Assembly (NCBI RefSeq): GCF_026151205.1
Contig: NC_087076.1
Location: 1,311,692 to 1,375,691, forward strand
Reading direction: 5' to 3'
Source of the DNA: Bolinopsis microptera
Lineage: Eukaryota > Ctenophora > Tentaculata > Lobata > Bolinopsidae
DNA length: 64,000 nucleotides
The notes under the pieces are model-generated. The model was not told where the DNA came from. It did no database searches and saw only the letters and a list, made by a program, of their open reading frames with translations. Numbering within the stretch: the first letter of the stretch is position 1; each line of letters starts with the position of its first letter. The position numbers and the translations under genes were made by a program. Positions 1 through 64,000 of this stretch are shown here, one piece after another.

Positions 1-384
1 TTCAGTTATCTAAGGTCTAATTTTTACCGGAGAAATTGTCAGCTCAATCGTTATCTTCGATTCAAGTGATTCCTTGCGCTCAAAATTGTCCCGCACTCGT
101 CAAATTACATCCTCTGAGAATTATGGCGAAGTGGACAAAATTGAATCACCCTCGCGCGGCGACAAAAACTTGCGTGATGCGCGGTTTCAGTCGCAGTCAC
201 TACTATAACGAAAAAATTTTAATGGCAAAACATAAGCGGCGTTTTACATAATATGTGGCGAATATCATTATTGATCAAGTAGAAAATATGAACAGAGGGT
301 GAAGCATCACCAAATTAACAATCTTTCAATTTTAGGCATATAGCAGATTGTCCCAAACACTAAATCCATCATGATTGACCCATT
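1..384. other. No gene recognised
   Basis: This stretch lies beyond the 3' end of the minus-strand gene that stops at 385. The short open frames here have no recognisable motif. I see no repeat shared with the rest of the window. Confidence 0.4.
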
Positions 385-3300
385 TCAGTCACACAGCTTG
401 GATTTCACTTTCAACAGGTATTTCCGTGTTGCTAGCTCGCACTTTTTCACAACTCGGTCTTCGTCATTACGAACATGGTCTGAAAATTTATGTTGCTTAC
501 ATTTCTGTATTAAAGTGGTGGTCGTCCACATATTATGTACTCCCCCTCACCTTCGATGGTTAAGTAATATATGAACGACCCCTTACACACTACTATTCAA
601 CGTGTGGAAATCAAAATTTGATCTCAAACTCAATTAATTCTAAAAGCCCAAGTTATTTCTTACTTGTCATGTGTTCGTGATTCTTAAAAAGGGAGTGAGT
701 ACTCTCACCACCTTGCTCATTTAAAGATCCAGAAAACATCCCCCAGAGCTGTATCTGCTCCAAAAAGTGGTCTTCAAGGAGATGTATCTGGTGGAGGTGG
801 TGTTGAAATGATGTTGCAATTTTAAGAGTTCGGTTGGGCCGGAGTTTCTTACCGTGTGGCCACTTCGAGGCCACACGGTTACCTAAAATGTACAGTGCCA
901 CACTTATTTTCTTCAACTCATTATATATCAGTTTGCAAAGCCTCCAATTTTTCAATAATGAAGTGATACATTCATCGATGAATCTACATTACCTTGTTCG
1001 ATGCGCAGAATCATGGCTCCAAAGTCTGTCGTACTGCTGTAGCTGTTGGGAAGAAACCCGTCTGCCACATTGCAAGCGAGTACAAAGTCTATCTCCTCGC
1101 ACAGTTTACCGTACTCTGTCCACAGAAAAGTCCCGACTTTGATGTTCTAAAGGAAGTATCAAGAGTCATGACAATCAGTCAAATAATTCTAGTACCTAGT
1201 TCTATTTGCCACATATCAGGAACAGCATGAGCGGTGTTCGAATAAAAAACTGTGAGCTTCGATCACTTACTATGTGCAAGAACGGAACAGCGACCCAGTT
1301 TATGAGATAATCAGAATCCTCCCCGAAACAGTCTGTGATGGGTCGTGAAGCAACATTCATAAACTGGGCTTGGGATCTCGGGTTACACTGAGTCATTCTG
1401 ATGTGGAAAAACTCGATACTAACAGTTTACAGAAATGGTATACATCTATCGAAATACATACATGGTATACAATATACATCGAGATAAATGTTTGTACTTT
1501 GTGAAATGAAGGAGCTGCAATCAGCGAGTTAATGACTGGTATTATAAGTTTATAAGTACCTCATATTAGCATCAAAGTTCTGCATAATTCCCGCAAAAGT
1601 TCGGGGCTTGCAGAGAGCTCTCTGGCTTCTGGGTACTTGCATCAGGTCTTTATGTACCTCGCACAGTGGACAGGGGAACGTCCCATTGCTGCCCATACCC
1701 AGCATAGCCCACAGTGCCTTTGTGTCTGCACAGAGAATCATCTTCACATGTGCTCCACAGAAGACAAAGTTCTTGAGCTGTGGTAGGTCCCGGTTAACCA
1801 CCTGTAATGTTATCTGTCTCATGCCTGTCCAGTTTTTAAAGTGTAAGCTGTTAATACAAATAAGCTCAAGTTGAAGTCTAGATTTCATGAAGAAATACCT
1901 TAAATATGACCTCCATGTTCCTGCGATGGTCCGGAGCTTCGGTGTACACCAGCATTGGGTGGGCATACGAGCTGTTACACGAAGGCTGGTTTAGCACATT
2001 GACTGCCACTTTAGTGGAGCTCGTGTCTGCGTCTACAAACAGCTTAACATGTATAGTTTTGTCAGTTCCCACATCTAACTGGCCTGGAATATATAGAATT
2101 CAGCTGGCTGTTAATGAACTATGTGATAAAAACCGCTAAAAGAACTGCCCACCTTGACCTATTTAAATCAAATTAATTTTTTGTAAACAGCTCTATAATC
2201 TCTAGAAATTTGAAATACCGGTATTCTTCAAGGTTATAAGTGTTTTGGTTAGCAGTTCCTGTCCATCACAGTAGGCTACTGGGGTACGTCTTGCTAACAG
2301 CTCACCACTTTTAGTTTCATTTTTATCATGTGCTGCAGCTTTATGGGAAAGAGAAACCATTGCACTCATATAGTTCACCTTAAAACATGAATGATGTTAA
2401 TTTTTGATGTACAATATATTCTATATTTCAAAATCTGGGTTGTGCTATGCTATATGCTAGTACGCCATGACACCAAAATGATATATAATTGGTTTTGAGT
2501 TCAACTGAGCACTCACGGTGTATAATTCTTCCATTGACTTGATTTCCTTCTCTGATTCCATTTTTATATCATATTTTTTTAGCAGTGGCCGCAGGTTGTT
2601 TCGTACATTGGCTGTCCCCGTGTTAGCTAAAAATTGAGTCAGCATTTAATTTATTGCGATGAAATCTATTGCACACTAAGAATTAACTTTTCCACCCGCT
2701 AAGTTGTAATGATAATGACAATTTGTATCGTTCTTAACAACTTACATTCAGCTTTGAACATAGCAACATGAAGAGCATCAATTCGTTTCTTACAGTCAAC
2801 GCCAGCCAACGCCTGTACATACTCCCGCTGCTCTTTAGAGAGTGATGTTAACTCCGCAGTTCGGATCCGTTTGGTCACTGATTCGATATCAGAGTCATTA
2901 GATTTTGAACAGCTTGACTCAGCCTGCAAATATTCATGTTGATTGAACTAAATTGCCTGTAGGGATTCGTTCAGTTTCAGTATGGCTATGATGGCAAACT
3001 GCGGAAGTGATATACAGTTTAACTTATTACCGATAACGTTATTCAGGATACCTGGCTCTCTACTATATCCTTGAAGACATGAGTGTGCTTCCTTTTAACA
3101 CTGTCAGCAGGAGTTTTTATTTCCTTGTGCGGCTTAATGATAGTGGTGATGAGGAGGGGTTTTCCCTGTGAACCCTTCACCTCAAAGGTTGCTCCCTCTT
3201 CAAAGCACTTATCTAGTAACGACCTGCAGGATTACACGGATGATCACCTTCAGATGTTTAATATTCACAAGTTCAGCTCTTAAATATCCTTTTAAAGTGC

Positions 3301-3550
3301 TACACTCAACCCACTCTGATCCTACTCAAGTTACGACTGATGATGTTTTATAGTCAAAGATGCAGACAGCCTGTGTCTTATTAGTAAATTACCTCAGCAC
3401 GTGGTGAAAAAGTTTGTCTCCCGGATCGGTATGTTTGATAAAATCAGCCAACAGTGTTTTCTTCATGTGACCGAATGAGAGCAGATGTTCCTTTACCGTA
3501 CGGTCGGACAATTCATTCTCTTGTTGACAGAGAACACACGGGCAAAGCAT
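385..3550 (-). CDS. Transposase-like 11-exon gene, unclassified
   Basis: Exons on the minus strand: 3550-3393, 3223-3052, 2923-2746, 2626-2517, 2378-2219, 2083-1899, 1801-1560, 1397-1271, 1146-993, 882-664 and 479-385. They sum to 1800 nt (599 aa plus TGA), and every GT..AG junction keeps the phase, which is strong evidence for a real gene. The N-terminus has CPCVLC followed by HLLSFGH, a zinc-finger-like C2H2 arrangement. Mid-protein segments include KLFVDAD, FVFCGAHVKMILCADTKALW and a CPLC pair. Near the C-terminus is NEQGGESTH. Acidic residues in that order with a Cys-rich insert resemble DDE-type transposases carried by many invertebrate genomes. I infer a transposon-derived gene, either still mobile or domesticated. 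I could not find terminal repeats. The start is the first Met before the CPCVLC motif, and upstream exons cannot be excluded. Function is inferred from general pattern only. Confidence 0.6.
562..587. repeat. End fragment of GGGGTCGTTCA-type MITE
   Basis: The sequence TAAGTAATATATGAACGACC followed by CCTTA lies in the last intron of the minus-strand gene. It matches one end of the G-rich MITE family seen complete at 62751-62924. Confidence 0.45.
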
Positions 3551-3702
3551 TTTGTTACTATAATGTCCGTGAAGGTTAAGTTCTTGAGGCTAAACTTTAC
3601 TTGAAAACATTTCAAATGTTGGGATGTGATAATTGATGAAATATCGAGAGAGGGGGAAGGGTGAAAAGAAAGCGAGCAAAAAGAATTAAAGAATTATTAG
3701 TA

Positions 3703-3882
3703 TAAATCAAGAGGCTTTCATATGAACATATTGGCACGGGTGTAGAGTTGAGCCTGTACGGAACCTAGTAGTTTCAGATCCTTGTTTAACTTGCCGTACA
3801 GCAAGGTCATTTACTACTTTAGCCCTGGCGAGGCACATAGCTCACTCTACAACTCCGTGTCAAATGTTTCATATATACCAGC
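3703..3882 (+). repeat. Dispersed repeat, inverted copy at 32930-33108
   Basis: About 180 bp here reappears in reverse complement at 32930-33108. Shared blocks include AATCAAGAGGCTT, the GTACGGAACCTAGTAGTTTC region and CCTCGCCGG/CCTGGCGAGG. The second copy lies inside a hAT-like element nested in the giant palindrome, so this is a mobile or hitch-hiking repeat. Confidence 0.6.
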
Positions 3883-5343
3883 CAAGTTCACAAGATATAT
3901 CCTTGTGTTTGAGAAGAGCTCGTTAGAACTGCTTCTTTTCCCTTCAGTATCCCACAGTCTATCAAAATTAGTGTCACAAAATTGGTATCATAAAATTAGT
4001 TAATAAATTAGTATCACAAATAGAGTTAATGAATTAGTGTCACAAAAAAAAGTTAGTATCACGGAACAAACATCACATAATTTTTCAAAAATTAATAATA
4101 AATTCAGTGTATTTACAAGTTTTATAGTTAAACTGAACCTCCCCAACGCTGTCGGAAAATCTCAGTCGCAGTGAGCTTCTTTTGAGAGGCCTTTTTTTTC
4201 CTCTCAGCAGCCATGCGGACTCTGGCTTCTATGACAGTCAGCAAAAATGTAGGTAAGAGGAAACAAACAAGTTCGATGTATAATAACTTACAACCAACAT
4301 CTCCTGCGGAAGCCATCGGAACCAAGTGGTCTTAACTGTCGTGTTACAGTTAACCCTGCGAACATTTCTGTCCTGCTTCCACTCATGTTCTCACTAATGT
4401 GATAATCGATATGAACGTGCTTAATTTCGTTCTTTATAACAACAAATGCAATCATTTAATTCGATCGAGCTGTCAAGCAGATTACGGTATTAGGTGAATA
4501 GTGTGGCCATTGGTAACGACAATAGACAAGTAACTTGGTGACATGATACCGATTACCGCACGTGTGTAAGTTGTAACATCTTATACACTCTTACAGAGAT
4601 ATATCTATATTCGATCCAAGCACTCTCACTTTTGAAAACTGAAGTCGAAGAAAATATTCTGATCCAGGTCACACTAAGAGGTACAAATCATAACAAGTAA
4701 AGTTGGCTGGTAACTAAGCGCTAAGTGAGCGCCCTAGTAGCGCTCGATTCATAATTTGATTTTCGTATAGTTCAAATCCAACAAAAGTGCGCGGCTCACC
4801 GCGCGTGTCAAACTTGAAATGCAGTAATGAACTCCGTGTACTATTTGAATATAATATTGATATAATTGCCATCGGCAGACAGAATGAACAATATGTATTG
4901 ATTCAGATTCTTATTCATGTATAAGATTTATTTCCATAACGGAATTATGAGATAATTTTCGAATTACAAATTGAATAGAAGTTTATGTTTATGGTTTCGG
5001 GTTTGTCGTAGGGGCCCAGGGGTCATTCGTAAATAGCGTTTGCGTCCGTTAAACAGGGGGAAGAGGAATGAAATTGGAAATATGAAATGTTGATGCTTGT
5101 GTTTACTTTCGCCTTTGAAGGTTATAGTTTGATTGTAAAATGTAATTGTGAGGCCAGGGTCAAACTCAAAATGAAAATGCAGGATCCGCTGCGCGCGGCG
5201 TCAGGCACAAGGTTTAATATATATATCAAATATAATATTTTTTATTGCTGTTCAACCATAATTTTGATTCAGTGCAGTGTTGAATGTTGATGCAGTATAT
5301 GACTCACAGTATGTCAAAATTAACTCATCATTTCACTATTGCA

Positions 5344-5512
5344 TTATCATCGCAGATTTTAGCGATTATCACTATTTAATGGCGATTATCGTGCATTTAG
5401 CGATAATCGCCAATGTTAGGCGATAATCGTGCGCAATAATCGCATGTTAGGCGATAAACACGCGATAATCGCATATTGGGCGATAAACACGCGATAATTG
5501 CATTATCGCTTT
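5344..5512. repeat. Cluster of GCGATAATCGC palindromes
   Basis: At least seven copies or half-copies of the self-complementary motif GCGATAATCGC are spaced about 20-30 bp apart, some within a degenerate GGGCGATAAACACGCGATAA unit. It may be the subterminal region of an old DNA transposon or a degenerate minisatellite. It ends about 250 bp upstream of the coiled-coil gene. Confidence 0.55.
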
Positions 5513-5769
5513 TATGCAAGAATAAAATCCAGATATTTTCCACTGTGTGTCATGTCATGCATGTACAGCTATCTGTTCATGTGACATTAGATCACCAAGC
5601 AGCTGATGATAAAACAGTGACGCGACATAGAATGGGTATAGAACGGCAGCGTCGCTAATATGTGGTAATCCATTTTATCCCTTACATCATCCAAAGAAGA
5701 AAGGTATTCTAGGGTGTCACAACAAATTTATCTGCTAACTGCATTCTTTTTCGAGTGATCGCGATTCGC

Positions 5770-8700
5770 ATGTCTACCTATGATCCAAATCTATATTTTA
5801 TCCGCCAGAATCCCGATGATCAGCTTTTGGCGAGGTACCAAAATCTAAACACTGAGAAATGTGGCCTTGAGACGGCATTGGATGAAATGAGTAAACAAAA
5901 ATCACAGATCGAAACATTGAAGAACAACTGCGAAGAAGAAATTAATAAACTTAAGGTACAAATGATAAAATTGATGGGTTATTGAATGATTCAATGTATC
6001 ATTGCGATTGTTGAAATTGCTATCAATTTGATGGATGGGAAATGAATAAATAATATTCAGGTTCTCGTTAAAAGTAAGGATGACGTCATAAATAAGCTGG
6101 TGCTCAACAAGAGGGAGACTGATGGAAATGTTGTAGTTCTGCAGTCCGAGGCAAACAAACAGAAAGATGAAGCGAAACGTCTGTTAAACGAGCTGAACGC
6201 TTGTATTAAACAGCTCAAGGAAAGTGAAGCTGAGGTTAGAGAGTACAAAACTCGCACATTCTTTAACTTTCCTCGTAGTTGCATATATTCAAGAAAATTA
6301 CCAAATACCACTCCTTCTTTAATTTAATAAACCTATCTTCAGTTGTATTCCAGTCAAAAGAAACAAAGGCAGCTTGAATCTGATATCACGGAGCTGTCTA
6401 TTGTCAGAAACGAGACTAAAACTCTTCACGAAAAGGTTTATAACTCGTCATACGTAAACTTTATGGAATTTGTCATTGTGAAATGACTAAATAAATTACA
6501 AGTAACGGAAGTCGACCAACTATGTTATCTTTACATTTGCATCACAGGTGGTTCGATTAGAAGAGAAGAACAAGGAATTAGAATCAGTGAGAATCAGTCT
6601 GAATGACAGCGAGATTGCTACGGGAACTGTGCTGAGTTTGAGGGCTAGAATAGCTCATCTTGAACATCTGAGTAGTCAGTACGAGGTAAGACAGGTATCT
6701 GCTGGGATGAATTATTCTATTATACCCTCATTCTATTATCATACCCTCATTCTATCCGGTAACAATTGGTATTGGGGGAATCTCCCTTCATTGCATGCTA
6801 ACTTCCTAAAACCCAACATTAATGAATTAAAATGTAATGCTTTGTAAAAAGTGGTCCGCGGACAGTGGTCGGGCTATCTCGATACTGCCAAAGATGGCAC
6901 TCATTATAAGCCTTTTGAAAATTGCAGTGTCGTCTAAAGGTCAACAAGGGTTAATTAACAAGATTTGAAAGCATCTAGCAAAGAGATGTTAAGTGGATCA
7001 CCACTAATGATATTGAGTAGTTGGTGTGTGTTTTTAGATTTACTTGGTATTAGTGAATCTGGGGTATTAAACCTGTAATAGTTCTTTATTTTACATTATT
7101 GCTGTATTGTATATATATAATATACTGTACTTGAAAGTTTCGAATCAAATCATCATGCATGATTCAAAAGGAGAGAAACAAGACAAGAACAACTTTAAAT
7201 GTGACCAAAATTGTTTTTCTGAGAGCCAAATCCAATATTTCCCATCCGCAGTCTCAGTTGATAGATGCACAAATATCCATGACCGAGAGTGTCGGTAATG
7301 TAGTTTCCGCCGAGATTGCAGGAGATATACATCGTCTCAAAGCAGAGTTGGAGACTAGAGACAAACAAATGGAAGAAGTGCGAAGACGAGCTGAGGAAAT
7401 TGAAATAAATTTCAGAGAGGTACACAGATTAAAAATTGACATTTTCCGTTCTTTTACGTTCCGCTTTCAATTTTGATTGTGTCAAAATGTCAATTAAATT
7501 GGTTCCCAGTTGTATCGCCAAGTTATCGCGCTGAAAACATAATAAAAAATGGCAGGGAATAAAAGATCTTCGAGGACAGCTAGTGAAGAAAACTTTGGAG
7601 CTGGAGCAAAAGAATGAGTTGTTAGCTGATAAAGGAGAGATCATTGACGGAATGAGGGCAGAGTGCCAGGAGAGGCGGGAGAACGAACGGTACACCAAAC
7701 ACAGGATCGGTTAGTTTATGTCACGTGGTCCAACCATTTGGTAATCATTGTTGCTATCCCGGCTTGAGGTTATCGTATCTTGTTGTTTTGACCCCAGTGA
7801 CATGGTATTTTGTAAAACATGATTGTTCAGCTCAGCTAGACAAGAAGCTTGCGGAGGAAGCAGAGAGCTACCACCAGATTATAGCACATCTTCAGAGCCA
7901 GTTATCTGGTTACACAAACGCTCACATTCAGTAAGTTTCTTTATAATTTACACAAACGCTCACATTCAGTAAGTTTCTTTATAATTTACACAAACGCTCA
8001 CATTCAGTAAGTTTCTTTATAATTTACACAAACGCTCACATTCAGTAAGTTTCTTTATAATTTACACAAACGCTCACATTCAGTAAGTTTCTTTATAATT
8101 TACACAAACGCTCACATTCAGTAAGTTTCTTTATAATTTACACAAACGCTCACATTCAGTAAGTTTCTTTATAATTTACACAAACGCTCACATTCAGTAA
8201 GTTTCTTTATAATTTACAAAAACGCTCACATTCAGTAAGTTTCTTTATAATTTACACAAACGCTCACATTCAGTAAGTTTCTTTATAATTTACACAAACG
8301 CTCACATTCAGTAAGTTTCTTTATAATTTACACAAACGCTCACATTCAGTAAGTTTCTTTATAATTTACACAAACGCTCACATTCAGTAAGTTTCTTTAT
8401 AATTTACACAAACGCTCACATTCAGTAAGTTTCTTTATAATTTACACAAACGCTCACATTCAGTAAGTTTCTTTATAATTTACACAAACGCTCACATTCA
8501 GTAAGTTTCTTTATAATTTACACAAACGCTCACATTCAGTAAGTTTCTTTATAATTTACACAAACGCTCACATTCAGTAAGTTTCTTTATAATTTACACA
8601 AACGCTCACATTCAGTAAGTTTCTTTATAATTTACACAAACGCTCACATTCAGTAAGTTTCTTTATAATTTACACAAACGCTCACATTCAGTAAGTTTCT

Positions 8701-9796
8701 TTATAATTTACACAAACGCTCACATTCAGTAAGTTTCTTTATAATTTACACAAACGCTCACATTCAGTAAGTTTCTTTATAATTTACACAAACGCTCACA
8801 TTCAGTAAGTTTCTTTATAATTTACACAAACGCTCACATTCAGTAAGTTTCTTTATAATTTACACAAACGCTCACATTCAGTAAGTTTCTTTATAATTTA
8901 CACAAACGCTCACATTCAGTAAGTTTCTTTATAATTTACACAAACGCTCACATTCAGTAAGTTTCTTTATAATTTACACAAACGCTCACATTCAGTAAGT
9001 TTCTTTATAGTTTACACAAACGCTCACATTCAGTAAGTTTCTTTATAATTTACACAAACGCTCACATTCAGTAAGTTTCTTTATAATTTACACAAACGCT
9101 CACATTCAGTAAGTTTCTTTATAATTTACACAAACGCTCACATTCAGTAAGTTTCTTTATAATTTACACAAACGCTCACATTCAGTAAGTTTCTTTATAA
9201 TTTACACAAACGCTCACATTCAGTAAGTTTCTTTATAGTTTACACAAACGCTCACATTCAGTAAGTTTCTTTATAATTTACACAAACGCTCACATTCAGT
9301 AAGTTTCTTTATAATTTACACAAACGCTCACATTCAGTAAGTTTCTTTATAATTTACACAAACGCTCACATTCAGTAAGTTTCTTTATAATTTACACAAA
9401 CGCTCACATTCAGTAAGTTTCTTTATAATTTACACAAACGCTCACATTCAGTAAGTTTCTTTATAATTTACACAAACGCTCACATTCAGTAAGTTTCTTT
9501 ATAATTTACACAAACGCTCACATTCAGTAAGTTTCTTTATAATTTACACAAACGCTCACATTCAGTAAGTTTCTTTATAATTTACACAAACGCTCACATT
9601 CAGTAAGTTTCTTTATAATTTCCAATCTGCTTGCTTTTAGTATCTTCCATATATTATTCCACGTTATTTTAAACCTACGAAAATTTCCAGGTTCGACAGA
9701 CACGGTCTGGTTAAGTGTCCGTTTTGTCCTGCTGCGTACGAGAGATCAATGCAGCAGCAAATGGAGCAGCATATCATTGCCAAGCACCCTTTCTAA
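5770..9796 (+). CDS. Coiled-coil protein, C-terminal UBZ-like zinc finger
   Basis: Exons: 5770-5955, 6061-6234, 6343-6435, 6548-6685, 7252-7419, 7556-7709, 7831-7930 and 9691-9796. Together they encode 372 aa with all splice phases consistent. Residues from about 25 to 335 are Glu/Lys/Gln-rich and predicted to form coiled coil. The last exon encodes one zinc finger (KCPFC, then EQHIIAKHPF and stop), the arrangement of the ubiquitin-binding fingers that end TAX1BP1/CALCOCO-family autophagy adaptors. I infer an adaptor of that type, but no SKICH domain is encoded by these exons. Either 5' exons are missing or the family differs. The start is the ATG at 5770, with an open frame just upstream. 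The last intron carries a splice-site minisatellite that could affect whether the finger is included. Confidence 0.75.
7910..9619 (+). repeat. 38-bp minisatellite built from an exon-intron junction
   Basis: About 45 head-to-tail copies of a 38-bp unit are present: 21 nt identical to the end of exon 7, then GTAAGTTTCTTTATAAT from the intron. The first GTAAGT is at 7931 and the last at 9603, exactly 44 periods apart. Copies are nearly identical (variants near 8216, 9009 and 9234), so the expansion is recent or homogenised. Every copy carries a strong-looking 5' splice site. Confidence 0.97.
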
Positions 9797-10669
9797 ATCA
9801 ACACGGAAAACCGCGCAGCTCCAATTCCAGATTCACCGAGCAACATAGCATCATATTGTAGCAGTAAAACTCTTATTCCTAAAACACGGCAAATGTTTAT
9901 TATAATTGCGTTGTTCCACACGAAATGTGATTTTGAGGCGGTTAAAGTTCATTTTCTGAAGTTGAAGGTGGGAAAGATTCAAAAGCGATGTCTTAATTTT
10001 GTGTGGTTCATTTTTAATTGTGTTGTTCCTTTTGTGCCGCAACGTTTGTAAACTCTCCAAACTGACAAGCTGCTAAGCGTTAAATTTAGTTTACGGTTTT
10101 TTGAAGATGAGAAAATGATTGCACAAGTTTTTAGTTTTTGTTTTTAATAAGTTATAATCAATTGTTTTTGTTTTCCTTAAGAAACTGCATGCTGTCACTT
10201 TCACATTGCTACAATTATCATAGTGCTTTTATTAAGTTTTATCAATAAAGCGAAATGCGATGGCGCTTAAAATGTAGATACTGTGATATCGTTGAATAAC
10301 TTAAATGTCCTAAAGAAATTTCTTCTTGAAGTTTGAGATTAAGTGACAATTGACTCTTTGCGACATTAATTACGAGTTAATTGTCGCATCGAAAAATGAA
10401 AATTTTTAATCTTGTTTTAAAGACACAAGCAGAAGTAACCTCACATAGAATCTGTTTTGTGATCAATGAGGATTAGGTTTAAATACCCAACACAATTTGT
10501 AACTTTTGCGGGTGTCCCAAAATTCAATTCCAAATCAGATTGTTTTTAGCGAAAATGTTTTGATTTTTGTCATAAATGGGTTTAATTTGTCTACAGTACT
10601 CAGTTCCTCACGAGGAAGTTTAAAAGATCCCTCGTGTCCATGTCCGTGAGTTTCATGAAATTGAAATCC
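9797..10669. other. 3' flank, no further gene recognised
   Basis: AT-rich sequence follows the coiled-coil gene. It contains the likely polyadenylation signal at 10244. Short open frames on either strand show no motif. Confidence 0.4.
10244..10249 (+). terminator. Candidate polyadenylation signal AATAAA
   Basis: This is a canonical AATAAA about 450 bp after the stop codon of the coiled-coil gene, in its orientation. A 3' UTR of that length is plausible, but no transcript evidence is visible. Confidence 0.35.
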
Positions 10670-10875
10670 GCCCTAGTATCCACTGTCCACGCTTTTAGTT
10701 TTACTTTTAGTTTTAGGAAAGTATTACTATTAAGGCCACAGGGGGGGGGGGGGGGTCCGAGGTCAATTTTGAGATTTTGAGATATGTTGTAGAGCTCGAT
10801 CTAAATTTTCAAATGCTTTTGTCCTTACCGAAAACAAAGTTTCCTATTTGAAGATATCGCGCGTTGAATTTTGAG

Positions 10876-12571
10876 TAGGCTATCCATTATCGGTATGAAA
10901 TCTTTTATCTAGATAAACAGATAAAAATTTAGGTTTTATCTAGATAAAACCGATAAAACCGATAATTTTTCTGCTGAAGGCCAAAGCCAAAATGTTTTCC
11001 AAATTTCACAAAAACTGATTGTCGACTTTTATTACTGTTTACCAGTAATCTTGCTAAAGTACAATTTCCTTTCTTTTGAAAATATTAGAGCATCAGTTTT
11101 CTTCTCCGGGGAACAATAGTGTACCAGTTCTCTTCAAAACAGTAGACCAACGGTTTGTCTTCTCCTAAGAACAGTAGTGTACCAGTTCTCTTCAAAACAG
11201 TAGATCACCGGTTTCCTTCTCCTAAAAACAGTAGTGTACCAGTTCTCTTCAAAACAGTAGACCAAGGGTTTCCTTCTCCTGAGAACAGTAACGCACTAGT
11301 TCTCTTCAAAACAGTAGACCACCGGTTTCCTTCTCCTGAGAACAGTAACGCACTAGTTCTCTTCAAAACAGTAGACCACCGGTTTCCTTCTCCTGAAAAC
11401 AGTAGTGCAACAGTTCTCTTCAAAACAGTAGACCACTGGTATCCTTCTCCTGAGAACAGTAATGCACTAGTTCTCTTCAAAACATTAGACCACCGGTTTC
11501 CTTCTCCTGAGAACAGTAACGCACTAGTTCTCTTCAAAACAGTAGACCACCGGTTTCCTTCTCCTGAGAACAGTAGTGCACCAGTTCTTTTCAAAACAGT
11601 AGACCAAGGGTTTCCTTCTCCTGAGAACAGTAACGCACTAGTTCTCTTCAAAACAGTAGACCACCGGTTTCCTTCTCCTGAGAACAGTAACGCACTAGTT
11701 CTCTTCAAAACAGTAGATCACCGGTTTCCTTCTCCTGAGAACAGTAGTGCACCAGTTCTCTTCAAAACATTAGACCACCGGTTTCCTTCTCCTGAGAACA
11801 GTAGTGCACCAGTTCTCTTCAAAACAGTAGACCACCGGTTTCCTTCTCCTGAGAACAGTAGTGCACCAGTTCTCTTCAAAACATTAGACCACCGGTTTCC
11901 TTCTCCTGAGAACAGTAGTGCACCAGTTCTCTTCAAAACAGTAGACCACCGGTATCCTTCTCTTGAGAACAGTAGTGCAACAAATACCAATTCTCCTCGA
12001 AACAGTAAAACATTTAAAGTGATTCAGTGAACCGTTTCCTTATCCTGTGGATAACTTGGAGCAACAGATTCCTTCTCCTGAAGACAATGTTTCACGCCTA
12101 GAACACTTACGGAATTTAATTGAGTGCCCTGCCGCCTGCCGGTATTTTTGACTCTTGTTAACAGTAACATGCTCGTTCCTGTCTCCAGAATGGTTCAAGT
12201 AAGGTAGAACGCCAGCACCCTAGCCTCAACTTCAAGATAACAATGTTAATAACTTTCTCTAGACTTTTACAGTTCTACAGTTCTACAGTTCCATAGGTAT
12301 ACAAATGTAAATAAACCTCTTAAGCTCACATTTAAGTAAACTACCTCTTCTATCATACTATAAAACGTTTGGGACTGTTTCTTGGATTACTTGGGAAGGC
12401 AAAAAACACTAATATTTCTTTAAAATTTTACGGTATTGTGGCAGTTTTTTCGGTAATTTCTAGTGAATTTTTATACCGATAAAAATATGTTTTATCTAGA
12501 TAAACAGATATCCTTTTTTAACGAATTATCGGAGATAATTATCGGTAACGATTATCGGAGTGGATAGCCTA
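10876..12571. mobile_element. hAT-like element, 8-bp duplication ATTTTGAG
   Basis: Inverted ends TAGGCTATCC and GGATAGCCTA are flanked by exact 8-bp copies ATTTTGAG (10868-10875 and 12572-12579), as expected of hAT insertion. Subterminal regions are rich in TTATCGG and TTTATCTAGATAAA motifs. The interior is a 57-bp minisatellite with no recognisable transposase. It inserted into the older TTAA element. Confidence 0.8.
11092..11985. repeat. 57-bp minisatellite, about 16 copies
   Basis: The unit contains CTTCTCCTGAGAACAGTA and GTTCTCTTCAAAACAGTAGA. Because 57 is a multiple of three, long frames stay open on both strands: a 19-aa repeat with FPSPENS and VLFKTVDHR on plus, and LLFSGEGNRWSTVLKRT on minus. 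Openness on both strands argues that the frames are a by-product. No upstream coding context was found. Confidence 0.9.
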
Positions 12572-13271
12572 ATTTTGAGGTTTACCTGTAATTCTATTGT
12601 AAATGAAAACTTTAAATGAAATTGTGTTCAAAATCTATCTTCTTTTTCAGTTTATGACTTAGAACCTTGTAACTTGGCAACAATGTTCTTCAAGGTATTT
12701 TGAGTTTTTGTTATGTAACGATTTATGATATCTTGCTCCAAAGCTGAGATATGAGGTTAACCATGAGTGCGGGTTACAAAATTTAAAATGGTTAACCTCA
12801 TAAAAAGAGTTAGGAGCAAAATTACAACAATCGTTACATAACAAATTATCAAATTTTTGTCAGGAACATAAGTTCCAAATTTGAGGTGAAAAGGATAAAA
12901 GCTCTAGGAGGAGATTTTTTTTTGAAGGTTTTTGAGGTGGTAAATAAATTGTTCAGGAGAGTCAAAAGACTGATTCTGAGAAAATATGTTAACCTCAATT
13001 TTCCAACAAATAAAGGACATATAATAGTTCTGTTCACATTGGATATCCAATTGATACCCATTGATAAGTTTAACTTGTGATGAGAGCAACAAAATGTTAA
13101 GAACTGGTTATTTGTGAGGTTAACTGATTAAAAAGGCAATAGTTAACCTAAATTTTACGACAAACTAGGCGCTCTGTGGGGCTCAGTGTGGTGTGCAAGC
13201 GCCAGATGGTACGTGGTCTGCCAACTGGCAAAAAACGTTTTTTCGGCCTCGGACCCCCCCTGTGGCCTTAA

Positions 13272-13490
13272 CTAAGAACCTCCGGCTTTTTCTGTTCATA
13301 AACCGATTGAAGATGCGGTGGAATGACAGGCTGAGCTTCACCTAGTAAGGAAAGTAGCAGTACCACCACCACCACCCCTGTCCCCTTCACCGTCATGTCC
13401 ATTTTTATAACCCCGTTATAGAGGAGGGATATTGTATTTATCAAATTAGGGAAATCTCCCCGTTTTTTTGCTATACAAATAATCTCGGGC
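13272..13490. repeat. Dispersed repeat block, copy 1
   Basis: The sequence around ACCGATTGAAGATGCGGTGG through CTCCCCGTTTTTTTGC is repeated nearly identically at 14375-14580. It continues the block that the TTAA element split at 10733. Related pieces with GGAATGACAGGCTGAGC occur inverted at 55940-56020, 56585-56640 and 56870-56950. Confidence 0.7.
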
Positions 13491-13755
13491 TATAATTCTA
13501 ATAACCAAGTTTGATGGAGTACATTCTAAGAATGTTACAGTAACATTCTTACATTTCTTGTACATTGTGCTATATCCAATGCGGATTGTGGTACAACTAC
13601 CGGGATAAAATATAACGTACTCTAGAATCCAAATCTATAAAGTGCAGTACGCAGTGAGTAACTGGGGCGCCATGGGTAGTTAGCAGTAGCAAATGAGCGA
13701 ATTCAGAATTAAAAATGAAGAATGTGACCCCTATCATCTCAGGCCCTTTTGACAG

Positions 13756-14251
13756 AGTATTGTGACAGTGAGGTTGCACATGCTAAGCAGGAAATCGTTG
13801 CGAATCTAGCTAACTTCGCCTACAACCCAGTAAACCATGAACACCTGCAGAAACTAAATGTTGTAGACCCTTTCTTGGACCTGACGGATGATGAAGACCT
13901 TATTTTACGTAGGTAAATAATTCATCTGGTTTTGTGTGGCACGTTTAATAATTACACTGTCTTAATTACGTGTGATTAATGTTAATTTTTATTAGCTTAA
14001 CGCTAGAACATAAATAAAAGAAACGACAAAAATAAAACGGATAGATTTTTTATTGAAGGGGATTTTAAACTGTAAACTATAAACTGTAGCGAAGAATATT
14101 CCAGGATGGGTGTGATGGGACTGGTTAACCTCGCAGTTAACACACAACACAGAGACCACATCTCTGAGAAGCTGGACCTTATCTTACCGCTACTGCAGTC
14201 ACGTGATACCGAGACTCTTATCTCCACTCTTACTCTTCTTTACTATTTGCA
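13756..14251 (+). CDS. ARMC7: ARMC7-like armadillo protein, two exons (partial)
   Basis: Exon 13756-13912 encodes AKQEIVANLANFAYNPVNHE and ends DLTDDEDLILR. Exon 14105-14251 encodes MGVMGLVNLAVNTQHRD and ends in TLISTLTLLYYL. Phases agree (2, then 2). The run ANLANFAY..N.EHLQKL.V.D.FLD closely follows ARMC7, a short armadillo-repeat protein of about 200 aa. The N-terminal exon is not visible upstream, where a TTAA element sits, and no third exon follows on this strand before repeats begin at 14324. A phase-compatible continuation exists inverted at 23669-23810. The gene is therefore either broken or split by an inversion or misassembly. I am confident of the family and unsure of function. Confidence 0.75.
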
Positions 14252-14323
14252 GTTAGTCTAAAACATATATTTTAGTTTACTGTCTTTTGAACCACCGATG
14301 AAAATAATCAGAGAACGAGAGTA

Positions 14324-14580
14324 TCCACTGTCCACGCTTTTAGTTTTAGGAAAGTATTACTATTAACAATAACTGAGGACCTCAGGCTTTTTATGTTCAT
14401 AAACCGATTGAAGATGCGGTGGAATGACAGGCTGAGCTTCACCTAGTAAGGAAAGTAGCAGTACCACTACCACCACCCCTGTCCCCTTCACCGTCATGTC
14501 CATTTTTATAACCGCGTTATAGAGGAGGAATATTGTATTTATTAAATTAGGGACATCTCCCCGTTTTTTTTGCTAGACAA
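14324..14580. repeat. Dispersed repeat block, copy 2 (empty site)
   Basis: This block matches 10670-10733 joined directly to 13268-13490. It shows the TTAA site without the insertion. It abuts the intron fragment of the ARMC7-like gene at 14323. Confidence 0.7.
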
Positions 14581-14932
14581 ATGATTTTGGACACGTTCCA
14601 TTAAAAATAAGCAAGCTCTGTCACTACTTTATTACATTTAAATTGCAGCCACGGCGGTGAAATTTCGTGATCATAAGATAACGAACACTGTCGCGGTCTC
14701 CTATAATAGCCTCTGGAGGATTGTAAGTTTAGTTGAGGCTATTAACTTTCAAAGGCCCGAACGAGAAATTGTTTAATACAAGATGGAACATGACATTGAC
14801 AGCTGATCAGAGAAGATTTTTGTATTTAATTTTCTCAAATATTGGGTTTAATTTTTGTAAAATAACAAAAAAGGAAATGAAAAAAATCGGTATTCGGTAA
14901 AAATTGCCATATTTTCGTTCCCAAATCATTTA

Positions 14933-16400
14933 GGTCACCGGAATTATGTTGAACATAAATATGTCTCGTTACTGTTAGGTAGCTGGTTACTCCTTCATGA
15001 ATTAATCCGTTTCGATGTATCGTGAACACCCTGTACATTCTGAAGCTATGTACGTATAACTATAAGTATAACTAACATTATAAGCTATTTTATCCAGGTA
15101 GATGCGAATCGATAAAACGGGGTACGACGGAGACTTGAAGTCGTCTATTCTCAATCAGCGTGCCTTAAGGAATATCTAATACAAAGCCGAACCGTATGGA
15201 GAACGGCACTATACACAAGAGAACAGCACCTTGTCTTTATGTTTAGCTTGTACTACTACTAGCTATTAGTATTGTATAAGTTGCTGGGGTGGAATCGAAA
15301 TCCCAAAACACAGGCTGAATAAAATTGGTGCAATTGCAGGCTTAGTCTAATACATTAAAGAGACTAGTAGTAATTTAATGAGGCCGGGAGAGGGAATCAA
15401 TTCGAGCATCATTGAAATAAGTCAGTTTAGAGACAATTAAACGCTCGGAGTATTACCTCTGGGACATCATTCATATGATATTACATTCTCAATCAAGCCT
15501 TCTCGGCTTCTTATCTCAGTGGTTCTCGTGTAACTGTATAATCCGGATTGGAATATTATTTATGAGTCGCATAGTCGAAATGTTTTCTTTATGCTCCCTC
15601 TGAATGAAGCAAATATTTCTTTCGCGTCGACCGAACGTTATTAAGTTGATTGACGATGTCAATCCTTTGTGCTTCGATATCGTTGCTCTACTTCTGACTT
15701 CGTTGCTCTGCTTCTTGCATTAACCAATTTGATCTTGCATTCTTCGATCTTGCATTCTACGATTTTGCATTCTAAAGCACAATCTTGCGTGCTAAATCAC
15801 TTTACCTTTGATCTTCGAGATTTTTATAAATTATAGCCCCGACAGTTGCGAAACGAACTTAAATCGATGTATTTTCGGACGCTGATTCCGAATCACCCCC
15901 TGAGGCCCTTACATAAAATGCTCCCCTGGCGGGATATCACGCGTGATATTAGATATGACCGTATGAAGAAGGTGGTATAATTTCTCGCATCTCGTTAGGG
16001 TTACTGTTAGGGTTTTTGCAGCATATATATGCTTTTGTTATGCATTAAATTAAACCATCTCTAGTAACACCTCCAACCAGTAACTTTTGCTGGGAAGAGC
16101 AAGTTAACTTATTATGTAAACCGGGATATAGTATATTTTACTGCAAAATCAGACAATTTTTTTCGTAAAAAAGTCGTACAATTTGGGAAAAGCTCATCAC
16201 TCATGCCCCCTTAACGGGTGATACTCGTAAAATATTTGTTTCAAATATTACTATTACTATTGGGACGAGTCCAACTCGGCGCGCGTTCTCACGTTCTGGT
16301 ACTGGTAGGTTATACTTATAAACCTACAAATGCCCCCTCTTATTTGTACTAATACCGATGGCACCCCCTTCGCTCGCATAACTGATAACAGGATCCATGT
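14933..16400 (+). repeat. Unclassified repeat, undisrupted copy
   Basis: This roughly 1.4-kb repeat is matched piecewise by 50592-56400. It carries the empty sites for a hAT element (TTCGAGCA, near 15401) and a LINE (GGTTCTCGTGTA, 15521-15532). It contains about 110 extra bases near 15252-15360 absent from the other copy. No coding motif was seen. Confidence 0.75.
16213..16330 (+). repeat. Short dispersed repeat (AACGGGTGATACTCG family)
   Basis: It begins AACGGGTGATACTCGTAAAA and ends near GGTTATACTTATAAACCTAC. Other copies lie at 50261-50331, 55325-55430 (with an inverted partner at 55222-55315) and 56287-56390. Length is about 70-120 bp and there is no coding capacity, so a MITE or SINE fragment is likely. 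Confidence 0.65.
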
Positions 16401-16694
16401 GCGAGGCTTTTAAAATTAATTGTGTACGTTACAATTACATTGTTTATGTTATGTGTTACACGACTAAATTTTATTGTCCTTCTGTCATCATTCATAATCA
16501 TACATGAGCTAATATTGAATTAAAAATTTTGCAGAGCTTTTAGTTTTAGAACTTGGCCAAATTGGTTATGGTAAAAACAAATTCAACATTTAAGTTTTAG
16601 TGAGCCGTACGAAGAAATTTAGACGAGAAACACTAACAGTAACATCCGTTAACTTAAAGATAATTTGAACGATTAGTTCAGGTTTAATTTTATC

Positions 16695-17396
16695 ACAATG
16701 CTGGCAAGCATTACCGTCGCCCTTATATTCACAATACTATTTACCCGCTATACTATTATATCCCCTTTATTGTTTTCCAGGCATTAAGACTCATCGAAAG
16801 TACTAGTAGTTCAGCAGGTATATTTAAGTTCAAAACATTCTAATTCAATGTTAAAGATGACAGGAATAAGAAATAGTTATGTGGAGGTTTTTAAGAAATT
16901 TGCGCAAAATACGCGCCAGCATGTTATATTCACAATACTATTTACCCCCTTTACTATTTACCCCCTTTACTATTTACCCCCTTTACTTTTATAACCCTTT
17001 ATTGTTTTTCGGGCATTAAGACTCATCGAAAGTAGTTCAGCAGGTTTATTTAAGTTAAAATCATTCTAATTCAATGTTAAAGATGACAGGAACAAGAAAT
17101 AGTTATGTGGAGGTTTTTAAGAAATTTGCGCAAAATAAGCGCCAGCATGTTATACGAAATTCGGTAAAAAACCCAAAATCGCCATATTCAGGTGCCTTAA
17201 AAATCATGTTAAAATTGAGTTAGAGATCTGAAACTTTGCAGGGCGTCTAGACCTTGTCCAAATCGACTGTAAACAAAATTTCATGTTTCAGGAGTATCGG
17301 GAAGTGGGTTTTCTGGAACCCCTGTTTTACAACAGATTGTCGTGAAGTATATATATATTTCATGGCTGGACTTCTACACAATAAAAGAAAGCGGTT

Positions 17397-17440
<44 letters not shown>

Positions 17441-19442
17441 ACCAAAACCCATAATCATGGGTAGAGTGGACCGCTGCCAGTGTCTCTCTTTCCCAAACAA
17501 AAGGAAATGATATTAATTTGATTGACCGTTTTCAAATGCAAAATGATACCGAGAATGAAATCGGTCGCTCGCTTTTCCCATTCATTCACGGCTTATACGA
17601 ATTGCAATAGGTTTCGATAAATTACATCGATCACATGCTGTAATAATCTCTTTGGGTTGCGTTCGGGTCGATACCTAGTATTTCGGGATAAGGGTGGTAG
17701 TTAGTGAATTAGCTGAAGTTTATTGAATCTTTATTGCCGAGTACAGCTGTCTTCGGGTATGGTAGTTCTTCTTAATCTATTACATTTGTAAATGAATGGG
17801 AAAAGCGAGCGACCGATTTCATTCTCGGTATCATTTTGCATTTGAAAACGGTCAATCAAATTAATATCATTTCCTTTTGTTTGGGAAAGAGAGACACTGG
17901 CAGCGGTCCACTCTACCCATGATTATGGGTTTTGGTCAAATATCATCGCTTTTTGATTAATGTCAGGGTACTTTATAAAGTCGAAATATAAACTGATATC
18001 TTCATTAATAAGGAGGAAGTTTCAACGATTTCGAAATTTTTCCTTTGAAAACATTTCCTTGTGTTTGGGTAAGCATATCGGTCGATCACTGACTGAATTT
18101 GCCACTTTATACTCATTCAAGTTGGCATTAAATTTATATATAATGACATTGAACTGTCGTGGTAAAGCAGAATTTGTTCGAAATCACGAATGAGCAAAAT
18201 GATCACCTTTCGCACGTGCAAACTATGAGCGGACGTTGCGTGCGCATCCAATATTGAATCGCCGTAAATTTTTGCGTGTTGGTGTTTTATATATAGTTTG
18301 ATAAGCATGCAAAGTTTCAAAGTATTTCAAGAAGAACTATAATCACAACGGCACACCAACGTTTACAGAAAATGGTAAAAACAGCAATTTTCAGTGATTT
18401 TAGCAATTTTTAATCAATTTGGGCGTGTCCCCACTCCCCACGTGTGCAACTTTTAGATTTTCAACTTTAAAACTAGCCTAATACACAATTTATACCTATA
18501 GGAAGCAGAACTGAGCTCCACAACCCAAGGGATAGCCCAACACCAGAGAATACTAAATCGCAAAATTGACGTTTTTATAAAATAATTCTTCAAAAAAGCA
18601 CTAACTTCAATGGCAAATATCTTTATGAAGGAGCAAGGTAGGGAAACTTTCCGGTAGATTTTCAGAATGCTTGAACAATTATCTAATATTAAAATGTCCT
18701 CAGATTTTGAATAAAATTACTCCTTAATGGTGTAAAATCAGTTTGAAAAGTTGTTATTTTGTCAAAAATCAAGTTTTAAAAACACTTAATTTGATGACGT
18801 CATCAAGTGGTGATGATGACGTTAAATTATTTTTTGATATAATTGAAACTGAGGTGTAAACAATTATCTTTAAGACCTGTGGTCGGAAATTGCTGTATCT
18901 TTTATACTTTTGAATCTCCGGACACTTAAATTCAGGCTACAATTGACTACATTTGACTGGCAAAGCGTCTATCCCTGAATATATGTATCACGATAATCTA
19001 TCGTAAAACAGGGGTTCCAGAAAACCCATTTCCCGATACTCCTAAAACACGAAATTTTTTTACAGTCGATTTGGTCAACGTCTAGACGCCCTGCAAAGTT
19101 TCAGATCTTTAACTTAATTTTAACATGGTTTTTAAGGCACCTGAATATGGCAATTTTGGGTTTTTTACCGAATTTCGTATAACATGCTGGCGCTTATTTT
19201 GCGCAAATTTCTTAAAAACCTCCACATAACTATTTCTTGTTCCTGTCATCTTTAACATTGAATTAGAATGATTTTAACTTAAATAAACCTGCTGAACTAC
19301 TTTCGATGAGTCTTAATGCCCGAAAAACAATAAAGGGTTATAAAAGTAAAGGGGGTAAATAGTAAAGGGGGTAAATAGTAAAGGGGGTAAATAGTATTGT
19401 GAATATAAGAAGCACGGTCATGCTTGCCAGCATTGTGATTAT
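16695..19442. mobile_element. Foldback element with about 400-bp terminal inverted repeats
   Basis: The ends TCACAATGCTGGCAAGCA and TGCTTGCCAGCATTGTGA are followed inward by tandem TTTACCCCCTTTACTA motifs. Long inverted arms run 16920-17345 and 19005-19410. The interior has no coding frame I recognise. A shorter foldback MITE lies inside. Further copies, more rearranged, start at 25445 and 26134. This copy preserves the target into which the giant palindrome inserted elsewhere (around 18003-18030). Confidence 0.75.
17437..17941. mobile_element. Nested foldback MITE (GACCAAAACCCATAATC ends)
   Basis: The arms 17437-17590 and 17790-17941 are inverted copies sharing CCATAATCATGGGTAGAGTG and GGTCGCTCGCTTTTCCCATT. 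It is preceded by a (TA)n run at 17401-17437. Another complete copy is at 47875-48278 and a single arm is at 49291-49475. Confidence 0.8.
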
Positions 19443-19668
19443 ATAATATATATGTATAGACGCTTTTACAGTCAATTGTAGCCTACATTTAAGTGTCCGT
19501 AGATTCAAAAGTATAAACGATACAGTCATCTCGAACCATCACTTGATGACGCCATCAAATTAGGTGTTTTTAAAACTTGATTTTTGACAAAGTAACAACT
19601 TTTCAAATCGATTTTAAACCATTAAGGAGTAATTTTATTCAAAATCTGAGGAAATTTTCACCCTTCAG

Positions 19669-21186
19669 TCCTCTAAGCTGATTACCGATGAAGACCGCGA
19701 CTTCCTTCAGAACCACTGGAAGAAGACAATCAGCTCTACGCCCGACCTCAACCTTCAGAAGAGCCTGGAAAAGAAGCTAGCAAGAGAGGAGTCCCTCAAA
19801 CGATACTCCTTAGCAGAGTCCTCCACTTCTACTACTTTCCTCTCTATACCTCCATGTCCTCAGACGATTCCCAACTGGACACCAGCCTTCAGGAGGAGTA
19901 CACTCCTAAACGCCCCTGTGCTTCCAGAGGCACTACGATAGCAATCTCCAAACGATTCGTAGAGAAGCTCGGTCCAGCTGCGGACAGACTGAATCTATCG
20001 TCGACACAGCTCACCGGGATCCTTGCTACTGCTACAAACCACGGTGGAGGAGACATCGGTATGATCTCCTTGTCCAAGTCCTCAACGAACAGACACCGTA
20101 CTGCCTCTAGAAAGAAAGAAGCGAACCTGATAAGGAGTGACTTCAACTGCGATATAGGTCAAGTTAACTTTGACGACCATCTTTGGAGTGACCTCCGGGC
20201 CGGAAGTGACAACGTTCAAGATCCTGAAGACGTCTTGGAACAGTCTAAACCTTGGAGACAGACGGCTACCCGACATCCCCTCCTACTTCAAAGAAGACGT
20301 CGCGGACATCTTGGAGTACGTCAACAGCAAACTCGATCAAGAGTCTCACCTACCCCGAGGAGACTACAAGGAACTGCTGGAGCTGGTAAAGTTGATCCTT
20401 GGTGGAGATACCGAGCGGAAGAAGGGCTACAGCTACACCATACAACGCCCTGGTGCTGACCACCACGCTAGATGGATGGCAAAGGGAATATACGTCTTGA
20501 AGATGGTGATGCTCCAACATCAACTAAAGTCTCATTGGACCCTGAATAGGAAATTCACAAAGATGGCGATGTTCGTGATATTCTGCTACGTGAAGTTTTG
20601 GTTTAGCTCCCCCTCCCTCACTACAGCAGCCGAGAATGACATCAACCTCTTCACACGTCTTGAGAAGTTTAAGAAAGTTGACAGAGCTGTTTCCCTAAAA
20701 ACCCTTGCAGTCCTCAACCGACATACGTGGTACCTCACAGAGGAGAACATCGCCATCGCCCTCTTCAACACAGATATATCCCTGGAGAGACGATCTGGAT
20801 TAGCTAAGAAGATATACCTTCTTCAGATACCTTCGGAAGAAATTGTGATAAGGAAACCAACGCTTCCTACACTCACCAGCGAGTCTATCCTTGAGGATTT
20901 CGTCGGTGGAAGATCAAGAGTGCTTTTCGACCTCCTTGGTGTTTCCTTAGAATTCCTCAACGATGATAACTGGAATGAAGCCCCTGAATTTCTCCTTGTA
21001 CAAGCAGCTTTAAGGAATCTAACTCCAATAAACGATTCCTCGGAACGAGCATTAGCTCTTGCTACTCGCTTCAATACCCGCATCACCAGGACTGAAGCGT
21101 CGTACCAAGAGCTGATGCTCGTTGTGGAATCCCATTGCCGAAAGTATTCCCTGAAGACTAAAGAAGATCTGAAGAAGCTGTATTAA
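19669..21186 (+). pseudogene. Degenerate transposase-like gene, core deleted
   Basis: Coding sequence runs through at least three frames: 19669 to about 19850, then 19854 to about 20170, then to the TAA at 21186. The last part contains FGVTSGPEVTTFKILKTSW, RPGADHHARWMAKGIYVLK and NDSSERALALATRFN. I recognise these as hallmarks of a transposase-derived protein family abundant in cnidarian and arthropod genomes. The stretch that should lie between the N-terminal part (ending near IRSDFNCDIGQ) and FGVTSG, which holds the acidic catalytic positions, is missing. It is a non-functional internal-deletion copy. It abuts a partial copy of the foldback element interior at 19442-19668, and whether it belongs to that element is unknown. 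Confidence 0.6.
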
Positions 21187-21709
21187 ACAGTGATATATGT
21201 TGTGTGATATATGTTGTTTGCTATTATATAATTTTGATTCTTTTCAAAAAATCAGTATCTTTCATTCATAGAGGGTTATACATCAAAACCATTAAATAAA
21301 ACTCAAAAAATACGGTTTTCCGAAATTTTTATGACTTATTTTTCTAAAATGGGCGTGGTCATCAAAGGGCGTGGTTCTCATCATCACCAGAAATTAAAAC
21401 CCACATTAAACAAATGCCTTTATGACATTTATATTTGAATAACGAATCTTAAACAGCCAACATTACTCCTTCATACTAAAAAAGCCGATTCTAGATATTT
21501 TACCTGTATAAGAAACCAATAAAATATGGGCGTGGCCGGAGCGGGACTAAGATGGAAGAGTTGGAACTTGAAATATTTTTTGGTGGTATTTGAACCTAAG
21601 GATCAACAGATAAGAACATATTGGTAATTATTCAAGAACATTTTTGTTTTATGAACCGGTCTAATATATATATATATATTAGTTATATATATGAGTATTA
21701 TTATATGTA
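21187..21709. other. No gene recognised
   Basis: AT-rich stretch containing three GGGCGTGG motifs near 21350-21535 and a (TA)n run near 21665. It may be the 3' portion of the transposase-bearing element. Confidence 0.3.
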
Positions 21710-22137
21710 TGGCTATGTGGCGCAGTTCGTTAGTCAGCTTGCTTGTGAAATGCCTCGCATTCACAGGGTCCCAGGTTCGATTCCCGTCTGTGCCGCTAGC
21801 CATGGGGTGAGCGTCGTTGACGCTCTGCTAAGGGTTCCGTTGGACCTATGCAGCCCCCCGGTCTACTCAGCCGAATGCTCGAGAAATCGTGTGTGAGGGT
21901 TAAATGAGGAGCTGTACATGATCAATACAGTGAAGCTTCGGGCGAAGAAAGTGTGGTATAATACCTTAACCGTCGCTGGCGTTAGACTTGATCCTTCGGT
22001 TTCCTGTAAGTGCCGGTTACATGCCGTGACTATAAAGCCATGGTTGTCCGAAGTAAAGCATAAGGGTGGTCATTTCAGTTGATGGCCCTGCTGCAGCGCA
22101 GCTAAAGCATCACATAAGTAACATAAGTAAGTAAGTA
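21710..22137 (+). mobile_element. tRNA-derived SINE
   Basis: The head carries a Pol III A box (TGGCGCAGTTCGTTAG) and, about 45 bp on, a B box (GGTTCGATTCCCG). A roughly 300-bp body follows. The 3' end is a short tandem tail of TAAG units. It does not fold as an intact tRNA because the 3' acceptor stem is absent. No clear target duplication was found. Confidence 0.8.
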
Positions 22138-22437
22138 GTACCGAGTAATTCCTTCTAAAATTAGTTGCCATGAAATGATTTGAAATGAAAATGAGAAATG
22201 GTTATTAATATCGGTCATAATTCGTACAAATTCAAGTTACAAGTAGGAACAATATTTAATTTTGATTTATGCAGTTCACCTGTTCACAGTAATATGATCA
22301 TAATATCGACGAACAAAGAAATGTCCTTTCATGTTTCATACTATTAATGTGTACTGTACGCAGTCCGACTCTCAGACTGTTTATTTAATTTTATAACTTT
22401 TTATATATCTTTATTGACGACTCAATCGGCAAAAAGA

Positions 22438-22519
22438 AATGTCCCAGAAAGTGCAAATGCACGCGATCAGGAAGAATTAAGTGCACAGGACGCTGCCTTA
22501 ACGAGAGTCCCATGTTTGG
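22438..22519 (+). other. Possible orphan exon, Cys-rich
   Basis: The open frame reads KCPRKCKCTRSGRIKC then TGRCLNESPMF, bounded by an AG before and GTTAGG after. C-x3-C-x-C patterns of this type are common near the C-terminus of transposase genes. No adjoining exon was found, so it may be a remnant or chance. Confidence 0.25.
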
Positions 22520-22943
22520 TTAGGTTAATAATTTTAAGGCGGGCGAATTAGTAATAGCCCTGTGTTAAAGTTTAAACCAAGTTTGAGTTGATAATAAAAC
22601 AAAAACAATCTCTCTTATAATTATAAAGCATGAATAATTTTCTTAAATGTTAAAAAGAATGAACAATTTAAAAATGTCTTAAGAATAAGTAATACAGTCA
22701 CAAATATGTTAACAACTTTTTTCAAGCATGGAATATGAAATGTATGGTAAAAAATGTATTATTGATTTACTACAACCATATGATGCAGTTTTAAATTGAC
22801 TTTATACACTAAAAATGAAACAGAAAGACTCTAAACGCTGTAAGAGTTACAACAAATTTACAAATACGTTTGGAAATTTCAGTGCCAGTTTGACAGGCAT
22901 AATCAGTCTTTGAAATTTGAATAAATGAGTACCTAATATGGGG

Positions 22944-23036
22944 TCGTTCACATATTACCTAATCAATATTTTAGCAATTTTTACTCCCTCCCCCCTCCGT
23001 AATCAACCGTAATCAAGACCCAACCCCCCCCCCCCT
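22944..23036 (-). repeat. GGGGTCGTTCAC MITE fragment
   Basis: It starts GGGGTCGTTCACATATTACC and ends in a C-tract. It is the reverse complement of the fragment at 50469-50592. Confidence 0.6.
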
Positions 23037-23668
23037 CGTGTATGTGTGTGTGTGTGTGTGTGAACGCTCGAAGGCATCCAAAACCATTTAAAATCCAAAA
23101 TTAAAACTAACAGTATTAATATCCTGGACAATAACTTCATAGTGGAATTATTTTGGGAAAACATTTGAACGGACTTTGACTTGGACGGACCCGTAAACGG
23201 ACAGACTTTCTTCTAACGCTTGCGTCCAATTAATTTCCGTTCAAATTAAGTCCGGTAAGGTAGCACAAAATCTAAGCTTCAAATGATAGTCGAAGGATTG
23301 CATTTCATTGTATTATCACCAATCTACACGTGAATCTACTTCTGTTTGTATCCTCAAATAAAACGTTTCAGAGGACTTCTACATTCCACATTTTAGTTTC
23401 ATCGGTCAACCCAATCTTCAGATATTTTGTAATACTAATAGTTTTGAACTTACGCGCATAGGAAATTTCATATCTTGAGCTTTGGCCCTACCCCTTCGGT
23501 CCTTCTACTACTCAAATAGTTTATTGTTCGCAATTAACTTGAACACAGTATTAATTTTGTCTGAAGATGCTAAACCTTCCAGCTGCGGCTTTTGCTGGCA
23601 TGTGCTCTAAAATCAGTTATTTTTGAAAACCCCTGAACATAATGTCTATTATAATACAGGATAGTGGA

Positions 23669-23810
23669 TCATGATACAGATGTTTTGGAACTGTAAGTTG
23701 TTGAATTTCTCAGGAGAAGGATAAGCAGGTTACTTGTTCTCTTACACTCACTCTCCGAGTGAAGTTGTTGAAGCGTTTTGCGCAAGTCATTGTCTGTCAC
23801 CCCTTCGTTA
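23669..23810 (-). pseudogene. ARMC7: Candidate third exon of ARMC7-like gene, inverted
   Basis: Reading minus from an AG acceptor at 23811, the frame needed after the phase-2 donor at 14251 gives NEGVTDNDLRKTLQQLHSES followed by ECKRTSNLLILLLR, then a stop. LYYL plus this segment aligns with the end of ARMC7 (the LMHL...VVQCML....RLRNLAQIFLED region). The 70 bp upstream on this strand match the intron start at 14252-14323. The bases beyond (24068-24185) match sequence upstream of the first ARMC7 exon, but exons 1 and 2 are absent here. This is therefore the complementary fragment of a broken inverted duplicate. Confidence 0.5.
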
Positions 23811-24903
23811 CTGGAATACATTGCTTTATAAGTAAATTGACAGTATATCAGCAAAAAGGCAATAGTAAATACTACATTGCAACTATTGTCTGATCATTCA
23901 AATTGTCGTGGTCCATCTCTCGTTCTCTGATCATTTTCATCGGTGGTTCAAAAGACAGTAAACTAAAATATATGTTTTAGACTACCTTAAGAACGAAAAA
24001 TTTAGTCTACCATAAATTTAGTCAAACTTTTGACTAAAATTGTTGTAAACCAAATTTCATGAGACTAAATTGTACCACAATCCGCAATGCACAAAAAATG
24101 TAAGAATGTTACTGTAACATTTTTAGAATGTACTCCATCAAACTTGGCCATTAAAATTATATTACAGCCTTATAGCCCGAGATCGTTAATTTTTTCCAAA
24201 TTGTCCTATATTCAAACGACGATTTGGTGCCCCCCTAAGATGGCGCCTCGGTACTTTTATAAAGGCAAAGGCGCAGGTTATATCTCCACAGAAAGCACAC
24301 TCCCCAACTTGCGTTTATTGCAGTGACTTCTTTCAAACTTCATGAATCGAGATCAAATCTTTTGCAATGTGTTCAGAATCATGATATATGCACTTATCAC
24401 AGTGCTTGCAAGCACGAACGCCGCCATTGTATTTGTACTCGCTATCAACTTAATAACACCAGAATGTGTGTGTCTGTGTGTCTGTGTGTCTGTGTAATTT
24501 CCGAACGGTTACACAAAAAAACGGTAATAGTTACAGGAATGGTTTTTTCGGTATAGTGCTGACAAAACTCTGAGGAAGCCCATAAGCAAATTTTTTAAAA
24601 ATCGGCCGTTGGTAAGTGGTTTAATTAATGATTTTGTTCCAGAAATGTGACATAAATGGATGGAAGAGAGAACGAGGAGGATAACATGTACCGTAATTAG
24701 TTTAGCCCCACGTAATACTATACGCTTAGAGCTCACTCTTGCGGCCGCTTTGTTTCAACTGTAGGGAGATTTCATACTTTCATAAGACAGCGTTATGCGT
24801 GATATCAAATATATAATGCGGTTGTATACTTTTACATTGCAACTGTGACAGTAAACTCCCGGCCGAAGGCACGGGTTACACTAGTCACCTTAATAACACC
24901 AGA

Positions 24904-25222
<319 letters not shown>

Positions 25223-25856
25223 TCGTCTGTGTGTAATTTCCGGTCGGTTATACAAAAAAAGCGGTAAGAGTTACGGGACTGGTTTTTTCGGTATAGTGCC
25301 GACAAAACTCTGATGAAGCCCATAAGAAAATTTTTTTTAAATCGGCCGGTGGTAAGTGGTTTAATTGATGGTTTTGTACCACAAATGTTACATAAAATTG
25401 CTTGAGCAGAACGGCAAGAGTTACGGGGCTTGCTCTCTCTCTCTCATTAGTCATCACAGTGCTGGCAAGCACGAGCGGTGTCTTTATTTGGGGTATACTA
25501 TGTACCCCCTTTACTATTGTACCCCCTTTACTATTATACCCCCTTAACTATTATACCCCCTCTACTATTATACCCCCTTTGGTACACGTTGGAAGCCTCT
25601 TTCGTGCACTCCGGCCGGAGGCGGCGGCCGAAGGCCGCCGCCTCCGGCAGGAGTTTTTCAGGCATTAAGACTCATCGGAAGTCGTTCAGCAGATTTATTT
25701 TTAGTTCAAAACATTCTAATTTGATGTCAAAGATGACAGGAATAAAAAATAGTTATGTTGAGATTTTTAAGAAATTTGCATAAAATACTCGCCAGCACTG
25801 TTATACGAAATTCGGTAAAAAACCCAAAATCGCCATATTCAGGTGCCTTAAAAACC

Positions 25857-26133
25857 ATGTTAAAATTGAGTTAGAGATCTGAAATTTTTCAGGGCGTCTA
25901 GACGTTGACCAAATCGACTGCAAAAAAAGTTTCAGGTTTCAGGAGCATCGGGAAATGGGTTTTCTAGAACCCCTGTTTTACGATAGATTGTCGTGATGTT
26001 AAAATTGAGTTAGAGATCTGAAATTTTTCAGGGCGTCTAGACGTTGACCAAATCGACTGCAAAAAAAGTTTCAGGTTTCAGGAGCATCGGGAAATGGGTT
26101 TTCTAGAACCCCTGTTTTACGATAGATTGTCGT
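25857..26133 (+). repeat. 138-bp perfect tandem duplication
   Basis: Two adjacent copies each begin ATGTTAAAATTGAGTTAGAG and end ACGATAGATTGTCGTG with no differences seen. It is part of the foldback element arm. Confidence 0.9.
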
Positions 26134-26862
26134 GATCACAGTGCTGGCAAGCACGAGCGGTGTCTTTATTGGGGGTATACTATGTACCCCCTTTACTATT
26201 GTACCCCCTTTACTATTATACCCCCTTTACTATTATAACCCCTTTAGTACTCGTCGGAAGCCTCTTTCGTGCACGCGAAGCGTGCACTCCGGCCGCCGCC
26301 TCCGGCAGGAGTTTTTCAGGCATTAAGACTCATCGGAAGTCGTTCAGCAGATTTATTTTTAGTTCAAAACATTCTAATTTGATGTCAAAGATGACAGGAA
26401 TAAAAATAGTTATGTTGAGATTTTTAAGAAATTCGCATAAAATAGTAAAAATACTTGCCAGCACTGTTATACGAAATTCGGTAAAAAACCCAAAATCGCC
26501 ATATTCAGGTGCCTTAAAAACCATGTTAAAATTGAGTTAGAGATCTGAAATTTTTCAGGGCGTCTAGACGTTGACCAAATCGACTGCAAAAAAAGTTTCA
26601 GGTTTCAGGAGCATCGGGAAGTGGGTTTTCTAGAACCCCTGTTTTACGATAGATTGTCGTGATACATATATACATATATTCAGGGATAGACGCTTTGCCA
26701 GTCAATTGTAGCCTGTATTTAATTGTCCATAGATTCAAAAGTATAAAAGATACAGCCATTTCCGACCACAGGTCTTGCAAATAATTGTTTATACTTTAGT
26801 TTACATTGTATAAAAAAATTATATGACGTCATAAACACCCCTTGATGACGTCATCAAGTTAA

Positions 26863-28528
26863 CCGTCCTCGTGAATGTGGGGGTCTAGGTCTCTTCTATA
26901 CTAACGATTTTATTATAGGTTTAAAAGTGTCACTTATAGGAAAAGTTATCGATCCTAATTTCCAACATGCCTGGAAAAATATTATCATCAATCAGCTTTT
27001 ACACCCAAATATACCAACTGTGTGTATAGAAAACTGTCTCACATTAAAGAATACTGGTTTTACCTTTAACCTACTTCGCCATTATAAGCTTTGGAAGTCT
27101 ATTTCTTCACAGTCAAGTAACAGTACAGTCAACCACTGTGTGTGGGGAAGCGACGTAATAACGGACATTGGCTCCAAGCTCTGGAACGATATTCTTATTG
27201 ATAGAAATATCATCTATCTTTCTGATTTCGTTTCAGAGGAAGGTAACCTCTTAAGTTTCCAGCAATTTCTGAGAAAGTGGGGCCAAACAAGTAGTATAAT
27301 CTCTTCGACTCAATATGCGAGTATAAAATTGGGAATACGTCGATTTAATAATACCGATACGTTTACAAGTAACATTACATTTATCGATACCCAACTTTCA
27401 CTTCGCTTTTGGAGAGGTAGGAATACCCCCAACTCTAGAGATACTCCTCTCACTATCAAAGGTAGAAACATTAGAGATACCATGTCTAAGCGTTTAGATC
27501 CCAGCACCCTTCCTCCAATGAGGAACTGGAGTGCTAACCTCTCCTTAACGGATATTGATTGGATTAGTATTTTTACGGATATTTTTACTTCTTTCTCAAA
27601 TAACTTCAAACTTATTCAGTACCAATATAAGCTCCTTCACCGGATTAGTACTTGTCGGTACATGAGATATAAAATGAAGATTGAAAAAGATAGTCCAATT
27701 GCTCGTTATGTAATCACAACCTCGAAACTATCTCTCACATATTTATTGACTGTCCAGCCACAAGCTCTTTCCTACAGGGAGTAAATCTGTTTATTAGATC
27801 GAATATTGACGCAAATTATGACGACCCATATCGCCACTATTTGATTTGCTTAAATCACAGAGATAAAAGTGTTAACTTCATAAACTCGGTTTGCTGTTGG
27901 TTTATTGGAAGGAGTTTCCAGAACAAGGAACCCCTATTCTGGGAGCGATATCTTAAACATCTTAAGCTTTTCTTATTAGGTGAAAAATCGGATATTATAC
28001 GGTGCCTTAAAGACGTTATACCTTGATGACCATTTTATACCCAAAGTTCTGGATCCACTATACACTCTTGTTTATTTATTTTCTCGAAAATTCAGCCGTG
28101 CCTTACCTTTACCCTTTATTTCACAAGTTGTAGCTAGTGGAGTTATCTCCACTACTAGTATTGATATAGAGTCACATTTAAAACCAGTAGTATCTCTCCT
28201 TTTTCTCTCCATCTTATGTGCAATTTATTACTCTATATCCACTGACTTTATTCGACGTATTATCTAAAAGAATAAAAAAATTGTGTGCGTGTGTTTTTAT
28301 ATTTATTTTGCTACGGCGCATGTGAAACCCCAGGGCATCCAGCACCGGAGAAGCTGAAATGACACTCTCTGAACCCTTGGTGCCGCTCAGATTTTGCCTC
28401 TTGGCTGGTAAGCTGAGTCATGATCGATTAACTCAGCTTCTTCGGTACAACACAGACCGGAGGGTACTATTAGCCGCTTTGCCGGTGGTATCCTCCTGGT
28501 GTCCTGGGGTTTGGCAGGTTCCTCATTT
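26863..28528 (+). mobile_element. 5'-truncated LINE insertion
   Basis: A non-LTR retrotransposon 3' end interrupts the foldback repeat, whose sequence continues on both sides, although about 90 bp of target are missing. It contains the end of ORF2 (see 26864-28026) and about 500 bp of 3' UTR. The right boundary is judged from where homology to 18680 resumes. Confidence 0.7.
26864..28026 (+). pseudogene. LINE ORF2 C-terminus with zf-RVT finger, frameshifted
   Basis: The frame opens with RPRECGGLGLFYTNDF, the typical post-reverse-transcriptase GGLG..N segment. It continues through KLIQYQYKLLHRI. Near 27700 a single-base shift moves the frame to one reading CSLCNHNLETISHIFIDCP, the C-x2-C..H..C finger found after LINE reverse transcriptases, and on to a stop at 28026. 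The RT domain is missing (5' truncation) and the frameshift kills the remainder. It is a dead copy. Confidence 0.75.
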
Positions 28529-29199
28529 CATCTTAGATAATTGTTCAAGCATTCTGAAAATCTAACGGAAAGTTTTTCTAGCTTGCTCCTTCATAATGAT
28601 ATTCGTCATTGAAGTTTGTGCTTTTTTGAAGAATTATTTTATAAAAACGTCAATTTTGCGATTTAGTATTCTCTGGTGTTGGGCCATGCCTTGGGTTGTG
28701 GAGCTCAGTTCTGCTTCCTATAGGTATAAATTGTGTCATAGGCTAGTTTTAAAGTTGAAAATCGAAAAGTTGCACACGTTGGGACACGCCCAAATTGATA
28801 GAAAATCGCTAAAATCACTGAAAATTGCTGTTTTCGTCATTTTCTGTCAACTTTAGAGTGCCGTTGTGATTACAGTTCTTCTTGAAATACTTTGAAACTT
28901 TGCATGCTTATCAAGCTATATATAAAACAATTACATGCAAAAATTTACGGCGATTCAATATTGGATGCGCACGCAACGTCTGCTCAAAGTTTGCACGTGC
29001 GAAAGGTGAGAATTTTGCTCATTCGTGATTTCCAACAAATTCTGCTTTGCCACGACAGTTAAATGTCATTATATATGAATTTAATGCCAACTTGAATGAG
29101 TATTAAGTGGCATATTCAGTCAGTGATCGACCGATATGCTTCCCTAAACACAAGGAAATGTTTTTAAAGGATAGATTTCGAAATCGTTGAAACTTCCTC

Positions 29200-29205
29200 C
29201 TTATT
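29200..29205 (+). repeat. Target-site duplication CTTATT, left
   Basis: Identical to 47798-47803. The related uninserted repeat at about 18003-18030 reads (as complement) CCTCCTTATTAATGAAG with a single copy. Confidence 0.9.
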
Positions 29206-30137
29206 TATGGTGGCCGAGGTGGGTCATTGTAAATTATTTCAAAATAAATTTAGAAAACCAAAAAAAACCAAAAAATAACCAAACTTTAAAAAAATAAACC
29301 AAAAATAAATTTAAAAAAAAACAAAAAAAAAACTAAACTAAAAAAAACTTTAAAAAAACCAAAAAAAAAACAATTTAAAACAATAAAAAACCAAAAAAAA
29401 AAAAAAAACCAAAAAAAATTTAAAAAAAACCAAAAAAAATTCAAAACAAAAATGAAATCGCTCCATATGGCCGAAATGTGCCATCAGCAGTCCTCACTGC
29501 GCGCCACAAAGAACGTACGTTGCGCGCGCGCGCAGATGTCTACAATTGTACCAAATGGCGATCGCGCTAACGCGTGCTTATTGTTCCCTCACGTGTAGTC
29601 TGATCCAGTTATTATTATCCACCTATTATTGTCCTCAGGTGAAATATATATGGCATACCGATAAACTCCTGTATTTGACGTGTGATTTAAGCGTGCTTGA
29701 AAACGACTGCAGACATTAGGTTATTGAGATTGAGTTCAGCATCTTGCCCGGCCCCATTGGCCGGACAAATCTCTATATAAATTTGTGTTCAAAGTTGGGA
29801 GATTACTTGGGCTTTTTATATTTTGTAGGATGATGTTAGCAGTGAAACAAAAATGTCATCAAAGTCAATAATTTAATAATCAGACCCATATATAAAACAA
29901 CCAAGTATATGTTATAATTTAACAAAACATTGTAGTAGGATGATGTTAGCAGTGAAACAAACATTTTATCATAATAACTTACTTCGTATTCTAATCCTTA
30001 GAAAAGAATTGTACCAACTTTATAATTTACGGAGTTTAACATTTAAACTTTTAAGTTAACTTGAAATCCTTATAACATGATTTTATGGGTAATGGCTGGC
30101 TGTATCGAAGAAAAAACAGTACAAAAACCAACAGAAG

Positions 30138-30484
30138 AATCAAACCCACATATAAAACAACCAAGTAAATGTTATAATTTAACAAAACATTGTAGTTCTG
30201 CTAAAAAGAATTCAATGTTAAAATTTAATGTTTAAAATTGAATGTTAAAAATCTAAAAATCAATTTCATGCGTTTAATCGAGGTTTAAATGTGTTTAACC
30301 AACCAAGTAAATGTTAAAACAACCAGGTAAATGTTATAATTTAACAAAACATTGTAGTTCTGCTAAAAAGAATTCAATGTTAAAATTTAATGTTAAAATT
30401 TAATGTTAAAAATTGAATGTTAAAAATCTAAAAATCAATTTCATGCGTTTAATCGAGGTTTAAATGTGTTTAACCAACCAAGTA
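30138..30484. repeat. About 180-bp tandem duplication in left arm only
   Basis: Two copies of a block containing AAATGTTATAATTTAACAAA and AATCGAGGTTTAAATGTG. The right arm has one (46690-46860). It arose after the arms diverged. Confidence 0.75.
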
Positions 30485-30579
30485 AATGTTAGTACAAAAA
30501 CCAACAGAAGCTTTTTTACGATATTTATAACTAAACGTTCTTTATTAATAAAATCTCGGCCTCAACGAGACGGAAATTA

Positions 30580-33500
30580 TCAAAATCTGGTATCTCGATA
30601 GACCGCTTCCCTTATTCGTGTGTATTCCGCTTTAACCCCACTTAACTGAAGTTCCTGAAACGGGTAAATATTTTAGCAAAAACGTTGCCTAACTATTACA
30701 TGTTCATAGCCAGTCATTATTACGTGTTCATAGCCAGTCATCGGAGTAAGATATATATATATATTCCAGTTGCTTTTAGAACAATTTTATCTCAGATAAC
30801 GATGTTTAATAAAATGATGCAAAGACTTGTTTCGAAGATCTATTCAACACCGACTTTTAATGTGTAGGAGTACAGCTACAAAATATATATATATACGACA
30901 AACGATAACAATTAATATGAGAGGGGAAGTAGGATGCATTTGAAGACACTTACTGCTATCCGAGGGAGAGCAGCAACGAGGTATTCAGACGCCAACTCCG
31001 AATTAATTTTAATACCAGTAAAAACGTTGGACAAAATATCAGCGTCAGTGAAACTCTCTATATCCTTGTCAGAAAGCATGATTCCACACTCCTGAATGAT
31101 GGGGGGGGTGTCATGTCCGTCTATGTCCGCCTATGTCCTGTCCTTTTTGGATTCTATGAGACAACGGACGTGTTTTTTGGGACATTGGCGGACACGGACG
31201 GACATTGGCGGACTTGGACGGACATTGGCGGACTCGGACGGACATTGGCGGACCCGGACGGACATTGGCGGACTTGGACGGACATTGGTGGACATTAGCG
31301 GACATTGGTGGACATTAGCGGACAAACATTTTGAGGACTGAAGAGTACTGAAGAGTACTGAAGAGTACTGTGGAGGATGGCTGAGGAGGATGGCTGAGGA
31401 GGATGACTGAGGAGGATGACTGAGGAGGATGACTGAGAGGGAGGAGAAGGATCAGGAAGACCCAGGAGGAGGACCTAGGAGGAGGAGGAGGAGAACTGAG
31501 GAGGATGACTGAGGAGGAGGAGGACTCAGGAGGACCCAGAAGGAGGAGGAGGAGGAGGACCCAGAAGGAGGACCTAGGAGGAGGAGGAGGAGAACTGAGG
31601 AGGATGACTGAGGAGGAGGAGGACTCAGGAGGAGGACTGAGAAGGAGGAGGACTGAGGAGGATGGCTGAGGAGGATGGCGGAGGAGGATGACTGAGAGGG
31701 AGGAGGAGGAGGAAGAGGACTGAGGAGGAGGAGGAGAAGGACTGAGGAGGAGAAGGAGGACCCAGGAGGAGGAGGACCCAGGAGGAGGAGGACCCAGGAG
31801 GAGGAGGACCCAGGAGGAGGACCCAGGAAAAGGCCCCAGGAGGAGGAGGAGGACTGGGGAAGAGGAGAACTGTTGAGGACTGATGAGGAGGACTGAGGAC
31901 GAGGAGGAGGAGTAGGAGGAGGACTGAGGAGGGGAGGAGGAAGAGGACTGGGGAGGATCAGGAAGACCCAGGAGGACCCAGGAGGAGGAGGAGGACCCAG
32001 GAGGAGGAGGAGGACTGAGGAGGAGGACTGACGATGACTGAGAAGGAGGAGGACTGAGGAGTACTGAGGAGAATGGCTGAGGAGGATGGCTGGGGAGGAT
32101 GGCTGAGGAGGATGACTGAGGAGGATGACTGAGGAGGATGACTGAGAGGGAGGAGAAGGATCAGGAAGACCCAGGAGGAGGAGGAGGAGGAGGACCCAGA
32201 AGGAGGACCTAGGAGGAGGAGGAGGAAGGCTGAGGAGGATGACTGAGAGGGAGGAGGAGGAGGAAGAGGAGGAAGAGGACTGAGGAGGAGGAGAAGGACT
32301 GAGGAGGAGAAGGAGGACCCAGGACCTCAGCAGAGGCACATATTAGGTGCGGTAAAAAAATCGAAATTATGCGGTACCGCACCCGACTATAAAGGTAAAA
32401 TGTGCGGTAAGGTGCGGTAAATTTTAACCAATTATGCGGCAAATGTGCGGCGATTTTTCGAAATTTGTGCGGGAATTGTGCGGTTTTCTTTTGCATTTTC
32501 TCAAGGACTTTGGAAATTCTAAACGTATAACCGCCGCTCTTATAAAAAATAGGTCTGTTTATGTGTTACTGAGGGTGTAGTTCTTTACTAAGACTATGAT
32601 TGAACCTATATTGAGATTCAGTTATCTGAGAACAGTGACTTGATCTGGTAGAGATCAGGAGACAGTTGTTTGAAGACGCCTCTTGATAGAGTCGATCAGA
32701 TCCCATGCGTGATCGCAAATATGTGACACGCTTGTTGGCATTGATTGTCAGTACTTGTGAACCATTTGATCCAAGATCCATTAAGCCCACAATAAAGCCT
32801 ACGCTACATTCTACAACGAATAAAGCTCATTACCCTTTACACCTACTTCTTCTATTATGGGATACTGAAGGGAAAGGAAGCAGTTCTAGTAGCGCTTCTC
32901 AAACACAAGTATATATCTTGTGAATTCGGCTAGTATATATGAAACATTTGACACGGAGTTGCAGAGTGAGCTATGTGCCTCGCCGGGTTAAAGTAATGGG
33001 TGTCCTTGCTGTACGGTATGTTAAACAAGGAACTGAAACTACTAGGTTCCGTACAGGTTCAACTCTGCACTCATGTCAATATGTTCAAATGCAAGCCTCT
33101 TGATTTATTATCACCTACTTTGGATCATAGAATCTACTCAACAACTTCAACCCCTGATATAGAGTAATCAAATGTGGTGAAGTTACGAATGATAACTGAT
33201 ACACTATAATCGAAGTACGGTAACGACGAGGGTTCCAGAACGGCCTGGTTCACGGTCCCGAAAGGGCCTGAGTCAGGGTCCCGAAAGGGCCTGGGTAACG
33301 GTCCCGAAAGGGCCTCGGTCACGTGGTAACCGGGTCACGTGGCCTAAGCATGAGTTCCAAAAGGGCCTGGGTCACGGTCCCGAAAGGGCCTGGGTCAGGG
33401 TCCCGAAAGGGCCTGAGTCACGGTCCTATTATATAAAAGGGCCCGACTTTTAACATATTTTAGTTTTTACACTCGAAAATCTTAACGCGAAAATTTCAAA

Positions 33501-36500
33501 ATTATGCAAAATTACGCGGAAAATGCTAGATTATGCGGAAATATGCAGATAATCACAAAATGTGCGGAAATGTGCGGAAAACAATAAATTATGCGGAAGT
33601 GTGCGGAAAACGGTAAATTGTGCGATCCCGCACCCATCGCACCTAATATGTGCCCATGAGTCCCAGGAGGAGGAGGACCCAGGACGAGGAGGACCCAGGA
33701 GGACCCAGGAAAAGGCCCCAGGAGGAGGAGGAGGACTGGGGAGGAGTAGGACTGTTGAGGACTGATGAGGAGGACTGAGGACGAGGAGGAGGAGTAAGAG
33801 GAGGACTGAGGAGGGGAGGAGGAAGAGGACTGGGGAGGATCAGGAAGACCCAGGAGGAGGAGGAGGAGGAGGATCAGGAGGAGGACCCAGGAGGAGGAGG
33901 AGGACTGAGGAGGACTGAGGAGGAGGACTGACGATGACTGAGAAGGAGGAGGACTGAGGAGTACTGAGGAGGATGGCTGAGGAGGATGGCTGGGGAGGAT
34001 GGCTGAGGAGGATGACTGAGGAGGATGACTGAGAGGGAGGAGGAGGAGGACTCAGGAGGGAGAGGAGGAGGAGGACTCAGGAGGAGGACTTGGGAGAAAT
34101 GAGAAGGAGGACTGAGGAGAACTGAGGAGGAGGAGGAGGAGGAGGAGGAGGAGGAGGAGGAGGAGGAGGAGGACTGAATAGGAGGAGAAGGAGGGGGACT
34201 GGGAGAGGACTGGGGAGGAGGAGGACTGATGAGAAGGATGAGGAGGAGGACCCAGGAGGAGGAGGACCCAGGACCGAGGAGGAAGAGTAGGAGGATGAAG
34301 AGGAGGAGGAGGACTCAGGAGGAGGAGGACTCAGGAGGAGGACTGAGGAGGATTGCTGAGGAGGATGACTGACAGGGAAGAGGAGGACTGAGAAGGAGGA
34401 GGACTGAGGAGGAGGAGGAGGAGGATGGCTGAATAGGAGGAGGAGGGGGACTGGGGGAGGACTGAGGAGGAGGATGGAGGACTGAGGAGAAGGATGAGGA
34501 GGAGGACTGAGGACTGAGGAGGAAGAGGAGGAGGAGGACCCAGGAGGAGGACCCAGGAGGAGGACTCAGGAGGAGGAGGAGGACTGGGGAGGAGGAGAAC
34601 TGTTGAGGACTGATGAGGAGGACTGAGGACGAGGAGGAGGACTGAGGAGGGGAGGAGGAAGAGGACTGAGGAAGATCAGGAAGACCCAGGAGGAGGAGGT
34701 GGAAGAGTAGGAGGAGGAAGCATCTGAATGTTATTTCCATTTTTGTCCGTTTTTGTCCATTTTTGTCCGCTCTATTTTTTGTCCGTTTTGAAAATATAGG
34801 GTACCGAACGGACAAAAAACATGATCCCCCTATAACAGCAAAAATTGAACATTTTATTTAGCAATTTAGGTGTCCATTAATGTCCGTATATGTCCGTCTA
34901 TGTCCGCCAATGTCCGCCTATGTCCGTCTATGTCCGCCTATGTCCGTCTATGTCCGCCTATGTCCGCCTATGTCCGCCTATGTCCTGTCCTTTTTGGATT
35001 CTATGAGACAAGCGGACATAGACGGACGTGACACCCCCCCCAATGATAAATAATACCTGATAATTAATAAGAGAGGGGAAAATAAATAAAAATTGGGCCC
35101 AGATAATGGGTTTTCTGTCTGCTAATTTGTATAGCTATGATTGGGTTGTTTTTGTTTGCTAATTTATCTGATTGCGTTAGCCAACACTGTTGACGGTTTT
35201 TAGTAAAGAATAATTCATTGGATCTAATCAAACTAACCTCTCCGCCGTACTCTTCTGGGCACGAATACACATGCTCAGGGATTGTTCCTGATGGAAGTTC
35301 CACGTTGCGCTGCTTTCTTCCCCTGAACAGATTTATTAGATTATTAGATATGCACTTAAAGAGGCCTCATGTAGCCTCCAGGCTCGAAAAACCCCGAAAA
35401 ACCCCGACACACCCCGAAAAACCCCGACAAACCCCGACACACCCCGACATATCCCGACAAACCCCGACAAACCCCGACGTGTCGAGATATGTCAGGGTAT
35501 GTCGGATTATGTCAGTTTGCCCCAATAATTTCAAACCCCGACACACGCCGAAATATCCCGACAAACCCCGACATATCCCGACAAACTTCGACAAACCCCG
35601 ACAAACTCCGACACACCCCGACAAACCCTGACAAACCCCGACAAACCCCGACGTGTCGAGATATGTCGTATCATGTCGGGCCAACCGGCTACACGAGGCC
35701 TTTAAAGACATCCTATATGTTGTTTCTATTCTTGAATGTTTTCAGTAATTTCGTATTGCAGTTTACTATAAATTTATAAAGTTATAATCCTACCTCATAT
35801 TGTTATGGTTCTCCCTGAATTCGTCGAGATAACGTTCGACAACAGGTATGAACACACCAGCAATTAAATCCCTGTCATACTCGCAACTTGAATCATACAG
35901 ACCGTCTTGATCAATCTCTCTAAGTACGTGACGAAAACCATCACAAACCTTTTCGCGGACCTGTCAGCATTTTTTACTTGGAAAATGGGGACAAACTATG
36001 GTATAAGTAAGGAAACGGACTTTGCTTTGCCTATGTTTGTTTCTTGTCGACAAATAATTGTTTTGAAAACGGTTGTGACCTAAGAAGTGAGCAAGATCTA
36101 ACCAGATTTAGCAAACATTTCACTCCAACTATTGCCTACCTGCCTCCACAATCGTTCTATTTTGTTGGCAGTAGAAGGACCAAGTATCGTTGTAATCTCC
36201 TTGTCAACATTTTTCAGTTGCAATAGAGTTTTCTGAAAAACAAGAGTGAAAACAAGCAGAATCCTGCGGTCTAACACCATAGCTTTAAGGTACGTATTGA
36301 AATTTAATATGGAAACAGCATTTGTAGCAGACATGGCACAGGGACAGTAGGCAGTAGAATATATAAAAAACGCCTTGGAAAATTAACTCACGTGTACAGC
36401 TGCAGCATGGACGGTCTCAGTTCCTTTGTCAAATCGAAGCATTTGCGGTAAAACTCTAGATTCCAGCAGATGGTCAAACAAAATACGTCCAATAACTTCA

Positions 36501-38639
36501 CTGTCTCTATTAGACCGCCCAATGTACAAGAAGATGATTTTCCTACTGTAAGTATCAAGGGCCCTGTGAAAAATTAAAAAGAATTAATAACGCTAGCATA
36601 TCGCCCGACCTAAGAACCAACTTTATAAATATAATGAAATCTTATCATGATGATCAGCAATGTTTAAATTATGAATTACTTTAATTTAAGCATCCCTCCC
36701 CATCACCTCTTAATAAAATACACTGCTAAAAATACATTGTTTAACTGTTTCATACTCAACAGCTATAAATTCACCCTTCTCCCAAAAGTCTTCCTCCGAG
36801 CTTTTCTCCCTGTTACATGATAGATAAGATTTGTTTGATTTGTTCAAGCTCCCCGTCAAGATTGAAGGGCCTTAATTTTGCTCACATCATTTCTACAGTC
36901 TAAAACTTATATCATAGTTTGGTTATATTCTGTGTTTAAGCCCCTTGCCAAAATTAAAAGATCGGTACCACGCTATAGTCTATACACTCTACAGGGGCAG
37001 AACACCAAATAGGTGCTACAGTATAGTGATATAACTGATTGGCTGATAAGGGGGAAATCTTATCCAATGCTGTGCTCCCATACTGTCACATGATGCACTC
37101 AATCTCATCACGTAGTGTGTGCGCTCATGTCACGTGACAATATTCAGTCAGGTGCACCGTGCACACACTCAATCATGGTTATACAACATACACATGATAT
37201 GCGCCCAGAAATGCCCAGCAGGGTTATCTTTCTAGCTGATGTTGACAGTGGGATTACCCGTTTAATCCCGCCCCTTATGAGCCATCCCGCCCCTTTCAAA
37301 ACATCATGAAGGAATTTATAAGTTGTGGGATGGTATAAAAACAATTAGAGCTCAGCAATGGCATGTTTTCACACAAACAAGAAATGTAACATACCCATAT
37401 ATTTTGAGGTCGAATTGGCAGTTGGCATCCCCACTTAACTTGTCATGGCCATCCAGACTCCGTAAGTAGTTTGGCCCCTTGCTGAAGAAGGTCTTCTTAG
37501 GCCTCTTATTCTTGAACTTTGGAGTGCGCATAACAACACCTTGTGGATCAACTAACCTTAGTGTATTCATAACATCATCTCTCGATACGAAGAGGCCTTG
37601 AGACCTGCAACAAGGAACAGTGAATATACTGAATATCGATAAATAAGGTGTATATATACACATATATGCATTATACCGTTCCTCAACATCGTGATGCCAT
37701 TGTTTTAATACTACTTCAAGGCGCCTCAATTATTATAAAAATGTTTACTCCTTTTTTCATTGACGTGTTTAAATATTTTAACTTGTTACATTAACACTAC
37801 AAATTTGCCCTTTTTAGTGTACCTTAGTTTTTCAGTCACATCCCGGTATCCTAATTGGCCCGAACTTTCGTTAACAACATTCTGTACCGCCGTCAGCAAA
37901 GTATGATCATCAACATCATTGTGTCGTTTAATGTTCCAGTGATTCAGCATTCTGCAAAGCACTTATTAGTGAAACTTTTAGTTTTACTGAAAATGTTTTG
38001 TTTTACTCAATCAATCCATGTGTATTGTGTACACATATGCACAACAGATTTTTGTTTTTAATATGTGGTCATTTGGTAAAGTATAAGTGTCGGTGTTAAT
38101 CTTTAGTTCAAATACCAGTGAGGTAGATCGTAGAGGGCTGAGGGAGTGGAAGGTTTTTCGTCAGAAATATGAAAATTCAAAACCCATTCGATATGTTCAT
38201 AGTAACTTGACTAGACTTAAACGCACTTGTGTGCTCATGAGTGTAATGAAGGAGGGTCCAATAAGAGTTAAATACACGGCGCAATTCTGCAACGTTTTAC
38301 GTTGACATAGCAAAACTGAACTGCACATTGAATGAGGGTCCAATAGGGGCGCGAGCAATTTTGCTATGTAAATATAACAAAATTGCGCCCCGCATTAGAC
38401 CCTCGTTCATTGCATCTATGAGCACACATGCAGTAATGAACAGTAAACACGATTTCCATTAATTTACAATGTTCATTGTCTGCATTATACCTTTTTACAG
38501 TGCGTTCTGAATAAGCCCTGTAGTTGGGGAACTTCTTTGGCAGGAGTGAAGTAATCTCGCTGCAAGTATAGTTGGATGCTCTTGAAGCCTCCAAAAAGTG
38601 TCTCAGATCTTCGTCTCCCATCCATGCTGGACCATCCAT
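30580..38639 (-). CDS. rve-type integrase/transposase, left-arm copy
   Basis: Minus-strand exons: 38639-38491, 37951-37823, 37604-37395, 36563-36392, 36232-36140, 35960-35794, 35322-35238, 31091-30954 and 30654-30580. They encode the same 405-codon protein as the right arm. Differences: the right-arm motif GPNYLWSLDGHDKL reads GPNYLRSLDGHDKL here, changing a Trp next to the first catalytic Asp that the family normally conserves. In addition, intron 7 holds a 3.94-kb insertion ending 3 bp before the exon 8 acceptor CAG. The element's own C-run replaces the lost pyrimidine tract, so splicing might survive. The frame is otherwise open. It is probably a weakened copy. Confidence 0.75.
32331..33658. 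mobile_element. hAT-like element nested in the purine satellite
   Basis: The ends CAGAGGCACATATTAGGTGC and, inverted, CATGGGCACATATTAGGTGC are followed by many TGCGGTAAA/TGCGGAAA subterminal motifs. The 8 bp outside do not match cleanly. The interior includes the dispersed repeat at 32930-33108 and a GGTCCCGAAAGGGCCTG minisatellite. No transposase. Confidence 0.55.
33230..33430 (+). repeat. GGTCCCGAAAGGGCCTG minisatellite
   Basis: About seven copies of a roughly 26-bp unit built around the imperfect palindrome GGTCCCGAAAGGGCC. Confidence 0.85.
35384..35680. repeat. AACCCCGACA minisatellite, intron 6, left arm
   Basis: 10-bp-based tandem repeat lying between exons 6 and 7 of the integrase gene, mirrored at 45450-45748 in the other arm with a few substitutions and a small length difference. 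Confidence 0.9.
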
Positions 38640-40064
38640 GACATATACCTATATTTTATGTTCTCATGTTGTGAAATTATTCATGGGACAAAGCAATATC
38701 ACAAATTACTTTGCAATAATGTCCTAGTTGCACACAATATTTTGATGATATTCAACTTCATTATTTGTTATTTGGTAATGCAGAAGGTATTTTAACAGTA
38801 TTAATACCCTACTATATAATGAAGATCATCAAAAGGCACTGAAAGAAAAATTTTTATTTTTTTGAAAGAAAAATTTTTATTTACCACAAAACAATCAAAA
38901 CATAATGTTATATTCATAAATAAAATCAAATTTCAATTTCAACCACATATACAGTACGCCGCGCACACAGCCACTATTTTGGTGGGCGTTCTTATAGTTC
39001 TACTGTTCCATATCTTCCAAAGATGGATACTAGGCTCAGGTTACTTGGCTCAGATCTCGTGTCTTCTGATGCTTTGAGAGGGCCTGACATGGTTCAGATC
39101 TCGAGCCTTGGGTCGGATCTCGATGTTTGAGGATCGTATCCTTTTCGGCACGCTTTGTAAACACATAAGCTTGTTAGATCAGATCTTGCGAAAGGCACCT
39201 GAGACCTTGTCATCTATTAGTACGCTTGTTATACAGATCGGATCAATACATAAGAAAGAGAGATGGTGGTCGCAGAATCTAATTATGATTGTCTTCAGCA
39301 AGTACATCCGCTGACAAAGAGGAGCTCAACTACTTCTGGAGTCTGGACACAGACGGTGTCCTCAACACCCGGAGAAAGGATCGAGATACCCTACTACCTC
39401 TACCTGGAGATGCCAGAGGTACAGAATCAAGAAATGTCCTGCTCATGTAATCCTTGACCATGGAGATCAGTCCTTGGCCAGCGGTGCCAAACCTCATTCC
39501 CACGACCCTGACAACTTAAAGTTAAACTAGAGCGGTATTTGGAAACCTGTTTATCTTTTAGTTATTTCTAACTGACGATTGGGTTCAGTTGTCGTTTCAA
39601 AGTTAATTAGGTAAACTGATTGGGTTTTTAATTATTTTCCCAAGCTACCCTGTCTAGGAAAAGTCCAAATTGGGTTCAGTTGTCCGGTAGCCTTTGAGGA
39701 GCTATAAAATAATGACATAATACATCTTACAATATCATACATTTAAAACACCATGAGGAGAAGTTAAACATAACTTTCGAGATACAAATCGAAAAGTTCA
39801 AACATCCAGACAAGATATTACTTACTATTAAGTATATGTGCTCCCAAAAAGTCTTAACGGCCATCTAACACCATGCTAGTAGCCAGCTGTTACAGTAATA
39901 GCCCAGCCCTCTTACACCCCTCTAATAGCCATAACACCACCAGTAGTTATCAGGTATAATCCACGATTCTGCCTTCACTGATTATCAACCAGTGTCCAAA
40001 ATTATTTAATAAAGGATATTAACATCACACCATTTATCCCCAATCGACAAAGATCATATTCCAA

Positions 40065-40280
40065 ATGTCTTCAAAAACTACAGACCATTGTCAAACCTTG
40101 AGAAAATTGATTGAAAGAAAAGGCTACAGGAGCAATGAGCATGTAATGATAATCTCAATTTTCCAGACTCTACTTCTGGACAATATGCTTACAAAAGAGA
40201 TCATAAATGGGTACTCCACATCAAAGAGAATACATGAAAACATAATTAGTAATCAAATTACACATCAAAAAGATAACTAA
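40065..40280 (+). other. 71-codon open frame, mirrored at 40856-41071
   Basis: An identical frame is present in both arms next to the palindrome centre, pointing inward. Its start reads MSSKTTDHCQTLRKLIERKG and it has no family match I recognise. It could be a small accessory protein of the element or a chance frame in terminal-like DNA. Confidence 0.3.
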
Positions 40281-40548
40281 ATAGGGTGAAAAGGAGTTTC
40301 GAAATGCAACAATAATACTAAAAAACAACCTAGGTATTTTTGTGAAAATATGACAGTATCTGCTTTAGCGCTCGATTTTCATACCACGGTGTAAATTTTC
40401 GAAAATATGCGCGGCGCGCCTAAAATTTTGGTTCTATTAAAAATAAATTTTTTGGTCAAAATTATATTTAATATATTGAAATTAGTTGTTATTACAGATA
40501 TATGTTAAAATATTTCCAAAATATAGAATATAAGTACCCAAAATAAAA

Positions 40549-40587
40549 TGCGCGCAAAAAAGTCAAAATTTTAACACTTTTTTGGAT
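40549..40587. other. Central spacer of the giant palindrome
   Basis: This 39-bp asymmetric core, including GCGCGCAAAAAAGTC, separates the two arms. Pairing of the arms starts at 40548/40588. Confidence 0.85.
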
Positions 40588-42496
40588 TTTTATTTTGGGT
40601 ACTTATATTCTATATTTTGGAAATATTTTAACATATATCTGTAATAACAACTAATTTCAATATATTAAATATAATTTTGACCAAAAAATTTATTTTTAAT
40701 AGAACCAAAATTTTAGGCGCGCCGCGCATATTTTCGAAAATTTACACCGTGGTATGAAAATCGAGCGCTAAAGCAGATACTGTCATATTTTCACAAAAAT
40801 ACCTAGGTTGTTTTTTAGTATTATTGTTGCATTTCGAAACTCCTTTTCACCCTATTTAGTTATCTTTTTGATGTGTAATTTGATTACTAATTATGTTTTC
40901 ATGTATTCTCTTTGATGTGGAGTACCCATTTATGATCTCTTTTGTAAGCATATTGTCCAGAAGTAGAGTCTGGAAAATTGAGATTATCATTACATGCTCA
41001 TTGCTCCTGTAGCCTTTTCTTTCAATCAATTTTCTCAAGGTTTGACAATGGTCTGTAGTTTTTGAAGACATTTGGAATATGATCTTCGTCGATTGGGGAT
41101 AAATGGTGTGATGTTAATATCCTTTATTAAATAATTTTGGACACTGGTTGATAATCAGTGAAGGCAGAATCGTGGATTATACCTGATAACTACTGGTGGT
41201 GTTATGGCTATTAGAGGGGTGTAAGAGGGCTGGGCTATTACCGTAACAGCTGGCTACTAGCATGGTGTTAGATGGCCGTTAAGACTTTTTGGGAGCACAT
41301 ATACTTAATAGTAAGTAATATCTTGTCTGGATGTTTGAACTTTTCGATTTGTATCTCGAAAGTTATGTTTAACTTCTCCTCATGGTGTTTTAAATGTATG
41401 ATATTGTAAGATGTATTATGTCATTATTTTATAGCTCCTCAAAGGCTACCGGACAACTGAACCCAATTTGGACTTTTCCTAGACAGGGTAGCTTGGGAAA
41501 ATAATTAAAAACCCAATCAGTTTACCTAATTAACTTTGAAACGACAACTGAACCCAATCGTCAGTTAGAAATAACTAAAAGATAAACAGGTTTCCAAATA
41601 CCGCTCTAGTTTAACTTTAAGTTGTCAGGGTCGTGGGAATGAGGTTTGGCACCGCTGGCCAAGGACTGATCTCCATGGTCAAGGATTACATGAGCAGGAC
41701 ATTTCTTGATTCTGTACCTCTGGCATCTCCAGGTAGAGGTAGTAGGGTATCTCGATCCTTTCTCCGGGTGTTGAGGACACCGTCTGTGTCCAGACTCCAG
41801 AAGTAGTTGAGCTCCTCTTTGTCAGCGGATGTACTTGCTGAAGACAATCATAATTAGATTCTGCGACCACCATCTCTCTTTCTTATGTATTGATCCGATC
41901 TGTATAACAAGCGTACTAATAGATGACAAGGTCTCAGGTGCCTTTCGCAAGATCTGATCTAACAAGCTTATGTGTTTACAAAGCGTGCCGAAAAGGATAC
42001 GATCCTCAAACATCGAGATCCGACCCAAGGCTCGAGATCTGAACCATGTCAGGCCCTCTCAAAGCATCAGAAGACACGAGATCTGAGCCAAGTAACCTGA
42101 GCCTAGTATCCATCTTTGGAAGATATGGAACAGTAGAACTATAAGAACGCCCACCAAAATAGTGGCTGTGTGCGCGGCGTACTGTATATGTGGTTGAAAT
42201 TGAAATTTGATTTTATTTATGAATATAACATTATGTTTTGATTGTTTTGTGGTAAATAAAAATTTTTCTTTCAAAAAAATAAAAATTTTTCTTTCAGTGC
42301 CTTTTGATGATCTTCATTATATAGTAGGGTATTAATACTGTTAAAATACCTTCTGCATTACCAAATAACAAATAATGAAGTTGAATATCATCAAAATATT
42401 GTGTGCAACTAGGACATTATTGCAAAGTAATTTGTGATATTGCTTTGTCCCATGAATAATTTCACAACATGAGAACATAAAATATAGGTATATGTC

Positions 42497-45400
42497 ATGG
42501 ATGGTCCAGCATGGATGGGAGACGAAGATCTGAGACACTTTTTGGAGGCTTCAAGAGCATCCAACTATACTTGCAGCGAGATTACTTCACTCCTGCCAAA
42601 GAAGTTCCCCAACTACAGGGCTTATTCAGAACGCACTGTAAAAAGGTATAATGCAGACAATGAACATTGTAAATTAATGGAAATCGTGTTTACTGTTCAT
42701 TACTGCATGTGTGCTCATAGATGCAATGAACGAGGGTCTAATGCGGGGCGCAATTTTGTTATATTTACATAGCAAAATTGCTCGCGCCCCTATTGGACCC
42801 TCATTCAATGTGCAGTTCAGTTTTGCTATGTCAACGTAAAACGTTGCAGAATTGCGCCGTGTATTTAACCCTTATTGGACCCTCCTTCATTACACTCATG
42901 AGCACACAAGTGCGTTTAAGTCTAGTCAAGTTACTATGAACATATCGAATGGGTTTTGAATTTTCATATTTCTGACGAAAAACCTTCCACTCCCTCAGCC
43001 CTCTACGATCTACCTCACTGGTATTTGAACTAAAGATTAACACCGAAACTTATACTTTACCAAATGACCACATATTAAAAACAAAAATCTGTTGTGCATA
43101 TGTGTACACAATACACATGGATTGATTGAGTAAAACAAAACATTTTCAGTAAAACTAAAAGTTTCACTAATAAGTGCTTTGCAGAATGCTGAATCACTGG
43201 AACATTAAACGACACAATGATGTTGATGATCATACTTTGCTGACGGCGGTACAGAATGTTGTTAACGAAAGTTCGGGCCAATTAGGATACCGGGATGTGA
43301 CTGAAAAACTAAGGTACACTAAAAAGGGCAAATTTGTAGTGTTAATGTAACAAGTTAAAATATTTAAACACGTCAATGAAAAAAGGAGTAAACATTTTTA
43401 TAATAATTGAGGCGCCTTGAAGTAGTATTAAAACAATGGCATCACGATGTTAAGGAACGGTATAATGCATATATGTGTATGTATACACCTTATTTATCAA
43501 TATTCAGTATATTCACTGTTCCTTGTTGCAGGTCTCAAGGCCTCTTCGTATCGAGAGATGATGTTATGAATACACTAAGGTTAGTTGATCCACAAGGTGT
43601 TGTTATGCGCACTCCAAAGTTCAAGAATAAGAGGCCTAAGAAGACCTTCTTCAGCAAGGGGCCAAACTACTTATGGAGTCTGGATGGCCATGACAAGTTA
43701 AGTGGGGATGCCAACTGCCAATTCGACCTCAAAATATATGGGTATGTTACATTTCTTGTTTGTGTGAAAACATGCCATTGCTGAGCTCTAATTGTTTTTA
43801 TACCATCCCACAACTTATAAATTCCTTCATGATGTTTTGAAAGGGGCGGGATGGCTCATAAGGGGCGGGATTAAACGGGTAATCCCACTGTCAACATCAG
43901 CTAGAAAGATAACCCTGCTGGGCATTTCTGGGCGCATATCATGTGTATGTTGTATAACCATGATTGAGTGTGTGCACGGTGCACCTGACTGAATATTGTC
44001 ACGTGACATGAGCGCACACACTACGTGATGAGATTGAGTGCATCATGTGACAGTATGGGAGCACAGCATTGGATAAGATTTCCCCCTTATCAGCCAATCA
44101 GTTATATCACTATACTGTAGCACCTATTTGGTGTTCTGCCCCTGTAGAGTGTATAGACTATAGCGTGGTACCGATCTTTTAATTTTGGCAAGGGGCTTAA
44201 ACACAGAATATAACCAAACTATGATATAAGTTTTAGACTGTAGAAATGATGTGAGCAAAATTAAGGCCCTTCAATCTTGACGGGGAGCTTGAACAAATCA
44301 AACAAATCTTATCTATCATGTAACAGGGAGAAAAGCTCGGAGGAAGACTTTTGGGAGAAGGGTGAATTTATAGCTGTTGAGTATGAAACAGTTAAACAAT
44401 GTATTTTTAGCAGTGTATTTTATTAAGAGGTGATGGGGAGGGATGCTTAAAATTAAAGTAATTCATAATTTAAACATTGCTGATCATCATGATAAGATTT
44501 CATTATATTTATAAAGTTGGTTCTTAGGTCGGGCGATATGCTAGCGTTATTAATTCTTTTTAATTTTTCACAGGGCCCTTGATACTTACAGTAGGAAAAT
44601 CATCTTCTTGTACATTGGGCGGTCTAATAGAGACAGTGAAGTTATTGGACGTATTTTGTTTGACCATCTGCTGGAATCTAGAGTTTTACCGCAAATGCTT
44701 CGATTTGACAAAGGAACTGAGACCGTCCATGCTGCAGCTGTACACGTGAGTTAATTTTCCAAGGCGTTTTTTATATATTCTACTGCCTACTGTCCCTGTG
44801 CCATGTCTGCTACAAATGCTGTTTCCATATTAAATTTCAATACGTACCTTAAAGCTATGGTGTTAGACCGCAGGATTCTGCTTGTTTTCACTCTTGTTTT
44901 TCAGAAAACTCTATTGCAACTGAAAAATGTTGACAAGGAGATTACAACGATACTTGGTCCTTCTACTGCCAACAAAATAGAACGATTGTGGAGGCAGGTA
45001 GGCAATAGTTGGAGTGAAATGTTTGCTAAATCTGGTTAGATCTTGCTCACTTCTTAGGTCACAACCGTTTTCAAAACAATTATTTGTCGACAAGAAACAA
45101 ACATAGGCAAAGCAAAGTCCGTTTCCTTACTTATACCATAGTTTGTCCCCATTTTCCAAGTAAAAAATGCTGACAGGTCCGCGAAAAGGTTTGTGATGGT
45201 TTTCGTCACGTACTTAGAGAGATTGATCAAGACGGTCTGTATGATTCAAGTTGCGAGTATGACAGGGATTTAATTGCTGGTGTGTTCATACCTGTTGTCG
45301 AACGTTATCTCGACGAATTCAGGGAGAACCATAACAATATGAGGTAGGATTATAAATTTATAGTAAACTGCAATACGAAATTACTGAAAACATTCAAGAA

Positions 45401-46600
45401 TAGAAACAACATATAGGATGTCTTTAAAGGCCTCGTGTAGCCGGTTGGCCCGACATGATACGACATATCTCGACACGTCGGGGTTTGTCGGGGTTTGTCA
45501 GGGTTTGTCGGGGTGTGTCGGGGTTTGTCGGGGTTTGTCGAAGTTTGTCGGGATATGTCGGGGTTTGTCGGGATATTTCGGCGTGTGTCGGGGTTTGAAA
45601 TTATTGGGGCAAACTGACATAATCCGACATACCCTGACATATCTCGACACGTCGGGGTTTGTCGGGGTTTGTCGGGATATGTCGGGGTGTGTCGGGGTGT
45701 GTCGGGGTTTTTCGGGGTGTGTCGGGGTTTTTCGGGGTTTTTCGAGCCTGGAGGCTACATGAGGCCTCTTTAAGTGCATATCTAATAATCTAATAAATCT
45801 GTTCAGGGGAAGAAAGCAGCGCAACGTGGAACTTCCATCAGGAACAATCCCTGAGCATGTGTATTCGTGCCCAGAAGAGTACGGCGGAGAGGTTAGTTTG
45901 ATTAGATCCAATGAATTATTCTTTACTAAAAACCGTCAACAGTGTTGGCTAACGCAATCAGATAAATTAGCAAACAAAAACAACCCAATCATAGCTATAC
46001 AAATTAGCAGACAGAAAACCCATTATCTGGGCCCAATTTTTATTTATTTTCCCCTCTCTTATTAATTATCAGGTATTATTTATCATTCAGGAGTGTGGAA
46101 TCATGCTTTCTGACAAGGATATAGAGAGTTTCACTGACGCTGATATTTTGTCCAACGTTTTTACTGGTATTAAAATTAATTCGGAGTTGGCGTCTGAATA
46201 CCTCGTTGCTGCTCTCCCTCGGATAGCAGTAAGTGTCTTCAAATGCATCCTACTTCCCCTCTCATATTAATTGTTATCGTTTGTCGTATATATATATATA
46301 TTTTGTAGCTGTACTCCTACACATTAAAAGTCGGTGTTGATTAGATCTTCGAAATAAGTCTTTGCATCATTTTATTAAACATCGTTATCTGAGATAAAAT
46401 TGTTCTAAAAGCAACTGGAATATATATATCTTACTCCGATGACTGGCTATGAACACGTAATAATGACTGGCTATGAACATGTAATAGTTAGGCAACGTTT
46501 TTGCTAAAATATTTACCCGTTTCAGGAACTTCAGTTAAGTGGGGTTAAAGCGGAATACACACGAATAAGGGAAGCGGTCTATCGAGATACCAGATTTTGA
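42497..46600 (+). CDS. rve-type integrase/transposase, right-arm copy
   Basis: Exons: 42497-42645, 43185-43313, 43532-43741, 44574-44745, 44905-44997, 45177-45343, 45807-45891, 46091-46228 and 46526-46600. They total 1218 nt (405 aa), and all phases are consistent. An N-terminal helical region is followed by VDPQGVVMR. The integrase core then begins with GPNYLWSLDGHDKL (first Asp). Next come ALDTYSRKIIFLYIGR, RFDKGTETVHAAAV (second Asp) and STANKIERLWRQ (Glu). This order matches the integrase-core protein family common in animal genomes (Pfam integrase core, rva_4-type as I recall). It is inferred to be the transposase of the palindromic element that carries it. The start ATG lies just after CATATACC-type sequence at the inner side. 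No disabling change was seen. Confidence 0.88.
45450..45748. repeat. TCGGGGTTTG minisatellite, intron 6, right arm
   Basis: Mirror image of 35384-35680. Near-identity of a normally unstable repeat implies recent arm duplication or ongoing arm-to-arm conversion. Confidence 0.9.
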
Positions 46601-47797
46601 TAATTTCCGTCTCGTTGAGGCCGAGATTTTATTAATAAAGAACGTTTAGTTATAAATATCGTAAAAAAGCTTCTGTTGGTTTTTGTACTAACATTTACTT
46701 GGTTGGTTAAACACATTTAAACCTCGATTAAACGCATGAAATTGATTTTTAGATTTTTAACATTCAATTTTTAACATTAAATTTTAACATTGAATTCTTT
46801 TTAGCAGAACTACAATGTTTTGTTAAATTATAACATTTACTTGGTTGTTTTATATGTGGGTTTGATTCTTCTGTTGGTTTTTGTACTGGTTTTTCTTCGG
46901 TACAGCCAGCCATTACCCATAAAATCATGTTATAAGGATTTCAAGTTAACTTAAAAGTTTAAATGTTAAACTCCGTAAATTATAAAGTTGGTACAATTCT
47001 TTTCTAAGGATTAGAATACGAAGTAAGTTATTATGATAAAATGTTTGTTTCACTGCTAACATCATCCTACTACAATGTTTTGTTAAATTATAACATATAC
47101 TTGGTTGTTTTATATATGGGTCTGATTATTAAATTATTGACTTTGATGACATTTTTGTTTCACTGCTAACATCATCCTACAAAATATAAAAAGCCCAAGT
47201 AATCTCCCAACTTTGAACACAAATTTATATAGAGATTTGTCCGGCCAATGGGGCCGGGCAAGATGCTGAACTCAATCTCAATAACCTAATGTCTGCAGTC
47301 GTTTTCAAGCACGCTTAAATCACACGTCAAATACAGGAGTTTATCGGTATGCCATATATATTTCACCTGAGGACAATAATAGGTGGATAATAATAACTGG
47401 ATCAGACTACACGTGAGGGAACAATAAGCACGCGTTAGCGCGATCGCCATTTGGTACAATTGTAGACATCTGCGCGCGCGCGCAACGTACGTTCTTTGTG
47501 GCGCGCAGTGAGGACTGCTGATGGCACATTTCGGCCATATGGAGCGATTTCATTTTTGTTTTGAATTTTTTTTGGTTTTTTTTTAATTTTTTTTGTTTTT
47601 TTTTTTGTTTTGGTTTTTTATTGTTTTAAATTGTTTTTTTTTTGGTTTTTTTAAGTTTTTTTTAGTTTAGTTTTTTTTTTGTTTTTTTTTAAATTTATTT
47701 TTGGTTTATTTTTTTAAAGTTTGGTTATTTTTTGGTTTTTTTTGGTTTTCTAAATTTATTTTGAAATAATTTACAATGACCCACCTCGGCCACCATA

Positions 47798-47803
47798 CTT
47801 ATT
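47798..47803 (+). repeat. Target-site duplication CTTATT, right
   Basis: Exact copy of 29200-29205. After it, the foldback-element sequence AATGAAGATATCAG resumes as in the uninserted copy. Confidence 0.9.
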
Positions 47804-47874
47804 AATGAAGATATCAGTTTATATTTCGACTTTATAAAGTACCCTGACATTATAATCAAAAAGAGATGATATTT

Positions 47875-48278
47875 TACCAAAACCCATAATCATGGGTAGA
47901 GTGGACCGCTGTCAGTGTCTCTCTTTCCCAAACAAAAGGAAATGATATTACTTTGATTGACCGTTCTCAAATGCAAAATGATACCGAGAATGAAATCGGT
48001 CGCTCGCTTTTCCCATTCATTTACAATTGTAATAGATTAAGAAAAACTACCCAAAGGCAGCTGTACTCGGCAATGAAGATTCAATAAACTTCAGCTTGTT
48101 CAATTAGTAATAACTACCACCCTTGTCCCTGGGAAAATGGGAAAAGCGAGCGACTGATTTCATTCTCGGTATCATTTTGCATTTGAGAACGGTCAATCAA
48201 ATTAATATCATTTCCTTTTGTTTGGGAAAGAGAGACACTGGCAGCGGTCCACTCTACCCATGATTATGGGTTTTGGTA
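47875..48278. mobile_element. Foldback MITE, second complete copy
   Basis: The inverted arms share ACCAAAACCCATAATCATGG and CGGTCGCTCGCTTTTCCCAT with 17437-17941. It is nested in the foldback repeat just right of the giant palindrome. Confidence 0.8.
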
Positions 48279-48404
48279 AAATTACTGTATAATATGTTAT
48301 AGCTGCATTTAAGTAGCGTCATAATTGGATTAGCCCAGAAGATTCGCTGTAATGTTATACCATAAGCTTATTAGGGGAGGGGGGACTGTTAGTGTTTGGA
48401 CTGC

Positions 48405-50468
<2,064 letters not shown>

Positions 50469-50592
50469 AAGTCAAAGGGGGGGGGGGGGGGGGGGGGGGG
50501 GGGTTGGGTCTTGATTACGGTTGATTACGGAAGGGGGGAGGGGGTAAAAATTGCTAAAATATTGATTACGTAATATGTGAACGACCCCTTAG
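50469..50592 (+). repeat. G-tract MITE fragment
   Basis: A G-run of about 30, then TGATTACGGTTGATTACGG, ending ATTACGTAATATGTGAACG then ACCCC. One end of the GGGGTCGTTCAC family, with the other end missing. Confidence 0.65.
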
Positions 50593-50945
50593 GTCACCAG
50601 AATTACGTTGAACATAAATATGTCTCGTTCGATAGCTGGTTACTCCTTCATGAATTAATCCGTTCCGATGTATCGTAAACACCCTGTACATTCTGAAGCT
50701 ATGTACGTATAACTAACATTATAAGCTATTTTATCCAGGTAGGTGCGAATCGATAAAACGGGGTACGACGGAGACTTGAAGTCGTCTATTCTCGATCAGC
50801 GTGCCTTAAGGAATCTCGAATACAAAGCCGAACCGTATGGAGAACGGCACTATACACAAGAGAACAGCACCTTGTCTTTATGTTTAGCTTGTACTAGAGA
50901 CTAGTAGTCATTTAATGAGGCCGGGAGAGGGAATCAATTCGAGCA

Positions 50946-51957
50946 CAGGGGTCGACCGAGGGCAGGATTTTCGACCGAGGCCGAGGCCGAGGAAAATACA
51001 GTTAGTTAAGACCGAGGCCGAGGACAACCGAGGTTTATTTTTTTTGACCGAGGCCGAGGCCGAGGCCGAGGAGTGCAAATTTTGACCGAGGCCGAGGCCG
51101 AGGAATTTTTGCAGAAAAATTGTTGGGAAAAAGGGCATTGTTTATTAGGAAAAGCGCACTGTACCTAATCAGATTGTACTGTGTACTATACTGTGTACAC
51201 ACAGTCTTCTGGCTCAACATGGGCAGCAATCCTGGATAGTACCTCACAGTCTGAAGAAGACGATGAATTCGAAGAAAATAGTGAGAAGATAAGGAGGGAA
51301 GCTAACAGATACTTAAAAGACTCTCGAGTTGATTTATCATTTCAACCATTAGTTTACTGGAAAGCTAATAAGCAGAGCTATCCGAACCTTGCTGAGTGTT
51401 CAAGGAAATATCTATCTGCGCCGGCGAGCTCAGCAGCACCAGAGAGATTGTTTTCTATAGCAGGGCACATCCTGAAGTTAAATCGCCTCAGCCTTAAGCC
51501 AACAAACTTTGAGGGGTGCTTGTTTCTCAAAAAGAACATCGGAACATTTGGGGACGACTTCGGCCCCTGTCCAAATGAATTTGAAGCCCCAAATAAAGAG
51601 GTCTGTCCCCCTTCTGAGCTGTGCACAGAAGATTATTCTGATTCAGAGTGCTCAGATATTGTCATTTCATCAGACGATGAATCTTAGACTATGATATTTT
51701 TAGTTTTGTGTCCTGGTCAATTGGTCGTTTTATTTTCAATTTTACAAATTCGTTTACATTAACCTCTGTAAGTCCAAAGTCTGTAGAAAAATTCCCAAAA
51801 TTTCAACAAAAATCCTCGGTCAAATCCTCGGTAAAATTGTCAAATTTCGCGGAGGCCGAGGAATTTCAAATCTATTTTTGACCGAGGCCGAGGCAAACCG
51901 AGGAATTGTCCTCCTGACCGAGGCCGAGGCCGAGGACTCGGACTCGGTCGACCCTTG
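50946..51957 (+). mobile_element. hAT transposon, 1012 bp, 8-bp duplication TTCGAGCA
   Basis: The terminal inverted repeats CAGGGGTCGACCGAG / CTCGGTCGACCCTTG are flanked by exact TTCGAGCA copies (50938-50945 and 51958-51965). The paralogous repeat at about 15401 has one copy. Subterminal GACCGAGGCCGAGG motifs repeat at both ends, as in many hATs. Only the transposase C-terminus remains, so it is non-autonomous. Confidence 0.93.
51200..51687 (+). pseudogene. hAT transposase C-terminal dimerisation domain
   Basis: An open frame ending at the TAG at 51685-51687 reads ANRYLKDSRVDLSFQPLVYW, then ASSAAPERLFSIAGHILKL and NRLSLKP. This is the hAT C-terminal dimerisation signature (hydrophobic-W, then SAA.ER.FS.AG....RN/RL). 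The N-terminal BED finger and RNase H-like catalytic core are missing, so this is an internal-deletion product. The tail is acidic and ends SDIVISSDDES. No start codon belongs to it. Confidence 0.85.
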
Positions 51958-52084
51958 TTCGAGCATCATTGAAATAAGTCAGTTTAGAGACAACACTCGG
52001 AGTATTACCTCTGGGACATCATTCATATGATGTTACATTCTCCATCAAGCCTTCTCGGCTTCTTATCTCGGTGGTTCTCGTGTA

Positions 52085-54246
52085 GGGTCACGAAATCCTC
52101 TCCGAACCTCCACGTGGTGTGGCCTGGTTGGCACTAACGGGTGGTGTGCTCTCTTGTTGAGTACTAAGGTTGGGACTTGCCAACTCTAAGTTCCCATGGG
52201 AACCAGGAAGTCAACAATAACAGCTACCAAGCACCAGGAAATTTCTCTTTCAGATAGTAGTAGTACACACACAAATGACGATACGTTAGACACAGATACC
52301 TAGCTCTAAGAGCTATTAAATCACCAGGAAATTCTCTTTCAGCTTTCAGGTCCCATCGAAGTCACCCACCACAGAGCTAGGGAATCCAATTCGCTCATCC
52401 TGACTACAAGGACACACTGATAATGAGTAGTCTTGGCACTTCTCCCTCCAGTAACCACTTTTCAGGTCTTTTCAGTTAAGACAGCTAATGCGTAAGGGCT
52501 GACACACGCTAGACACAGGCTCGTGATAAGACAGAATTAGGGATGTCAACTCTGACTACGAGGACACGCTGATAACGAGAATTCCTGGCACTTCTTCCTC
52601 CAGTAACCACTTTTCAGGGGACAGGGTTAGCTTTGCCACACTCTTTATTGAAGTGTGACTGGACGCTCTACAATCATCTAGTAGCAGCAGAGTTTGACTG
52701 ACATCCTTACTGGTTCTATTCAGTTTCTACAGCGGAAGTTCTCAACACTCGAATCAGTTCCTCTCGGACATCCTGCAGAGATGCTTTATCACAGCCTGCC
52801 CCATTACACGGGGAACCCTTAGATCTACAGTACCCTGGTGGACAGCTTAGCTCATTAAAGCATAGTGTACCTTTTCAGTTCTGAGACGCAAAGCTAACCG
52901 GACCAGGAATAAGCATCATTGCAATGCTTAGGGGATGCAAATAGGACATACAACGTTTAACGATTTACTCGAACTTTTGATTCATTTTTAAGCTCGACGT
53001 TACATGGTAACAATTCAGGACAGATATTCCTTCTTCAGGTTCATTGAGGAAATCGTACCCGCTATTTGCGTTATACATGGCAAGTATCTGGACTAATGAT
53101 AACTTAGGATTACCACAGAGTCAGTTATCAACTTGGTAAACTAGCAACAGTTTACCAATGCGAGCTCTTTGCTCTCCACATGGCTAGTATTTGTATCAAT
53201 GAAAATATAGGTACAACATCAATCATAAATCTTTACTCAGATTCCCAGGCCTCACTCCTAGCGCTTACCAGCACCAGCATCAGCTCCAGACTAGTGCTGG
53301 ACATTGCTGACCAACTAAACACATTAGGTACCTCCCACAAAGTAGAACTTAGGTGGGTCCCAGGACACGAAGGAGTACACGGTAATGAACTAGCTGACGA
53401 ACTAGCAAGGGAGGGATCCAGCAGCACCCCCATTGGACCTGAACCCTTCCTCCCACTCTCGGAAGGCATAATCGACACCCAAATAAAAGATTACTTCTTC
53501 AATCTCCATATCAAGCAGTATAAACAGGTGGCACTCAGTGATAAAGGAAAAACCCCACTAACATTTTTCCTCAACAAAAACAGGTACAAGAAAATTAACA
53601 TCACAGGTACTCACATCAGATGGCTAACATGGCTACTATCAGGACACAGCCCAGTGCCCACTAGCATACTTCCAGACGGTAGCAAACAACTCCAATTTCG
53701 AAACACAAGACTGTGAACACTGCCCAGGGGAAGCAGAAACATCATAACACTTCCTATGTGAATGCATCCAGCTGATGACAACTAGAATGAGGATATTTGG
53801 TAAACCCATCCTAACAATTGAGGAACTCATCAATAGTAAACTCGACCACATTATCAAATTCGTGGAACAGTCAACAAGGTTTGACAGAGACGATATATTT
53901 GGATAAGCATCTAGGACATACACCAAGGTTCATAAACAATCATACACTAGACCCACACAGGACTATCTCAGATAGTGACACATATTCAGGTGTGGACCAT
54001 GCTCGGAAGTCCCTCGCCTGCCCGCCAAAGAAGAACATCTGAAGTGGGTTTGCTCTGAGCAAGGTAGTAACAGCTTCGAGACTCCAGAGGTCTGTTGCGT
54101 TGATATCTATTATTCTATGTTTTTGTATATACTTAGGGAGTCCTGGAGTGTGGCTAGCAGGAGTCACACTCTGTGGGCACGGCGAGATGGCCTCCCTCTT
54201 CACTAGGAGGCCAGAAACCGTTGACCAAAACAGATAGAGAGAGAGA
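52085..54246 (+). mobile_element. Internally deleted LINE, 12-bp duplication
   Basis: Flanked by GGTTCTCGTGTA at 52073-52084 and 54247-54258. The empty site is at 15521-15532. The 3' end is a GATA/GA simple tail (CAGATAGAGAGAGAGA), typical of LINEs that lack a poly-A. About 1 kb of 5' sequence without a clear ORF precedes the RNase H end, so reverse-transcriptase sequence appears deleted. Confidence 0.85.
53129..53906 (+). pseudogene. LINE ORF2 RNase H and C-terminal finger, broken
   Basis: QLGKLATVYQCELFAL (with the conserved Glu), NLYSDSQASLLAL (Asp) and LRWVPGHEGVHGNELADELA (His and Asp) are the RNase H motifs found at the C-terminus of I/R1/Jockey-group LINEs. An LTFFLNKNRYK linker follows. 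A frameshift near 53705 and an in-frame stop near 53746 interrupt CEHCPGEAETS..HFLCEC, a CCHC-type finger. The frame then runs to TAA at 53906. Dead copy. Confidence 0.85.
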
Positions 54247-55439
54247 GGTTCTCGTGTAACTGTAAAATCCGGATTGGAGTATTATTTATGAGTCGCATTA
54301 TAGTTGAAATGTTTTCTTTATGCTCCCTCTGAATGAAGCAAATATTTCTTTCGCGCGTCGACCGAACGTTATTAAGTTGATTGACGATGTCAACCCTTCG
54401 TGCTTCGATATCGTTGCTCTACTTTTGACTTCGTTGCTCTGCTTCTTGCATTAACTAATTCGATCTTGCATTCTTCGATCTTGCATTCTATGATTTTGCT
54501 TTCTAAAGCACAATCCTGCGTGCTGAATCAATTTACCTTCCATAGCTTCGAGATTTTTATCAAATATAGCCCCCGACAGTTGCGAAACCAGAAACGAACT
54601 TAAATCGATGTATTTTCGGACGCTGATTCCGAATCACCCCTGAGGCCCTAACATAAAATGCTCCCCTGGCGGGATATCACGCGTGATATCAGATATGACG
54701 GCCGTATAAAGAAGGTGGTATAATTTCTCGCATCTCGTTAGGGTTACTGTTAGGGTTTCTGCAGCATATATGCTTTTGTTATACATTATGGATTGGGTTG
54801 GGATCAGATTAGAGGGCTACGGTTTCGATTAGGCCAGGATCGTTCAGACTTCAGGGCCAACTAGAGAACCTTGGATGATGATTTAACTCAGTGTCATGTA
54901 GAGTTATCTAAAAAATAAATTTAAAACGACGTACAACGTAGATTTTGAGTTATCTTAAAATCTCCAGAAAAGTGTCATTTTGGGCCGATCAAAAGTTAGC
55001 AACTTTGACTTTGCAGATTTCTGTCCTCTGATTTAGATTGGCTGAATTGTGCATCACGTGCTAGCTGTTTGGAAAGTGGAATGCGGCACGCCACACGCGT
55101 GCAAATCTTAAACTTTATGTCGCGCTCGAGATCAAGCCGTCTGTTTAAATTAAACCACCTCTAATGACACCGCCAGCCAGTAACTTTTGCTGGGAAGAGC
55201 AATGAGCAAGTTAACTTATTGTAAGTTTATAACCTACCAGGACGCGCGCCGAGTTGGACTCGTCGACGGTCCAAATCCAATATATGGAACAGATATTTTA
55301 CAAGTATCATAATAAGTTAACTCAACGGGTGATACTCGTAAAATATTTGTTTCGAATATTATTAGGACGAGTCCAACTCGGCGCGCGTTCTGGTACGTAC
55401 TGTTAGCAGTTAGGTTATAAACCTACAAATGCCCACTCT

Positions 55440-56960
55440 TTTCACCTAACCATGGCCATGTGCTTTCGCGCCACTGCGGGCGCGCTTGTTTCACAAGCAG
55501 GCGCCGTGAGGCGGGCGCGCGCTACTGCAAGCGCAAGGGCTCTGGATAGAGCAAGGGTTTCCTGGGGCGCGGCCCAGTTGTGCATCGCGCTACAAGCCCT
55601 TTGGTTGTGAAATTGGTCTAAATTAGTGAATTTTGGACGCTGATTCCGAATCACCCGGCCCATAACGAAGTAGGGTTCACCTAACCATGTGCTTTCGCGC
55701 CACTGCGGGCGCGCTTCATGTTTCACAAGTCAAGAAGGCCGTGAGGCGGGCGCGCGCTACCATGCAAGCGCAAGGCCAGGGCTCTGGATTGTGGATAGAG
55801 CAAGTATAGTAGGGTAAAAATACTTCCCCTGGAGAGTTATGGGCAAAAAACCGTTTTGGTCACGTGACAGGCTAGTAAAACATGAATTTGAATGTTTAGG
55901 GCTCAGGTTTGCTCTAACCAAAGCCCTCTTGCTTGTTACTGGGCCGCGCTCAGCCTGTCATTCCGCCTAATCTCTATTCTATGTTTATGAATTAACATAA
56001 TAGCCTGAGGTCCCCAGGTAATCTCGCTTGTTGTGAAATAAGCGCGTCACGCAGTACGCGTATACACATGGCTATGTGAAGGTTTAAGTTAGGGTTAGGG
56101 TTGACGGATGTTACTCGTCTAAATTTTTTCGAAGTTGGAAGTAGCGCGCGCCGCTTTCTTCTCGAAATGGCCCGATGGCATGGCCCGATGGCATGGCAAG
56201 TGCTATACTACGAAGTAGCGCGCGCCGGGCCAGATCATTAACAATGGTCAAGGTTAAAGTTGTGGTAAGGGTTATGGAAAGCTTTAACGGGTGATACTCG
56301 TAAAATATTTGTTCCAATTATTACCGTCCAATTAGGACCTTCGACGAGTCCAACTCGACGCGCGTCCTGGTAGGTTGTAAACCTACAAGGAAAGCTTCGG
56401 GGTTATGGTTAGGGTTTCACATAGCCATGTGTATACGCGTACTGCGTGACGCGCTTTTCGCGCGCTACTACAAGCGAGAGGGCTCTGGTTAGAGCAAGCA
56501 GGCGTTGATTCCCCCAAAATTTGAAAGTCTTATAGCACAAAATCACCACCTATCAGTATCACTTTGATTGCTGGTGTAAAATTTTACTGGGCCGCGCTCA
56601 GCCTGTAATTCCGCCAATAATAGCCTGGGGTCCTCAGGTAAGTAAAATTCAGTAAAAGTAATAGAATTTATTTGCATTGGGAGTTTAAATCAACATAGAA
56701 ATAACATGGACACTGGAAAACTCTAAAACTGTAAAATATTTATTGTAAAAATTCGTTCTTACTCCACTGTGGAAATCGAAATACGCGAATTTTCGGCGAC
56801 AAATACATTTGCGTATGCATACGTTTGCTTGAAACGCTACGTATTTAACAGCATTGTGACAATTTACTGGGCCGCGCTCAGCCTGTCATCAGTCATTCCG
56901 CCGAATCTCTATTATGTTTATGAACATAATAGCCTGAGGTCCCCAGGTAATGTGACAATG
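55440..56960. repeat. Cluster of short GC-rich dispersed repeats
   Basis: There are several copies of a CCATGTG..CGCGTACTGCGTGACGCGC-type motif (55440-55560, 55675-55805, inverted 56035-56080, 56410-56500; also 49015-49100 and 58795-58850). Three copies of a GGGCCGCGCTCAGCCTGTCA...ATAATAGCCTGAGGTCC hairpin repeat are also present (55940, 56585, 56870). They are CpG-rich compared with the surroundings. No gene was recognised. Confidence 0.6.
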
Positions 56961-57000
56961 TGCATAGCATAGAAGCAATTCACAGCATGGAAGATCTAAG

Positions 57001-57822
57001 TTAATTGAGAATAATAGTGATAAACATGAAAAAAACAGCCAGACTCAAAGTTCCTCCCCGAGCTGCTCCATTTGTGCACGTAAACGTGTGAGAAGCTGGA
57101 GTAAGACTCCCATCTTTATTGCAAGTGAGTGTGTTTCCCTCTCCCTCGAGTTTTAATTTCTTCATACATGTCACAGTAAACTTCTCTCCCTCGTTCACTG
57201 TATCAGAATCTGGTGTCACATCTGAGCGCCATACGCCCGGCTTCTTGCATGGTACTGGCTTCAAGGCACCGATATTGTCAGCTGCATCTCCGATAACCTC
57301 AGCTCCTGCCTGAATATTTCCTGGAGGGTAATATTGGCACACCACTTTGTTGAAGAACCAGGTAACCTGGTCCCGTTTGATTGACCATCTTCCTAGTCCA
57401 CAGTTTAACTGTTTAGAACTTTTCCAGAGAATCTGGTTGTATGCGTTAGGACTTTCCAACTTTTCTCTGTACCAATCTCCGGTTGATTCGAGGTAAGCAT
57501 CAGATCGTCCTGTGACATATCCGTCAGATCGTCCTACTCCTGAGTTGTCAATATTCTCACCAAAAGCTTGTCCTACACTGTGATCATCTTTCTTGGCCTC
57601 CATTGCTGTCTCAAAAGCATGTCTGTCAGCAGTGAAGGTGACATCTTCTCCTGACTCCCCATAGCATAGAGGATCCGTGTCCTCGTACAATGCTCTCAGT
57701 TCATTGTGTTTGTCCAGCACATCCTGCTCCGCTTCAGTAAGACTCTCTGTTTTACAAACCCCTTCAGTTGATACCAGCATGCAGGTGAACACCAGTACTC
57801 CAGCCACTATCTTACTTTTCAT
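57001..57822 (-). CDS. Secreted CAP-Sushi protein, probable GPI anchor
   Basis: A single-exon frame of 273 aa starting at the Met of MKSKIVAGVLVFTCMLVSTEG, a clear signal peptide. Residues about 25-185 form a CAP/SCP domain: HNELR, GENI, GDWYREKLE and NQILWKSSKQLNCGLG are present. The usual second His in the H-x-T/N-Q-W motif is replaced (AYNQILW), so a full His/Glu tetrad is not preserved. Residues about 200-250 form a Sushi-like module (four Cys, VNEGEKFTVTC, ending FTC). The C-terminus, small residues then a hydrophobic tail LSLAVFFMFITIILN, fits a GPI-attachment signal. The frame is open 40 codons upstream, but the signal peptide favours this start. CAP proteins act extracellularly in venom, immunity or development; the role here is unknown. 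Confidence 0.8.
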   Translation of the reverse strand: MKSKIVAGVLVFTCMLVSTEGVCKTESLTEAEQDVLDKHNELRALYEDTDPLCYGESGEDVTFTADRHAFETAMEAKKDDHSVGQAFGENIDNSGVGRSDGYVTGRSDAYLESTGDWYREKLESPNAYNQILWKSSKQLNCGLGRWSIKRDQVTWFFNKVVCQYYPPGNIQAGAEVIGDAADNIGALKPVPCKKPGVWRSDVTPDSDTVNEGEKFTVTCMKKLKLEGEGNTLTCNKDGSLTPASHTFTCTNGAARGGTLSLAVFFMFITIILN

Positions 57823-58117
57823 TACTTTAATCAACCTGTACAGGAAATAGTTCATTATTTTACTTATCAGTTGGAAAATATAACAATCATACCATGTACC
57901 AACTCCTGTTTTATCTTTTAAATCAGTACGTGCGCAAATCAAACATCATTCTTACTTGGGCCAAAATAAAACCGGAAGTTGGAAAATGTGGACAAGGTTT
58001 TACTAAAATGACTATCAGCTATTGAACATGGACGCGATGAATATCAATCTAAGTAAATTAATTGATGCGATGAATAAGTGATCAAACACTATGAAGCAAA
58101 CAGGTTTTATAATTACT

Positions 58118-58330
58118 GTAACATTGTTGAATATATTTGAATATAATGCCATGAATTGCACATAATCTTGACATTATGTTGAATATTTGGAGCCAGTGTG
58201 GGTCTATAACCATGGGTTTACACTTAGTAGCCGTGGGTCATGAGGACAATGCATAAAGTGTAAATAGTTTCAAACTATGCCGCAACACACTGCGGGAACA
58301 GTTATTGTGAGGGAAAAACACACGTGAGAA
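58118..58330 (+). repeat. 210-bp dispersed repeat, copy 1
   Basis: From GTAACATTGTTGAATATA to CACACGTGAGAA. It is about 95% identical to 60274-60479, in the same orientation. Confidence 0.9.
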
Positions 58331-60273
58331 CAGAGAAGTTTGGAGCTCAAGTCGTGGGCTTCATGGCCACGTGTAGCTTCGATCGATATTAGGTCAAAAG
58401 GCCAAAACGATTTGATTAGCACTGGTAACATTTTATTCGTTCAAAAGACAAGCATTATACTATAATTTATAGCTATATTTTTATTCCGAACATGATCACC
58501 AGGGTTCGCAACATTTAACTACCGTAAGAATAAGATTTACCGGAAATTCTACAACTGCTGCTTGACTTTTACATTAAACGTACCCCACAGGCCAGGACCC
58601 GGCCATCTTTCAGTCTTATCAAATTTAAAACACGTTGAAACAATGCCATGCTGCAACAATTGTTATCATTTTGTTAGTTAAAACACTGAGCCAAAACGAT
58701 GAGCGCTGGTAATATCTCTCATTCGATTCGGTTATCTGTTAATGGTCACATATAACGGTAAAGGCACGGTTTATAAGGAACGTCTTGCTCTATACAAAGC
58801 CCTCTCGCTTACTTGTGAAACAAGCGCGTCACGCAGTACGTGTAGACTCATGACAATATGAAAGGAAGTAGGAACGTTTGTTAAGTGTGCCTTAGGCTTA
58901 ACTTTAAGTAAAGAAGTAACCATTGTGGCTGTGCCTTAACCATGAGTTACAATATGTGACCATTGACACTGACAGATAATCGAAATCGAATTGCCCATCT
59001 CCTAATCACAGGAAAAGCTCGCATTATGTTAGACTTAGAGTTAGACTAACTGGCAACTATATAGTTTCCAACTACATCATTCATATGAGTATGACCACGG
59101 AATGGGCGCGATTAGATTTACAACTTTACTAGGCCTTATTATATATATATCCTATCCGTAAGCTTTTAACGCTTACAGTTACGGTGAATGCAACGAAATG
59201 GACGTTTACAAACGTACACGGATAGGCCAAAATGTAATTGCACCTCCGCAGAATTTGCAACATTTAGCTTTCGTAAGGACAAAGGAACCGATTAATATTG
59301 TTACACTTACAATCTTGAAGACACTGGAAATCTAGTGTAGCTGGGTTGTCAGTTTAACTCAAGAGAAGTGGTCAAATTAAAATTCACCTATTATACTAAT
59401 CACTAGGCCTTACTTACAAGTTATGTAATTGGACCAGAGCACTTAGTGCTAATAAAAACTCTGCTGGTCCAAAGGAAAGATCTCGTTATGTTAGACCATG
59501 AGTGGGCGACCACCCACCCAGTGAAATACTGGACTTTAGGTTTCATAAATTTATAACACCCCGAGGTACGAATATAATTACATTACAATCGGGTTTCAAG
59601 TAAATTTATTAAAATTACTGAGTTAGCTATTTTCAGCTCAGGAAATTCCAGCTTTTAAAGTTGGTTCGAAAATCTTACTCTTTGTTTAATTTGTTTCAGT
59701 GATGAAATCGCTCTGAAGAATGTCCTCAACTTACGCTTATTATATGTTACTATAAGTCCTACGGTCAACCTAAAACGAATTTAAAGTTATAGTAATACTT
59801 ATAGGGATGTTTCTTTTTTATCGAGGTCAGGGCGAACTTTCAAGACTATATAGTAAATTAATAAACCATATTTAAAAATGATTTATGGGCCTGATCATAG
59901 ACTTGTTAGATTTGGAGTCAAACTTAATCAAAAGGTAAATTTACCTAGCAGACAGAAATGGCTATCAAGAATACGACTAAGGGACATGATAAATGAACAC
60001 ACGAAAATAAACTGTAGCAGTTATGGAAATAGTATACGCTCATTATCGGATGATATATATATATATATACGGTCATATCACGTGATCGAGACAGTGTTTC
60101 GCCAATATCTCGGCAGAGGGCCAGAGGAGCATTTTAACCCTAAGTCATGGGGGTGATTCGGAATCAGCGTCCGAAAATACATCGATTCTAGTTGGTTTCA
60201 ACTGTCGGGGGGCCTTTTAGAACAATCTCGAAGATCGACTGTAAAGTGATTTAATACGCTCGCTCATTATCTT

Positions 60274-60479
60274 GTAACATTGTTGAATATACTTGAATAT
60301 AATGCCATGAATTGCACATAATCTTGACATTATGTTGAATATTTGGAGCCAGTGTGGGTCTATGGCCATGGGTTTACACCGTGGGCCATGAGGACAATGC
60401 ATAAAGTGTAAATAGTTTCAAACTATGCCGCAACACACCGCGGGAACAGATATTGTGAGGGAAAAACACACGTGAGAAG
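60274..60479 (+). repeat. 210-bp dispersed repeat, copy 2
   Basis: Matches 58118-58330. It differs by a short deletion near the GGTTTACAC...CCGTGGG segment. Confidence 0.9.
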
Positions 60480-61851
60480 CTTGGTTCAACTTCAAGTCGT
60501 CAAGTAGTGGAACTGGCAAGTTTTTAATTGGGAACCAGCTTTGTTTATTGGTTAAGTGCGTGACATATTGCATATTGCATATCAACCATGTTTTCGCACG
60601 CTACGTTTATCATTATGTAAGCTGAAGCAAGCATGGATTCGTCTGAATATTAATTTATTTTATGACGAGTAATCTCGTGATTATATTTCGGAATTAGACG
60701 CTTGAAGACTTTATGCAATCTTAAATTATAATCTCAGAATTATGCAGATCTCAGAAACTGCATATAATTATATAGCTGCATATTATGTAGCGTTGGTACA
60801 TGAACCGGGGAACAAAGTGTGTGTGTGAATAAAATTATAAGATAGCCATGGTCACATTTGTAAGTATCGATATTAATGAAGGGCCTATAAGTATAATAAT
60901 AATTTACAATTTAAGAATGTATCCGCGCTGAACTATTGACGTATTGTATTACTATTACTGTTGGTGGTGGAGCCTCTGTGACCGAGTGTGCTTAATCACT
61001 CTACATGCAATCGATCTTCGAGATTGTTCTAAAAGTAAAAACAGCGTATTTTGCACCATTTTCATCACTATATCAACTCCGATATCCACAAAAGTTTTCG
61101 GACAGTTGTGAAAGCCCTATTGGAAGGTCTTCACAAATTTTCAAAATGATCTCATTCAAGGAACCGAAGATATGACAGAATAATACGACAAAAATCAACG
61201 AATTTCGTCAAATTACGCAACTTTTACACCTACTTTTGCTCCAAAAGCCGCGCACCATCAAATATGGCACCTATAAGGCAAAACTCACTGATCATTCCAA
61301 AAAGGTACGACAAATTTGGTACTGTAAAAATTCTCACAGTCTTTAGAAAACAATTAAAACGGTAGGTACAAAAATTTTGAAAATCCGAGCATGTTTATTT
61401 TTATCGTGCACCCCCTATAATTAGTACTTGTAGCTATTGAAGATAGAACTCAAAACTTAGCTTACACGAAACACTATAACTAACAACGCTGAATGGATGA
61501 ATAAAGATTGGTAAGCTCAGCCAACCGTTTTCTTAAGAAGCCGTCGCGTGGCGAGCCTCTGTTTAACTTTAAACGACAAAAGTTTCATACCAATTAGTAT
61601 GACTTACACAATATGTAAGTTATAGCGTAACTTAGTACTACTACTATTTATCGTAAGTCATTCCAACATATACTGTAAGTGTATCATTATAACTTATACA
61701 GTATAATAATCACCGCATCTACATTCTACAGACGACGATCTTCGGGCCGAAGCAAGGAAACAATAACATGGAAATAAGGTCCTGGCCGCTTCGCTCTTCT
61801 GATTTGTGGCTTTTCAAGACGATAATCATCTTCAACTTAAGATCATAGGAT

Positions 61852-63117
61852 TAGGGTTGCCAACCGATATTATCGGCCGATAATTATCGGCGATAATTTT
61901 CCAAAAGTCGTTATCGATTATTGCGATAATCAACCAATTTTTATTAGGGGGAAATAGCCTAAATTTAACATATTTTTCTAATCTTTTTTTTGTTAAACCC
62001 GAGTGCTACCATAATTTGCAGTGTGATGGTATGCTGACGTGCTACTTGTAGTGTGTAGAAACTGCTACACATTACGTGTAATTTGATTAATTATTTGTGT
62101 TTATTTTTATGGTGTTGTTTAAGAGGGAGTTTTAGGATTTTTTTAAGGATTTAGTAGGATTTTAGTGATTAGAATTATCGTTAGTGATTAGTGTAGATTT
62201 AGGATAGATTAGTGACCACGTGGTATCACGTGGCGCGGGTCGATAACGCATTTCTGGACACGTTAGGATTAGTTCTGGAAAAGATCGTGAGGTGACGTGT
62301 TTAATCTAAGTGTTAACCGCTGATCTAGAACGCCCAACGTGGCCCGTCCTGCCACAGTTTAAGTTGTGATTGTTGATAATATCTTTATATTCATCATTCG
62401 AACGTTATTATTCGATTCAACTGTTTCCCTTGTTCAACTCTAGCGTAGGGACGAATTGTAGCATATTCTACCGTTTAAATTGAAATTAAAACAATAGGCC
62501 TCAGAGAACATTTGTCGATGAAATAATAATATGGGCTTGTTAAAAATAAAGGGTAATGCCAATATTGCAATAGATTCTATAAGTATAACAAAGCATTAAG
62601 CAATAAAGCACACGATAATGCTATCAAAGTTTTCTATTTTCATATTCGAAGTTCGAATTTTACCGATATTAATTTTATTAAGGATTTGTCATGACTCAAG
62701 GTCAATGTTTCCGCATTTTTGGAAATTAAATTCAATTAATGATATTGTAAGGGGTCGTTCACATATTACGTAATCAGTTGAGGGGGGGGGGGGGGGGGGG
62801 GGGGTTCCGAATGATTACGCTAGTGTAACTTTGACACAATATATGTGTAAAACTGATTACGGAGGGGGGGTGGTAATAATGTTCCAAAAAATGATTACGT
62901 AATATGTGAATTGTGAACGACTCCTAACTATATAATGATGATGTAACAAGGTTACATAGCATGGGAGCATAATTCAAGTATGCACAGTGCATACAAATAT
63001 TACTTCTATTATCTTGCCAAATTTATGTTATCGCCGATAACCGATATAATCGCAATAATTTTGAAAAAGTTATCGATTATCGCGATAAAAGAAATTGTAC
63101 CGATAATGGCAACCCTA
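61852..63117. mobile_element. hAT-like element with TAGGGTTGCCA ends
   Basis: The ends TAGGGTTGCCAACCGATA and TATCGG..GATAATGGCAACCCTA are inverted, followed by TTATCGGCGATAAT subterminal motifs. Flanking 8-mers CATAGGAT and ATTAGGAT match at 6 of 8, consistent with an ageing hAT duplication. No transposase was seen. A G-tract MITE is nested inside. Confidence 0.65.
62751..62924. mobile_element. GGGGTCGTTCAC MITE, complete copy
   Basis: The inverted ends GGGGTCGTTCACATATTACG and CGTAATATGTGAATTGTGAA/CGACTCC flank a run of about 22 G. TAA on each side may be the target duplication. Related fragments lie at 562-587, 22944-23036 and 50469-50592. Confidence 0.75.
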
Positions 63118-63304
63118 ATTAGGATAGATAATTCATAAAGCTTTCTAGTCTAAAGACTTATAGACTATTACTATTATATATGCATAACATACTTACGTAA
63201 AAACTATATTCAAATACACTTTTCAATACGTTGTTGCTTGCTTATCAGTTACTTATCATTACGTTGATAAGACTTGCTTTTTTAACCGGTGCCGTGGTTG
63301 TGTG

Positions 63305-64000
63305 ATGTATAAATCTGAGAAATACGTGGCTTATAAGCTTGATGAAGTGAGAGATGATGGAGCTGAATGGATCCGGAAAACTCTCCAGCTTGTTAAATCA
63401 AATCATGTTAACGCGTGTGTAGCTCAGGCTTTCATTGGTAGAAGAGAAATCACTAGGGAAGTCATGGCTCAGAAACTCAATTCTGCGTTACAGATTATGT
63501 ATAGGCAATCATTGTACATTGATCAGATGGAGAAGTATAACCAGAAATTGCACTCCGATGTAATTGACAGCCAGGGGACAGTAGTTCTATCAATGCGTGC
63601 CATTCACCAGTCGAGAACTGAGAAGCCTGCATTCGGGCCTGTATTCAAAGTTAAATGCAATTCCTGTGCAGGATGGTGCTATTCACCAAAAAACCTAAGA
63701 TATTGTAACTGGTGTGGAAAAAGTATACATTCCAAGTGTATGAAACACGAGTTAGGTTGTAAAACATGTTGTGAATCTATGATTCCTGGTTTCAACTACG
63801 AACCACACCATCTACTTGATGATTACAGCCACCTACATGACTTATTTTTTAATCCATATGATAGAGAAAACATTGCAAATGATATAGGTAATCAACTTGA
63901 TGATGAACAGGACAGGGAGTACTTTGATGAAATTTCAAATATACTGGTAGAATGTAGATATAAGGAACAGAAGCACGTACAGAACTCAGGAGCAAACGAG
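63305..64000 (+). CDS. Open frame with C4HC3-like zinc pattern (runs off window)
   Basis: An uninterrupted 232-codon frame starts at ATG 63305 and is still open at the window edge. The first 115 residues look helical (ITREVMAQKLNSALQIMYRQ). A zinc-binding pattern follows at about residues 118-157: CNSC, YCNWCGKSIH, SKC and GCKTCC, giving C-x2-C..C-x2-C-x4-H-x2-C-x6-C-x2-C, the spacing of PHD/RING-type fingers. An acidic region follows (NQLDDEQDREYFDE). No intron signals interrupt it. I do not recognise the family. It may be a host gene exon or a gene of a large mobile element. Confidence 0.6.
   Translation, partial: MYKSEKYVAYKLDEVRDDGAEWIRKTLQLVKSNHVNACVAQAFIGRREITREVMAQKLNSALQIMYRQSLYIDQMEKYNQKLHSDVIDSQGTVVLSMRAIHQSRTEKPAFGPVFKVKCNSCAGWCYSPKNLRYCNWCGKSIHSKCMKHELGCKTCCESMIPGFNYEPHHLLDDYSHLHDLFFNPYDRENIANDIGNQLDDEQDREYFDEISNILVECRYKEQKHVQNSGANE

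Follow-up and report, generated by a model that had tools for sequence, protein, structure and literature searches.

Our analysis indicates, with high confidence, that an IS3EU/GingerRoot-type transposon in the genome of Bolinopsis microptera was turned into a near-perfect palindrome, probably once and by inverted copying, that this palindrome was mobilised as a whole, and that its two arms have evolved in concert. The element was found in a stretch of 64,000 nucleotides, referred to here as the window, on contig C5 of this lobate ctenophore, and a total of 264.65 Mb of genome was searched.

The palindromic DNA transposon, which is of autonomous type, occupies positions 29206-47797 of the window (18,592 bp). 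It is composed of a left arm (arm a; 29206-40548, 11,343 bp), which starts with TATGGTGGCCGAGG, a centre of 39 nt (40549-40587), and a right arm (arm b; 40588-47797, 7,210 bp), which terminates in CCATA. TAAAA and TTTTA stand where the arms meet, and the centre contains an inner hairpin, AAAAAAGT/ACTTTTTT. Arm a is longer than arm b because of a nested insertion of 3,941 bp (31101-35041), located in intron 7 of the transposase gene of arm a, with ends GGGGGGGGTGTCA...TGACACCCCCCCC and a target-site duplication, AATGAT, at 31095-31100 and 35042-35047; this insertion is later than the palindrome. An earlier note on this DNA had described two near-identical arms of about 7.2 kb, before a later insertion, around a 39-nt spacer, and this description held. 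Next to the spacer, the arms form inverted repeats of up to 3,869 bp at 100% identity (rounded), and complementarity is near 100% outside this innermost part. Between the two arms, 16 differences out of 7207 were counted in addition to indels, 2 of the 16 being located less than 1 kb from the axis. Apart from the indels and the one insertion, the arms make up nearly the whole element, with a spacer of 39 nt, which is a foldback-type feature.

The element is flanked by the 6-bp target-site duplication that the note had reported, CTTATT, at 29200-29205 and 47798-47803, so that the junctions read CTTATT followed by TATGG on the left and CCATA followed by CTTATT on the right. The 24-nt terminus (three mismatches at most) was found in the window at the two outer ends only. 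The uninterrupted insertion site that had been placed at about 18.0 kb was also recovered: the flanks of the window copy, once joined, matched a related repeat at 17912-18111 (reverse strand) in one alignment, at 94.6% identity, and two more matches to the joined flanks were found in L020 (97.5% and 89.9%, respectively).

Each arm contains a transposase gene with nine exons. The gene of arm b (42497-46600, forward strand) encodes 405 amino acids from the first ATG used here; eight of its exons were read directly with AG/GT signals, and exon 9 corresponds to 46526-46600. The C-terminus of its product is that of the public gene model LOC134815582 of B. microptera, to which the transposase was 100% identical over 98% of the query. 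In arm a, the gene (30580-38639, reverse strand) comprises exons at 38491-38639, 37823-37951, 37395-37604, 36392-36563, 36140-36232, 35794-35960, 35238-35322, 30954-31091, and 30580-30654. A complete nine-exon integrase had been claimed for each arm; this was borne out as regards the reading frame, which is open in both, but arm a carries, besides the insertion in intron 7, the substitution W141R relative to arm b, which adjoins the first catalytic Asp.

The transposase matched the Integrase core domain PF24764 (Pfam, 1.8e-23), which we take to be linked to IS3EU, and the catalytic residues D144, D208, and E246 were assigned from the alignment. At E ≤ 0.01, its Pfam matches were limited to rva_4, rve, and HTH_21, with rve and HTH_21 under their cut-offs. 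The translation has a single Cys N-terminal of D144, and thus no HHCC, with the first D within 100-300 residues of the N-terminus. A structure predicted with moderate confidence (mean pLDDT of 75.8) matched the DDE transposases TnsB, IstA, and MuA (best E value of 4.4e-06), with low global TM-scores (0.37 or less among the 16 structure matches with E ≤ 0.001); a sequence search against solved structures gave no match.

To identify further copies, the 361-bp centre was used as a query, and it was found at full length at three places, C5 (the window copy), C1, and C4, among the best 40 of 396 candidates, full-length matches being ranked first. An arm-specific DNA query of 1,621 bp, for which all 7 candidates were scored, detected seven arms: C5, C1, and C4 contain two each, and C10 contains one. 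Single-arm and palindromic forms both exist, a question raised by the earlier note: six of the seven close arms belong to palindromes and one, that of C10, to an asymmetric element. A protein search (94 out of 94 candidates scored) returned the same seven arms, together with diverged relatives whose matched stretches were 31-57% identical. We also considered six inverted pairs of GAGGAGG-type ends spanning 15-33 kb, and no LOC134815582-like transposase match was found in them at E ≤ 0.001. In the genome, the three palindromes stand beside a single close asymmetric relative.

TATGG...CCATA ends were present in all four long copies (window, C1, C4, and C10), as well as in a 3.1-kb copy, C11. Target duplications were CTTATT in the window copy, CTACAC in C4, GTCACCG in C1, and GGGAGAG in the asymmetric C10. 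The earlier note had asked whether other copies have duplications of 6 bp; this was the case for C4 and C11, whereas a length of 7 bp was read for C1 and C10, which brings the count to 6 bp in three of the five copies and 7 bp in the two others. The proposal that the palindrome moved as one unit is supported by the fact that all three palindromic copies (3 out of 3) exhibited the same ends and a duplication of their own, of 6 or 7 bp.

The coding state differed among copies. The transposase frame is open in both window arms and in one arm of C4, which carries L385V; the second C4 arm lacks the end of exon 6, together with its splice donor, owing to a deletion. Both arms of C1 exhibited an identical 1-nt loss in exon 3, resulting in a frameshift, which was found in this copy only, and C10 has a 10-nt loss in exon 1. 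Differences from C10 amounted to 10 out of 1,208 in the exons and 176 out of 6,374 in the whole arm, as would be expected had constraint acted on the transposase gene during some of its history.

The C10 copy, 18,150 bp in length, is not palindromic; its termini are inverted repeats of about 1.2 kb that are 96% identical. A single transposase arm forms its right part; the left half, of about 10 kb, has no match to the palindromes and carries a reading frame for an alpha-kinase (PF02816, 2.1e-22) as well as a hAT C-terminal fragment. An unrelated repeat family, about 8 kb long and beginning TAGTAGAGGCTC, is represented near the middle of C10 by a shortened, nested copy, and it is within this repeat that the axis of the palindrome falls. 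Junction sequences were compared for 13 copies of the unrelated repeat. At 8 out of the 8 loci examined (of 15), the repeat gave a single alignment to C10, from 11228-11288 through 11711-11897, which spans the axis region, located on C10 at about 11505-11543. Since the unrelated repeat runs uninterrupted over the axis point in C10 and in its genomic copies, the asymmetric state is the older one and the palindrome the derived one. When compared with the terminal repeats of C10, the palindrome matched the left repeat at some sites and the right repeat at others.

If the palindrome originated once, before the copies separated, the difference between the two arms of a copy should be at least as large as the difference between copies, unless the arms were homogenised. 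The arms of one copy differed at 16 out of 7207 positions in the window, 15 out of 7859 in C4, and 73 out of 6712 in C1, versus 21-26 out of 7155-7369 between the window and C4 copies, and 77-103 out of 6447-6721 when C1 was compared with these two. For C1, the margin is small, with 1.09% between its arms a and b and 1.15-1.25% between its arm a and the other copies. Among 138 variable columns of the six-way alignment, none grouped arm by arm in all three copies; columns in which both arms of a copy stood apart from the rest numbered 41 for C1, 5 for C4, and 2 for the window. All four arm-by-arm trees were rejected (AU test; delta lnL of 232). A tree in which C1 was concerted and the window and C4 copies were arm-wise had a delta lnL of 36.7 (AU p = 0.0015; SH p = 0.15). 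In the unconstrained tree, the arms of C1 and those of C4 were placed together (support of 100 and 98, respectively), and the window arms were placed apart, with a support of 63 for the split parting them.

Length changes were also shared by the arms of a copy. A 519-bp insertion was present in both arms of C4 and absent from the window and C1 arms; C10 is silent on its age because of a larger gap at this place. Similarly, an insertion of 220 bp, accompanied by duplication of a target stretch, was observed in both arms of C1 and was absent from the window copy, C4, and C10. At the centre, C4 has GCGCGCATTTTA, which mirrors the opposite side exactly, whereas the window and C1 copies have GGATTTTTA, like the nested repeat. 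The C4 centre is thereby symmetrical, its stem measuring 24 bp and its loop 12 nt, and this symmetry suggests conversion via an axis hairpin or cruciform.

The distribution of differences along the arms was compared between an inner region, of about 4 kb next to the axis, and the outer remainder. The arms of C1 differed at 10 out of 4219 inner and 63 out of 2493 outer positions (p = 3e-18), and those of C4 at 1 out of 4519 and 14 out of 3340, respectively (p = 6e-5). No inner/outer gradient was seen in the window copy (8 out of 3999 versus 8 out of 3208; p = 0.80). The outermost 210 bp are of low complexity; with these removed, outer differences were 45 out of 2284 in C1 and 9 out of 3142 in C4, and both gradients were still significant. 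As a control, arm b of the window was compared with C10, and no gradient was found (92 out of 3448 inner and 84 out of 2926 outer differences); the sequence as such is therefore not slower to evolve close to the axis.

On the evidence of these sequences, the two arms of one copy evolve in concert (n = 3 palindromic copies), and this lends support to the self-conversion between gene copies that the earlier note had put forward. Exchange between copies may have occurred as well, since C1 is patchy with respect to the others: arm b of the window and arm a of C1 differed at 1 out of 999 and 1 out of 1000 positions at 2-4 kb from the axis, and at 17 out of 787 and 25 out of 797 at 5-7 kb. Two sites, located at 500 and 655 nt from the axis, are of interest in that the base of window arm a is that of both C4 arms, and the base of arm b is that of C1 and C10. 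These sites point either to an arm difference that is older than the split between the window and C4 copies, and that was thus carried through a jump, or to later exchange between copies.

At the axis join, the nested repeat's own sequence ends with GGATTTTTA, TTTTGGGTAC is where the mirror arm takes over, and TTTTA is common to both; the join therefore has a microhomology of 5 nt, and the 39-nt loop lies between TAAAA and TTTTA. Such a join would be expected if, at a short inverted repeat, a 3' end folded back or two ends copied from one arm were joined. Large palindromes are known to arise by fold-back priming at short inverted repeats, and this route is well established (PMC7999016). The process may have started with a break or an abortive gap repair in the asymmetric parent. 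Synthesis from the transposase half would have turned back at TTTTA/TAAAA, leaving the 39-nt loop, and the transposase half would have been copied in inverted orientation, taking the place of the kinase half. The terminal repeats may have contributed in one of two ways: the left broken end could have primed on the right-hand repeat, in an aberrant gap repair, or a fold-back dimer could thereby have been given two usable ends. Both fold-back and aberrant gap repair would yield the same product; we lean slightly towards gap repair because a normal target duplication would then be present from the start. Aberrant gap repair is consistent with the processes proposed for Galileo, namely abortion, slippage, and template switching (PMC4168063). 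In a C10-like centre, the stability of the single-stranded hairpin was no higher than that of shuffled sequence (z = 0.11), so the axis site does not appear to be obviously predisposed.

Since both outer ends are functional, the transposase would have mobilised the resulting palindrome in one piece. Conversion between the arms then probably kept them similar, most strongly near the axis in two of the three copies, and spread not only intact sequence but also insertions and inactivating changes. More tentatively, the lineage might propagate as a self-correcting palindrome, in which both arms are renewed, possibly with every jump, by conversion through an axis hairpin or cruciform, the three copies being descendants of one event. 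It is possible, at a similarly tentative level, that the mirror arm then serves as terminal repeat, second gene copy, and repair template.

Three independent palindromisations, each from its own asymmetric parent, would also give rise to a copy-wise tree and to copy-specific insertions in both arms, the likeness of the arms then being due to recent copying and not to conversion. We consider this unlikely. The axis join is identical in the window and C1 copies, that of C4 was apparently derived by one local change, and a single asymmetric arm was found in the genome. In addition, the axis gradients of C1 and C4 would be unexpected after one recent copying of a whole arm, and the sites at 500 and 655 nt suggest an arm difference predating the window/C4 split, barring later exchange. 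A single inverted copying event, followed by concerted evolution of the arms, is thus the reading that we prefer.

Palindromic chimaeric reads are a known artefact of long-read sequencing, and the earlier note had considered a fold-back read as a source of the structure. An artefact of this kind or of assembly is hardly credible here: palindromes were found at three loci whose flanks differ from one another and are not mirrored, each locus has an exact target duplication, the window arms are separated by SNPs, indels, and the 3.9-kb insertion, and uninterrupted sites were found for the window copy. It is also very improbable that the structure is a composite transposon, i.e., two head-to-head insertions of the element that move together by chance. 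Two inverted units with a transposase gene in each are what such a composite would contain, but no TATGG terminus was found at the inner ends, and the 24-nt terminus (three mismatches at most) is restricted, within the window, to the outer ends, so that the arms do not look individually mobile and the element does not appear to be composite. Furthermore, the arms are joined by microhomology with 39 nt between them, and no solo arm with two termini was observed among the seven close arms.

The palindrome can be seen as an end point of terminal-repeat growth, in which the repeat overtook the whole element, including its gene, and the product still moved. In these natural copies, palindrome formation, correction of the centre, and conversion of the arms can be traced at the single-base level. 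The frameshift common to both C1 arms suggests that conversion spreads damage besides repairing it. These observations add to the knowledge of ctenophore mobile DNA, the genomic diversity of this group having been called undersampled (PMC11184263).

IS3EU/GingerRoot elements are characterised by TA...TA termini, target duplications usually of 6 bp, and a DDE transposase with no HHCC before the core (PMC10045372). The present element has TA...TA termini, duplications of around 6 bp, and a DDE integrase-type core without HHCC; it appears to fit this type by its termini, duplication length, and transposase type, in agreement with the link to IS3EU that the earlier note had suggested. The available text of the group's description gives no palindromic form (PMC10045372), whereas the present element is palindromic. 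In Galileo, a member of the P superfamily in Drosophila, long and changing terminal inverted repeats recruit internal sequence, and pieces of the transposase frame (69 bp and >500 bp) have joined both repeats, with no functional copy there according to the part of the account at hand (PMC4168063). Only part of the gene is thus recruited in Galileo, as far as that account extends, whereas here the repeat contains the whole element and a complete spliced gene, around a loop of 12-39 nt. Membership of the P superfamily was rejected, as no P-type transposase with a THAP domain was matched in Pfam at E ≤ 0.01, and the element belongs to another superfamily.

Tetris foldback elements have long inverted repeats and inner tandem repeats, and homogenisation within a copy has been suspected (PMC4079207). 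Three complete copies of Tetris are described, in the available text, as being without conserved reading frames (PMC4079207), whereas the present element carries its transposase gene twice. A non-autonomous foldback element that has lost its transposase was ruled out by the open frames in the window arms and in one C4 arm. In the inverted bacterial composite transposons Tn10 and Tn5, two inverted transposase genes are moved as a unit by the outer ends; the halves are insertion sequences, each having both of its ends, and are separated by a long middle, whereas the inner ends are missing from the present element. In the palindromes of sex chromosomes, gene-bearing arms are kept near-identical through arm-to-arm conversion; those palindromes are chromosomal, whereas the present ones are mobile units. 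KolobokP was set aside, its long repeats being direct and not inverted in the portion of the source available (PMC9587614), and the accessible part of PMC12221973 contains nothing relating to the present element. A search for palindromic, foldback, or doubled-gene transposons, partly phrased narrowly and covering few subscription journals, yielded no evident equivalent in the literature portions returned. As far as the available descriptions go, the architecture reported here exceeds that of foldback and Galileo elements, whose repeats hold part of a gene at most.

Within arm a, the left arm of the palindromic transposon, a 3.94-kb nested element (31101-35041) was bounded by the ends GGGGGGGGTGTCA...TGACACCCCCCCC and flanked by an AATGAT duplication, with an interior of GA-rich tandem repeats. 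A second inverted element, read by eye at about 32350-33660, seems to be nested inside it. A relative was contained in L013. The genomic stretches L011-L024 represent a family of repeats, each about 8 kb long and present in many copies, that starts with TAGTAGAGGCTCTTACGGGC; the transposon holds a nested, shortened copy of this family. Immediately outside the transposon's right end, a 147-bp inverted repeat (47871-48282; 98% complementary) was observed, which probably belongs to the repeat used as the insertion target.

Among the relatives elsewhere in the genome, the asymmetric C10 copy has a terminal repeat adjoining an outwardly transcribed alpha-kinase reading frame (PF02816; L034 1412-2290), partial relatives of which were present at other places. 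Sister-type ends (TATGGTGGCCGAGGAGG) were found as inverted pairs, spaced 15-33 kb apart, at six places: C5:4835392-4860549, C7:1114431-1147956, C8:9483383-9498399, C8:14963921-14981834, C11:8055619-8075474, and C13:7277452-7306644. None of the six contained a match to the transposase gene model P0001 in a protein search (E up to 0.001); these pairs could be large relatives with cargo, or could have arisen by chance.

Protein searching also identified two diverged transposase relatives in opposite orientation (C5:6698988-6705800 and C5:6775563-6779358), separated by about 70 kb. Finally, a 3.1-kb copy (C11:10532034-10535124; L045, L046), with a CACATC duplication and inverted repeats of more than 1.1 kb, is probably a non-autonomous, foldback-like relative.
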